Below, in pieces: positions 1-64,000 of a stretch of 64,000 nucleotides of DNA. Position 1 is the first letter of the stretch; each line of letters begins with the position of its first letter. The notes beneath the pieces are model-generated. The model saw only the letters and a program-made list of their open reading frames with translations. It had not been told where the DNA came from and ran no database searches. The stretch covers positions 19,954,324 to 20,018,323 of the forward strand of contig OZ038531.1 of assembly GCA_964036665.1 (NCBI GenBank). Direction: 5' to 3'. Made by a program: the position numbers and the translations under genes. The stretch is from Gordius sp. MW1. Lineage: Eukaryota; Nematomorpha; Gordioida; Gordea; Gordiidae.

Positions 1-432
1 ATTACTCAAAAGGGATATAGGTAGATTTGTTGCATCATTTAAGTAAGATGTTTGTATAGATCCACTGTCTATAGAAATGATGATAAAAGTTTTTTAATTA
101 AATTACTCAAAAGGGATATAGGTAGATTTGTTGCATCATTTAAGTAAGATGTTTGTATAGGTCCACTGTCTAAAGAAATGATGATAAAAGTTTTTTAATT
201 AAATTCCTCAAAAGGGATATAGGTAGATTTGTTGCATCATTTAAGTAAGATGTTTGTATAGATCCACTGTCTATAGAAATGATGATAAAAGTTTTTTAAT
301 TAAATTACTCAAAAGGGATATAGGTAGATTTGTTGCATCATTTAAGTAGGATGTTTGCATAGATCCACTGTCTAAAGAAATGATGATAAAAGTTTTTAAA
401 TTAAATTACTCAAATGGGATATAGGTAGATCT
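1..432. repeat. 101-bp tandem repeat, about 4.3 copies
   Basis: The motif ATTACTCAAAAGGGATATAG recurs at 1, 102, 203 (ATTCCTC variant), 304 and 405, an exact 101-bp spacing. Copies differ by only a few substitutions. The last copy stops at about 432, and the array probably continues left of the window. Confidence 0.95.
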
Positions 433-460
433 GAAGGTATCAATCCATAATTAGGGTACT

Positions 461-691
461 CTATAATATAATAAGTAAAATTAATATTAACATACTTTTA
501 TGTGGGAGATTGTCATGTGCACGTGTCATTGTAAACCTTGCATCTGAATAGAAACCTCTGCCACCACATTCATTTACCCTACATCTGTAGTAAGATTTTG
601 AATCTGTCCCATTGACCTTTGTATAATGATGATCTTGATAAACTAAAATTGGTTTTCTTTTTTGGGATTGAGTAAAATGAACGTGATTCAT
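461..691 (-). pseudogene. FLYWCH-type zinc-finger fragment
   Basis: A 76-codon frame reads KPILVYQDHHYTKV, then SYYRCRVNECGGRGFYSD, then a histidine-containing end (RAHDNLPH). The order of an aromatic strand, Y-x-C-x4-C and a distal H-x(n)-H fits the FLYWCH zinc finger. That domain is common in Mutator-like transposases and in insect domesticated genes. No transposase catalytic domain follows, and the tail after HKSM is hydrophobic read-through. It is probably a lone exon or relic of a FLYWCH/MULE-type gene. Whether it belonged to the TIR element beginning at 858 is unknown. Its boundaries are those of the open frame, not proven ones. Confidence 0.55.
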
Positions 692-713
692 ATTACAATA
701 GGTGTTTTTAGGG

Positions 714-796
714 TTTTTAGAGATTTTTAGAGATTTTTAGAGATTTTTAGTTATTTTTAGTTATTTTTAGAGATTTTTAGAGATTTTTAGAGATTT
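714..796. repeat. 10-bp minisatellite
   Basis: Eight or so copies of AGATTTTTAG, two of them as TTATTTTTAG, in perfect 10-bp register. Confidence 0.9.
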
Positions 797-3301
797 TATA
801 TTTAGTGTCTTTATATCGTTTGACTTGGTACGAAAATTTTGAATTATATTTTTGCCTGGCCTAGGCTATGTATTCTCGATTCAAAGTGTATAATAACACG
901 CCATGCACTTCATTTTTTAAATCTGACATTTTTGAATTTTTACAATCCACATAATATCAAATATTATTTTTAAGCCTTTTGTGGTTTTCTGATATAATCA
1001 TAGTATGATAAATATATTAAATATTTTCCTAGATTAAAATATTTGAAAAATATTTTTTCTGTGTTTGCCTACTATCATATATTAGCTTCAGTATTATTAT
1101 CAAAAGATTTATTTGATGAAGTTGTTATCCACATTTATATACAAAATTGTAAAATTTAGTTGTAAAGAGGTGACAAAAAATACAACAACCATTCAAATGT
1201 TCACATATTTATCTCATTTAATGTTTCAATCAATAGTTGTTATTTACCCAATTTGTATCTTATTGTTTAAAAATAATAAAGTGCAGCTGACATTTGTTTA
1301 TTGTGCCTTAGGATTTCCATTTTTCTTCCAAAAAGTTGCCGAGACAAATAATTTAAATTTTTTTATATCATAAATTTAACCAATATTGTCAAAATTAAAT
1401 TTAGCTGTAGAAATTGAGATATGAAAAAAAAAATCTTTACTTAGCAAATTAACATTTCAATTTGTTACACTAGATTATCACAAACTAAGCGTGATATCTA
1501 AGAACATGTTTGTTAAAGAAAATTATTTATGGTACTTAATGATTTCAAACATAAATAAACTTTTAGATTAAAAAAACAAAATTTATTTCCATATTGAAAG
1601 TTACAATAAAAATTTTATCTAGTAATTTAACTATTATATATATATACATATAATAATCATTTTTTATTAAATTAAAATTAAACAGGTGGTAAAATTTTCT
1701 TCACCATCTCCTTTTCGAGCAAATTTGTTTGTATATCTAATATAAAATAACTTAATCTTGATAAGTGTATATACTTGTGCATAATTGAAAAGAATTCCAT
1801 GAGCTTGATATTAGGTATTGATGAGCTACCTAAATAAATTGCAAAATAAAAATATTTTGAAATACTTTCTATTCTATTATGACCATAACCCCTTTTAAAT
1901 TGTGGTGGCATCTTAATATTTTGCAGTTTATTATTCATATATCTAAATTATTTTTGTTTTATTTTAAGCACATACCTTTAGAAATGGGATTGGTTAAGAC
2001 TACATCTTCAAAATTTTCATAAATGTTTTAAATACCTAAAATATTATATATTAATCAGGGTTATTATTAAGTACTTCTAAAAGATTATTGCCTAAAATAA
2101 TAATTATATTCTATACAAGGAAGTTTTATAAGTAACTTGATACAAAATTTTTATAATTATCAGGGATGCTAGAATTCATGGCTTTTGCTTTAAAACATTT
2201 AGATAGTCATAATAAAATAATTGTATTTGTTTTCTTCCATCTATTACAAAGTTGGATATCAAATAATGGGTTATATGAGTATTCCCTCATCTTAATAATG
2301 TGTAGACACGGTAATAAATTGCTAGTAATCCACATGAGCATGTAGTTGTTGTGATGTTAAAGAGCTGAACATTTATCAAAAAGTTATCTTCTAAAATTTT
2401 GTTATAGAATTAATCTCATTTGATTTGCGTTAACACAAGGTTGAAGGAATAATTAGTCAATAAATCACAAAAGCAAGATTCTGCACTCTCGGGTAAAAAC
2501 ACTTAGGTGCCCTTATAGTTTACTTCCATCACTATTTAGTGATCTCTCTCGATGTCCAATGAATTTATACAAAGAATGTAGTTGAGAAAAAATTCATTCA
2601 ATGATGAAAAATTTTTTATTATAGTTTTAAGAATTCTATTGTGAAATTCAACTTGATTGTTGGTTAAATTTAAAAAATTTAAGGTTGACCTCCTACATCA
2701 AACTTGCATAGAACAAGTGAATGAGAACTATTGTTTATTGTTATCTTAAACAAAAATCCCACATCCATTTCTTTGAGCTGAGCATTGCCTCAACCATGAT
2801 TCAAAAATAATATTTGATATTATATGGATTGTAAAAATTCAAAAATGGCAGATTTAAAAAATGAAGTGCAAGGCGTGTTATTATTTGTACACAATAACAT
2901 CAAATTAACGAACGCGATGATTGCGATCGGGAATGGAACGTTTAAGAAATGCGTTTTTACTATTTATTATTTATCACTTTGAATCGAGAATACATAGCCT
3001 AGTAGAGTCCTACATTAGCCAGTAAACCATCAACCCGCCCCGCCCAGCCCATGATGGGTTGGGCTGGGCTGGGTCGAGGAAAATAAATATTTGAATGGGC
3101 GGCTGGGTTAAGTAAATAATATATTTTTATGGGCTGGATTGGGCCTAAATAAATTTGATGGGCTGGGCTGAGAATTGTTGAATAATAAAAATTTAATTTT
3201 AAAATTAAGATATTAATTCAAATTCTAATTAAGTTTTGCAATTCTAAATTTTAATTAACATCCGTCGCTTCGCATTTTACTAATTTATTTTATTCTATTA
3301 A

Positions 3302-4438
3302 CATGTTAAAACCGCCAACTTTTAAAAATATTGATAACGACAATGCTACACCTCAAATATATGGAAATTATTTATGTTGGAAGTAGGAGATAACAACAAA
3401 CCAACAAGAAAAGTTAAATGCAGGCTTTGTAATGCTATCTATAGTCATAACGTCAAAATAGGTAAAACAAGATTGACTATTAATTCCAACATCTATTTTA
3501 ATATAAACCTTTTTTTTAGGTACAAGTCATTTAAAGAGGCATGCGTGCTAAAAAAAGGAAGAAAGAAATGACAATAATATACTTGTATCATGTATCCAAA
3601 GGCTCCCATCAAAAAATATGAGGCAAGATACTATTAAAGAACTTATATCATATCTCTGCCATGATATGAAGTCGTTTGAATCAATTAATGGTGAGGGCTT
3701 TAAAAAATTCTGCCAATATCTGGTTAAGATTGGTAGTTTACATGGTAATGTAGACATTGATTTTCTATTACCTTCACCAACTACGATATCAAGAAAAACT
3801 AATTCTGCAGACAAATAAGAGCCACGTCGACACCAATATTTAAGGAGTACCTTGATAAAGGCTCCTGTTCTGCGACCACTGACATGTGGACATTTTTGTA
3901 AAAATTCTTACTTGACACTTACTCTTCAATATATAGATAAAAAATTTAAATTAAATAAATTTGTTTTATACAGGGGAAAATATTAAAAAAAAGTCTACTT
4001 TCTAACTTTATATCTCATTGATTTGACCAAGATTATTTTACTCATATAACACAGGTGACAGATTTTGGCGCTAATATGCTTAAAGCACTTGAGAACAATT
4101 AAAGACTGAATTGTTGTGCACATGTATTAAATACTGTGCTGAGAAACACTTGGGAAGAGAATTTTCTGTTAAGTGAGACACCTAAAATATATCAAACTTT
4201 TGTCTGCTGTAAAAAACTTGTACAATATATGAAACAAAGTGGGCTCAAACTGCCTAAAACCCTTTATCAAGATATTAAAACGGTATAGTTATATATGGCA
4301 TTTTTATTAATTATACAATTATTTTAGATGGAATAGCAAAAACAAATTATTTGTTTCTGTACTTGAACAGTTTACAAATATAAAAGGTATGTTGTTTTTT
4401 GTTTTACCTTCTTAATTAATTATAGAAATTTTAGCTCA
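3302..4438 (+). pseudogene. hAT transposase, N-terminal half (BED zinc finger)
   Basis: This is a cut-and-paste transposase of the ZBED/hAT family, acting on the host element's ends in the nucleus. A start MLKPPTFKN at 3302 is soon frame-shifted to GDNNKPTRKVKCRLCNAIYS, the first cysteine pair of a BED finger. TSHLKRHAC follows around 3525-3545, giving the histidine pair, after an unspliced or inserted stretch. Downstream, 3618-3818 carries IKELISYLCHDMKSFESINGEGFKKF, matching the conserved hAT region after the BED finger. Later segments around 3830-4260 show more hAT-like pieces broken by stops. It is non-functional and continues beyond the gypsy insertion at 8697. Confidence 0.8.
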
Positions 4439-4442
4439 AGTT

Positions 4443-4607
4443 TGTAGTGGTCGTGATACGGAGAGAAATATACGCACGCAATCAACCCTCATTTGAATAT
4501 TAACCAACCCATCCCATTATTTTAGACTCGCGATAAATACTTTTGGTTTTTGGTTATCATTAATGTTTTCCGTTAATAAACCATATGTTCCTTTCTTTAA
4601 CGCTATA
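4443..4607 (+). repeat. 5' LTR of gypsy element 1
   Basis: 165 bp, TGTAGTGG...CGCTATA. It matches the 3' LTR except for the extra GCAATCAACC-like segment around 4478-4488 and a few substitutions. Confidence 0.9.
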
Positions 4608-4610
4608 ATA

Positions 4611-4622
4611 TGGTGACCCCGT
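4611..4622 (+). promoter_or_regulatory. primer-binding site of gypsy element 1
   Basis: TGGTGACCCCGT begins 3 nt after the 5' LTR. It starts with TGG, complementary to a tRNA CCA end, as expected for priming of minus-strand synthesis. The tRNA species is not identified. Confidence 0.6.
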
Positions 4623-4690
4623 TCTTTTTTCCCTCCAACAATCTCACAAATTAATTAGTTATTGCTCGCAAACAATCATCTCTTTTCAAA

Positions 4691-5440
4691 ATGGAAAATT
4701 CTACAGAGAAAGAGGGATGTGAAGCAACTATCCAACTGAAAATACCCACATTTTACCGCAGAAATGTTAGAATTTGGCTAGCTCAGGCAGAAGCCGTATT
4801 TCAGGCAAGAAGAATTACATCTGAGAAATCAAAATTTGTATATTCTTGAGACATTACCTCCCGAAATCGCTGAGGAAGTGAAGGATTTAATCATTAATGT
4901 CCCACCTGATCAACCATTTCAGAAACTCAAACAAGCACTTATCAAGAGGGTAGGCGACTCCAATGAATCAAGATTGATGGAATTCCTAACAGCAGTGGAT
5001 TTAGGGGATAGATCCCCATCTCAGCTTTTGCGATACATGAAGAGTTTAGTGGGAACATACGTTCTTGACCAAAAGTTTCTAAAGGAACTCTGGCTTAATA
5101 AATTACCTTGTGAACTAATTCCCATATTAGTCTCGTTTACTGAAGATACTGCACTGGAGAAACTGGCGGAAACAGCCGACCGCATCGTACTGGCCAAAAA
5201 AACTAATTATGTTAATAACATTCATAACCAAAAAAAACACTCCACCGTTGCATACCCTAAAGAACTAACAGATGTTTTATATGCTCTAAATAGGACATTA
5301 GAAAAGATAGGTCAAACCCAGACCCCTTTTCGCCCACCTGGGATTTCGAGCGACAGACCCTGGTGCTGGTATCATAACACCTGGGGATCAAACTCCAGGA
5401 AATGTGTTCAACCATGTTATTTTGGAAAATGTTTAAAAAG
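4691..5440 (+). pseudogene. gypsy element 1 gag
   Basis: This encodes the capsid-like polyprotein of an intracellular retrotransposon particle. It starts at ATG 4691 (MENSTEKEG) and reads the conserved gag block KIPTFYRRNVRIWLAQAEA. Around 4842 one nucleotide appears to be missing, and the frame continues as LETLPPEIAEEVKDLI through about 5440. Further typical motifs are ESRLMEFLTAVDLGDRSPSQLLR and, at the end, the cysteine motif CWYHNTWG-x5-KCVQPC. That motif replaces the classical CCHC knuckle in this gag group. The protein follows the LTR leader and precedes protease in an offset frame. Broken by at least one frameshift. Confidence 0.85.
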
Positions 5441-5447
5441 GCAGGCC

Positions 5448-8444
5448 TACCAGTAAAGGCGATAGCTGGATCCGGCCATAACAACAATAATCGCCTTTTC
5501 TACGTATTTGACAAAATATCAGGGCTCCGCTATTTAATTGACACTGGAGCGCAAATCAGTGTAATACCACCTACCACTAAAATGAAGGTAACACTAAACG
5601 ATATATGTTTAAAAGCAGCAAATTCGAGCGATATAAATACTTTTGGAAAAATATCGTTATCATTAGATATAAGTTTAAACGAGAATTCAAATGGACATTT
5701 TTGATAGCAGATGTACATTCACCTATATTAGGTTCTGATTTTATATCATATTTTGGTTTAATAATTGATATTAAAAATAAACGCCTAATTAATCCACAAA
5801 TTTTTTCTTTAAAAGTATCAAATATAACTAATCCCATTAGCAGCCCAATTTCACAAAATAATGATTTTTACTCCATATTAAAACAATTTCCGGATATTAC
5901 CAAGCCACCGGATTTTAATGACAAAGTAAAACATAATACCAAACACCATATAATAACAAAAGGACCAGCGATCCATTGTTCTCCACGACGTTTAAACCCC
6001 GAAAAATTTCAAATAGCAAAAAAAGAATTTGAAGAAATGAGGAGAGTAGGAATAATACGACCTTCACATAGTAAATGGTCATCCCCCTTACACATGGGCC
6101 CAAAAAAGTCCATGTGGAGATTTTAGAATGCTTAATTACGCAACAAGACCCGATAGATACCCGATACCAAATTTACATGATTTTACTTTAAATCTAACAG
6201 GCAAATTCATTTTTTCAAAGTTGGATTTGGTAAAAGCTTACCATCAAATTCCGGTGGCACCAGAGGACATCCCGAAGACCGCAATCCCAACACCTTTTGG
6301 GCTATTTGAATTTTTAAGAATGCCTTTCGGAGTTCGGAACGCAGCACAAACATTTCAGCGCCTCATAGATGACATTTTTAATGGTTTGGATTTTGTGTAC
6401 GCCTACATTGATGATATACCAGTTCCACAGAACATGTACACAAATTACACCTCGCAACAGTTTTTAAACGATTACAAACATACGGTATTCGGATAAATCT
6501 ATCAAAATGTTCTTTGGGGGTAAGATCATTAAACTTTCTTGGTCATCATGTCGATCAAAATGGCATACGCCCCTTGTCAAACAAATTGACGCGATTAGGG
6601 ATTTTCCGATTCCTCAAACAATGAAGAGTTTGAAACGTTTGGTATGGTGAATTTTTGACGGTTTATACCAAATTGTGCTTCAATTTCGAAACCACTTACC
6701 TATTAAACAGTGATGAGAAAAAGATTAAAATAACGGACGCATAAATTATTTCATTTAATCTCCTAAAATAAAGTATAATTAAAGCAACTAATTTCGGATT
6801 TTTAAAACCAAACTCTTGGTTAACGTTAACCACAGATGCTTCGAACATAGCAGTAGGGGGAGTTTTACACCAAATAATTGATAACAAACAACAACCATTA
6901 GCTTTTTTTTCTCTAAAACAATTAGCAGCTCAAACACGCTATAGTACATTTGGACGAGATTACTAGCTATTTTTATGGCGATTAAACATTTCAAACACAT
7001 ACTGGAAGGACGTCATTTCACTATATTTACGGATCATAAACCTTTAATTTATGCTTTCCAGGCAGAAGTTGATCGTTACTCACCCAGAGAGATTCGACAT
7101 TTAAATTATATCTCGCAATTCAGTACCGACATTCGCTTTATAAAAGGTAATAGTAACATTACAGCGGACACATTATCTCGGTCAGACATAACGTCTCTAA
7201 CTCTACCTTTTTGTCCTAATGACAACCAAATAGTTATGAACCAAATGGATGATCCGGAGTTACTGCTTAACACAAAATCTTTGCGTCTTGTAAAATTAAA
7301 AAGCCCCAGTTGTCAAAAAGACATTCTGTGTGACATATCTACAGGTGCACCGCGACCACTTATACCTACAAGGCTGAGGAAAAATTTCTTCAACCACTTT
7401 CACTCTCTCTCACATCCCGGGATTCGGGCAACTCAAAGACTCATTACCCGCAGTTTTGTGTGGCCATCAATGAACAAAGATATTCGGAATTGGACAAGAG
7501 AATGCATTAAATGTCAAAAATCTAAGGTGAACAAACACACCATCCTTCACCCGGCATTTTTGACGACACCGACCAGAGGTTCAGTCACGTACATTTGGAT
7601 GTGGTAGGCCCTTTACCACCTTCATCTCACAACACCCATATTTTTACAGCCATCGATCGCTTTACGAGATGGCCAATTGCAATAACAATCAACGAGACAT
7701 CAGCGGAAAATTTAGCACGAATATTTATTGAATACTGGGTTGCCAATTTTGGTGTTCCAAAGGTTATAACTACTGATAGAGGGGCTCAATTTACATCCAG
7801 TTTATTCCGAGAATTATCATCCACATTAGGATCTCACCATATCAGAACTACAGCCTATCACCCGTGTTCTAATGGGTTAGTTGAGCGGTTCCATAGGCAG
7901 TTAAAGGCTTCCATCATGACACAGGAAGATACAACAAAATGGAGTGAAACACTACCATTAATTCTTCTCAACATTAGGTCGACAATCAAAGAAGAATCGG
8001 ATACACTCCTTCGGAAATGGTTTATGAGACGACGTTAAGGCTACCAGAGGAATTTTTTCAAAAATCGTTCATAGAATCATCTAAGCCAGGTTATGTAATT
8101 AGACTAAAGAAATAATGCAAAATTTAAAATTCTGCCCTGCCAGAAAACATGATAAGAAGGAATGTATCCCTAATTATTTAAAAACATCAGAGTATGTTTT
8201 TGTACGTAATGACACGGTCAGAAAATCTTTACAACCCCCATACGATGGACCGTTTAAGGTAGTAAAAAGGAGTAAGAAATTTTTTAAAGTGACAAAAGAT
8301 AACAAAGAACAAACCATATCTATTGATAGACTTAAACCAGCATGGATCGAAACAAAAGAAGAGGATAGTAACACTTTACCTGTTCAACAACGGATGTCTA
8401 GATATGGAAGAACTATAACTACTCCACGGAAATTTACTGCTTAA
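5448..8444 (+). pseudogene. gypsy element 1 pol (protease, RT, RNase H, integrase)
   Basis: The protease shows LIDTGAQISVIPP near 5535. The RT begins near 5960 ([17 protein letters not shown]) and runs through [31 protein letters not shown] and catalytic YIDD near 6410. An in-frame stop sits at 6123-6125. The RNase H segment has TTDASNIAVGGVL near 6828 and TDHKPL near 7035. The integrase has the zinc finger HSLSHPG...CIKCQKSK near 7400-7530. Its core carries DVVGPLPPSS, FTAIDRFTRWP, ITTDRGAQFTS and NGLVERFHRQLK, so the D, D and E catalytic residues are all visible. The C-terminal part (YDGPFKVVKRSKKFF...SIDRLKPAW) resembles the tail that binds DNA. Several frameshifts make it non-functional as read. 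Confidence 0.9.
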
Positions 8445-8480
8445 AAATTTTGATGTATACATATCTTTTTCTTTTTTTTA

Positions 8481-8493
8481 GAGGGGGAGTATC
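8481..8493 (+). promoter_or_regulatory. polypurine tract of gypsy element 1
   Basis: GAGGGGGAG directly precedes the 3' LTR, the usual place for plus-strand priming. Confidence 0.6.
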
Positions 8494-8648
8494 TGTAGTG
8501 GTCGTGATACGGAGAGAAATATACGCACCTCATTTAAATATTAACCAACCCATCCCATTATTTTAGACTCGCGATAAATAGTTTTGGTTTTTGGTTATCA
8601 TTAATGTTTTCCGTGAATAAACCATATGTTCCTTTCTTTAACGCTATA
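8494..8648 (+). repeat. 3' LTR of gypsy element 1
   Basis: 155 bp, TGTAGTGG...CGCTATA. It is followed by the target duplication AGTT at 8649-8652. Confidence 0.9.
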
Positions 8649-8696
8649 AGTTAATGAACTTGATAGAGTTAACATGTTAAAACCTTACAAGGCATC

Positions 8697-9373
8697 ATTA
8701 ATTTTTTAGAGCCATTTGTAATGGCTACAAATGATTTGGAAGCTGACTGTAAACCAACAATTCATTTGGTTGTATTATGGCATAAAAAATTGTTGGCTTT
8801 GTTGACAATTTATGATAATGATGCTGAATTCCCAAAAATTAGAAAAAGGGCAAAAACTTATCTTGTTGATAAGTTTGTTCTTAATGAGCATCATCTCATA
8901 GCTACCTTTTTAATACCTAAATACAAGAACATGAAAATGTTAATCATAATGAACGGTTAAGCTTATATGCCATAAGGCTTAAAATATCAATCATCCCACA
9001 TGATGGGAGAAACAATAAAACAATTCTGGGGAATAATGCTAAAAAGCTTTGTATGTCTAATGATGTACAATTGAATGATTTTTCTATGTTTGAAGCAGAA
9101 AAACCAGCATTTTCAAAAGAACTTGATGAGGTTCAAAAATATATTGATTTGAAATATACATCATCATCTTCTACCTCAAATGATGATAATGATCTTACAT
9201 GGTGGAAAAACCACACTGTAAATTTTTTTATAAGCTAGCTACTCAATACTTAGCTACCCCAGCCTCCTCTGGAAGTAGTGAAAGAACTTTTTCAACTGCC
9301 GGCCGAGTTTTAGAAGAAAATAGGTCACGATTGAGCCCGGAAAATCTAGAATCCATACTAACATAATCTAAAA
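8697..9373 (+). pseudogene. hAT transposase, C-terminal half (dimerisation domain)
   Basis: This continues the hAT transposase after the gypsy insertion. The frame at 8721-8960 reads MATNDLEADCKPTIHLVV, then VDKFVLNEHHLIATFLIPKYK, a well-conserved hAT block. After stops and a frame change, 9240-9370 reads YLATPASSGSSERTFSTAGR followed by a segment ending RLSPENLESIL. This is the signature of the hAT C-terminal dimerisation domain. The gene is broken but clearly colinear with the BED half upstream of 4438. Confidence 0.9.
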
Positions 9374-9710
9374 CTTGGGGGTATTTAAAAATTTTATAAG
9401 CTATATACTTTTAATTATTTTAAAGGTGAACCAATGGAAATTGAATTATTAAAAGATGGAATTGACACAGATGATTAATTTTTATCATTTCATTGTATTT
9501 TAATATATATCTAATATGATAATAAATATATTTATACATTGTAAAGTGTAAATTAAATTTAGGAAGAAAAAATATTTAGGCTGGTCTGGGTTTTGTTAGG
9601 CATGGGCTGGGTTGGGCTTAATAAAAAGTTTGTGAGCATGGGCTGGGTTGACCTGAACATGGGTTGGGCTGGGCCGGTTGCAGGACTCTACAGCCTAGGC
9701 CTTTTTGCCT

Positions 9711-10049
9711 CAATGAAACGACACCTATCAACTCGTCTAAAATTGCGATGTTGGTACTTTTGCTCTCAAATGTTGTAATTTTTCTAAAGTTTAATAGGGT
9801 AATATTCAATAGCTATAGAATTTTTTATTACCTATAAAGTTTTTTATCTATATAATAGTAGTGGAACCGTAAAGAACATTTAATACACAAGTTACCATAC
9901 ATATGGCTTCTCTATTACACTGTATATATCTCCAACATCTCTAAATAAATCATGCACAAGGTCACTATAGGACTATATGCCTTCCCACAGATTTTCCAAA
10001 TATCATAAAAATCTTAAGTAACCTGTTAGAAAATCAAAATAACATATCT
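9711..10049. other. no gene seen; flank of the Mutator-like element
   Basis: AT-rich. The first 50 bp (CAATGAAACGACACCTATCAA...) match 59115-59160, an older dispersed repeat into which the Mutator-like element inserted. Nothing else recognised. Confidence 0.5.
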
Positions 10050-10830
10050 AATTAAGTAAAGCTATAAATTATTTATAAAAATAATAATTATTTAGCAACC
10101 ATTGGAAATTTTATTAGCCTGGGAAAAAATTAGGATTAAAAACATGGAATTTCAAAATGTATGAAAGCTCTAAAATTCTTGTTACCACAACCCGAGATCA
10201 TCTTCCCAAAATTCTGTTGAGAGAAATAGGGGCACTCGCAAGGAAAGCTAAAATTAGGGAAAATATGGGGACTGTCATAAATATGAGGAAAATGACGAGA
10301 TGTTCAATAAATAGCATAAAAATAAGAAATTATAAGCAAGATGCAATAATGATAATGAGGATGATTTTTAAAAAACCCATATACATAAATCAAGCTTTAA
10401 AAGATGCCGATAATATCAGATACAAAGTAGCAAGTTAAATTTATTATCAGTCCTAGACATTATTGATTTTGTATAATTGTTAGAAGGAATAGGAAGGAAG
10501 GAATATATTCGCGAACAAAGGAATAACATCACTAACAACACTTTATTACAAGGATAGCGCGACACAACAAATTGAACAAAGTGGTAATGGAACAATGGAA
10601 CTACCAAACGAACATTACTTCACGAGGAAAAACAAAATATAAAATAATACATTAATTGTAATATTACACCAACGTAATCATACAATCTTTCAACCATCAA
10701 CAATAATAAAATAAATGTTCATCAAATTTTATCAACAAGCAACCTAATGTCAATCCTTTTTTTGGTAACAAGAAATGATTTAAATCAAATGTCTGTTTAC
10801 CAGTAACAAAGTTTGGAAACAACTACCTTT
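10050..10830 (+). repeat. dispersed repeat, copy 1 (second copy at 61750-62320)
   Basis: Shared blocks include CCCGAGATCATCTTCCC, CAAGCTTTAAAAGATGC, TTATTATCAGTCCTAGAC and AAATCAAATGTCTGTTT in the same order as at 61750-62320. Copy 1 is interrupted by the solo LTR at 10478-10702. The short open frame at 10157-10438 lies in it and is not conserved as protein between the copies. Confidence 0.8.
10478..10702. mobile_element. probable solo LTR
   Basis: A 225-bp insertion relative to the sister repeat copy near 62200. It begins TGTTAGAAGG and ends CATCAACA, and is flanked by a perfect 5-bp duplication ATAAT (10473-10477 and 10703-10707). TG...CA ends plus a 5-bp duplication fit an LTR left by recombination. 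No internal region is present. Confidence 0.65.
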
Positions 10831-12389
10831 AACAACTTATTTTTTGAGGGCGAACAATGAATATTTACAGTTGACTTTTTGTTATAAATGAAAGTCTTAA
10901 TTAAATGAACACACATTATTATTTAAGTCAATGTTAGGGTTACGTTACTATTTACTTTTACCATTACTAAGAAAAGCTTACCTTATATTTTAGTGAATAT
11001 TTATTTAGAACTACCCAATTTATTTCATAACTAGCCAATTTATTTCATAAGTACCGTAGAACAAACATCCGCGAAGATGAACGATATGATAAGCGAAAGA
11101 ATATTAATTATTATAAGAACAAAAGAATATATCCTAATCAGAACAAAAGAACGCGCAGTGGTATATATCATGTGATGGAAACACGTGATCACAACATTTA
11201 AACACGCGTTTGTATTACTACGCGTTTGCAAATAACTACGAGCTAAATAATGATGGTAATACTCGTATTAGAATCTCACTATATAAATCGCGTAGAGAGC
11301 GATGCGGGAGAGGGACTACGCGTATACATAAAGATGCGTGTACATTAAAATGCGTATACCTTAAGATGCGTATACAGTCACTAATAAATAAGAGAGAGAT
11401 GATGGGGTAAATACTCGTGTTAGCATATCACTATAATAAATAGCGGAGAGAGAGCGATGGGGGGGGGGGGGGTTTGTGTGTGTGTGTGAGTTCACAGAAT
11501 CAATGTCCCCTACTAGGCGTAATTAATCGTGGAGATAGATGAGGGTGGGGTAAGGAAATACTCGTGTAGTAAACAACTACAACACTTTTAATATATATTT
11601 AGTTTCCATAACTTCTAATTTTTTGTAAATAAAGGGGATTAAATATTTAGTTAAACCCAAGGTTGTATGGTTTTTAATTGTTAAGGTCTTTTATTAAATA
11701 ATATTAGCTTACATTGCAACATAAATTTATTAACAAAATAAATAGGATTTAAGAAAAAATATATAACAACTCATTGCCATCAATTTTAAAGTATTTTCTC
11801 GTACCATAAAGGAATCTTTAGTAATAAAATTGTTTACTTAATTTATAAAACTAAAATATAAGATGATTGTGAATAAATAAAATTTTCAATTTTATATTAT
11901 CCATAATATGTATAACTTGAGGTTAAATAGAATACCTCGGAAAATTATTAAAAGCATATTCATAATAATAAATGCAAAAGACCATAAAGGCATTAGGTAT
12001 TTTTAATAGAGAAAATAATTTGTTATATATTTGAGAGAATTGGAAAAGGTTAGTGTTTTACAGAATTGAACCATGTGATTTGAAAATGGTAATAGTCAAG
12101 ACCTTTTCTTTTTATGGTTTACAAAGTGTAAAAGGATGAGGAATCAACCTAACAGCAGCTTTGTTTAATGAATTGGAAGGGAGGGGGTTAAAGTGATGAT
12201 TGTGGATAAATAAACAAATTTAGTTGCAGAAAATATATTATTTACATTGGGAGAAACGATACATGAATGGTTTTTTGAAGACTGATTTTTAAAGTTTTAT
12301 TTTGTTTTAAGTTGAGTGAAGTGATATGAATAGATTTATAAATAGGAGGAAATCGTATATAGTGACTAGGAACGGGCGAGTGTTTCCAT
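10831..12389. other. AT-rich stretch with short local duplications, no gene
   Basis: A motif containing ACTCGTATTAGAATCTCACTATA and AGAGAGCGATG recurs in modified form at about 11250-11306 and 11405-11470, and partly at 11555. The ACGCGT-rich segment 11200-11350 is locally repetitive. No coding signal is recognised in either strand. Confidence 0.4.
11458..11489. repeat. poly-G run followed by (GT)n
   Basis: A run of about 14 G then GTGTGTGTGTGTG; simple sequence. Confidence 0.9.
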
Positions 12390-12510
12390 CTGCTCGTCTC
12401 AGTTCGAAAGCAAATCTCGTCTCGTCTCGGGTGCCATTATGAGCGATTCGATCTCGTCGCTCTTAGAAATCTCGGTCTCGTCTTGACGAAAAATCTCGAC
12501 ATGTCTCGTT
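12390..12510 (+). repeat. TCTCG-rich cluster
   Basis: ATCTCGTCTCGTCTCGG, CTCGTCGCTC and TCTCGGTCTCGTC lie within 120 bp. Such clustered short motifs look like subterminal repeats of hAT-type elements. A similar cluster lies at 19220-19345, in the same orientation, so the two are not shown to be one element's ends. Confidence 0.5.
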
Positions 12511-14023
12511 GTGGAATTTTTTTATACGATATAAATTTTTTCATCGTATTATACGATGAAAAATTGACAAAGATTCCCTGAAATATCATATCATTTACAC
12601 ATATATGGATTATTTTTAGTATAAACATATGCCTTTTGGGTTGACTTCGGCACCCATAATATTTCAAAGATATATGGATAATTTGCTAAGTAATTGTAAA
12701 AGACCGGAGTATATTTTGATGATGTTATAATAAAGGGTGATGATGATGACGAACATATAAGAAATTTAACTGCCGCCTTAAAAAAATTGAAGACTGCGGA
12801 ATTAAGAGCTAAGCTGGGCAAAGTTAAATTTTTAGAAGAGTCAGTACAGGCCTTAGAATACCAGATAGATAAATATGGACTACATCCGACGGCAGATAAA
12901 GTGAAAGCGATTAGAGAAGCGCCAACGTCAAGAAAACATTCATGAATTAAGAGCATTTTTGGGTTTCTAAATTATCATGAAAAATTTATACCAAGTCTTC
13001 ATAATATGTGTTGATCTTTACATCGCTTAACTAGTTCAAAATGTCGCTGGACGTGGACTTAGAACAAGCAGTATTTGATAAAATAAAAATAATATCCTCA
13101 CGAGAAGATATTCTAACACCTTATTCACCTAAACTACTGTAGTGATTAACAATTTATTATTATTAATGTTATATATATCCCGTGGAGTTATAATATAGGA
13201 TATACATATGTGATTCTAACTAATTTGAATAATATAATATACACTAATTCTGATGATACCAGTAGATTAATTTACCTACCAATTATTTTAGAATGTGATG
13301 CTTAAAATGACGGGTCAGGAGCAGTATTATTATACAAACTTGCTAATGGTCTAGAAAAACTCATTGCATATGCCTCAAGAACACTTTTGGATGCGGGAAA
13401 AAATTATGCGGCCATTGACAATGAGGCAAGAGCCCTGATATTTGGAGTCGGAAAATTTTATCCTCACATATTCAGAGGGAAATTTATCTTACGTACCGAT
13501 CACAAGCCATTAGAAAGATTGTTCGGCGAAAATCATAACTTATACTACATCTGCAACAATCGATTAATTAGATGGGCGTGGAAATTGTCAGCCAACGATT
13601 ATAATTTAGAATACAAAGCGGGGAGAGATAATCAATTGGCCGATGCGTTATCAAGATTATCAGTACCAGAAACAGGAATATCCAACCACGAAGATGATGA
13701 AAATGCTGCGTAAGATCCATAGCTTTAGAAGATTTAAAGATTAAGGAAATAACGTTAGCTAATGAGACTCGTAAAGATTTAACGCTTAAAAAACTATTTA
13801 CAACTCGAACAAGGTTGGAGTGTAAACAGGAACGCTCTCACAAATAAATTAATTCCGTACTATAATAAAAAAGAGGAATTATTAATGGACAAGGATATGA
13901 TACAATGGAACGAACGTATCATTGTTTCCAATAGTCCTCGCATGACGATACTGAAATTACTACACAAGGGACACCCGGGCATAAATGCCATGAAATCCAT
14001 AAATAGTTATTATGTATGGTGGC

Positions 14024-15976
14024 TAGAGCCCTGCACGAGCAGCTTGAAGCCCTGCCCGGCCCGACCCGATCGGGCTGCTCGGGCAGAATTTAATAGCTCG
14101 GCTGAGGCCCGAGCCCCGCCCAAATTGACTAAAGAAAATTAATCTTTTATAAAATATGATTTAAACAAACTCAACTCGATATTAATTAATTATCTTCTTA
14201 CACCATACATAATATAGCTTACAAGCTTCAGCTTTTTTCCCCTGTATATTATAATATTTTGACTAAATTGCGAATCTTATTCTAGTTTTTAAATATATTC
14301 ATATAGCTGTTACTACAAATTGTAAGAAATGTTTTAAAAGTTTTTTACTTGGAAGTGTTAAATAAAATATATTTTGCAGTGTTCGGCGAGGGACAGAGCG
14401 TTGTAGTTCTGGTTAGAGGGGGCGAAAATGTCTATGCAGGTGAAATCCCATTTAAGGGGTAGACCATTTTGCCAGGGAATAAGGGTAGAACCGTCTTGGG
14501 GCATCCTACCCTCCAACGAAGGGTCTAACGGCTCTAAAACGGAGGGATTGTTTGCTTTTTTAAACGCGGCTTAGATAAGGCTATTCACCTTTTCGTGCCT
14601 TATGTATTTAAATTTATAAAGGCAGTGTAGGGGATGCCTTGCATAAATGTCTATGTTCTGGGAACAGAAGCGGCAGGAATATTCCTATGAATAGGGAATT
14701 CCAAGTCTGAAGGCGATGGAGTATGATAGCTCTGGGTCCTCCGACATCAATCCAGAAAGTGAGCTAGGGTAAGCTTCTAGCCACTTGTCCCGAGATCAAA
14801 AACCAAAGATCTAAGGTTGAAGTGCTGGCGGGCGTCGCAACTCGATAAGAGGTAATCAACGGAGCGCGATACGAGGCCAGCATCCCAATCCTTTTGTCTT
14901 GAGGTTATGGGGCAGGGGGTCCTTGGGTTGACGTTGGCATACCAGACATCTAGAGCTTGTACAAATGATGGATCCTCACCTGTTGTGATTAATCGGTCGA
15001 TCCAACCTTGGGCGGATTTATACGAAGAGATAAAGGCTGCTAATGAAATTGAGGTTGCTGGGCGTATGCCTAAGTCGCCAGCTTTAGTAGGTGATGAGGC
15101 TTGGAGCCACGAAGAAGTGCTGAATTTGATATTAAGGATGGCTTCTAGCGTGTTTTTCATAAAGCTATCGTAGCTTTTTAAAATCTATGGTAATAAAAAA
15201 GCTGATGAGGACCGGAAGCAGTGTTGAATTTGGGATATATTAAAATAATTTTTGATGATATAAAATGCGTGATGTTTTGGGAGTGTATTGAGAATTTCCA
15301 TCTTCGAGGAAATAGTTGAAAAGTGACTATGTAAAAACTCTATTAAGGCGATCTGCCCTCCTATTGGAGAGCCTAGATGAGTTAAACTCTTCATTTATAC
15401 TTTTAAAAAGGGCTTAAAAATGGGAAATATGTTGGTATCCGGGCACTGATATATCTCGCATTTCGAGATATTCAATTTCAGGTTTAGGACGGCTTCATAA
15501 TCTCGGATTAAAAGAATGCCCTTGGAGATTTCTTCCGGAGGGCCGCATAAGGTGGCATCGTCTAGGTACCAGACGTTTAATGATAAAGAGCATTGGTTTG
15601 AGAGCGATTCGGTTAAATTTTTAATCCCTAGACAAAACAAAGGTGGACCTAGAGGGTCACCGTGTTGAATACCTTCTGCCGATTTGATTTAAAAGTCCCC
15701 AAACTTTAGTTTTGATATGCAACCGTAACTTAAACTAATGTCATTTAAAATCTTTGGGAACTCATCAACGATGGATATCCAGTTTTAAATTATTAGCTGA
15801 ATCAAATGTAGCGAGTGAAAATAAATTTTAATACAAACCTATCCTAGTTGTAAACGAGTAATAACAATTTAATGCATTATGTAATGTATTCCTATGGTGA
15901 AATAATTTTCAAAAATTTTAATAATTTATAATTTGAAAAATCGGGTTGGGCTCGGGCTCGGGTCGGGCCAAAAATA
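14024..15976 (+). mobile_element. hAT element inside the gypsy integrase
   Basis: It starts TAGAGCCCTGC. An 8-bp duplication, ATGGTGGC at 14016-14023 and AAGGTGGC at 15977-15984, has one mismatch. Subterminal GCCCGGCCCGACCCG and CGGGCTCGGGTCGGGCC repeats lie at 14040-14125 and 15945-15970. The right terminus is degraded (ends AAAATA instead of CTCTA). A BED-like CKKCFKSFLLGSVK fragment is read near 14320-14355, just before the inserted LINE. Confidence 0.75.
14381..15790 (-). pseudogene. LINE fragment: RT to C-terminal zinc/endonuclease domain
   Basis: Read on the minus strand, it has EGIQHGDPLGPPLFCLG and WYLDDATLCG near 15540-15660, the RT catalytic YxDD region of a non-LTR retrotransposon. 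ISKCEIYQ follows. After a gap, 15160-14777 encodes DLGIRPATSISLAAFISS and DWDAGLVSRSVDYLLS. Further on, the CCHC and RPD-type blocks match the related copy at 25667-26809. The copy stops abruptly at 14381, before the 3' end seen in the other copy, and its 5' end is lost too. It lies inside the hAT element at 14024-15976. Frameshifts are present. Confidence 0.8.
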
Positions 15977-16075
15977 AAGGTGGCCGAACATGGATCATGA
16001 TATCGACACGTTCGTTAAACAATGTGTTAGTTGTCAATGTCATCGGGTTAATATTGCTGAGGTACCTGGAATGTT

Positions 16076-17146
16076 AGCGATAGTCCTTGAAAATATCCTA
16101 ATTTTGGTAAAATTATATAGTTTTTAAATAAATTGCGAAATTTGTTGTTGATTTTGATTACGGTTTTTGAACATCAGCAAAGAACCTACGAAGAGGAAGT
16201 AATGAAATTACATCAGCTTATTTATCTCCATTAAATTTTTTAAATATTATTTAAAAATTTGTTTCATTTTCAGTAATTTTTAAGGATATACTTCTAAAGT
16301 TGGGTCACCAACAATTAAACGCATACCTGTCGGGTTAATAATACAGCGATTTGTTTTTAGAAGCCAATAGTGATATAATTACTATTAGCGCAAAAAATTT
16401 AATTAAACCCAGTGATCCTTTAAGCGATATGTATATATACAATGAGAAGAACATCTAATCCAAGATAGAGTTGCTCACTTAGTGTTTAAGCAGTAATTAA
16501 TAATAAGATGGGGGGGGGGATAATTATCTTTATTTGTTCGACAAATCTTAAATACGATAAAAATGAATACTTGGGTAAAGCACCTTAAGGAATCGAACAA
16601 TTAACTAAAATAATAGATGTTTATTGAATAATCAGAAAATTACAACAAAATATATTAATCCAATTTTTTGCATTTATGTGCTATTTATTTGAAAATGAGG
16701 GTATTTATAGCTTGGAAATTTTATTAGTGATTTTACATTTGTATTTAATTGTTTTACATAAATTAAAGAAATAATGTTAGCGTTTTAAAAGAATTATTTT
16801 ATAATCAAATTGACTATTAATTTTTGTTTTTATTAAATTAAAGGTTGTAGCTGCCAAACACGACACGTGCATTGAGTAAAATGGCATGAATTAAATTTTT
16901 TAAATCATTTAGCCCAAATTATGGATTTTTTACTCGGGTTGCTATCTTGGTTTATTTGATCATATGTGTTCTATTTTCTATTTAATTTATAAGTATAATA
17001 TATTGGTTATTCTGAATAAAAGTTTTATTAAGTGTATAGATCTTTCATTATTTTAGAAATTGTTGGGTTGTCAATCAAAATCCAATATAATTGATGGTAT
17101 ATAAGATCAGTAAAAAATATTATCATTAAAACATTTGGTTCACATT
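16076..17146. other. no gene recognised; poly-G tract near 16510
   Basis: Downstream remnant of the gypsy relic and AT-rich DNA. A G run at about 16511-16519. Nothing supportable is coding. Confidence 0.4.
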
Positions 17147-18060
17147 ATGCAAGCCTTTTTTATTACTATCGTAATTTTGGGAATGATTGGCGGATTAATT
17201 TTAGCAAATACTATCCAAACTCCAACCGGTAATTTTGTTGTCAATCTCATTTAATTAAGTGCTAAATGAATAAATGCTTTTTGGGTCTGTCGACATATGC
17301 TCTGACTTTAATGATGTACAAATAAATGCTGGTAGCATATATGAGGATTTAGATGAAGAACTGAAAAACAAGCCGTAAGGATTTGGAATTAAGTAATTTT
17401 TGAATATTGGTTACGTGTAATATTTCTTCAACGCGTAGGGTGACTTTGATGAGGCGTTATGGAAAAACGTATATATTAATCGAAACATCTGAAGTTTTAA
17501 AAGAACCGCGCGCTGGGCCACTCAAAAACATAACCTTACTTTTACCCCAAATAATGTCGTATAAATATATTGCATCTAACTCATAATAAAATTTTCTTAA
17601 ATTGCAGCTCATCATTAAATCCATACCAAATGAAAAGCTCGAAATTTGTATATGGGGTTATAAACATTCGTCTACAAAATTAGTCATTCCGGTAAGAAAA
17701 TAAAAGGCATATAAAATTGTTATTCTTATTTATTATTTATAATCATTCAAGCTAAACATTATTGAATTTATAATTGTCTAGGGTGATAATATTTTTACAC
17801 AACGCCAGTCCGATATCCATCAAACTCTAACTTCCAATGGCAATGTTATTTTTGATGAAATATTGAATAATACTTGGATTTTGTCTTTCAAAGGATTTAA
17901 AGTGGTAAAGGGCAATCGATCCGCTTTCCTAATAATTTACAAATGTGGTATTTCATTTCAATTCAATTTAATTGTTTAATCAAGCTAATATAAAAATATG
18001 TATATTAATAATTACATCATATATACATTAATTTTTTTTATTTTAGAAGAAAGCTGTTAA
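17147..18060 (+). pseudogene. six-exon gene for a small secreted-type protein, carrying lesions
   Basis: I do not recognise the family. Exon 1 (17147-17228) begins MQAFFITIVILGMIGGLIL, a clear signal peptide, and ends at a GTAATT donor. Exon 2 (about 17284-17374) reads VDICSDFNDVQINAGSIYED and ends at GTAAGG. Exon 3 (17439-17558) reads GDFDEALWKNVYINRN, a TGA, then WATQKHNLTFTPNN. Exon 4 (17608-17691) reads KLEICIWGYKHSSTKLVIP. Exon 5 (17782-17947) reads GDNIFTQRQSDIHQ and ILSFKGFKVVKGNRSAFLIIYKC. Exon 6 (18047-18060) adds EESC and a stop. Introns are short with good GT and AG sites. Lesions: the exon 2 acceptor appears as TG, one nucleotide is missing at the exon 2/3 junction, and exon 3 has the TGA. 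Intact length would be about 185 residues. Either a pseudogene or assembly errors. Confidence 0.6.
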
Positions 18061-18880
18061 TATGTATATCTCGATTACTTCCAAAAACAAATTAAAGACC
18101 ATTTTTTTATGGTTTTAAAATTTTTTTATTTAAATTATATTTTTTGTATATGGGTAATAAGGTTTTGCATCAATATTGTGATTATCATATATTATTATTA
18201 ACTAATTTAATATGTTCATAAATATTCAAAAAAAATTGAACTTTTAATTATAATTTCAAATTATTATGTTTATGTTATTTCTATTATTAAAATTAAGTCA
18301 TATAATAAATTTGGTGCTAATTTATCTTCTTATATTATAGGAATTAATAATGGGTTCAATAGATTGGACACTCACTTGGTAACTTAAATAGTAAATATGC
18401 GCATCTTAGTTTAGTATATTAGCATGTTTTAACTTTAGAATCTTTAAGAGTAAGTCATGGGATAGATTTACCGAACACTTTCGTATGACTATGACATTAA
18501 CTAACAAAGGCTCAACAAATGAGGTTTTCTTCGTTAATTTTTGTTCTCTATAATAAATATTTATTTACAAGCATGTGAGTCTCAGAAGAAATTAAACTGA
18601 TACAATAAAATTATTTAGATGTTAGTGCAGGCTTATATTATTTGTAAGTAAGTAAAGTTGTTAAAGCTCATTAAAAAAAGGAAATAGTAGATTCCCCCAA
18701 TTCTTGCAATTTAAAAAGAAACGAGCTTAAAGTCAGTTGCTTCAAATGTTTTTTTAAATTTATATTAAACCATACTACATATATTGTTTTTAAAAAAGTT
18801 ATAAAAACCATAAGGAACGATAAATTTATGATTTTAATTTATTCTAAATTCAAAATTAATGTCCAATACATAACTTTTAT
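18061..18880. other. no gene seen
   Basis: AT-rich intergenic DNA; possibly the 3' region of the small gene just upstream. No repeat or coding signal recognised. Confidence 0.4.
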
Positions 18881-19145
18881 CTGAGAAAAAAATTGTATTT
18901 TTTCAAAATATATTTTTAACTTGTACTAGGTCATAAAGTAAACCTTAATGTTCATATTATATATTAATGCTCTGCATATAAATATGAAATCAGCATTATA
19001 AAAAATTTTCTCAAGCCCTACGGGCACTCATATTTTATTCAACAAGATGATTAAAATATTTTCCGCGGCTAATTTGGTGTGTGAATTACCCCATATCAAA
19101 GGTGCTCTAAATATATTAATTTACATTAAAAATCCTTAAAGTAAA
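18881..19145 (+). repeat. dispersed repeat, copy 1 (second copy 63041-63570)
   Basis: Shared blocks are TTATATATTAATGC, GGGCACT, ATTCAACAAG, TTCCGCGGCTA, GTGTGAATTACC and CATCAAAGG-like sequence. The copy at 63 kb is interrupted by a 276-bp P-type MITE exactly at GAATTACC; here the site is unoccupied. Confidence 0.75.
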
Positions 19146-19219
19146 TCACAAAATAAAAAATACACAACTTAATTTCCTATATTGTGTTTATGATGGTTAA
19201 TAAAGGAATTTTAAAGCCG

Positions 19220-19345
19220 AGATTTGCTGCTAAAATCTCCTATCATCTCGATGTCAAAATTCTCGTCTCGATCTCACCTCTTTTTTAAAGTCTCGTCTCG
19301 GTTTTTCAAGTCAAAAACTATCTCGGATTTTCGCATCATTAATGT
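19220..19345 (+). repeat. TCTCG-rich cluster
   Basis: ATTCTCGTCTCGATCTC and AGTCTCGTCTCGG plus related motifs. Similar to 12390-12510; possibly transposon subterminal DNA. Confidence 0.45.
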
Positions 19346-19589
19346 CTTGGGTTATTATAATTATCAATGGAATCCGTCCTTTTCTAAACTATACATATTC
19401 GGAGTGATAGAGGTTTAATTTATTACATTCTTACCAAAGCATATTTTACAAAGACTTATTATAGTAAGGGCACAAAAATTGTCATATTTTTGACTATTCT
19501 TGCTACACCCTCTATTACTATTAACATTTAAAAAAGGACGAAAAAATCATTACAATATTCAAAGTTTAAAAATTTTACTACATGTGTTA

Positions 19590-19838
19590 TGTTACACAAA
19601 AACCAAAGGACTTATGGAGTATCAAGGATTGCAAAGTAATACCAGGAGAAAAAATCGTCAGGCAACATCCTACACTTGTGATGGATCTTGAGAGGAAAAT
19701 AGTTCCCAAAAGAAGAAGGGCTTATGAAGATCGAATTCGATACGAAACGCTAAAGAATACGTTTATTAACGATAAAAATCATCAAAATGCCTCCTCACTC
19801 TTGGGTCCAAGAAAGTTGCAAAAAGACGTAGTGTTGTG
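19590..19838 (+). pseudogene. RTE-type LINE fragment
   Basis: The frame KDLWSIKDCKVIPGEKIVRQ and then RIRYETLKNTFIN...SSLLGPRKLQKDV matches the equivalent segment of the longer RTE element at 20980-21195 (WSIKDCKVIPGEEIVRQ...SSLLGARKLQRDV). It is an internal fragment of a second copy, lacking endonuclease and RT. Confidence 0.8.
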
Positions 19839-19839
19839 A

Positions 19840-20344
19840 AGCGCGTGCTAGAAGGCGCGCCCTACGGCCCTACGGTCTGTTTAGGTGGCCTCCTAGTCTT
19901 AATAAAAAGAGCCACACCCACACTGTTAATCTCCTTTTCTTAAAAATACATTCAATGTGGGTGTGTTACAAACCGACCACTAGTGTATTATTTTTTTTAT
20001 AGAGACCCTGATGGACCATTAGATATATGCTTAAGGGGTGTTAACTAATTGTTATTGTCATCAAGTATGCTTAAGGGGTGTTAACTAATTGTTATTGTCA
20101 TCAAGTAAATAGTGCAAAGTGCCCCCTCTCATTCATGCCTTATTTGTTTCATCAATGTGATGATTAATGTAACTAGAAAAGATGGCACATTTATCTACAA
20201 TTTATGACCATGGGGGAGGGAATTAGTAAAAAAAGGGACCTTACACTAGGAGAGCGCGTCTTACTAAGGACCTTTATAATGATGTGGGTGTCTGTTAACT
20301 TCTTTTAAAGCGCTGGTCATAAAACATTTATTAATACTTTATTT
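19840..20344. other. no gene; local duplication and GC-richer patch
   Basis: GAAGGCGCGCCCTACGGCCC at 19851-19871 is unusually GC-rich for the window. CACACCCACACTG near 19912 and the inverted AATGTGGGTGTG near 19954 could pair. Contains the 40-bp duplication at 20026-20105. Confidence 0.4.
20026..20105. repeat. 40-bp perfect tandem duplication
   Basis: TATGCTTAAGGGGTGTTAAC... at 20026 repeats exactly at 20066. Confidence 0.95.
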
Positions 20345-20345
20345 A

Positions 20346-21050
20346 TAGAGGAATAACGTGCTGGAATGTGGGAACGCTGACGGGAAACAGCATCGAGGTC
20401 GCACAAATGCTAAAAAGAAGAAAGGTACACATCGCCTGCCTACAAGAGACGAGGTGGAACGGAACGAAAGCTCGGGAAGTAGGAGAAGGATACAAGCTTT
20501 TCTACAGTGGGTCACCTAATCGTAGAAACGGGCGGTATCGTTCTAAGCGAATCGTTCAAGACAAGGTCTTGGAAGTCAAGCGTTGTTCCGACAGGCTAAT
20601 GTGGGTGAAGATTGCAGATCAAGGGGGCCTCCTAACTGTTATGTGCGCACATGCTCCCCAAAATGGGTGTATGGAATCAGAGAAAGACATATTCTTAGAT
20701 TCACTGGAAAAGGAAATACAAGGAAAAGGACAGGAAGAAAGGCTAATTATTGGGGCAGATTTTAACGCTCACGTAGGGAAAGATCGCCTCGGGTATGAAC
20801 GCAATCATGGAGGCCATGGGCATGGTCTGAAGAACAAAGAAGGGAAAAACTTCTCCAAGTATCCCAAGCATATGACATGGCGATCGTTAACACCTATTCT
20901 CAAAAACGTGAAGATCATATTGTGACCTATAGAAGTGGGATGCATTTTAGTCAAATTGACTATTTGCTTATACGGCGAAAGGACTTATGGAGCATCAAGG
21001 ATTGCAAAGTAATACCGGGAGAAGAAATCGTCAGGCAACATCGTTCCCTT
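20346..21050 (+). pseudogene. RTE endonuclease domain
   Basis: This nuclease nicks target DNA to prime reverse transcription. Motifs are RITCWNVGTLTG, IACLQETRWNG (catalytic glutamate) and LIIGADFNAHVG (catalytic D and N). After a frame change near 20880, MHFSQIDYLLIRR supplies the SQIDYLL block. The order and spacing match the exo/endonuclease/phosphatase fold of RTE elements, often annotated as craniofacial development protein 2-like in animal genomes. One frameshift separates the last motif from the rest. Confidence 0.9.
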
Positions 21051-22900
21051 GTTTGACAGAAGAGTATTTCCCGAAAGAAGAAAGGTCTATGAGCCTCGAA
21101 TTCGATACGAGGCTAAAGGATACGTCGACAAACGAAAAATACTATCAAAAAGCGTCCTCACTTTTGGGTGCAAGGAAGTTGCAAAGGGACGTAGACGACG
21201 ATTGGGAGACGCTATCTAAGGACATAAAGGAAACAGCGGTTCGTGTTCTAGGACCGACCAAAGGAGGCAAATCTATGAATAGGGAACTATGGTGGTTGGA
21301 TCAATCGGTTAGGGATTTCATCGAAAGAAAGAAAAATCTATATAGATGGTGGCATAAATCAAAGAAGTCGGAGTATTATCAAGAGTATAGGGACGCAAAA
21401 AGGGCCGCAAAAAAGGCCGTTGCAGCGAAGAATGCCGCCTACACCGAGATGGCAAACGAACTGGATCATAAAGGGGGCGATAGGCTTATTTACAAATTGG
21501 CCAAGATAAGGGAGAAGAAAAGCCCCATGTCGAGTTCTCAAAATAGTCAAAGACGAGAAGGGTCAAATCTTATTTAAGCCGAAGGAAGTCATGGAAAGGA
21601 TATTTTAACAACCTTATGAATATTGCAAATGACAAGGATTCCCTTCCCGAAATTGAGCCAAATATAGGTATGGTCGAACTCTTTCAGGAGGATGAAGTTA
21701 GGACACTAATGAACAAGATGCAAAAAGGAAAAGCAAATGGCCCAGATGGAAACCTATGGAAGCATTGCTCGGATGCCGTGAAGAAGAAGTCACCACCATG
21801 ACGAACCTCCTTAACAAGATATTGCTAGAAGAGCGAATTCCTCATCAATGGAGAGCAAGCACGATTATACCCTTATTTAAAGGCAAAGGAGACCCTCAAG
21901 ACTGTGGCAATTATAGAGGTATCAAGCTAACTTGCCACTCCTTAAAGCTTATGGAAAGAATTTTAGTAACAAGGCTGAAAAACGAGGTGGAAATATTGGC
22001 TAACCAATTCGGATTTGTGGCGGCAAATCAACAATCGACCCAATCTTCGCATTAAGACAAATGATGGATAAGTATGGTGAAAAGAGGAAAGACCTACATA
22101 TGGTCTTTATCGACTTGGAGAAAGCTGATGACACGGTCCCCGCGATTTAATATGGTGGTGCCTGAGAAAACAAAATATCCCTGACGCATATATACGGCTT
22201 GTAAAAAATATTTATAAAGATTCAAACTCTTGCGTTAGGACGACAGTTGGAGACTCTAAATCTTTTCGGGTTAAAATTGGATTACATCAAGGATCTGCTT
22301 TAAGTCCCTTTTTATTATCGCCATGGTGCACGTTATATGACGATGATATAGTATTATGCGAGGAAACAAGGGAGAAAGTATTCGAAGAAACCGAAAAGTG
22401 GACAAAGCGCTTAGCTGGATATGGGTTAAAGGTCAACGATCGAAAACGGTATACATGGAATTGAACAGTACAAGCACCCCATCGCTGGATGACCCTATAA
22501 AGTACCCAAAAGTAGACATTACATACCTCGGCTCGATGCTACATCAAGAGGGAGGTTGCGCAACGGAGGTTAATGCCCGCATCCAAAAAGAATGGCTAAA
22601 ATGGCAAAGTATATCCGGTGTAATGTGCGACAAGAAAATGCCAATATGGTTGAAGAGCAAAGCTTACAAATCCATCGTAAGACCGGTGTTACTCTATGGA
22701 AGTGAAACATGGGCATTAAACACCACGGAAGGAAAGCTATTACAAGCCACAGAGATGAGAATGATACGTTGGAGCTTGGAATATACTATCGACCATATGA
22801 CGAATGACTTTCTCATGACAATAATGGGTATTCAACCTATGGCGGACATGATTAACGAAAATCGGCTAAGGTGGTATCATATAAAGAGACACGAATGATG
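21050..22900 (+). pseudogene. RTE reverse transcriptase domain
   Basis: The linker 21050-21577 (WWLDQSVRDFIERKKNLYR) leads to the RT. Motifs: KGKANGPDG near 21735; STIIPLFKGKGDPQDCGNYR near 21855; FIDLEKADDTVP near 22110; GLHQGSALSPFLL near 22280; and DDDIVLCEE near 22340, in place of the usual ADD. The last is joined to the preceding motif across a small deletion. The thumb and connection region reads YLGSMLHQEGGCATEVNARI and LLYGSETWALN, ending about 22898. Three or more frame breaks make it inactive. Confidence 0.9.
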
Positions 22901-23219
22901 TAAATCGAAAAGAACTGGACATGGAGGTACCGGGCAAGAGAGGAAAAGACGACCCCGTGTCACGTGGAAAGAGCAAGTCGATAAAGTAATGAAAACAAAA
23001 GAGATTAGTCAAGATATGGCACTCTCCCGGTCAAGATGGAAGAAACTCATTAAAACAAACCCCACGATGGGACCAAATAACTGATAAAGAAGAAGAAGAA
23101 GAATAGGTTTTCTTTCATTCATTCTTATTTATCAACTTCTAAATTAATCGAAATGACGAAAGGAACGCAAAAAGAGGGTATGACCTTGGAAAAGGCAATA
23201 GTCATCCTTCCAAAACATA

Positions 23220-24128
23220 GGGGAGACCGGGGCTAGTCGTAGCCCGGGGTTACTATTACCTTTCTAATTATTTTTTAAAATAATAATGACATTAAATCAA
23301 AATTTAAACCATATGTATATTTTTCCATAAGGTATAAATAAAAAAATTTTTATTAAAAAAATTAAAATTTTTATTAAGAAAAACTATTTTTCGGGGCTGT
23401 TAGTAGCCTTTACAAAATTTTTTATTTTGCACATAAATTTTTTGTGGCTGAATATTTTGGATTGATTAACTTTTTATCTTATAAAGGGAGATATTTTATA
23501 TAAACGTCTAATGATTAAGTTTATATGCAATATAACATCTTAAATTATCAATTGTTTATAAAAATAGGGGTCGGGGCTAGGCGGAGAGGGGCTATTGCTA
23601 GCCATTTTTCAATGTGTTTTACAAATGACAAGATTCAAGAAACAAAAAATCTTGTTTGATAATCTAACTTAGTGTTATTTGGAATAGAAATTGACTACGA
23701 TTATACATTACAAAACGACTAAAAGTTTTTTTTCATTGCTAAATCCGTCTTTTAAGTGTTCCTAGTCAGATTGTCATCTTAACCCTTTTTTATTTGTTTT
23801 ATTAAAAAAAATACTCATATTACATTGCATTTTCTACATTTTTTATAATGAAACAATTTTATTGATTTGAGTTAGCATACACTAATAAGAAGTGAAAACT
23901 TTAGAGTTAATCTAACGGCTATGACTAGCCCCGGGCATTGTCAAATTTTTTTGGATTTTTGTTTTTTTTTAAACTTTATTTATGAGAAAACTATTACTTA
24001 TTTCCCTCCAAATTACAGTAAAAATAGACCTTAAAAATATATTCCAACGAAAAAATTGAAAAAATTGTTTTTAGTTTTTTTTAAAACGCGATTTAATTTT
24101 TTATGGCTAAAGTAGCCCCGGTCTCCCC
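23220..24128. mobile_element. TA-flanked MITE with GGGGAGACCGGGGCTA ends
   Basis: Left end GGGGAGACCGGGGCTA, right end AGCCCCGGTCTCCCC, both bordered by TA (23218-23219, 24129-24130), as in Tc1/mariner-type insertions. The motif GGGGCTA/TAGCCCC recurs internally near 23245, 23393, 23573-23600 and 23925. The 909 bp hold no coding frame. Confidence 0.8.
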
Positions 24129-24269
24129 TACAACTTCCACTTTAGAATTTTTTTGATACTGTATAAATTTAAACATTGGTGTAGGCGACCCACAATTTGA
24201 ATTATAACTATAGACTTTATTCAAATCATGCGTATATGTATAGTATAAACAAGATATTAAATAAACGAA

Positions 24270-24516
24270 AAAAAATTTCAATCAGACCTTGGCCATTGGT
24301 CTTTCCATCACTTTGGCCAGTGTCTAATGGTTAGCAGACACCAGAATAACTAGCCTATAATTATAATTTAGAAATAAAAAATTTAATCTCACTTTGGAGC
24401 AAGTGGTCATTTTTTCCATTGGTCAGTAACGCAGACTGCCAAATACTGGCCAGTAATTATAAGCTAAAAAAATTTGATTTTAATCTCACTTTGGCCAGTG
24501 CTCCTTTTTTTTATTG
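24270..24516 (-). repeat. left remnant of the SINE-derived array
   Basis: Three spaced copies of a CTTTGGCCAGTG / ATTGGTCAGTA motif match the tail of the tRNA-derived repeat at 27923-29322. The array was split here by the hAT element. Confidence 0.65.
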
Positions 24517-24889
24517 GTCAGTAGTAGAGCTGTTAAAGGAATTAGTTCCTTGGAACTAGTTCCTTTATTTTAAAAAAAGGAACTAATAAGTTCCTTTTTA
24601 AAATGAGGAACTGGAACTGGAATTAGTTCCTTTTTTCTCAATAATTGAGAAAAAAAGGAACTACTTACAAGTTCCTTATAAGTTTATTTTGCCAATTTCA
24701 ATTTGCATTAAAATTTTTTAAAATTTATAATTTAAATATTATTAGTATTTTATTCACGGTAGTGTTTGTTAAATAAATTTTTGATTTATGGTAATTTATA
24801 TAAAGTTCATTTCCTTTAATTGGTTTTTAATTTTTATCATATTCCTATTAATAGTAAGTTTATATATATTAAATACATAATCTTTTGAT

Positions 24890-25075
24890 TTTAGATACGA
24901 GTGACATTACCATAATTAAACCTGAAAATATACCCTGGCCTTTATTTGAAAATATTTTTACGCTTATTCAAAAGGATGCAAAATCAATAACTCTTGGATG
25001 CAAATTATGCTCTCCAAAAATAAAACATATATCAACTTCTATATCTTCTACCGCAAATATTTGACGTCACCTCAA
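24890..25075 (+). pseudogene. hAT transposase exon: BED-like finger
   Basis: The frame reads IIKPENIPWPLFENIFTLI then LGCKLCSPKIKHIS and SSTANI, followed by a stop and RHLK. C-x2-C plus the terminal RHLK histidine is a BED finger; the second histidine is not clear. The companion exon lies at 27612-27776. Confidence 0.65.
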
Positions 25076-25232
25076 AATAATTTAAGTTTAATTTTAATAT
25101 TTATTTTTTATAAACCCTAATAATTTTTTTGTAATTAATTTTGAAAAAGTTGGTAAAATACAGCTTTCTGTATTCTACTATATTAAATGCATTAATGAGG
25201 TTAAAAAAATGATACCAGCTAATACGCCTCTG

Positions 25233-25553
25233 GAAAATATTCGAGATTCAATTCGAGATTCGATTAGGATTCGATTCGAAATTTCGAATCGAATCCGAAT
25301 CCTTATGTGTATTTTCGAATCGAATATGTACATAGATAAGATTCAAAAATTCAAATCGAATCCTTATAAAAATATTAAATTTTGATTTATTAAATTTAAT
25401 TTAAATAGACGAGAATGAGATGCAAAAATCAGCTGTTATTCTCTAATCGCATTTTAGTTGTTTTTTCTGCTATAATTTGAAATTTGAATTTTGAATTTTT
25501 AAACTGCATATTATAATGTCCTCATCTTCAACCTCCACTTCTAATGTATTAGG
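25233..25553 (+). other. TCGAATCGAATCC repeats and a possible hAT first exon
   Basis: Repeated (T)TCGAATCGAATCC motifs on both strands (25235-25375) look like the subterminal region of a further hAT element. Downstream, MSSSSTSTSNVLG at about 25516 ends at a GTAAGT donor, as in some hAT first exons. The other end of this element is not found. Confidence 0.4.
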
Positions 25554-25616
25554 TAAGTTGTTTTCAGTTAATTCATAATACTTAAGGGCTCTCTTGACCA
25601 TGACTAATTAAACATG

Positions 25617-25666
25617 CCTGCAGTGATTATTTCAAAAAAATGCTCTTGTAAAAAGTTTAACCCTCG
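25617..25666 (+). repeat. 50-bp target duplication of the LINE, left copy
   Basis: CCTGCAGTGATTATTTC... through CCCTCG is repeated exactly at 26810-26859, flanking the LINE. It includes the first 6 bp of the piggyBac-like MITE. Confidence 0.95.
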
Positions 25667-26809
25667 TAGAAGCCATCCTTAATATCAAATTCAGCACCTC
25701 TTCGTGGCTCCAAGCCTCATTACCTACCAAAGCTGGCGGCTAGGCATACGCCCAGCTACCTCAATTTCTTTAGCAGCTTTTATCTCTTCGTATAAATCCG
25801 CCCAAGGTTTGATCGACCGATTAATCACAACAAGTGAGAATACTTCGTTTGTGCAAGCTCTAGATGTCTGGTCCGCCAACGTCAATCCAGGGACCCCTTT
25901 TCCCATAACCTCAAGAAAAAAGGATTGGGATGCTGGCCTCGTATCGCGCTCCGTTGATTACCTCTTATCGAGTTGCGACGCCCGCCAGCACTTCAACCTT
26001 AAATCTTTGGTTTCTGATGGATCGGGTCACGAGTGGCTAGAAGCTTATCCTAGCTCACTTTCTGGATTGATGTTGGAGGACCCAGAGCTAGCATACTCCA
26101 TTGCCCTCAGACTAGGAATTCCCTATTCAAAGGAATATTCCTGCCGCAACTGCTCCCAGAACATAGACATTTATGCAAGGCACCCCCTACACTGCCCTTA
26201 CAATAAATTTAAATACATAAGGCACGAAAGGGTGAATAGCCTTATCCAAGCCGCTTTTAAAAAAGCCAATATCCCGACCGTCTTAGAGCCGTCAGACCCT
26301 TCGTTGGAAGGAAGGATGCGACCAGACGGCTCTACCCTCATCCCTTGGCAAAATGGTCTACCCCTTAAATGATATTTCACCTGCATAGACATTTTCGCCC
26401 CCTCTAACCAGAACTACAATGCTCTGACCCTCGCCGAACACCGCAAAACGGTAAAATACCAGGCTCTCCTACCCTCTAATTTCTTTACCCCTAACGTTGC
26501 CTCGTGTTCTGGGACTTTTGGTCCAGCCGCCATCAAGCTTTTTAAAGATATCAGCCGTCGCTGCCCGTCCTCTAAATATTCCACAAATTTTTTACTAAAA
26601 CAAAAAATTGGTATCTTTATCGCCAAGTACAATTTTAAATCCCTGGTCGACAGCTGGCCTCTTTTATTATATGACACAAGCGACGCTTTTTAATTATAAC
26701 TTTTTTTTATATACCCGCTCTTATATTTTTAGAATTTTAACACTTCGTTTTTATAATGTTCTTACGTTCAAATAAACAATATATGTACATTAAAAAAAAA
26801 TTAAACTAA
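25667..26809 (+). mobile_element. 5'-truncated LINE with restriction-like endonuclease domain
   Basis: 1143 bp bounded by a perfect 50-bp duplication, with an A-rich 3' tail (AAAAAAAAA near 26792). Same family as the minus-strand fragment at 14381-15790. Confidence 0.9.
25675..26693 (+). pseudogene. LINE ORF C-terminus: zinc motif and RPD-type endonuclease
   Basis: The segment reads SWLQASLPTKAGG, a 1-nt break, then LGIRPATSISLAAFISS. CRNCSQNIDIYARHPLHC forms a C-x2-C...H...C motif, followed by RHERVNSLIQ, LEPSDPSLEGRMRPDG and, after a stop and frame change near 26370, FTCIDIFAPSNQNYNAL. The chain CCHC, RHE, EP, RPD, D is the arrangement of the restriction-like endonuclease of R2/NeSL-type non-LTR elements; that assignment is inference. 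It ends YDTSDAF-stop at 26693. The N-terminal RT is absent through 5' truncation. Confidence 0.7.
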
Positions 26810-26859
26810 CCTGCAGTGATTATTTCAAAAAAATGCTCTTGTAAAAAGTTTAACCCTCG
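26810..26859 (+). repeat. 50-bp target duplication of the LINE, right copy
   Basis: Exact repeat of 25617-25666. Confidence 0.95.
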
Positions 26860-27473
26860 AGAGTATTCTTGGGGTATTTTGGTACCCCACGCAAATTATA
26901 AATTTAAATATAAAACGCAATTCAAATCTAATGAATCTGGCCTTTTCAGTAGCTTAATATTTTATCAAGAACTAGGTTGGGTGAAAATTTCATAGTTTTT
27001 GGCTTAATACTTTTTAAAATATAGAAGCTTTTTGGCTCGTGGGGTTCTGTTATACCCCACGAATACTCTCACGTAAGTTTTTTTCTATATGAAAAAATGT
27101 ATGCATTTTTTTTATATGAAGATATCTTTTACAATTTGTGTTTTTAATACATTTTGAACATTCTTTCAATAAAAAAAATCACGTTTATTTTGATTTATTT
27201 TAAGGTATATGATGTCAAGAGGTAAAATGAGGGGAAGCTCTAAATTAACCAAAATAAAAATGGGGGTCCAGAAAATTGTTAATAAGTTTTGTAATGTTGA
27301 TTAGATTTTTATCAAAATTTATACCATCAATCTTAACACCTTTATAAACATATGTTTAAAATTTCAAAGGTTTTTAAAGGAATACTTTAAAAGTTATAAG
27401 AAGTAAAAAGTGGGGTAGAGTTATACCCCATGAATACTCTCGCGTTCGGGATTTTTGGGAATACTCTCGAGGG
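26854..27473. mobile_element. piggyBac-like MITE (TTAA target)
   Basis: Terminal inverted repeat CCCTCGAGAGTATTC on the left and its complement GAATACTCTCGAGGG on the right, each bordered by TTAA (26850-26853, 27474-27477). CCC ends plus a TTAA duplication are piggyBac hallmarks. TTATACCCCACGAATACTCTC near 27050 is repeated near 27421 as an internal copy of the right end. No transposase. The LINE inserted inside its left terminus. Confidence 0.85.
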
Positions 27474-27611
27474 TTAATATATTTATATAATTATTTTATT
27501 ATATACATTTTATTACAACTCTGGTCAGAGTAACTAAGATTTTAATTGATTGTTAATTTAATTATAAATCCTATTATAATTTAAATTTATTATTTAAAAT
27601 TTTTATATTAG

Positions 27612-27776
27612 AGATTGCACAATCAAAATATAAAAAGTTAAAGCAACAAAATGTCAAATCTATGTTTAATGGTAGTGAGAAAGATAAATTAAAACAGCTA
27701 ACAATTATTAAATCTTCATCATTATCACTTACTAAAGAGATGATTAATGATGCTATCATTTTAACAAAAATTTAAA
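27612..27776 (+). pseudogene. hAT transposase second exon remnant
   Basis: An open frame EIAQSKYKKLKQQNVKSMF then LTKEMINDAIILTKI-stop follows an AG acceptor-like site. Its position after the BED exon and before the right terminus suits a truncated hAT transposase. Weak by itself. Confidence 0.4.
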
Positions 27777-27922
27777 AAAGGAACTTCAAAAAGAACTGCA
27801 ACTGGAACTAGTACCTTTTTAAAATGAGGAACTATGAACTGGAATTAGTTCTATTTTAGGCAAGGAATTGGAACTTGACAAGTTCCTTTTTAAAAGGAAC
27901 TTTTAACAGCTCTAGTCAGTTG

Positions 27923-29322
27923 CCAGCAAACGGCCAAATAGCCTATATTTAAAATATAGAAAAAAAATTTGATACACTTTGGCCACTGATCAATTTTTTT
28001 CATTGGTAAGTATCCAGGACAAGGTCAAAAAGGATATAAATACATAAGAGACGAAAAAAAATTTTTGCACACTTTGGCCAACGGTCATTTTATTCATTGG
28101 TCAGTAGCCAGCGGACGCCAAAAAGTCATATTATCCATGGTATTAATAAGAAGAATATATTAATTTAAAAAAAAATTAAAAAAATTTGCCCTCTCCGGGA
28201 TTCGAACCCACATCGGCATAGGCTTTTGTAGGGAGGGGGGCACAGAGACCCATATTAGTAGAGGCATAGGCCCTTGTAGGGGGGCATAGGGTAATTATCA
28301 ATGTTAACCTAATATAACAATTCAAAAAACAAAAAAAAATTCGCACACTTTGGTCAATGGTCATTATATTCATTGGTCAGTCTCAGTAGCCAGCGGATGG
28401 CCAAAAAGTCATATTTTCCATGGTATTAACAAGAACAATACATTAATTAAAAAAATACTAAAAAAATTTGCCCTCTCCGGGATTCGAACACACATCGGAA
28501 TAGGCTTTTGTAGGGAGGGACGCACAGGGTAATTATCAATGTTAACCTAATATAGCAATTCAAAAAACGAAAAAAAAATTTCGATTCACAATTTGGCCAA
28601 TGGTCATTTTTTTATTGGTCAGGGGCCAGGACACGGTCAAAAAGTCATATTATCAATGGTATTAACAAGAACAATATATTAATTAAAAAAGCCCTCTCCG
28701 GGATTCGAACCACATCAGTAGAAGCATAAGCCTTTGTGGGGGGGGGGGGGCATAGGGACCCATATCAGTAGAGGCATAGGCCCCTGTAAGGGGGGCATAG
28801 GTAATTATCAATGTTAACCCAATGTAGCAATTCAAAAAACGAAAAAAAAATTTCGATTCACACTTTAGCCAATGGTCATTTTAATCATTGATCAGTAGCC
28901 AGCGGACGGCCAAAAAGTCATATTATCAATGGTATTAACAAGAACAATATATTAATTAAAAAAAATATTTGCCTTCTCCGGGATTCGAACCCACATCGGC
29001 ATAGGCTTTTGTAGGGGGGGCACAGGGACCCATATCAGTAGAGGCATAGGCCCTTCTAGGGGAGGGCATAGTTAATTATCAATGTTAACCTAATATAACA
29101 ATTCAAAAACGAAAAAAAAAATTTCGAATCACAATTTGGCCAATGGTCATTTTTGGTCAGTAGCCAGGACACGGTCAAACATATATCAATGGTGTTAACA
29201 AGAACAATATATTAATTTAAAAAAAAAATTTGCCCTCTCCGGGATTCGAACCAGCAATTAAGATACAAGTTGGAGGACGGACAGAAAACAAAAAGCGAGC
29301 CCATAAATTGCATAGCAATTAA
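27923..29322 (-). repeat. tandem array of a tRNA-derived SINE
   Basis: On the minus strand, GTTCGAATCCCGGAGAGGGC (B box and T-arm-like sequence) occurs five times. The plus-strand starts of its complement lie near 28188, 28470, 28689, 28971 and 29232, so the spacing is 219-282 bp. Each unit also carries TAGAGGCATAGGCC, ACCATTGATAATATGAC and CCATTGGCCAAA motifs. The array begins at its 5' side with the head ATTGCTATGCAATTTATGGG at about 29300-29322. Not a functional tRNA: no acceptor stem or full cloverleaf. Confidence 0.8.
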
Positions 29323-29549
29323 TACCTTTTAAAATATTATTCAATCAAGTTGGATCAATTATCTTACGTAAATTAATATAAAATATTATGAATATTTGTT
29401 CTTTAAACATCTTTGTAATTTTTGCTACAATATCAATAATGTTTAAATAGGGTTTTGTTAATAAAGTTAATTATATTTTAATTTTTATTATGTTAACTAC
29501 TACAACCTAAATTTGATACAGGAAAGATTTAAAAATTATAATAGGACAT

Positions 29550-29902
29550 TGTCATATATGTCATATATATGAGTTTGGGGAAAGAGTCGTTGAAGACTGG
29601 CAATCAGAGGCATGGGGGTAATTACCAGATGCTGGACGATAGTAAGCGGGGAACAAAGGAAATATAACAACTGGCGCAGTAACGTAAAAGACTCGAGGGA
29701 TAATAACAACAGGCGCAAGACATAGAAAGGAAGAGATTCGTATCAGAGACAAAGGAGTTAATATCATCGAATATAATAATTAATTAATTTCCCTACAAAC
29801 GATATACTATTTTTGTATTATGTGAACAACGCAATTTGAATTTGATTTGTATTGGAGTTTGAATAAAGGGAATAGTTCATAAATATATTTGGAGATATAA
29901 TA
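29550..29902 (+). repeat. 5' LTR of young LTR element
   Basis: TGTCATATATG...GATATAATA, 353 bp, near-identical to 32852-33200. Confidence 0.95.
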
Positions 29903-29916
29903 TTGGCGCCCAACGT
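29903..29916 (+). promoter_or_regulatory. primer-binding site
   Basis: TTGGCGCCCAACGT starts right after the LTR; the TGGCGCCC core resembles tRNA-Lys-type primer sites. Confidence 0.65.
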
Positions 29917-29974
29917 AAGTTGAACCCCCCTAACCACTGTTGATATTTGGAATATTCTAAGACACAAATTTGGT

Positions 29975-30162
29975 CAAAAGTGGGAAAGAAGTATAATAAC
30001 GCGGCAATTTGGGACAAGTGTGATTATTCGGTGACCTCAAAAGTGGGAAAGAAGTAAAATAACTCGGCAAATTGGGACAAGTGTGATTATTCGGTGACCT
30101 CAAAAGTGGGAAAGAAGTATAATAACGCGGAAAAGGGACAAGTGTGTTTATTCTGTGACCTT
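29975..30162 (+). repeat. three leader repeats of about 63 bp
   Basis: AAAAGTGGGAAAGAAGTATA... starts at about 29975, 30038 and 30101 with few differences. It lies between the primer site and the first coding frame, so a packaging-leader role is possible but unproven. Confidence 0.9.
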
Positions 30163-30425
30163 GAAATTGGAAAAGTTGTTACTCAGTCGAGGAAACGAGT
30201 TACGATTAGGTAAGTGTATGATAAAAATTGTGAGTGTTGTAATAATAATTATTGTATATATATATTGGGGTGAAATTAAAAGAAGATTGTGTAAAATATT
30301 ATTAAGCATTATCATTAGATTTCTCATCAACAATGTATATTAAGCGGGAATATGTGTTAGATTATTATGTATATTTAATTGTTTTTTGTGTAGGGTTTTT
30401 ATTTAATGTATGCATATCTTGTATT

Positions 30426-30620
30426 ATGGCTGGTTTTAAAAAATGTGCAACGTGTGAAGGGCGAAAGCTGGGTAATAGCAACAATTTAAAATGTTACAAA
30501 TGTGGGGAGTTAGGGCATGGAATGAGGTCATGTCCGAGAGTTAACCAAGAACTTATATGTTTTATTTGTCGAGGAGAAGGGCATAGGTCGAGAGAATGCC
30601 CTAGGCGCGTTGGGGCATGA
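30426..30620 (+). CDS. small gag-like protein with two CCHC zinc knuckles
   Basis: From MAGFKKCATCEGRK the frame continues to CYKCGELGHGMRSC and CFICRGEGHRSREC, two C-x2-C-x4-H-x4-C knuckles, and ends PRRVGA-stop. Such knuckles bind retroelement RNA in nucleocapsid. The open frame extends upstream to 30333 with a hydrophobic stretch (VYLIVFCVGFLF), so the real start is uncertain; I chose the Met just before the cysteines. No capsid domain is visible. It is the only clearly intact functional module in this element. Confidence 0.7.
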   Translation: MAGFKKCATCEGRKLGNSNNLKCYKCGELGHGMRSCPRVNQELICFICRGEGHRSRECPRRVGA

Positions 30621-30644
30621 CTAAAGGAAGGGGGAACTATATTT

Positions 30645-31379
30645 TTGCATGCTGTTAATTGGTTTTTTATTTTGTATATAAAACTATATAAATTAGTTCT
30701 TGTTAATATTATAAAAGTTGTAGTTCTTTATATTTCATGTATGTATTGCTTATTACGTGGGCTAGTGCAAACTTATTTTTATTTAATTGGATTAGAATTA
30801 AACTTGTATTATTTTATATGGCGCATTAGCCTTAAATGTTCGAGAAAAACAGTAAGGGCGACGTGTTTATTAAAAATTGGGTACGGCTTAATAGAAGGGA
30901 CGTGGGAATGGATCGATACATGGTCGAAGGAATTTAACTGGGGGGGGGGGGCTTTGGTGAGGAAGGGGGATGTTGAGAAATTAAGATTATGCGTGAATTT
31001 TCGGTTAACTCTTGACCAGTGCGTAGGTGATGTTAAGTATTCCCGGCTCCGGTTCAAGGAAATTGTAACACAGTTGGGTGGCTGTCGATGGTATTTGAAG
31101 ATCGATTTGGGCCAGTGCTTATGTACAATTGTTTCCGGGAGGACCAGTGGTTATTTAACCATCGACACATACAAGGGGTTATTTGCTTATTTTCGGCTGC
31201 CATTTGGGCTCAGTGGGTCGGAGGCAATAAACAAGTGCAAAAAAGGGGAGCATGTGGAGATGAGGGTATTTATTGCTAAAGTCAAATGGACCCCAAGGAT
31301 AGTGCGGAAAGCTGATAATTGCAAGATGTGGATAAGACATGTTTGGACAGGACTGAAGATTTTACTTAATATGGCTTAG
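30645..31379 (+). pseudogene. RT-like remnant of the young LTR element
   Basis: A 244-codon open frame contains LRLCVNFRLT, LGGCRWYLKIDLGQ, IVSGRTSGYLTIDTYKGLF and FRLPFGLSG. These are fingers and palm motifs of a Ty3/gypsy RT up to the block before the catalytic YxDD. It then diverges (SEAINKCKKGEH) and ends without YxDD, RNase H or integrase. The N-terminal 90 codons are unrelated hydrophobic sequence. Open but catalytically incomplete; whether it is translated is unknown. Confidence 0.7.
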
Positions 31380-32079
31380 TCTTTGTATACCATGTCGACA
31401 CTATTGTATTATATATATGTTACATGTTATTCTAAATTTATTATACTATAATCAATAATAAAAAAAAAAAAAAAAATTAAAAAAAAAAATAAATAAATAA
31501 AGTATAAAAAAAAAAATAATAAAAAAAAAAAAAAACGGGGAGAGAAAGTGGAGAAATCGTATTTCTCATGTTTGTTTTGGAAATTGATTGTATATGTGGA
31601 TATAGTGTATTATGGATAAAGTGTATTAAGTTTTGTATTGTTTTGTATATCTGTGAAATTGTATTGCGTTTGCGAAATTAAGTGTGTATGTGCTTTGGAA
31701 TATAAAATGGTATTGTATATCTCTGATTTTGGTGTATTTATCTATAGAATGTTTTTAACCGTTATATGTTGTAATTATATATATTTTATATTTTTATTAT
31801 GTTTTAAATAATTGTATTCCACTTATGTTTAAACCCCCTTCCTCAAAAAAAAAAAAAAAAAAAAAAAATAAAAAGAATAAAAAAAAAAAAAAAATTAAAT
31901 AAGATATAGAAGGGGAGGTGAGGTATTGTTGCGATGTTATATATGTACGCTTATATTTGGGACGTGTTGTAAGTCCCCAGTTGTATGTATGTGTGGAGGT
32001 ACTATTTCGATTTTATATTGGCATTCTCGTAATTAGTTACAAAAAGGGGTTAGTATCATTGTATCACCAGTTTTATATT
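31380..32079. other. A-rich non-coding interior of the young LTR element
   Basis: Long A runs at 31458-31545 and 31845-31895, otherwise T/G-rich sequence with no gene. Confidence 0.6.
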
Positions 32080-32385
32080 GGATGTAGCTGTGTTGTCGAT
32101 GTAAACCGTTAAAGATTTATAACGGTGGATGTGAGATAGCGTTGCTAGGTCGCGATTTGTTTCACGGAATATGTACTTATATTCTTATATTGTACTTTAT
32201 TGTCTCATATTTTTATTGTATATTTTTATTCACATAATTTTTATTGTATATTCTTACTCTGTTTATATATTTATATCACATCGTTCATGTGGATGTAGCT
32301 GTGTTGTCGATGTAAACCGTTAAAGATTTATAACGGTGGATGTGAGATAGCGTTGCTAGGTCGCGATTTGTTTCACGGAATATGT
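32080..32385 (+). repeat. about 95-bp direct repeat, period about 211 bp
   Basis: GATGTAGCTGTGTTGTCGAT... to CACGGAATATGTA occurs at about 32080-32174 and 32291-32385 almost unchanged. Confidence 0.9.
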
Positions 32386-32851
32386 ATTTATATTCTTATA
32401 TTGTACTTTATTGTCTCATATTTTTAGTGGATGTGTATATACCCTTATTGTTTATATATGTCTATCTCATCGTTCGTGTAACGGTAATGAGTTATTGAGG
32501 GAAGTCGTCTAAAGGTGTATGAAGTCAAATGTGAAATATCGCAGCTGTCGCGCTATTTTTATTACGGAAATTGTGAGTATCGCTATTTTTATAACGGAAA
32601 GTATGAGTGTAAAATTATAATGATTATTGTATCTTTTTATATCGCGCACCATTATTCAAATAGATGTATTTATGAGGGTGCCGTGAAAGGGAGGCATCAG
32701 GGTGAAGGGTAGGCGCGTATGTTATATGTATCGATACGTTGATGTGATGAGATTGTGAGGGAACACTAAAAAATAACGGTACGAGAGATGTCAGCGAATA
32801 GAAGGGGCGATAAATGTCAGCAAGAAAAGAAAAAGGAATAAAAAAGGGAGG

Positions 32852-33200
32852 TGTCATATATGTCATATATATGAGTTTGGGGAAAGAGTCGTTGAAGACT
32901 GGCAATCAGAGGCATGGGGGTAATTACCAGATGCTGGACGATAGTAAGCGGGGAACAAAGGAAATATAACAACTGGCGCAGTAACGTAAAAGACTCGAGG
33001 GATAATAACAACTGGCGCAAGACATAGAAAGGAAGAGATTCGTATCAGAGACAAAGGAGTTAATATCATCGAATATAATAATTAATTTCCCTACAAACGA
33101 TATACTATTTTTGTATTATGTGAACAACGCAATTTGAATTTGATTTGTATTGGAGTTTGAATAAAGGGAATAGTTCATAAATATATTTGGAGATATAATA
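32852..33200 (+). repeat. 3' LTR of young LTR element
   Basis: Matches the 5' LTR; followed by GACAT. Confidence 0.95.
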
Positions 33201-33205
33201 GACAT

Positions 33206-33582
33206 TTGCTATAAATCTTCTTTACTTTTTTCTTTATTACTAACCATAAAACTACCAATAACGGGCACACGTATAAAAGCAGCTATAGAACTCTTTTATT
33301 TAACCTTTTCTAAATCCTTCACTTGAATGTGATTGAACGTTCTAACAAAATGGTAGCTCCAAAATCTTTTATCAATGATTTTTAAAAACTGTCACAAAGT
33401 AAATTTTTTAAGGAATAAACTAAAGAAGATAAGTTACATTTTAACTAAGCCTATTGAAGGCCTGGAAACTTCAAGATTGGTCATGGCCAGTGAACATTAT
33501 CATAGTGAAGATTTAAATTAAACGAGGACATTAGGTTTATTCATCATTTTTAAAGGAAAAATTATGTTTATTGTATGTTAAT
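33206..33582. other. unassigned; weak THAP-like fragment
   Basis: A frame around 33430-33520 reads KPIEGLETSRLVMASEHYHS, faintly like the end of a THAP domain (SEHF-type), but no cysteine pair is found upstream. Otherwise nothing. Confidence 0.25.
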
Positions 33583-33590
33583 TTTATAAT

Positions 33591-33748
33591 CATGGGCGTA
33601 GCCAGGTTTTGGATTAGGGGGGGGGGGGGGGCGAAACGTTCAAAAGTTCAATGGGGGGGGCAAAACATAAATATTTATAATTTTTAAGGGTTTTTGCAAT
33701 GAAAAATTCCCCTCCCCCTTTAGGGGGGGGACCCTGCCTACGCCCATT
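33591..33748. mobile_element. hAT-type MITE, CATGGGCGTAGCC family
   Basis: CATGGGCGTAGCCAGG at the left and CCTGCCTACGCCCAT at the right, with a G-run interior. An 8-bp duplication TTTATAAT (33583-33590 and 33749-33756) is exact. Confidence 0.85.
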
Positions 33749-33756
33749 TTTATAAT

Positions 33757-34267
33757 TATATAAAATTAGAAGGAGACCTCAGTCCCCTGGTTACCCACTT
33801 ATTATTTGATTAGATTTTTTATCATGATAACAAAAATATTTCTATTATTAATAATAAGGAAATTTGCAACATAACATTGACACAGACAAAGTCACTCTTT
33901 AATTTGCCCCCTCCCCTAAATATTAAAATGCCCATGTATATTACAATAATTTCTTCAAGAATATTTTATTTTTCCCTTCCTCAACATTGCCAAAATCCTC
34001 GCAATAGCTAAGGAATAGGTTTTACAATTTATATTGTCATAAAATTAATTACTAATTTATTACTATAGCTAGCTGCCTCATTATTTCCCCAAATTGTCTT
34101 TAAAAAATTATTTCAACAAATAAATTAAAGTGTATTCATCAATGGCGTAGCTAGGGCTAGAGCAAAAACCGGGCCACTTAATAATTTTATTTCAATTAAG
34201 AAACAATATGATGATTATAATTATTTGTTTCTGAATAAAACTTTTAAGTATAACAATACAAATGATG
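33757..34267. other. no gene seen
   Basis: AT-rich. AATGGCGTAGCTAGGGC at 34142 is a probable degraded end of the same MITE family. Confidence 0.4.
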
Positions 34268-35520
34268 CATATTAATTGCTATGCAATTTATGGGCTCGTT
34301 TTTGGTGCGTCGTCCGTCGTCCACCAAGTTATTTCTCCAGCTTCCCGGGCGAGAGATCCTGAGTTCGATCCCCGGAGAGGACAAAAATTTTTATTTTTTT
34401 TTAAATTAAATTAAAATTTTGTTCTTGTTAATACCATGATAATATGGCTTTATGACCGTCCGCAGGCTACTGACCAATGGAAAAAATGATCGTTGGCCAA
34501 ATAAATCGAAATTTTTATGAAACTTGGCCGGGAAATGTCCAATATTTTTAAAACGAAAAGGTATTTTAGAAATCTGAAAAAGCTATTTTACCTTTGGCCG
34601 CCCTGGAAACCTACGGGTAAAGTTTCGAGCGAAACGGGCCTGTAGTTTTAGAATTTATCCCTTTTCTAAAACTAAAAAGAACTTTTTTTTTATTTTTTTT
34701 TTCAAAAATTAAATTAATATTTTGTTCTTGTTATTACCATTGATAATATGACTTTTTGACCGTCCGCTGGCTACTGACCGACGAAATATAGTGATTTTCT
34801 AAACATAAAACACAACTTTATTATTTCATTATCTACATAAATAACATAAAAACCTCTAATCTGTTATAGCCAGCGTGGTGTAGTAGTTATTGTACCAGGG
34901 CCCCGAGCGAGAGATACTGAGTTCAATCCCCGGAGAGGACAAAATTTTTTATTTTTTTTTTAAATTAAATTAAAATTTTGTTCTTGTTAATACCATTGAT
35001 AATATGACTTTATGACCGTCCGCAGGCTACTGATCAATGGAAAAAATGACCATTGGCCAAATAAATCGAATTTATGAAACTGGCCGGGAAATGTCCGATA
35101 TTTTTAAAACGAAAAGGTATTTTAGAAATCTGAAAAAGCTATTTTACCCCTGGCCGCCCTGGAAACCTACGGGTAAAGTTTCGAGCGAAACGGGCCTGTA
35201 GTTTCAGAATTTAGCCCTTGTTTAAAACTAAAAAAAACTTTTTTTTTAATTTTTTTTTTCAAAAATTAAATTAATATTTTGTTCTTGTTGTTACCATTGA
35301 TAATATGACTTTTTGACTGTCCGCTGGCTACTGAGTACTGACCGACGAACATTATTTGATTATGACTTTTTGGCCGTCCGCTGGTTGCTGATCAATGGAA
35401 AAAAATGACCATTGGCCAAAATGTGATTCGAAAATTTTTTTCTCATTTTTTTTTACTCTTATGTATTTATATCCACATTTACCGTGTCCTGGTTGCTGAC
35501 CAATGCAAAAATTGTACTTC
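34268..35520 (+). repeat. tRNA-derived SINE copies, forward orientation
   Basis: The head ATTGCTATGCAATTTATGGG is at 34270. B-box-containing GAGTTCGATCCCCGGAGAGG lies near 34363, and a fuller tRNA-like head at about 34869-34942: GCGTGGTGTAGTAG (A box) ... GAGTTCAATCCCCGGAG (B box). Tails ACCATTGATAATATGAC and GACCATTGGCCAAA follow each. A second 3' piece is at 35290-35500. Same family as the array at 27923-29322, opposite orientation. Confidence 0.8.
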
Positions 35521-36358
35521 CATTTATAAATAATAAATTAATAGTATTTGTTGTAACTAATATGATTGCTACAAATTGGTCCCATTAAATATTTTATGAT
35601 TGTGTAAGAAATTTAATTATATACTCAAAAATATTTACCACGTAATATTATGCCATTGCCCTTACTTTTCTCTAAATTTCTTAATCTTTTTATTTGAGTA
35701 TTTAACTTTTATGTTTATTTTTCCTCATGATTTTTAAAAGTTCTCATTTACGTAAATTTTATTTTCTTGTGCATTTTGATATCTTTTAGGGGGGGGGGGG
35801 GTCTAATCAAAAATGGTTTTACCACTAGTATTTAGGTCATACTCATTTGTTGTGGTTAATAATAACTAATTAAAACATTTTAAATCTTTTGATAGTTACC
35901 CTTCCCTGCCACCACGCCCATGACCCTTTTATTAGTTTGTGCATCCATCACCAAAATTAAACTTACTCCCAGTCCCACACATGTTTCCTTTCCCCCCACA
36001 AACACAATAATGAAGGCAGCCTGGCCAGCAACTCAGCAAAGCGCACATGTAATATACAAAAATAAAAATAAGGGGGGGGGGGGGGGGGGGGTGCTTATCA
36101 TGAAGTAACAAATTTTATTACTACTTTTGGGACCACTTGATACAATTTTATTTTATCTTTTTATATTTATATACAAGAATAATGGTTTACAATAAAAACT
36201 TCAAAAAACAAAATAAAATTTTTTTTTGTTTCATATTGTAGAAAGTGATATCGAAAAGACGCTGTATCTTTTCTATATTGATTTTTGTTTTTTGCCATCT
36301 CATTAGTTGTAAATCAAATCAATTTCTTATAACTTCGATAGTTTCACTCATGGGTGTA
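35521..36358. other. no gene; MITE fragments and poly-G runs
   Basis: G runs at about 35790-35802 and 36072-36091. CCTGCCACCACGCCCATG near 35906 is a degraded end of the CATGGGCGTAGCC MITE family. No coding evidence. Confidence 0.45.
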
Positions 36359-36520
36359 GTCAAGATTTCAATTTAAGGAGGGGGGGGGGCAGTAATGATT
36401 AAGGGAGGGGCAAATTGATGTTTTGAAATTTTAGTCATAATTTTTTTAAATATTATTGTTTTTTAAATTTAGGGAGGGACCGCCAATTTATGCCTCCCCC
36501 TATGCCCTGGCTACGCAGGG
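36359..36520. mobile_element. degraded CATGGGCGTAGCC-family MITE
   Basis: CATGGGTGTAGTCAAG at the left, a G-rich run, and CCCTGGCTACGC at the right; the last bases and the duplication are lost. Confidence 0.6.
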
Positions 36521-36964
36521 GGGAGGCTGGAATTTATTATCAGTGTGTAATTTAATTTTTACAATTTAAAAAATATCTCATTTATGAACCATGCATGTTA
36601 AATTACGAATAGCTTATAATTTCTCTAAACAAATAGGGTAGCGTTGGATTTTGCAAGAACAAATTTGAAAGTTTTGTATTTCGTTTTTTATGGAAAACCG
36701 TTGATTTATTTATTAACGAAGGAATCAAGAGTGGATATTTAAGACTCTGTCCAAATTTGTGGTTCTAAATAGGTGTTCTTTTTCCAGATGAGTTAATTTT
36801 TGTTTAAAAATTAGTGTCATTACTTATTTAAAATTCCCATTCTTATTTTAAATTTTAACTTTATTAATTATTGAAATTATTAGATATATTAGTTATCTTG
36901 TTCTCTTTGTTTCTATGTAACTCGATTTGTGTTTAATTAAAAAAAAATAATGCTTTAAAGAAAA

Positions 36965-37211
36965 ATGGGTGAAAAGGCAAACAATAGTGATTTTGATAGG
37001 AAAAGTTGGGATGAAAGACGCCACAAAGCATTTGAAAATAATAGAATGAAGGATGTTAATTTTCTGGTAATTTAAAATCATTATAATTGCCATTATACCA
37101 ACTCGGTTTAAAGAAGGTGATAAAATTATTACGATTAAGGCACACAAGTTAATAATGTCCTTAAGCTCTTCAGTATTTTATTTGACATTTTTAAATTTAA
37201 TTTTCTTATAA
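36965..37211 (+). pseudogene. BTB/POZ domain fragment
   Basis: The first part (36965-37068) reads MGEKANNSDFDRKSWDERR then FENNRMKDVNFLV. After a break of about 30 nt with stops the frame resumes as PTRFKEGDKIITIKAHKLIM, SLSSSVFYLTF, then a stop. The pattern ERR-x-FENN-x-DVNFLV...IKAHK-x3-SLSSSVFY is the BTB fold of BTBD3/BTBD6-type proteins, which recruit substrates to cullin-3 ligases. No valid intron joins the two parts, so this looks like a broken gene or partial copy. The rest of the protein (BACK, PHR domains) is not seen downstream. Confidence 0.6.
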
Positions 37212-37329
37212 TTTCCTCTTCTTTAGGGTATTTTCGCTTTTCTCATATTAACAGCCTTTGACCCCATTAGTTAAAAAACTAAAGTATGACCTTTTCCCCT
37301 AAAAAAGAATTAGTAATAAATAATTCATT

Positions 37330-37456
37330 TGGTTAACATCGATAATTACTGTATGCCCTCCCCTACAAAGGCCTATACCTCTACTTGTTTTGATTTAATC
37401 CCCGCTACAGGCATTCTCGCTCCTTTCTACCTTTCTCGCCCATAAATTGCATAGCA
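37330..37456 (-). repeat. SINE-family fragment
   Basis: GCCCTCCCCTACAAAGGCC, TATACCTCTACT and CGCCCATAAATTGCATAGCAA match pieces of the 28-29 kb units. Confidence 0.6.
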
Positions 37457-37936
37457 AATATGCTACGTTTATACGTAGTATAGAAGAGTTTCCCCTTCCC
37501 CTTCTCCCCCTTCCCACGAGGGCCGAAGGCCCGAGTTTTTATAAACTTTTTAATTTTACGAATTTTGTAAATGTATTGTGAAATGCTGTTTTCAATGTTT
37601 AACTAATTCAATGTTGTTTTCATTGGGTTTTAAAAACTCTTTAATTAACGAAAATCACCATAATATATATGTCCTTTCCTTCCCTTATTTGTCCATATTT
37701 ATGTCGTGTATTTACACTTTATTTATACTTCCTAGCACCCTTCGTGTTCTTATACTAATTTTGCAATTTTTGTTTATATTGAAAATTGAGAAAATATTTT
37801 ACTCTATCTTCAATTCGATTCAGATATTTTTGTTCTAATATATCTATCATACGTTTTTTCCGCATTTTTTTTCTATCGGGATAGAAATGTTTCTTATTTT
37901 AAAACCAGGTCGTTGCTCTAAGCTCGTTCTATGTCG
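37457..37936. other. no gene seen
   Basis: AT-rich; the open frame at 37578-37838 is hydrophobic low-complexity reading with no recognisable motif. Confidence 0.4.
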
Positions 37937-37965
37937 ATATTAATTGCTATGCAATTTATGGGTCG
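37937..37965 (+). repeat. SINE head motif
   Basis: ATTAATTGCTATGCAATTTA then TGGG, head-to-head with the copy at 37438-37456. Confidence 0.6.
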
Positions 37966-38192
37966 CTTTTCGTTGTATTGTCTTTTCATTCAGTTACTAA
38001 AATTCCTTTTGTTTTTTTAAATCTGATTGTTTTAATTTGGACGCAAATTTAAATTTGACTCGTGAAAGGTAAAATATATCAGCTAAATAATATTCTTAAA
38101 TTGTGTTTAAATAATGTAAAGTGGTAGTTCATTATTAATTTAAACTACATAAATATATATCCATAATACAAATAAAAGTAAGTTTAAATTTA

Positions 38193-38775
38193 GAGATGCA
38201 CCGATACCAAGTATCGGCATGGTATCGGCGCCGATACCTTGCCAAAAGTATCGGCCGATACTTTGCTAGTATCGGCAATTACCAAGCCGATACCTTTTTT
38301 AATATGAAACTCAAAAAATAATACTTATAGTATCTCCTACGATTAAAAAATAGAGGACTTTTCAAATTTTTTGAAAATTGTTTCATTTGATTGGCTATAA
38401 ATATTTCTATGTGGAGTATAATAAACTCATTGACCATCTGTTCCGACTGCGCTTTTAAGTAAATATTATTTTATTTTAAAAATTATTATATATTAAGCCT
38501 TAGATGGATTCTTTAGATACATTATGGAGTTATTTTGTTGTGTCAGCAGATGAAAAAATTGTAATCTATTGAATTATGCAAAGCTAAAATAAGTCGTGGG
38601 GGCAAAGACAAACATTCCTTTAACACTTCAAATTTAAGGAAACATTTAAAAACTAGACATTTAGTATAAAATTTTTTTTTATTATAAGTATCGGCATGGT
38701 ATCGGTATCGGCAAAAAAATCTTAAGTATCGGCTGGTATCGGTATCGGCACAAAATAGTGGTATCGGTGCATCTC
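38193..38775 (+). mobile_element. mini-hAT with GTATCGG repeats
   Basis: Ends GAGATGCACCGATACC and GGTATCGGTGCATCTC. A perfect 8-bp duplication TAAATTTA lies at 38185-38192 and 38776-38783. Multiple GGTATCGG motifs fill both subterminal regions. 583 bp, retaining only one BED exon. Confidence 0.9.
38502..38669 (+). pseudogene. BED-finger exon retained in the mini-hAT
   Basis: MDSLDTLWSYFVVSADEKI, then after a 1-nt shift ELCKAKISRGGKDKHSF and NTSNLRKHLKTRH. W-x-YF at the start and SNLRKHL-x2-H at the end are BED-finger features; the first cysteine is displaced by the shift. No catalytic domain follows, so the element depends on a transposase from elsewhere. Confidence 0.75.
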
Positions 38776-38954
38776 TAAATTTATTGAATGGTTTATTTGC
38801 AAAATTATAGATTTCAAATTAAATGTGACCCGATATTGTAGATGCTATCATATTTGTATATCTCTACAATAAATTATTCAAATATCTTGTACTAAAAAAC
38901 TATGGTAACAATTAGTTTCTTAAATCGTACTTTAATTTGTCGATTAAATTTTAC

Positions 38955-39107
38955 ACACCGCCATAAGGAGGGGGGCAATAATGATTAAGGGAAGGGCAAA
39001 ATAACCATTTTTTAAAAATTTTTAAACATAATTTGATAAAATTTCTAAGATTTTTTAAAGTTAGAAGGGGCAGACGCCCGTCCCTGCCACCCCCTGGCTA
39101 CGCCCAT
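38955..39107. mobile_element. degraded CATGGGCGTAGCC-family MITE
   Basis: Right end CCCCTGGCTACGCCCAT (39091-39107) is well kept. The left end is degraded, with the family's GGGGGGCAATAATGATTAAGGG block at 38966. Confidence 0.6.
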
Positions 39108-39114
39108 CATGTAC

Positions 39115-39505
39115 ATTGCAATTAATCTTACACTCGCGTTGGTTACCAAAATCTTAGACGCGTTTCTGGAGGGATTCGGTAAAAAAAATTTAACGCTTTC
39201 GAACAGGGTCAAAAATTTTAAAATGCTTTCAGGTCGGGTTCGGGTTGAAAAATGTAAAATGCTTTCGGGTCGGATCAAACTCGGGTTAAAATTAAAAAAA
39301 AATTGGGGTCGGGTTAGGGTTGAAAAAAAATGACTTCGCAGTTATCTAAAACTAGGATTAACAAACATTATAAATTCAAATTGAAAAGTGACAAATTATG
39401 CACAAAAACAATATAATGCATTATTTTATAAACAACAGTGAGCCCGAATCTTGTTATGGTGCCCGCCTGGGAGTCAAAATTTAAGACAATTGCCCGACCC
39501 GGTTA
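39115..39505. other. possible hAT relic with CGGGTCGGGTT motifs
   Basis: TCGGGTTCGGGTTG and GGTCGGGTTAGGG near 39230-39325 and CCCGACCCGG near 39492 resemble subterminal hAT repeats. No terminus or duplication identified. Confidence 0.3.
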
Positions 39506-39554
39506 GGAAGTGTGAGTACACGAAGGATAGAAAGTAAAATATTGGATAAATACA

Positions 39555-39676
39555 TAGGCGAAGGTAGCATTGGGATTAGAGGGAGGCAATAATGATTTAG
39601 GGAGGGCAAAATGATTATTTTTTGAAATTTTAGCCATAATTCCAAAAATTTTAGATTTAGAGGGGGGGCGCCCATG
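39555..39676. mobile_element. degraded CATGGGCGTAGCC-family MITE
   Basis: CATAGGCGAAGGTAGC at the left and GCGCCCATG at the right, with the family's GGCAATAATGATTTAGGG interior. Confidence 0.5.
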
Positions 39677-40086
39677 ATTCCATTTCAAATTTCTAACATA
39701 ACAAATAAGCCAACTATAATGTTCGTGAAACGCTAAATACGATATTCCTTTTACAAAAACAACACAATTACATAATAATTTTATTATTACAAACAAAACT
39801 ATTTAAAAGGGACTAAAAAATATGAACTTTAAAAATGTTGAGCCCAAGAGTGTAACGAAAAGACCGGATGTTAACAAAAATGAGTTTAATGAAATGAGCT
39901 AAAAGCAAATAAGCACCGATGATTGATTAATCTTTAAATCCATTTTTATAACTCATGGTTGAGGAGTAAAACGGAGATATTCCTTCTTAGATGGCAAATC
40001 AACTTTTGCAATGCCTTTGGGAAATAACTTGGGTACTTCCTCTGGGGCAATGGTTGGAAGAACCATACATTGATTACCGGGCTATA

Positions 40087-40094
40087 TATATAAT
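40087..40094. repeat. 8-bp target duplication, left (TATATAAT)
   Basis: Identical to 51338-51345. It lies 3 bp from the exon 6 acceptor AG of Prx6 (40082-40083, read on the minus strand). Confidence 0.9.
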
Positions 40095-40176
40095 CATAGA
40101 CTAATAGACTGCTCATTCCCGTTGCATTCATTTGAAATTTTATCGGCTGATTATATCCACCATATTGAATAGGATA

Positions 40177-43100
40177 ATGTCGTTTTGCTCTGCTATCAAC
40201 TGTAGCAACAGTCGGAAGAAATTCAAGGATTTATCTTTCCACAAGTAAGTATTTATATAAAATTTATATAATTTTTTTCATATAATAGATTCCCCTTAAA
40301 AAACAAATTGCTCCTCAAAGCTGGGATGAGTGAGATCAAGAGAGAGTTTGTGCCTAATAATCACTCTGCACTTTGTAGCCAACATTTTACACCTGATTCA
40401 TATATTCCATCTGTCACTAAATACAAGCAACTTAGCATGGGCGTACGCAGGTTTTGAATTAGGGGGGGGCAAAACGTTCAAAAGTTCATTTAGAGGGGGG
40501 CAAAACATAATTTTTTTTAATTTTTCAATGTTTTTGCATTGAAAATTTTTTTTTTTCATAAATTAGGGGGGGGGGCAGCCGCCCCCCCCTGCCCCACCCT
40601 GCGTACGCCCATGCAACTTAGAGAAGGTTCCATACCTACTATTTTTAATTTGCCTAAACATCTTCAAAAAGTAATTGACAAAATATATATTACTTATAAT
40701 AATCCTATTCTAGAAACCAGTAACAACAAGAAGTTCTTATAATTCATCAATAAGTCCTCTTGTAGATATTACAAATAATTTGTCTAGAAAAAGAAAGATA
40801 CCTAGGAAAATACAGTTTGACCCCCCTGAAGTGGTAGAACTTTCTCCTGACAATACCTTTTCTAAAATTAAACAGGCACTAGCAGCCAGCAGGTTAGTAT
40901 CTCAAAATTCTAAATTGAAGAAGACCATAAAACGTCTAAAAGCCAGTACCAGGAGGTACAGGCAAAAAATCATCAAACTGAAGGATATAGTTAGAGATCT
41001 GAAGAATGATAATCATCTTAATGGGGATGAAGACAAAATCATTGCCAACTACTTCGAAGGAGAAGCCCTTGTGCTTGTTAACAGCCATATTAAATCAGGA
41101 GGTGTTAACAATCCTAAAAAAATTGTATTTACCCAACCCCTAAAACAATTGGCTTTGACTCTCCATTATTACTCTGCAAGTGCTTACAGGAACCTAGGAA
41201 GAATTATTTGCCTTCCATCTGAATCATCTTTAAGAAGATGGAGTGTATGTCTAAATGTTGATCCAGGTATATTAAGCAATATTAATTTTGGTTTAAATAA
41301 CTTTTTATAGGGTTCCTCAATTGCTCTATTAATAAAATAAAAGAATATCAAATGAAGTCTTTAAAACCCATCTATATAGCATTGTCTATTGATGAGATGG
41401 CTATTAGGAAAAATATTCATTGGGATGGCAATAAATATCATGGGTATGTACTAAATTTTAATTTTTTTCAAATAACAATCTCTGAATATTTTTAGATATG
41501 TGGATCTAGGGCAGGATATAACTGATTGTAATATGATCCCATATGCCACTGGTGCATTATTTGTCATGGCCACATCTATCAACAATACCTGGAAAATTCC
41601 ATTAGGGTACTTTTTAGTATCTTCTGTAACTTCAGAGTTACTCAAAAATATTCTTTTGGATGCAATTTTCCACGTTAATGGCACAGGTGCTGTTGTGAAA
41701 GCTATCACCTGCGATGGTCTTGCAAGTAACAAAAGATTGGCATATGACTTGGGAATAGGGTTTGACCAACATCAACCTAAACCCTACTTTTATCACCCAC
41801 AATTTCTTCTTGAGAAAATCTTCTTCCTGTTCGATGTATGCCATATGATGAAGCTACTACGTAATCTTTTAGCAGAAGCTAAGGTTTTAAAAGATAATGA
41901 AAATAAGGTAAATATAATTTTTTTATTTTATATTCAATATTATAGCTAATTAAATGGGAGTACATTGTAAGACTTCACAACCTTCAGAAAAAGGAAGGAT
42001 TAAGAGCAGCTAATCGCCTCACTGCTTCTCATATCTATTATATAAATAATAAAATGAAGGTATATTTGTGTTTGTAAAATTTAGCATTTTAAAATTAGGT
42101 CAAGCTTGCTACTCAAGTATTTTCAGCTTCTGTAGCAAAAGGACTTATTCTAGCAAGGGATTTGCAAGAACCTGGATTTCAAGATTCCACAGCCACTATT
42201 GAATTTATTGATTTGATTAACAGGTAAAATAATACAAATTCTACATATTACAACTTTTAGATTGTTTGATACGATGAATAGTAGAAATCTACTGGCTAAG
42301 GGCGACAAAAAACCTTTAACTCCAGAGAGCCTCTCTAATTGTATAGACCTCTATGCCAAAGGTATCGAAGTGCTAGCTGGCTTGAAGTTAGAAAATGACA
42401 AACCAGTTATATCTTCAGGGAAAAGGATGTGTGTTGTGGGATTGATGGCAGCTATGCATTCAATACCTATGTTAGCTAAAGAGCTATTACTTAAAGAATC
42501 ATCTTCGATGAAGTATAAATATAAACATTGACTTTAATATTCTTGTAGATATTTTATGACTTACAAATTGAGCCAGGATCACCTGGAGTTGTTTTTTTCA
42601 ACAATTCGATCTCGCGGTGGTTATAATAATAATCCCTCCGCGTACCAATTGCGATCGGCTGTGAGGGGAATTCTTTTAGGAAAAGTTATTAGCCCTCTTA
42701 CCGGCAATTGTAATAATTTTGGCGACACTGCAGTAGTTTGTGCCGATTTCCAGCCCCGTGGGAACGAAGATGATTTCACTTCTGCAGGCGTGGCCGAAGA
42801 AGACGATGATATTCACTTAACTGACCCACATTTATCGTTATACACCGAAAATGTTACCACTTATATCGCTGGATATATTGTCAGAAAATTGATCGAAGAA
42901 GGTAAAATTACGTGTTTAGATTGTGTTAATGCCCTTATTTTAAATAATGACGGTTCCTATAATTGTAATTATTACTTAATAAACCTTAAGATAAGGGAAA
43001 TCATATAATTCCATCAGACAACTTAATCAAACTTTGCAAGATTATTTTTTCTATTTTCAATTCTTTCAAAGACGAGAAATACTTATTAAATAAAAACGCT

Positions 43101-43254
43101 GTATTAATTATTGAAAGTAAAATTTTTTCTAAAATTATTGGCACATCAATTTTTAATAATTTGTCTAATCATATACTAGAACAGGATAATTTTTCATCGC
43201 ATTTTTATATATTACTAAAACTTATTATCGAATTCCTGAGAAAAGGAATATGAT
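40177..43254 (+). pseudogene. P-element-like transposase, left arm (THAP domain)
   Basis: A GTP-dependent cut-and-paste transposase family (P element/THAP9). Exon 1 (40177-40244): MSFCSAINCSNSRKKF, first cysteine pair of the THAP finger, then a GTAAGT donor. Exon 2 from 40289: FPLKNKLLLKAGMSEIKRE, SALCSQHFTPDSYI, giving C-x2-H. It is interrupted by a MITE at 40436-40613. Next comes a basic coiled coil (KKTIKRLKASTRRYRQKIIK, about 40918), then LALTLHYYSASAYRN, YVDLGQDITD (41496-41525) and AITCDGLAS (41701-41727), the latter two carrying aspartates plausible for the RNase H-like core. The C-terminus has LSQDHLELFFSTIRSRGG (42565) and ends near 43254. Small introns interrupt it, and a frame break near 42990 truncates it. 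Non-functional as read. Confidence 0.88.
40436..40613. mobile_element. CATGGGCGTACGC MITE inside the left-arm THAP exon
   Basis: Perfect 8-bp duplication CAACTTAG (40428-40435, 40614-40621) and ends CATGGGCGTACGCAGG / CCTGCGTACGCCCATG. The mirror position in the right arm (about 51001) has a single uninterrupted CAACTTAG, so the MITE arrived after the arms were duplicated. Confidence 0.97.
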
Positions 43255-44570
43255 TTGCGATTTAAAAACTATAAACAAAAAGGTTTGAAGGAAGGGGGAA
43301 TCATCATTAGGAACAATATTGGGACGCATTGAGGGATGGCCGGGCTTAAAGCCACTAATTGCGAATTTTGAAGGAAGAATTCTTAGGAATTAATTTGGGG
43401 AATTTAAAGGAAGGATAGGGGGAAATATTGTTGGGGGATGGCCGGGCTTAATAGCCACTAAATAAAGATAACTTTACCGCTCTACATTTCGCCAATCTAT
43501 TTTATTACAAGAAAAATTATATTATTGTATCAATCTCCTTACTACAAATCACTCATACGTATTCATGTTGATAAACAATCATATATGGGAAGAAATAAAT
43601 AACACAAACGTGTAAGCGCGTCGGGGGGGTAACATACGCGTACTAGGAATTAAATGTAAAAGAATAATGGTCTACGCTATTAGTGTACAATGTGTAAGAT
43701 CAAAAGAATTGTACCGCGTGTTGAACTCTTAACTTTAATTTTTGAATAAGATGAGATGGGGGGGGGGGGGGGTGTGTGGGAAGATATCTTCATCTTCGTA
43801 TCTCCGGATACGATACCTTTCCCTTTTTAAAGTCGAAGACTTAATGTATTTTCGATAGAGTTCCGTGTTGTTGAGTGCAACTCTCAAGGCGGCGTTATTA
43901 ACATTATAAGTTTCAAACATCTGGCATTGAATACCAACTCTGGCCTTTGCTCACACGACGACTGATATATGTAAAAATCAGTGATAAAAAGGCAACGTCA
44001 TGGCTAACGGTTTTTTTCCAGCTCTGTGACTCCTCGAGCAACAGCCTCAACAAAACTTATAATTAATATAGATTGTAAACTGCCATTTTGGAAATTATTC
44101 TTTCTTGCGCCGCGCAGACTCTCAAATAATAGTCAAAGAAACAGCGGGGGAGGGGGGTTTAAATATTGGTTAACAATATAATTTTCATATAATTAATATA
44201 TGTATATAAATCAAGTGTATAATTCTGTTTTACAATAATATTTTAGCGGCACATTAAGAATTTAGGCCTTGAGAATTAGTTAGGGATGATTCTGAATAAT
44301 TGATATTTTCAGTTTCGAAATTTTCATTCGTTTGAAGAATTCTGCCATCTGTTCTCAGACATATTGGAATATCCATTTAATTATGTTTGCGGTTTAAATT
44401 TGGTAGCCAATTGTTCGAAGGAATAGTTTTCTTCCACCGTCTCCCAATATTTCCGAATCATGGATTGGTTCGATTGTTCTAGTACGTGGTTCGATTGCTT
44501 TTTAATCCCGGCGAAGTGGTTCGATTGTTTTACTGGAATAATTTTATCCAATATCCCTGCGCTGTGACGG
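43255..44570. other. unassigned non-coding part of the left arm
   Basis: Between transposase and gypsy tail. Holds two copies of GGATGGCCGGGCTTAA...AGCCACTAA (43333 and 43436), CG-containing motifs and a G run at 43760-43773. Minus-strand frames at 43735-43920 and 44381-44596 have no recognised motif, though the second repeats the unit QSNH/QSNQ. The same DNA is present inverted at about 47070-48390. Confidence 0.5.
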
Positions 44571-45438
44571 TTGTTCATTAAAAAATGGTTGAACATAGCT
44601 AAAGTAACGAAGGACGGAACGTGGTTATCTAAACTTTATCACAATATGTCACCACGGTATCCTAATCGTGCTCCGGTTAGCTATGAGTTTTTGAATCGTA
44701 AATTAAGGTACCCACCCGACTTTTTAAAGTTCACTGAACACCAAACATCGCCCAGTATTAGTGTGCCAAAGTTTACGGTAAACCAAAGAGTTTGGTATCG
44801 AAACTATTTGGGTAAACCTAAATGGGTGTTAGGTGTAATTATTGAACAGTTAGGTAACAAAATCTACAAAGTTAAGGACTTAAAGGAAAATAAATTTGAA
44901 ATTAGGCATGCTGAACAATTAAAATTGTTTGATGCTATATAATTATGTTCAACGTTTATTGCTATTCAGATGAGAATTAATGCTGCTTGGTGCGACTTAG
45001 ATTTGGAAGTGACATCTACTGCATCAAGGAACGAAAGAGTTCCAGTATACATTCTAATCAAAGTGGAGACGGACGAAAGTGCACGATTACTAAGCTTGAC
45101 GCACTCTCTGGGTCCGCCAGGCCAGGTCGGGAGGTCGTATCCACAACGCCCAAGATCTCCAAGACGACCAAGACAGGAGGGGGCTGCGGTCAGAAGAAAC
45201 GGAAATACGAGCGGGGAGCAACGACGAAACGTATCTGGAAATCCACCGTTACTCCGTCCTCCGATCTTGAAAAGGAAGAAGTGTTGGGGGTGTAAGGCCA
45301 AACACCTGCCCCCAATGTGCTTAAAATTAAAAAACCGGTTTGGGAAAGACAACCCAACAACGATATCACAGAGCTGGAGTCCGGGGTGATTATGGACACC
45401 CTGAATTTGGACAGCCCTGGCCCTTCGACTTCTCAATA
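44571..45438 (+). pseudogene. gypsy integrase C-terminus, left arm
   Basis: SPRYPNRAPVSYEFLNRKLRY, then FTVNQRVWYRNYLGKPKWVL and IIEQLGNKIYKVKDL, HAEQLKLFDA: the segment after the integrase core in K02A2.6-like gypsy elements. The core is absent upstream. A further frame (MRINAAWCDLDLEV...) or its alternative continues to about 45438, ending LNLDSPGPSTSQ-stop in one frame. The left copy has a frameshift relative to the right arm. A purine tract AAAAGGGAAAGG leads into the LTR. Confidence 0.75.
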
Positions 45439-45449
45439 AAAGGGAAAGG

Positions 45450-46062
45450 TGTGGTATACGTGTATACCACGTAACCATATGTTGGTATATCGCGTTTTAA
45501 TGTCCGCGGTATACTTTGATCTTACTTAGATTTATTTTATTAATATTAATGTAAAAGGGTAAGAACGGTTCTGCAATCCTTATAATTAAAAAAAAAGAAA
45601 TTGGTCAAAGGAAGGCATTTTTACCGCGGGTTAACCTAGACGCGGAAGTGGCTAATTTTCGTTGACGCTTTCTTTTTTTAATTACTTTTTATTTTAATTT
45701 TTAACCCAGCCACATATGGAACTCATTTTTGCAGTCCCGTCTGAAGATTTCCCGTACATTGCTCGTTCAATCAAGTCCACCACCCTGGGAAGATTCAACA
45801 GCTATAAAAGCGAAATCCCATGTCAATAATTCAGTCCTTATAAATTTTTCCAAAACTTTGTACTCTTCCTAAATCCTTGTAATTGTCCCCAATCCCTACA
45901 TCTTTCCCCTTTTATTGTAATTTTACGGAACATTATAATTTTACCGTCGCCGATCACTTTAATTGTAAATCGCCTTTAATTGTAAATATTTAGACGTATT
46001 AGCGTAAATAAAGTTAATTTAAATCCTTCGCTCAGCCTTTTTTTTCCCCTCGCCAGCTAAAT
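45450..46062 (+). repeat. gypsy LTR at the palindrome centre
   Basis: Begins TGTGGTATACGTG directly after a purine tract. Has a TATAAAAG box at 45803-45810 and AATAAA at 46007-46012. The first part matches 63580-63948. The exact 3' end is uncertain because an inverted copy is fused at about 46063. Confidence 0.75.
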
Positions 46063-46063
46063 T
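45588..46063. other. unpaired centre of the palindrome
   Basis: Arms are complementary up to ...GCAATCCTTATAATT on the left (about 45587) and its complement on the right (about 46064). The 476 bp between are single-copy LTR sequence. Confidence 0.85.
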
Positions 46064-46199
46064 ATAAGGATTGCAGAACCGTTCTTTAACCCTTTTACAT
46101 TAATATTAATAAAATAAATCTAAGTAAGATCAAAGTATACCGCGGACATTAAAACGCGATATACCAACATATGGTTACGTGGTATACACGTATACCACA
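46064..46199 (-). repeat. truncated inverted LTR, right arm
   Basis: Read on the minus strand, TGTGGTATACGTG... starts at 46199 and matches the left LTR for about 136 bp, then stops at the fusion point. Confidence 0.85.
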
Positions 46200-46209
46200 C
46201 CTTTCCCTT

Positions 46210-47079
46210 TTATTGAGAAGTCGAAGGGCCAGGGCTGTCCAAATTCAGGGTGTCCATAATCACCCCGGACTCCAGCTCTACGATATCGTTGGGTTGGGTT
46301 TTCTTTCCCAAACCGGTTTTTAATTTTAAGCACATTGGGGGCAGGTGTTTGGCCTTACACCCCCAACACTTCTTCCTTTTCAAGATCGGAGGACGGAGTA
46401 ACGGTGGATTTCCAGATACGTTTCGTCGTTGCTCCCCGCTCGTATTTCCGTTTCTTCTGACCGCAGCCCCCTCCTGTCTTGGTCGTCTTGGAGATCTTGG
46501 GCGTTGTGGATACGACCTCCCGACCTGGCCTGGCGGACCCAGAGAGTGCGTCAAGCTTAGTAATCGTGCACTTTCGTCCGTCTCCACTTTGATTAGAATG
46601 TATACTGGAACTCTTTCGTTCCTTGATGCAGTAGATGTCACTTCCAAATCTAAGTCGCACCAAGCAGCATTAATTCTCATCTGAATAGCAATAAACGTTG
46701 AACATAATTATATAGCATCAAACAATTTTAATTGTTCAGCATGCCTAATTTCAAATTTATTTTCCTTTAAGTCCTTAACTTTGTAGATTTTAGTACCTAA
46801 CTGTTCAATAATTACACTTAACACCCATTTAGGTTTACCCAAATAGTTTCGATACCAAACTCTTTGGTTTACCTTAAACTTTGGCACACTAATACTGGGC
46901 GATGTTTGGTGTTCAGTGAACTTTAAAAAGTCGGGTGGGTACCTTAATTTACGATTCAAAAACTCATAGCTAACCGGAGCACGATTAGGATACCGTGGTG
47001 ACATATTGTGATAAAGTTTAGATAACCACGTTCCGTCCTTCGTTACTTTAGCTATGTTCAACCATTTTTTAATGAACAA
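46210..47079 (-). pseudogene. gypsy integrase C-terminus, right arm
   Basis: Inverted copy of 44571-45438. Two open frames, 47079-46708 (FKVNQRVWYRNYLGKPKWVL, HAEQLKLFDA) and 46680-46210 (MRINAAWCDLDLEV..., ending LNLDSPGPSTSQ), are uninterrupted here, whereas the left arm has a frameshift. The second frame may be a genuine continuation or an overlap; its arginine/proline-rich middle and CWGCKAKHLPPMC segment are not a recognised domain. Confidence 0.75.
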
Positions 47080-48391
47080 CCGTCACAGCGCAGGGATATT
47101 GGATAAAATTATTCCAGTAAAACAATCGAACCACTTCGCCGGGATTAAAAAGCAATCGAACCACGTACTAGAACAATCGAACCAATCCATGATTCGGAAA
47201 TATTGGGAGACGGTGGAAGAAAACTATTCCTTCGAACAATTGGCTACCAAATTTAAACCGCAAACATAATTAAATGGATATTCCAATATGTCTGAGAACA
47301 GATGGCAGAATTCTTCAAACGAATGAATCCCGAAACTGAAAATATCAATTATTCAGAATCATCCCTAACTAATTCTCAAGGCCTAAATTCTTAATGTGCC
47401 GCTAAAATATTTTTGTAAGACAGAATTATACACTTGATTTATATACATATATTAATTATATGAAAATTATATTGTTAACCAATATTTAAACCCCCTCCCC
47501 CGCTGTTTCTTTGACTATTATTTGAGAGTCTGCGCGGCGCAAGAAAGAATAATTTCCAAAATGGCAGTTTACAATCTATATTAATTATAAGTTTTGTTGA
47601 GGCTGTTGCTCGAGGAGTCACAGAGCTGGAAAAAAACCGTTAGCCATGACGTTGCCTTTTTATCACTGATTTTTACATATATATGTCGTCGTGTGAGCAA
47701 AGGCCAGAGTTGGTATTCAATGCCAGATGTTTGAAACTTATAATGTTAATAACGCCGCCTTGATAGTTGCACTCAACAACACGGAACTCTATCGAAAATA
47801 CATTAAGTCTTCGACTTTTAAAAGGGAAAGGTATCGTATCCGGAGATACGAAGATGAAGATATCTTCCCACACACCCCCCCCCATCTCATCTTATTCAAA
47901 AATTAAAGTTAAGAGTTCAACACGCGGTACAATTCTTTTGATCTTACACATTGTACACTAATAGCGTAGACCATTATTCTTTTACATTTAATTCCTAGTA
48001 CGCGTATGTTACCCCCCCCCCCGACGCGCTTATACGTTTGTGTTATTTATTTCTTCCCATATATGATTGTTTATCAACATGAATACGTATGAGTGATTTG
48101 TAGTAAGGAGATTGATACAATAATATAATTTTTCTTGTAATAAAATAGATTGGCGAAATGTAGAGCGGTAAAGTTATCTTTATTTAGTGGCTATTAAGCC
48201 CGGCCATCCCCCAACAATATTTCCCCCTATCCTTCCTTTAAATTCCCCCAATTAATTCCTAAGAATTCTTCCTTCAAAATTCGCAATTAGTGGCTTTAAG
48301 CCCGGCCATCCCTCAATGCGTCCGAATATTATTCCTAATGATGATTCCCCCTTCCTTCAAACCTTTTTGTTTATAGTTTTTAAATCGCAAA
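47080..48391. other. unassigned non-coding part of the right arm
   Basis: Inverted copy of 43255-44570, including the C run at about 47872-47882 and GCCCGGCCATCC motifs near 48199 and 48300. Confidence 0.6.
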
Positions 48392-51255
48392 TCATATTCT
48401 TTTTCTCAGGAATTCGATAATAAGTTTTAGTAATATATAAAAATGCGATGAAAAATTATCCTGTTCTAGTATATGATTAGACAAATTATTAAAAATTGAT
48501 GTGCCAATAATTTTAGAAAAAATTTTACTTTCAATAATTAATACAGCGTTTTTATTTAATAAGTATTTCTCGTCTTTGAAAGAATTGAAAATAGAAAAAA
48601 TAATCTTGCAAAGTTTGATTAAGTTGTCTGATGGAATTATATGATTTCCCTTATTCTTAAGGTTTATTAAGTAATAATTACAATTATAGGAACCGTCATT
48701 ATTTAAAATAAGGGCATTAACACAATCTAAACACGTAATTTTACCTTCTTCGATCAATTTTCTGACAATATATCCAGCGATATAAGTGGTAACATTTTCG
48801 GTGTATAACGATAAATGTGGGTCAGTTAAGTGAATATCATCGTCTTCTTCGGCCACGCCTGCAGAAGTGAAATCATCTTCGTTCCCACGGGGCTGGAAAT
48901 CGGCACAAACTACTGCAGTGTCGCCAAAATTATTACAATTGCCGGTAAGAGGGCTAATAACTTTTCCTAAAAGAATTCCCCTCACAGCCGATCGCAATTG
49001 GTACGCGGAGGGATTATTATTATAACCACCGCGAGATCGAATTGTTGAAAAAAACAACTCCAGGTGATCCTGGCTCAATTTGTAAGTCATAAAATATCTA
49101 CAAGAATATTAAAGTCAATGTTTATATTTATACTTCATCGAAGATGATTTTTTAAGTAATAGCTCTTTAGCTAACATAGGTATTGAATGCATAGCTGCCA
49201 TCAATCCCACAACACACATCCTTTTCCCTGAAGATATAACTGGTTTGTCATTTTCTAACTTCAAGCCAGCTAGCACTTCGCCTTTGGCATAGAGGTCTAT
49301 ACAATTAGAGAGGCTCTCTGGAGTTAAAGGTTTTTTGTCGCCCTTAGCCAGTAGATTACTACTATTCATCGTATCAAACAATCTAAAAGTTGTAATATGT
49401 AGAATTTGTATTATTTTACCTGTTAATCAAATCAATAAATTCAATAGTGGCTGTGGAATCTTGAAATCCAGGTTCTTGCAAATCCCTTGCTAGAATAAGT
49501 CCTTTTGCTACAGAAGCTGAAAATACTTGAGTAGCAAGCTTGACCTAATTTTAAAATGCTAAATTTTACAGACAATATACCTTCATTTTATTATTTATAT
49601 AATAGATATGAGAAGCAGTGAGGCGATTAGCTGCTCTTAATCCTTCCTTTTTCTGAAGGTTGTGAAGTCTTACAATGTACTCCCATTTAATTAGCTATAA
49701 TATTGAATATAAAATAAAAAAAATTATATTTACCTTATTTTCATTATCTTTTAAAACCTTAGCTTCTGCTAAAAGATTACGTAGTAGCTTCATCATATGG
49801 CATACATCGAACAGGAAGAAGATTTTCTCAAGAGGAAATTGTGGGTGATAAAAGTAGGGTTTAGGTTGATGTTGGTCAAACCCTATTCCCAAGTCATCTG
49901 CATCTTTTGTTACTTGCAAGACCATCGCAGGTGATAGCTTTCACAACAGCACCTGTGCCTTAACGTGGAAAATTGCATCCAAAAGAATATTTTTGAATAA
50001 CTCTGAAGTTACATAAGATACTAAAAAGTACCCTAATGGAATTTTCCAGGTATTGTTGATAGATGTGGCCATGACAAATAATGCACCAGTGGCATATGGG
50101 ATCATATTACAATCAGTTATATCCTGCCCTAGATCCACATATCTAAAAATATTCAGAGATTGTTATTTGAAAAAAATCAAAATTTAGTACATACCCATGA
50201 TATTTATTGCCATCCCAATGAATATTTTTCCTAATAGCCATCTCATCAATAGACAATGCTATATAGATGGGTTTTGAAGACTTCATTTGATATTCTTTTA
50301 TTTTATTAATAGAGCAATTGAGGAACCCTATAAAAAGTTATTTAAACCAAAATTAATATTGCTTAATATACCTGGATCAACATTTAGACATACACTCCAT
50401 CTTCTTAAAGATGATTCAGATGGAAGGCAAATAATTCTTCTTAGGTTCCTGTAAGCACTTGCAGAGTAATAATGGAGAGTCAAAGCCAATTGTTTTAGGG
50501 GTTGGGTAAATACAATTTTTTTAGGATTGTTAACACCTCCTGATTTAATATGGCTGTTAACAAGCACAAGGGCTTCTCCTTCGAAGTAGTTGGCAATGAT
50601 TTTGTCTTCATCCCCATTAAGATGATTATCATTCTTCAGATCTCTAACTATATCCTTCAGTTTGATGATTTTTTGCCTGTACCTCCTGGTACTGGCTTTT
50701 AGACGTTTTATGGTCTTCTTCAATTTAGAATTTTGAGATACTAACCTGCTGGCTGCTAGTGCCTGTTTAATTTTAAAGTTCTACCACTTCAGGGGGGTCA
50801 AACTGTATTTTCCTAGGTATCTTTCTTTTTCTAGACAAATTATTTGTAATATCTACAAGAGGACTTATTGATGAATTATAAGAACTTCTTGTTGTTACTG
50901 GTTTCTAGAATAGGATTATTATAAGTAATATATATTTTGTCAATTACTTTTTGAAGATGTTTAGGCAAATTAAAAATAGTAGGTATGGAACCTTCTCTAA
51001 GTTGCTTGTATTTAGTGACAGATGGAATATATGAATCAGGTGTAAAATGTTGGCTACAAAGTGCAGAGTGATTATTAGGCACAAACTCTCTCTTGATCTC
51101 ACTCATCCAAGCTTTGAGGAGCAATTTGTTTTTTAAGGGGAATCTATTATATGAAAAAAATTATATAAATTTTATATAAATACTTACTTGTGGAAAGATA
51201 AATCCTTGAATTTCTTCCGACTGTTGCTACAGTTGATAGCAGAGCAAAACGACAT
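48392..51255 (-). pseudogene. P-element-like transposase, right arm
   Basis: Mirror copy of the left-arm transposase, start codon at 51255. The THAP exon is uninterrupted (NNHSALCSQHFTPDSYIPS directly followed by VTKYKQLREGS). A 20-nt deletion near 50780 (absent from the left arm) shifts frame before the coiled coil. The domain around 49925-50138 is broken near 49965 (FHVKAQVLL instead of FHVNGTGAVV). The C-terminal frame 49090-48392 (232 codons, from MTYKLSQDHLELFFSTIRS) is open where the left copy is truncated. So the two arms carry different lesions and neither encodes a whole enzyme. Confidence 0.88.
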
Positions 51256-51337
51256 TATCCTATTCAATATGGTGGATATAATCAGCCGATAAAATTTCAA
51301 ATGAATGCAACGGGAATGAGCAGTCTATTAGTCTATG

Positions 51338-51345
51338 TATATAAT
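51338..51345. repeat. 8-bp target duplication, right (TATATAAT)
   Basis: Identical to 40087-40094. Confidence 0.9.
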
Positions 51346-51562
51346 ACAACGAAAAATGCAAAATTTTACACCTTTATTAATTAATAAAATGCGTTTTACT
51401 CTTAAAATATAAACAAACATTAAAGAGTTATTTCATGAAAAATAAGACTTTTTTCAACTTCAATATTATACGATTCCAATTTCAAACATTTTAAGCAGCT
51501 AGAAAATTTTGTAATTTTAATACTTTTCCAGTAGAGAATGCGAGTACATCAAGTTATACGAA

Positions 51563-51736
51563 CATGGACGTAGCCAGCATTGGAATTAAAGGGGGAAGGG
51601 GAAATAATGATTTAAGAAGGGACAAAATAATCATTCTTTGAAATTTTAGCCTTATTTTCAATAAATTTTAGAAATTTTTTGGATATAGAGAAGGTAGCCG
51701 CCCTTTCCTGTCCCCCTTCCCTTGGCTATGCCCATG
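51563..51736. mobile_element. CATGGGCGTAGCC-family MITE in Prx6 intron 5
   Basis: CATGGACGTAGCCAGC at the left, TTGGCTATGCCCATG at the right; flanks TATACGAA and TATATAAA agree at 6 of 8. Confidence 0.7.
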
Positions 51737-51927
51737 TATATAAACATCAACTGGGCTTCTACGACAACCATATACTTATTAGCTAATAGTTGATAGCGAA
51801 TAGGTCAGAATGTAATTTAGAATTTGCAAAATAATCAAAAAAATTTATGAATTTACACAAACCAATAATATAATAATTTTTTTGCCATATTTTTTTTTAT
51901 TTATTTAGCTCAATAAGCGAGCGTTAC

Positions 51928-52000
51928 CTTCCAATCCACGGGGGTAGCTACTTTGGCGTGCATAGTCAATTGCAAGGAATCTATGATGCGCAATATCTCG
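51928..52000 (-). other. Prdx6: Prx6 exon 5
   Basis: 73 nt. It starts one nt after the acceptor AG at 52001-52002 and completes the Asp codon split from exon 4. It reads EILRIIDSLQLTMHAKVATP then VDWK, and ends at a GTAACG donor. Confidence 0.9.
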
Positions 52001-52167
52001 CTAGCGAAAAATGCATTAACAAAAACGTCGTGATATAAGCAAAAAAATATGTAGGAGAAAAATTGCGAAAACGATGGAAGAAAGATAGAATTATGAGAAC
52101 GCTATAAGGATTATTTATCCAAACCCAAGTTTAAAACATGTATTATAACAATTCAATACAGCAAATT

Positions 52168-52367
52168 GTAGCCCGTCGTTAGCGGGGTTGTTAAGAACCA
52201 AAAAAAGCGCCAATTTCGGGTCTCCCGTCTTGGCTAGCGCTAGGCCGGGATAGGCTTCGGAGACCTCTCGCGCCCCGAAAGCCAGATCGACCTTGGACAT
52301 GGGGATACTACTCGGAAAGGGTGCTTTTATATTCCTAAACGTCCGTCCACCGCGAACGACGGGCTAC
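52168..52367. mobile_element. GC-rich 200-bp MITE in Prx6 intron 4
   Basis: Ends GTAGCCCGTCGTTAGCGG and CCGCGAACGACGGGCTAC. Much more GC-rich than its surroundings. No clear duplication found. Confidence 0.6.
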
Positions 52368-52463
52368 CTTCGCTTATTTCAATTAAATTGACTAGCGTTT
52401 AGTTCGAGAATTTATGTTATTATATATTAAATTAGTAAGTAGTCAAGAATTTTCAATCCGTTT

Positions 52464-52864
52464 ATATAAATGTCATTGTTTAAAGTCGGTGTATTTGGAT
52501 TGATAGCGTAGGTAGAGGGAAATGGAACGCGATATTTCTGGCTGTAAAAGCCCATCGTCAGGGGAAAAAATAATAAAAATAAAAAAGGAGAGATGAAGGT
52601 TCAAAAAATAAAAAATGAAGTAAAGTGAGTAAATATTTCTGGCTATAACCAGTTTTGTAATTTCTATTGTTTTTTTTGTACCTATATCTCCGTATTTACT
52701 CACTTTACTTTATTTTCTATTTTTTGAGCCTTCATCTCTCCTTTTTTATTTTTATTATTTTTTCCCCTGACGATGGGCTTTTACAGCCAGAAATATCGCG
52801 TTCCATTTCCCTCTACCTACGCTATCAATCCAAATACACCGACTTTAAACAATGACATTTATAT
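52464..52864. mobile_element. large hairpin (foldback) in Prx6 intron 4
   Basis: Arms 52464-52634 and about 52693-52864 are near-perfect inverted repeats around a 58-nt loop (CAATGACATTTATAT complements ATATAAATGTCATTG). The two frames in it encode the same peptide because of the symmetry and are not genes. Confidence 0.85.
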
Positions 52865-52927
52865 TAAATTAGTCTTTGATTATAACGGCACTTAGGGTGT
52901 GTAAATAAATTTAAGCTCTGCAATAGG

Positions 52928-53078
52928 CATGGGCGTAGTCAGGATTGGATTTAGAGGGGGGGGGTGGCAATAAAAATAATTTTTTGAAATTTTACCCATA
53001 ATTATATTAAAATTTAAAGGATTTTTGGATTTAAAGGGGGCAGCTGCCCCGCCCTGCCACCCCCTGGCTACGCCCATG
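52928..53078. mobile_element. CATGGGCGTAGCC-family MITE in Prx6 intron 4
   Basis: CATGGGCGTAGTCAGG / CCCTGGCTACGCCCATG with GCAATAGG (52920-52927) and GCAATAGA (53079-53086) as a 7-of-8 duplication. Confidence 0.85.
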
Positions 53079-53213
53079 GCAATAGATTCCCACATTAATT
53101 TTTATATAAAAAAATATCAGGTGAATTTTGAAAATTCGAGGCTTAAACGCTGCTTAAGATAGTCTCCCGGGTTTTTAAATATTTCTGCAAAATAAAGATT
53201 TGATTAATTTTAC

Positions 53214-53289
53214 TCGAAATTTCTTCCAGTGGTGGCCGGGTAGAGGCTGGAGAGTTTGAGCGCCTCTTGTCCGGGCCTATCACGAAAAC
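53214..53289 (-). other. Prdx6: Prx6 exon 4 (2-nt insertion)
   Basis: 76 nt where 74 keeps frame: VFVIGPDKR, then two extra bases in GGCGCTC, then LKLSSLYPATTGRNF. Acceptor ACAG, donor GTAAAA. Confidence 0.88.
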
Positions 53290-53998
53290 CTGTGAAAGCC
53301 AAAGTATTATTAGTCAATTTATGCTTATAGGTACAATTACAAATCTAAAACAATTCATACTTCAACAAATATTTAATTTTGAAACGTTTATATTAACATT
53401 TTAAAACTATATTATCGCCTATAAAGCAAATGCTCTTCTTTAAATTAGGGAGAGGTAGATTTTAAAAGCCAACCCTTAGGTAAGATGTAAAAAAGTCATT
53501 TTCACATTTCGTAATTAAATTTTAAAAATATAATAACAAAACAATAATAAAAAAGAACAATTTAGATTTTCAAAAGATGTTGGACCGTGCTCTGACCAGG
53601 ACCATTATAAGACAGGATTTTGGCCTGGCCCGGACTCAGACAATTCAAACAGCGGTAATTATTTATTTTTAGGCAATGGTACCACAATTTTGTAGTTTTC
53701 CATTATAAAGTGACAAGTTGGACAAGACAAGACACTTTTTTAAAATTCCAATCCTTTTTGGATTCCTGGCTTCTTCTAAAAGAGGAAGACGAAGACATAT
53801 TACTCATACAATGTTTTCTTAAATTTTATTATTATTATTTATATTTATATAATCGTTGGATATAATATTATGTTTAGAAATTCATCAATAAACTAACATT
53901 ATCTTCAAAAAAAGACAATACAATACATTTTCGTCAAAAGTGACGCATAAATTGCATAGCAAAGACTTGAAATTCATTAAACGACGTGGATTTCTTAC
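53290..53998. other. Prx6 intron 3
   Basis: AT-rich intron; a SINE head motif (CATAAATTGCATAGCAAAG) lies at 53944-53962. Nothing else seen. Confidence 0.6.
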
Positions 53999-54129
53999 GG
54001 CACGACAAGTTAGGGGTATGCCTTGTGAATCTTTTTCATCAGGGTCCAGCATGTCCAATTGCACGGCCAAGCTCTATCGCTATCATCTATCAACGGGGAA
54101 GGGAAAGGGCCTTGCAGTTTACCGAAAGC
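53999..54129 (-). other. Prdx6: Prx6 exon 3 (1-nt deletion)
   Basis: 131 nt where 132 keeps frame; the break is between DSDR and LAVQLDM. Acceptor TATAG, donor GTAAGA after TCRA. Confidence 0.9.
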
Positions 54130-54194
54130 CTATAAAGTCCACCAAAATAAATGTACGCGTTTTTTTAAATAGGAGCGTATGAAGATTCAACTAA

Positions 54195-54485
54195 GGGCTT
54201 GTCTTAATATCAAATTTTGCTGAACATTGCCGCGTCTTAACTTCGAATTCACTGCAGATTTACGTTGGAGACGCTTAACATAACAGCTATTTTGTAAGAT
54301 GCAAAAAGGTTTCGTAGGCTTAAATGTTGTTTGATTATTAAATATTTTAGGCATCAGCAAAGTGTGGATTTAATCAAAAATTTGTAAATAAACGAATAAA
54401 CTTCAAGTTTGACCCATGAACTCGAATCTGATATTTTGACAAAGAAAAATTCACGCGATTTGAATCTGAATCTTAAGACAAGCCC
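54195..54485. mobile_element. Harbinger-like MITE in Prx6 intron 2
   Basis: Ends GGGCTTGTCTTAA and TTAAGACAAGCCC, bordered by TAA on both sides (54192-54194, 54486-54488). A three-base TWA duplication and GGGC ends fit PIF/Harbinger. Confidence 0.75.
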
Positions 54486-54538
54486 TAATACTACAGTAGA
54501 CAAGCGGGCAGCTGATAATTATTAAAAAAGGTAAAAGC

Positions 54539-54706
54539 CATGGGCGTAGCCAAGGAGGGGGGGGGGAGGCGGGGGGGCGACTGCCCCCCTCTAAATCCAA
54601 AAATTTTTGTTAAAGTTATGGCTAAAATTTTAGAAAATGTTTATTTTGCCCCTCCCTAAATCATTATTGCCCCCACCCTCTAAGCCCAATGCTAGCTACG
54701 CCCATG
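54539..54706. mobile_element. CATGGGCGTAGCC-family MITE in Prx6 intron 2
   Basis: Ends CATGGGCGTAGCC and AGCTACGCCCATG; flanks GTAAAAGC (54531-54538) and CTAAAAGC (54707-54714), 7 of 8. Confidence 0.85.
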
Positions 54707-54714
54707 CTAAAAGC

Positions 54715-55107
54715 TATAGTCATTTGGCCGAACCATTAAATGCTAAACTTAAGAAGGGAAAGATAAATTAGCTGTCGGCCTTTCCAATGCATGATTATTA
54801 TTAATTTAAGACCGCTCCACAATTTGGGGTAGATTGAAATAGTACCCCCCCCCCTAATCATGTTTTTACTTCGTTCTTCTGCAAATTTTTATTTAATTTT
54901 GGCCCTTTGATTCCAAATCATGAAACCCTCAACATCCATTCCCATTACACCATAATTAAATGTATCACATTTCGGTCAGCTAGAAAAATGGGGAAAAAGG
55001 TTGAAATCTTATTAAACAAACCGCAACAGCTATCTGTTAGTCGTCTCTCAGGTTTAGAACAAGATTCATTTCAAAAATGTTTGCACACTGCGTAATATAA
55101 TTGGCGC
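54715..55107. other. rest of Prx6 intron 2
   Basis: AT-rich. A plus-strand frame at 54907-55095 (LLNKPQQLSVSRLSGLEQDS) is not recognised. It abuts the odd exon 2 donor, so a small insertion may have replaced the original GT. Confidence 0.35.
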
Positions 55108-55273
55108 TTTAATATCCTCGATCCAGCCCAGATGATTTGCAACGCTATCGCAGGAGAGTCCTATAAGCTTGACGCCTTTGGCTTTAAACTTTGGGGGAAG
55201 TTGAGCCACTCGGGCTAGTTCGGTAGTGCATACGGGAGTATAATCGGCTGGATGAGAAAACAGGATAGCCCAT
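55108..55273 (-). other. Prdx6: Prx6 exon 2 (catalytic cysteine)
   Basis: 166 nt, acceptor CCACAG; carries [16 protein letters not shown] with the single catalytic Cys. It ends WIEDIK; the following bases GCGCCA are not a normal donor. Confidence 0.93.
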
Positions 55274-56188
55274 CTGTGGTATACACATATTTAAAATGTT
55301 AAAAAAGTTTAAACTAAATTATAAGATATTAATGGTAAAATTAAAGCATCCATCCATTTTTAGATTATAAAAATTGGAAAAAAGACGCCATTTTGATTCA
55401 AATTTACTTATATATGCTCCTCATGTATATTTTATGGCAAAAAATCCATCTTTAAACACTGCTCAAAAATTACTTCTAGTTAAAGAATAATTTTTAATAT
55501 AATATATTGCATAGCATAAAAATTACAAAAAAAGGCATAAATTAACTAGGTATATAGACATTGAGATACAACTTTAAACTTAGACAATATTGGGACAACG
55601 TTATAGTTAATTGCACTAAAGCTAAAGTTTGGTAATACATCAAACATTTGCAACATGCTTTATGCCAACAATTAGTATTAATTCAAAATAAATAATATTA
55701 ACACATTTTTTACACTATTTTGATATAATATATGCAATTATAATATGGAATATTTAATGGGTGCCTTGAAGCTAATATCAAAAAGATTCATGCCAAAATT
55801 AAAGCACCTAAGGGCAATAAAAATAAATATCCTAAATTATTCTATAATATAAAAATAATTTAAAAGGTTATATATTTTACGCAATGTATTTAATTATAAT
55901 AAACAGAGGTTATCAACATACTAAAATATTCATCTAATAAAAAGTTATAGCCAATAAAATCACATAACATATTTTTTATAGTTTGGTAATAACTAACTTC
56001 AATAAAGCAGATCAAGATTCAAAAAAATTTAAAAATAATTTAATGCTTAAAAAAAAATAATCTAAGGTAACAATATTTTAAGAAAAGAATATCAATGGTT
56101 ATATTTTAATATATGTAAAATTAATAAAAGTATAAAACATAAAAAAATAAATTATTAAGAACATTTATAAATTACAATTATATATTAC
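55274..56188. other. Prx6 intron 1
   Basis: AT-rich, GTAATA donor; no repeat recognised. Confidence 0.6.
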
Positions 56189-56274
56189 TTATTTTTTAGC
56201 CATTCGTGAAATTTTATCTTCCCATCTGTTGTTTTAGCCTCAAAATTGGGAAAAATTTCTCCGAGAGTCAGCAT
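56189..56274 (-). other. Prdx6: Prx6 exon 1 (start codon)
   Basis: 86 nt from ATG at 56274. It reads MLTLGEIFPNFEAKTTDGKI then KFHEWLKN, splitting a Lys codon at the donor. Confidence 0.92.
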
Positions 56275-56389
56275 GTTAAAATTTTGAATTATATTTTTCG
56301 CTTCTGTACAGTGGACGACTGACCTGTTAGGCGACAACCAATTAGATTACCCGATTCTTAAACACGTGACTGACACATATTAGACTCTA

Positions 56390-56850
56390 AATCATAATAA
56401 AAATTAAAACAAAAATATAGTATAAATTAAATATAATACAAAAGATTAAATACAATATACTATATATTACATTATACAATAAATATAATACAATAGATTT
56501 AATATAATATAATACATTAAATTAATATATTAAAATACAAAATAATAAATATAATATAAGTTATATAATTAATATAATGCAATAAATATAAAATGATACA
56601 ATAAATACAAGAAATATTTTATAATGCATTAAATGTAATATAATACAAGATAATATATTTAATAATATAATTTATATAATATAATAAGATATATATAATG
56701 CAATACAGTAAATATAATGCAATATAATAAATATTATACAATATAATAAATATTATATAGTACAATACAATAATAATAATACAATGCATTAAATATAATA
56801 TAATAAATATAATACAATATATTGTATTATATAGTAGTCAAAAACATAGG
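56390..56850. repeat. AATATAATACAA low-complexity tract
   Basis: Long irregular array of ATAATATAATACAATA-like words, almost free of G and C. Confidence 0.85.
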
Positions 56851-56884
56851 TCATACCTTATACCAGCCCATAAGGTGTTGGAAA

Positions 56885-57000
56885 CATGGGCGTAACCAGG
56901 TTTTAGAATGGGGGGGGGGGGGTGAAAGTTGTTTAAGTTCATTTAGGGAGGGGCAAACACAATTTTTTTTTTTTTAAGGGTTTTTGTATTAAAGAAAAGG
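56885..57000. mobile_element. truncated CATGGGCGTAGCC-family MITE
   Basis: CATGGGCGTAACCAGGTTTT, a G run and the AAGGGTTTTTGTATT block are kept; the right end is missing. Confidence 0.6.
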
Positions 57001-57989
57001 ATTATTGTCATTTAAATTTAAAACTAAGTTGAAAAATTATAAAAAAATGGATTTAGAACAATAGAAACTTTATGTCTCAAAAAACAAGTTAAGACTTTCT
57101 TAAGTTTGGACAACTCTTATTTTTAGGATGTTTTTTATGCCAAATTTAAAAAATCATGAACTTATACCAATATCTATTTATAAACTGACTATTTTAAACT
57201 TTACCCTTTCAATCTAAAATAATTTTACAAACTAGGAAAACTTATAGGAACTCTCATTTTTACACAAAATTTACTATTGAGTCTGATGAAATTTTTTTTT
57301 AAGAATTTACATTTAAATTTTTTTCATATCTTTAATTCTAACCTTCTATCATGTATTTATATTGAAAAAAATTTAATTGAAGGCCAAAAATAAAAAATAA
57401 TGGTTAAGAACAGTAGTAACTTTTTAACATTAAAAACATAGGGCCAAAATTCAATAAGTTCAGACATCTCATATTGATTGTAAGTCCAAAAATGCATAAA
57501 TGATATATGTTATAAAAGTTTTAATTTAAATATTATATATTGAACATTTTACGTACATTTGTAGATAATAATTTGTTTAGTTCAGTAAAAGCAGGGATGA
57601 GTTTATAATATGCAAAGTATAAATTAAGTTAAAATTTATATTAAGCCAATGTATTAGCTAATCCTCTATGTATAGAAAAAGTTATTACTTATTGTATATT
57701 AGAATGTAAACTTATATTTACTGATGAATTGAGATAAAGTTATAACTGTTTGTTATATAATTGTATGTGAATCACTTCCACATTATCTTTTAAGTTTAAA
57801 TATTATACCTTGCAATACTTCAAACAATCTGAATAACATAATGTCTTAAGGTATGTTATTAATTTTCAATCTTAATATCTTTAGGATCATCATGCACTAC
57901 TTCAAATAACAATTTAATTTAAGTTATATACAAATCAAAGACAAGCTCTAAGTATACAAATTTATTTGATATAATGTTAAAAAATAGTA
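57001..57989. other. AT-rich interior, no gene
   Basis: No coding or repeat structure recognised on either strand. Confidence 0.4.
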
Positions 57990-58740
57990 CATATTTAATG
58001 CAATGAATTCATATTTTTAACACTGACTAATCTAAAGATTTAAAAAATATGCACATAAAATAAGTTGAACATTGAACAGCTCCAGTTGGAAGATCCATGA
58101 ATTGAGATTACTTGTGCTAAGGTAGCTAATATACATATAAATTCACTTAGGCCCAAAATATGTGGTGTATCTAAAAGCTTTTTGGTACAAAATAAGTAGA
58201 ATATTGTTTATCAACTGCAAGTTTTAAAAAAGGCATAATTATAATATAAACATATGTGCAAATGTGTCAAATAACCTTATTGGTTTTCATCACTATGAAT
58301 TCATTGTTTTAACATTGACTAATCTAAAGATTTAAAAAATATGCACATAAAATACGTTGAACATTGAACAGATTGAGTTGGAAGAACTGCAAGTTTTAAA
58401 AAAGGCATAATTATAATATAAACATATGTGCAAATGTGTCAAATAACCTTATTGGTTTTCATCACTATGAATTCATTGTTTTAACATTGACTAATCTAAA
58501 GATTTAAAAAATATGCACATAAAATACGTTGAACATTGAACAGATTGAGTTGGAAGATCAATGAATTGAGATTACTTCTAATGTAGCTAAAATACATATA
58601 AATTCACTTAGGCCCAAAAATCTTACTTTTATGTGGTGCATCTTAAAGCTTTTTGGTACAAAATAAGTAGAATATATATGAACTGAACGTATGTGCAAAT
58701 GTGTCAAATAACCTTATTGGTTTTCATTACTTGGTTATCA
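57990..58740. repeat. tandem repeats inside the TIR element
   Basis: A 168-169-bp unit (GCAAGTTTTAAAAAAGGCAT ... GAGTTGGAAG) is duplicated at about 58219-58386 and 58388-58555. Diverged pieces (CTAATCTAAAGATTTAAAAA, AATTCACTTAGGCCCAAAA) also occur at 58028-58200 and 58550-58690. Confidence 0.85.
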
Positions 58741-58849
58741 CTTGTATTTTTCTCCAGTTAAGCTCATTCTAGTCGCACATAAATCTGTAACCTAATTGGT
58801 TGTCGCCTAATAGGTCAGTCGTCCACTGTACCAGATTCATATTTTTGAA

Positions 58850-59083
58850 TCCCATTCATAATGCCAATCATCCACAATGCCAATGACTGTATTATTTTTA
58901 AGTAATAGCTCATTATACAGTTAATTCTATTATAATGATTATATTATATCCATGTGTACTAATTGTACTTATAATATTCCCTAACCCTAGCCCTAACACT
59001 AACCCTAACCCTACCCCTTAATTTTGATTGGTTAAGCCATTGGCGGTCTAAAGCATTGGCATTATGGACGATTGGCATTGTGA
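58850..59083. mobile_element. MITE-like inverted repeat containing telomere-like DNA
   Basis: TTCATAATGCCAATCATCC at the left complements GGACGATTGGCATTGTGAA at the right with few mismatches; each end also holds a second CCAATG/CATTGG motif. No duplication recognised. Confidence 0.6.
58979..59020. repeat. short CCCTAA (telomere-like) tract
   Basis: Seven consecutive hexamers, four close to perfect CCCTAA, others with single changes. Confidence 0.8.
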
Positions 59084-59084
59084 A

Positions 59085-59160
59085 CAGAAGCGATATTTTT
59101 GCCTGGCAATGAAACGACACCTAGCAACTCGTCTAATATTCTATATAATGCTTTTTTTCT
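59085..59160. repeat. paralogous empty site of the Mutator-like insertion
   Basis: TATTTTTGCCTGG then CAATGAAACGACACCTAGC matches the two flanks of the 858-9701 element, joined. Confidence 0.65.
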
Positions 59161-59569
59161 TAAATATTGCAATCGTTTCTGTACAAGTGATGAAAAATTC
59201 AACAGATGACAACCAATGAGATCATTTGGCACTTCGCAAAATATGTGTATTAAAATCAAAAATTATAAACCAATCATATTATTCCTCTTTTTTAAAATTA
59301 AATAATCTCGCACAGTTAAGACGAACAATCCTCTTTCCTTTTGTGATTTACAATACTCTTTCCTTTTGTGATTTGTAATTATGCCACAACAGCAATTTAT
59401 AGTATTTAATGGTTCTATTGTCAGACATCAGGCACCATCTAGTAAATTATTTTTTATTTTCAACTTTTTTATAAATTTAGATATTTTTCTTTTGCCTAGG
59501 GCAGTCCTTTCAACTCCTAACTCGGCTCTTAAAACTATAAATGTGTGTGCACTTAGATTGATATAGTAA

Positions 59570-60010
59570 ATATTTTATATTAATATAGAATAGTTTCTTA
59601 CGAATGATAAATTCACCAAGTAAACAAAATAGTTAGTGAATCCTAATGCTAAATACAAAAAAATCAGAAGTTTGGGAGAAAACCTTGCAACTGTGTGAGC
59701 AAAAAACCAATGATAGAATTTTTTGTACATTGGAGGATCATCTTTTGTCTGATTGATCCTGTTCATAACAAAGCTTGCCAGAATTGGTAACTACCATATC
59801 CCAATTTAAAGGTAATGACTTAACATATAAACCTGCAAACTTATAGGCATCCTTAAGTCTACCACTGACACAAAAGAACAAGATCCTAATGTGCCAAATT
59901 TAGACTTAACATCAAGTAAATAATCATTTTTATTTCTGTTTTTAGATGAAACCCATGTTTCAGTTAGCAAATATACAGTTTATTTGTCTTTTAAGACTCA
60001 TTATTTTAGT
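59570..60010 (-). pseudogene. unrecognised coding-like remnant in the TTAA element
   Basis: Two minus-strand stretches look coding. Around 59980-59820 the frame reads LLTETWVSSKN, NDYLLDVKSKFGTLGSCSFV. After an AG acceptor-like site near 59795 it reads LPILASFVMNRINQTKDD, then MYKKFYHWFFAHTVARFSPK and a hydrophobic segment. Residue use is natural and codons are open over more than 50 residues each. I cannot assign a family. Possibly the transposase remnant of this element. Confidence 0.3.
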
Positions 60011-60461
60011 ACTTTCTTTTAAATCTCAACAATGTACTAATGCCACAAAAACTTATTTATAAATATAGAAGGACTCAACAAAGCAAGTTTTGTATAGGCA
60101 AATAAATAATTTTAAATCTAGATTTAATTAGGACCCTAAAGGTTGCTGTAAAAAATGTGTGGGATGTGATGAACACTATTATAAATGGTAACATATGTTA
60201 AAATATTTTTTATATGTTCTAGATAAAGAAAACATACCAGCGAATGTCAATATGAAATCAACAAAATATTTCCTAATATTTATATACGACAATTACTTTT
60301 ATAAGAATATGGAAAAAAATAAAATAGTCTTTCTACATTTATTAGTTAACATTTAATCTTACAGCCCTGTTGATGTTTTTATAATTTTTTACAAACATTA
60401 GTCACACTTCGCCATAAAAAAATTGAGTATTTCCTTATCTCAGCTCTTATTTTGTATTATC

Positions 60462-60560
60462 CATGAGCATAGCCAGGTTTTGGATTGGGGAGGGGGGGCA
60501 AAACATAATTTTTGTTAATTTAAGGGTTTTTGTATTGAATTTTTTTTTTGTCATTGGTCC
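60462..60560. mobile_element. truncated CATGGGCGTAGCC-family MITE
   Basis: CATGAGCATAGCCAGGTTTT, GGGGGGGCAAAAC and AAGGGTTTTTGTATT blocks; right end missing. Confidence 0.6.
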
Positions 60561-61204
60561 CTGGTATTATCTATTAAGTATTTTAGCTAGTATCTAGAGT
60601 ATATATAAAAAGTAGCATAAGTATGCCTATCTATATAACATACATCACATTAAGGTTTGCAATCAAATATTAAGAATTAATAAGGCCTATTGAAATGACC
60701 TACATCATATTTTAGTTTGCAATTTATTATAATTTTTTTATCAAACTTGCATCAAAAAGTTTGAGATTTGATAAAATGTTTTATACCTAAGCAAATGAAT
60801 AGTTTTATGGTTACCATTTTATATATTTATTTGACCTTGCTGAATCTTTCATGATTTTAATTTAAAACCATAGACTACATATATCAACAATTTATACACC
60901 CATGTAATCTAGCAAAAATATTTTTCTCATATCATTTTCTTATATTCATATAAATATAAACCCATTTAAATCCATGCTTTTGTATTCTTTTTAATATCCT
61001 TTCCTAACTAATATGTTTACTTAGTGAAATTATCATTCATAAAAATTATTTTATATAAAATTATATTATTTAGTATATCAATCTAAGTGAGCACACACAT
61101 TTATAGTTTTAAGGCCAGATTTTAATTATAATATATTTATATTGTGCTTATATATAAGTTAAAATATATTACCAATTTGCAATTTTTATTGATTTGTAAA
61201 TATT

Positions 61205-61600
61205 TCTAGACATAGTTATAGCAATTCATATAATTTATTAAAAGCCTTTATTTTAATAGATTAATTATACCATATTGTATATTACTATTTATATTTAAAG
61301 TATATAAGTCTAGACATAATTAATAGCAATTCATATAATTTATCAAAAGCTATTATTTTAATAGAGACCCTATTGTATATTACTAATTATATTTAAAGTA
61401 TATAAGTACTAGACATAGTTATAGCGATTCATATAATTTATCAAAAGCTATTATTTTAATAGATTAATTATACCCTATTGTATATTACTAATTATAATTA
61501 AATATATATGTACTAGACACAGTTATAGCAACATATGTAATTCAACAAAAGCTTGATTTTAATAGCTTAATTATAGTCTATTGTATATTACTAGTTACTA
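61205..61600. repeat. about 100-bp tandem repeat, four copies
   Basis: TAGACATAGTTATAGCAATTC-like starts at about 61208, 61311, 61409 and 61513, each followed by CAAAAGC...TTTTAATAG and a TATTGTATATTACTA block. Confidence 0.9.
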
Positions 61601-61749
61601 TATGAGTCCCTAACTTTATTAATTATATATAAATTGCATTATATCATATTCAATATAAATAAGAATTTTCTAATTTAAATATAAAGATTAGGTATCTTGT
61701 TTGTGTTTCATTTTTTTCATCAGTTGTCATTTTCATCAGTTCGACAGGA

Positions 61750-62320
61750 TTTGAGCTATAAATTATTTATAAAAACATAAATTATTTAGCAATCTTTTAG
61801 AATTTCTATTAATTTGAAAAAAAGTAGGATTAAAAACTTGGATTTTTAAATGTACTCCTATTTCAGCTTTAAAATTTTTGCTCCCATTACCCGAGATCAT
61901 CTTCCCAGAATTCTGTTTAGAGGGAAGAATGACTCGCAAGGAAAGCGAGAATTTGGGTATAATACGAAGACCATCGTGAATATGAGGAAAGTAACGGGAA
62001 GCACAACAAATAGCACGAAAATACGAACATAAGCAAGATGCAATATTAATAAGGGAGATGATTTTTGTTTTTCATATTAAACCTATATATATGAATCAAG
62101 CTTTAAAAGATGCTGGTGATATCAGATATAAAATAACTAGTTAAAATAATGGTTTTTAATAGGCTTTTATTATCAGTCCTAGACTTTTATTAATTTTTGT
62201 TATAAAATAAATGTTTATCCAATTTTTAAAATACATGCCACCGTCCATCCTTTTTTTGGCAAAAAAAATGATTAAATCAAATGTCTGTTTGCCAGTATCA
62301 AAGTATAGAAATAATACATA
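61750..62320 (+). repeat. dispersed repeat, copy 2 (see 10050-10830)
   Basis: Same block order as copy 1, without the solo LTR. Confidence 0.8.
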
Positions 62321-63040
62321 GACTGCGCGTCATATTATTCATATGGTATAATGTGTATCATTAAATTCACCGTTTTGACTTTAACTATCTCCCCTATATT
62401 TAGGCAGTGTGCCCCATTGTTGAAACAGAAAAAGAAAATTTTCCTTCCTCATTAGTTAATAAATATAAAGTAATATTAGATGGCACTAAATTTCTTTAAC
62501 ATCACATTTTCACTGTATTTATATGTTTTATTTTTATGAATTTTGTAAATGATATATATTTTAAAATGCTGATTTTAATGTTTAACTAGTTATTTTTTAT
62601 TACGTTTTAAAAATATTTTAATTTAACAAAATTACCATATATGTCATTTCCTTATTTGCGCACATTTCAAAATGGCGGAAAAATGGTACACTTAGTTAAA
62701 GTTGAGGAGCAGTCGATCTAGTTTATGTATATTTCAGTGTAATGCAAAATCGCATAGATAATTTAACGGATTAGAACCCCACCTACCAACCTTACTTTTA
62801 TAATGTGAAAGGTAATGCAAATGGCAAAACAAATGCATAATGTGTTTTATCGTGAATTCAAGCATAACAAACTTTTGGTAGATTCATAATTAAATTAAAG
62901 TTTTTGAAGGTAATCGTTTGGCTGAGAAAATTCCCTGGGGGGCTAAAAACCTTAGCCATTGTAGCCCAATTTATATATAATTTTGATTACTTGACCGTCT
63001 TAAAATATCATCACACAAGTCAGAATGATGTAACTTTTGC
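62321..63040. other. no gene recognised
   Basis: AT-rich. CATTTCAAAATGGCGGAAAAATGG near 62664 resembles CATTTCAAAATGGCTGCCGAAATG in the P-type MITE near 63463. The open frame at 62904-63122 has no known motif. Confidence 0.4.
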
Positions 63041-63570
63041 GAAATTTGACGATGCTTTAATGATATTTATTAATTCACCAGACATCATTTTAAATCGTCA
63101 GTATGTTTATATTATATATTAATGCCATGCAGATAAATACGGAATAGTTTAAAAATTATTATTATGCCCAAAGGGCACTTATATTCCATTCAACAAGCAA
63201 AAATGATTGAAATTTGAGTTTCCGCGGCTACTTGGATGTGTGAATTACCCATAGACTAATATACTTTCATCTCTCATATATTCACGCATCAAAAGTGTTG
63301 CCAAAAACGACCTCCATTTTGATAAGTGAAGTAGAGTTTGTATAGCCATGGATTGTATTGGACAATAATCATTGATCTTATAACATGAAACAACCCATTT
63401 TAATCATTATAGCGATTTTAAAAATTCATCAAACCATATAAATTGACCTAAATTCATGTTTCATTTCAAAATGGCTGCCGAAATGTGGGACACTTTTTAA
63501 AAGGAAATGACCATATTAATCGATGGAATTACCCAACATCAAAGGTTTTCCAATTATATTCATTTAAATT
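63041..63570 (+). repeat. dispersed repeat, copy 2 (see 18881-19145)
   Basis: Homology resumes after the MITE with CAACATCAAAGG...; removing 63250-63533 restores colinearity with copy 1. Confidence 0.75.
63250..63525. mobile_element. P-derived MITE, 276 bp
   Basis: Starts CATAGACTAATATAC, close to the composite's terminus, and ends ATTAATCGATG, its imperfect complement. A perfect 8-bp duplication GAATTACC lies at 63242-63249 and 63526-63533. The unoccupied homologous site is at about 19080-19090. Confidence 0.85.
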
Positions 63571-63579
63571 AAACATCCT

Positions 63580-63948
63580 TGTGGTATACGTGTATACCAC
63601 GTTTTAATGATCGCGGTATACTTTGATCTTTTTTATTATTTGTACCGTAAAAGGGTTAAAGAATGGTTCGGCAATCCTTGTATTAAAAAAAAGGAATGGT
63701 TAAAGAAAGGCACTTTTACCGCGGGTTAACCTATACGCGGAAGTGGCTAAGTATGTTTGAAGTTTTTTTTAAATTACTTTTAATTTTTAACTTAGCAACA
63801 TCTGCTATTCATTGCGCACCCCCGTCTGAAGATTTCCAGTACAATGATCGCAGCCCACCACCCAGGGGAGATTCAACGTCTTTAAAAGCGAAATCTCACA
63901 TCATTTTTTACTCTTTGTAAATTTTCCCCAATCTTTGTACTCTTTCTC
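63580..63948 (+). repeat. gypsy LTR copy, truncated
   Basis: TGTGGTATACGTG... matches the LTR at 45450 onward, including ACCGCGGGTTAACCTA and AAAAGCGAAATC. Cut at 63948 by a P-type terminus. Confidence 0.85.
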
Positions 63949-64000
63949 CATAGACTAAATAGACTGCTCATTCGCTTTAAAAAAGTGATGCCAATTTTGA
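63949..64000 (+). mobile_element. P-type terminus, element runs off the window
   Basis: CATAGACTAAATAGACTGCTC is nearly identical to the composite's end. Only 52 bp are visible. Confidence 0.75.

What the first reader, a model, noticed from the sequence alone, without database searches (positions are those of the whole stretch)
40087..51345. An 11-kb palindromic P-element composite that transposed as one unit using two copies of the same end
Both outer ends are the same P-type terminus (CATAGACTAATAGACTGCTC, transposase-5' side) and are bordered by a perfect 8-bp duplication TATATAAT. The inside is two 5.3-kb near-identical inverted arms, each with a THAP transposase relic and a captured gypsy 3' end, meeting in one LTR. 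Classical P elements need unlike 5' and 3' ends; here a like-like pair was apparently accepted, and a piece of retrotransposon was carried along. This is a plausible route for building large composite or cargo-carrying P elements.
Basis: partly seen in the sequence, partly recalled or inferred. Interest (0 to 1): 0.93.

Follow-up and report, generated by a model that had tools for sequence, protein, structure and literature searches.

The report
Palindromic P-element with two 5' ends
An 11.2-kb transposon made of two mirror-image copies of the front part of a P element, with bits of two other mobile elements in the middle, sits just before the last exon of a peroxiredoxin-6 gene; it is real, but whether it jumped there with two identical ends or was built on the spot by faulty DNA repair cannot yet be told.

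Summary
The insert (40095-51337) is flanked by TATATAAT twice and is a palindrome of two arms about 98.4% identical.

The host genome was searched. The 5 other strong matches to this P 5' end are each paired with an unlike 3' end (extra C in the terminal repeat, about 495 bp of different sequence). The insert lacks that end and carries two 5' ends. A Prx6 paralog without the insert aligns to the joined flanks with no gap, confirming one insertion with an 8-bp duplication. The three internal junctions occur only here, so no donor or second copy was found.

Like-like transposition fits, but so does in-place gap repair after a P excision, in which both broken ends copied the 5' side; a published Galileo model uses similar logic. 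I slightly favour repair (0.50) over like-like transposition (0.37). A new variant of a known kind.

The parts
40087..40094 (.). left 8-bp target-site duplication TATATAAT
   Evidence: empty-site paralog
51338..51345 (.). right 8-bp target-site duplication TATATAAT
40095..40119 (+). left P 5'-type terminus (no extra C in terminal repeat)
51313..51337 (-). right terminus, identical P 5' type
40095..43228 (+). P element 5' part, left arm: THAP/RNase H/GBD transposase gene lacking its C-terminal end, about 495 bp and the 3' terminus
48417..51337 (-). P element 5' part, right arm, same truncation point
40436..40613 (.). 178-bp element (ends CATGGGCGTACGCAGG) with 8-bp duplication CAACTTAG, left arm only; inserted after the palindrome formed, or lost by conversion on the right
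43229..44578 (+). fragment R1 of a high-copy repeat; begins within a few bp of the repeat's usual start (TATCG), cut short at 44578
47072..48416 (-). R1 fragment, right arm
44579..46056 (+). LTR retrotransposon 3' end, 5'-truncated just after the integrase core; LTR from 45450, lacking its last 7-8 bp
46057..46059 (.). 2-3 nt of unmatched sequence at the centre join
46060..47071 (-). LTR retrotransposon 3' end, right arm, stopping 138 bp into the LTR (partner of 45587)
39953..40081 (-). last exon of a peroxiredoxin-6 gene; inferred acceptor AG at 40082-40083, insert starts 11 bp upstream of it

Best explanation
It is a P-derived palindrome made by double-strand-break repair. A P-family element sat at TATATAAT and was excised by transposase. 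Both broken ends still carried part of the short terminal repeat. Both ends then copied inward from the 5' end of a P element that already held the repeat R1 and a retrotransposon 3' end; one copy tract ran to 46056 and the other to the partner of 45587. The two tracts were joined inside the LTR by end joining, leaving 2-3 extra bases. The result has two 5' ends and keeps the old 8-bp duplication, so no pairing of like ends is needed. Shown: anatomy, truncation points, shared junctions, an insertion with an 8-bp duplication. Inferred: the excision, the copying, and the identity of the earlier occupant.
For: The P|R1 and R1|retrotransposon junctions are identical in both arms and occur nowhere else in the genome at up to 3 mismatches, so the chimera arose once and was then duplicated in inverted form. 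The centre looks like an end-joined, unequal meeting of two copies of one tract: LTR minus 7-8 bp, 2-3 nt filler, LTR again from an internal point. The P 5' and 3' terminal repeats share CATAGACTAA and TAGACTGCTCATTC, so a broken 3' end could pair with a 5' end. MITEs of the family have both terminal repeats equal to the P 5' repeat over 22 bp (L006, L008; one end has one change in L002/L004 and more in L001), so excision of such a MITE would leave two 5'-matching ends. Published support: 17-nt staggered cleavage at each end (PMC7776569, section 8 read); P gaps filled from sister or homolog, in some cases ectopic templates (PMC1562414, passages); a model in which Galileo repairs one terminal repeat from the other and recruits internal sequence in inverted orientation (PMC3573991, passages). 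Like ends were not seen in 13 other convergent pairs of fetched loci, nor, within 25 kb, in the 100 listed 5'-type, 27 CATCGAAG-type and 32 3'-type ends apart from this insert.
Against: If the earlier occupant was an autonomous P element, its 3' repeat has an extra C at position 11, inside the 17-nt overhang; the right end shows no trace of it, so it must have been trimmed or corrected. If the occupant was a MITE, the chimeric template must have lain elsewhere and been lost, since none was found in the assembly. Pairing through about 20 bp against a fully homologous sister is unlikely per event (inference). The rarity of like ends counts equally for any rare origin.
Confidence: 0.5

Rival explanations
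1. Like-like transposition. The palindrome formed elsewhere, for example by fusion of two sister chromatids broken in the LTR. Transposase then paired its two 5' ends, excised the 11.2-kb unit and inserted it here, making the TATATAAT duplication. A variant pairs the 5' ends of two sisters directly (hybrid-element insertion with like ends), the insides being joined later.
For: Both ends are exact 5' type from the first base, which needs no correction step. The unit is bounded exactly by terminal repeats and one 8-bp duplication, and an empty-site paralog confirms a clean insertion. MITEs with two 5'-type terminal repeats but unlike inner sequence have transposed here with 8-of-8 matching target duplications (L006, L008, and L001 with changes at one end), so the repeat itself is no bar. 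Cut-and-paste explains a missing donor.
Against: No second copy; the 5 other strong matches to this 5' end are paired with a 3' end. Of 100 listed exact 5'-type 25-mers (394 matches at up to 2 mismatches in all) only this pair converges within 25 kb. In Drosophila P the ends differ in spacing to the transposase site, 9 and 21 bp, likened to the 12 and 23 signals of V(D)J (PMC7776569, section 6 read). It needs two rare steps, palindrome then like-like pairing.
Confidence: 0.37
2. Two P copies inserted independently in opposite orientation, followed by deletion between them.
For: P-family elements do nest: L070 holds one P inside another.
Against: Two insertions would be expected to carry two different target duplications; here one duplication brackets the whole, the paralog shows a single gapless site, and both arms share two junctions found nowhere else.
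Confidence: 0.04
3. It belongs to a Galileo/Foldback-like P family that normally has long identical inverted ends.
For: Long inverted arms, P-type transposase, 8-bp duplication; Galileo elements are P-superfamily and Foldback-like (PMC4168063 and PMC3573991, passages).
Against: The 5 other strong copies of the same P 5' end have short terminal repeats and unlike 3' ends; the long arms were found at this one place.
Confidence: 0.03
4. Assembly artefact: a mirrored read or mis-joined haplotype.
For: Palindromes are a known failure mode of assembly (recalled).
Against: The arms differ by 31 substitutions, 14 gap openings and an element private to the left arm; both flanks align to one paralogous stretch and Prx6 exons lie on both sides.
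Confidence: 0.03

Closest known systems
P element of Drosophila (P superfamily)
   Same: THAP, HTH, split RNase H with GTP-binding insertion, acidic residues aligned to 6p5a, 8-bp target duplication
   Different: Canonical elements have unlike 5' and 3' ends and one transposase gene; this has two 5' ends, two truncated genes and foreign repeats inside
Galileo (P superfamily, Foldback-like)
   Same: Long inverted repeats; internal sequence recruited into the repeats in inverted orientation; authors propose repair of one end from the other (PMC3573991, passages)
   Different: Galileo repeats are about 0.6-1.3 kb in the passages read and found across copies; here 5.3-5.5-kb arms at one locus in a family with short terminal repeats, including most of the transposase gene and other mobile elements
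P-derived MITEs (described in Anopheles, PMC1562414, passages; also seen here)
   Same: Terminal repeats shared with an autonomous P family; 8-bp duplications
   Different: Here 273-282 bp with unlike inner ends; no palindrome
Alternative transposition / hybrid-element insertion (P, maize Ac; seen only in a search listing: PMC3744419, PMC3470690)
   Same: Ends of different copies used together to give rearrangements
   Different: Those use compatible 5' and 3' ends (recalled); here both ends are 5'

Membership tests
P superfamily of DNA transposons | THAP domain plus P-type HTH, RNase H and GTP-binding insertion domains | tested here: met
   five Pfam models above cut-off for the conceptual protein of copy L073; over the P part the arms differ from this copy at 15 of 2,915 (right) and 16 of 2,943 (left) sites
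P superfamily of DNA transposons | D-D-E catalytic residues | tested here: met
   IDEM, TCDG and HLELFF of the L073 protein align with acidic residues of 6p5a; the left arm reads all three, the right arm is frameshifted around the second
P superfamily of DNA transposons | 8-bp target-site duplication | tested here: met
   TATATAAT on both sides; joined flanks with one copy align without gap to an empty paralog
Canonical P element | unlike 5' and 3' ends | tested here: not met
   both ends 5' type; the 5 other strong matches have the unlike 3' end
Canonical P element | complete transposase gene | tested here: not met
   both arms break off at 43228/48417 before the C-terminal end; small frameshifting indels in each arm
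Galileo / Foldback-like | long inverted repeats shared by the whole family | tested here: not met
   found only at this locus
Like-like transposed composite | second copy or donor showing movement as a unit | tested here: not met
   no other copy of any of the three junctions at up to 3 mismatches; cut-and-paste loss of the donor is not excluded
Like-like transposed composite | transposase accepts two 5' ends | not testable with these tools
   needs a transposition assay
LTR retrotransposon, Ty3/gypsy type | integrase core upstream of the captured piece in other copies; LTR | tested here: inconclusive
   rve domain in copy L082, the one copy tested; the captured piece has 43 other matches at 93-98% identity. 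Gypsy rather than another LTR clade was not tested; the small ORFs of the insert gave no Pfam match

The most novel reading that the evidence does not exclude
A P-type transposase paired two identical 5' ends in vivo and moved an 11.2-kb palindrome carrying parts of two other mobile elements into a Prx6 intron, so the 5'/3' asymmetry of P elements is a preference and not a requirement.
Probability: 0.37. Interest if true: 0.75.

Novelty: new variant of a known kind. Interest (0 to 1): 0.56.

Why it matters
The two ends of P elements differ in spacing, a difference likened to the 12 and 23 signals of V(D)J recombination (PMC7776569); that transposition needs one of each is recalled, not taken from a call. 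This locus is a natural 5'/5' element with an intact target duplication, in a genome that also holds a full-length 3,440-bp copy, MITEs and an empty site, so the need for unlike ends can be tested in this family. Either answer is useful: relaxed end pairing, or a repair route that turns ordinary P elements into foldback-like elements with long inverted arms and nested cargo, as proposed for Galileo.

Tried and rejected
Rejected: two independent insertions (one shared duplication, shared unique junctions). A Galileo-like family with long terminal repeats (the other copies are short-ended). In-place fusion of two broken sister chromatids at this site: it would put an inverted copy of the left flank on the right, but 3 kb of each flank share only short dispersed repeats (one 53-bp piece inverted, the rest direct), and both flanks align to one empty paralog. 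A reciprocal 3' fragment elsewhere: the one orphan 3' end, C8:21160256, starts at P position 2588 and carries no match to R1 or the retrotransposon in the 6 kb fetched.

Led nowhere: a common inner motif in the first 200 bp of the 5' and 3' ends (one search found none of 9 bp or more outside the terminal repeat); a classification of R1 (a tandem-prone repeat usually starting TATCG; Helitron kinship is only a guess). Not attempted: naming the host organism (the protein-database search was left unused). Not done: a genome-wide count of like-like MITEs, because pattern listings stop at 100 places.
Full report
OBSERVATION. The insert is bounded by CATAGACTAATAGACTGCTC at 40095 (+) and 51337 (-), each followed outward by TATATAAT. 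It is 11,243 bp long. A self-comparison of the window gives two inverted blocks, 40087-40435 with 51343-50997 (349 columns, 1 mismatch, 1 gap opening) and 40610-45587 with 51008-46060 (98.4% over 4,988 columns, 31 mismatches, 14 gap openings). Between the two blocks the left arm holds a 178-bp element, 40436-40613, with ends CATGGGCGTACGCAGG and the 8-bp duplication CAACTTAG; the right arm lacks it. The chance of an 8-of-8 flank match is about 8 in 100,000 for random pairs from this window (159 of 2,000,000), but the flank is AT-rich and TATATAAT occurs 14 times in the window.

HOST GENOME. The window lies at G000:C5:19954324-20018323 of a 211.8-Mb genome in 12 contigs. A 25-base 5' terminus with up to 2 mismatches has 394 matches there (188 + 206), of which 100 were listed. 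The 340-bp P 5' end has 41 matches (40 of 42 candidates scored), of which 7 are strong (331-340 bases at 99% or more): the two ends of the insert and five others, fetched as L069-L073. The tool warns that such counts are lower bounds.

NORMAL P COPIES. L073 is 3,440 bp long with GTTAGGAC on both sides. Four of the five copies (L069, L071, L072, L073) match the arm up to 43228 exactly and then continue with a shared sequence of about 495 bp (interrupted in L069) that ends in a 3' terminus with one extra C, CATAGACTAACTAGACTGCTCATTCG. L071 has that C too but is otherwise mutated at both ends. L070 is internally deleted over that point but has the same 3' end. L072 and L073 share the target duplication and the 3' flank and look like one insertion in a duplicated stretch, so four independent insertions are seen. 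The missing C and the inner sequence show that both ends of the insert are 5' ends.

LIKE AND UNLIKE ENDS. In the fetched loci, which were drawn by end-like queries and are no random sample, 13 convergent pairs of ends are seen besides the insert, and all 13 are unlike. Nine have 8-of-8 matching flanks (L001, L006, L008, L028, L069, both pairs of L070, L072, L073), two have 7 of 8 (L002, L004, duplicates of each other), and two have no matching flanks (L020, L074). Five of the 13 are 273-282-bp MITEs. Among the 100 listed exact 25-mers only the insert's pair converges within 25 kb. Neither do any of the 27 listed CATCGAAG-type ends or the 32 3'-type ends.

TRANSPOSASE. A conceptual protein of L073 gives THAP, Tnp_P_element, TNP-like RNase H N and C and the GTP-binding insertion domain, all above Pfam cut-off. 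It aligns with the Drosophila P transposase structure 6p5a at E 1.3e-25 with the three acidic positions in register (the residues are named in PMC7776569). The arms' genes stop short of the C-terminal end and each carries indels; the right arm is frameshifted around the second aspartate and the left arm near 42990.

WHAT LIES INSIDE. From 43229 to 44578 both arms carry a fragment, R1, of a high-copy repeat (877 and 1,095 first-look candidates, 40 scored each). Of 22 hits that reach the start, 16 begin at 43226 (TATCG), so the P|R1 join is within a few bases of the repeat's usual start. Other copies continue past 44578 with a different sequence, so R1 is cut short there. From 44579 on, the arms carry the 3' end of an LTR retrotransposon; outside this insert its last kilobase has 43 matches at 93-98% identity (40 of 336 candidates scored). 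In the copy tested an integrase core lies just upstream (rve, L082), and two more copies align to it. Its LTR starts at 45450 and lacks its last 7-8 bases compared with six other copies. Then follow 2-3 unmatched bases and the inverted arm, which begins 138 bp into the LTR. The joins P|R1, R1|retrotransposon and centre occur at 2, 2 and 1 places at up to 3 mismatches, all in this insert. The chimera therefore formed once and was duplicated afterwards.

TIME ORDER. Over the P part the arms differ at 11 of 2,918 sites; they differ from L073 at 15 of 2,915 (right) and 16 of 2,943 (left). Reading the columns, four substitutions are shared by both arms against all other copies with data, five are private to the right arm and six to the left. 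The P part had therefore been separate for a while before the duplication. Gene conversion between arms would make the duplication look younger than it is.

THE SITE. The insert begins 11 bp upstream of the inferred acceptor AG of the last exon of a minus-strand gene. The exon (39953-40081) matches peroxiredoxin-6 residues 184-224; another exon, near 55 kb, matches AhpC/TSA. The joined flanks with one TATATAAT match a paralog about 49 kb away (C5:19945359-19945729, 86%) without a gap at the site, though its bases there read TATATAGGTAAA against TATATATATAAT. This supports the reading that insert plus one TATATAAT were added to an empty site. It does not say whether the thing first added was the palindrome.

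MECHANISM. Two accounts fit. In the first, which I favour slightly, a P-family element at this site was excised. P transposase cuts with a 17-nt stagger (PMC7776569, section 8 read), leaving terminal-repeat bases on both broken ends (inference). Both ends copied the 5' side of a P that already contained R1 and the retrotransposon piece, and were joined in the LTR. The Galileo authors propose a similar step, one terminal repeat repaired from the other, with the inner sequence appearing inverted next to it (PMC3573991, passages), and P gaps are described as filled from sister or homolog, in some cases from ectopic templates (PMC1562414, passages). In the second, the palindrome was formed elsewhere and its two 5' ends were paired by transposase. 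The first must explain why the extra C of a 3' end is absent at the right end, or, if the earlier occupant was a MITE with 5'-like repeats, where the template went. The second must overcome the end asymmetry of P elements (9 against 21 bp spacing in Drosophila; PMC7776569, section 6 read) and needs the palindrome beforehand. That MITEs with two 5'-type terminal repeats have transposed in this genome weakens the objection from the repeat itself, but their inner ends are unlike. No result here decides between them.

LITERATURE. The listings (titles and abstract starts) of seven searches show no paper on a P element with two 5' ends moving as a unit. The library holds only open-licence papers, so older P-element work was mostly out of reach. 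Claims about P-end requirements beyond the review are recalled.

VERDICT. A real P-derived palindrome with two 5' ends, found at one locus. It is a new variant of known kinds of P-superfamily structural change. The most novel reading, like-like transposition, remains open at about 0.37.

Noticed in passing
39953-40094: The insert starts 11 bp upstream of the inferred splice acceptor of the last Prx6 exon, so the T-rich stretch seen there in the paralog (L085) is moved 11 kb away; splicing of this gene may be altered.
   Followed up: partly
L085 (C5:19945300-19945800): A Prx6 paralog about 49 kb upstream, 86% identical around the site, without the insert: a natural empty-site control.
   Followed up: yes
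63592-64000 and L074: A relative of the central LTR (76%) is interrupted from 63949 by a P-family element whose end has an extra A at the place of the extra C (CATAGACTAAATAGACTG); a second, unlike end lies at L074:1953, but the 8-bp flanks do not match.
   Followed up: partly
L070: A P element (5559-8979, TATATAAC duplication) nested inside a larger P-family element (611-9341, GTCCTAAC duplication).
   Followed up: no
L084 (C8:21154401-21160400): An orphan P 3' end, positions 2588-3440 only, 99.8% identical, with no terminal repeat of the family at its other side in the 6 kb fetched.
   Followed up: partly
fetched P-family ends: The longer P-family pairs seen combine one terminal repeat with and one without an extra base at position 11, while the MITEs of 273-282 bp have none at either end; a possible spacing rule.
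   Followed up: partly
L072 and L073 (C6): What looks like the same P insertion twice, about 54 kb apart, in a duplicated stretch; one copy carries a further insertion of about 1.6 kb within the P element.
   Followed up: no
52461-52867: A stretch of about 400 bp, just right of the insert, that matches its own reverse complement at 88%.
   Followed up: no
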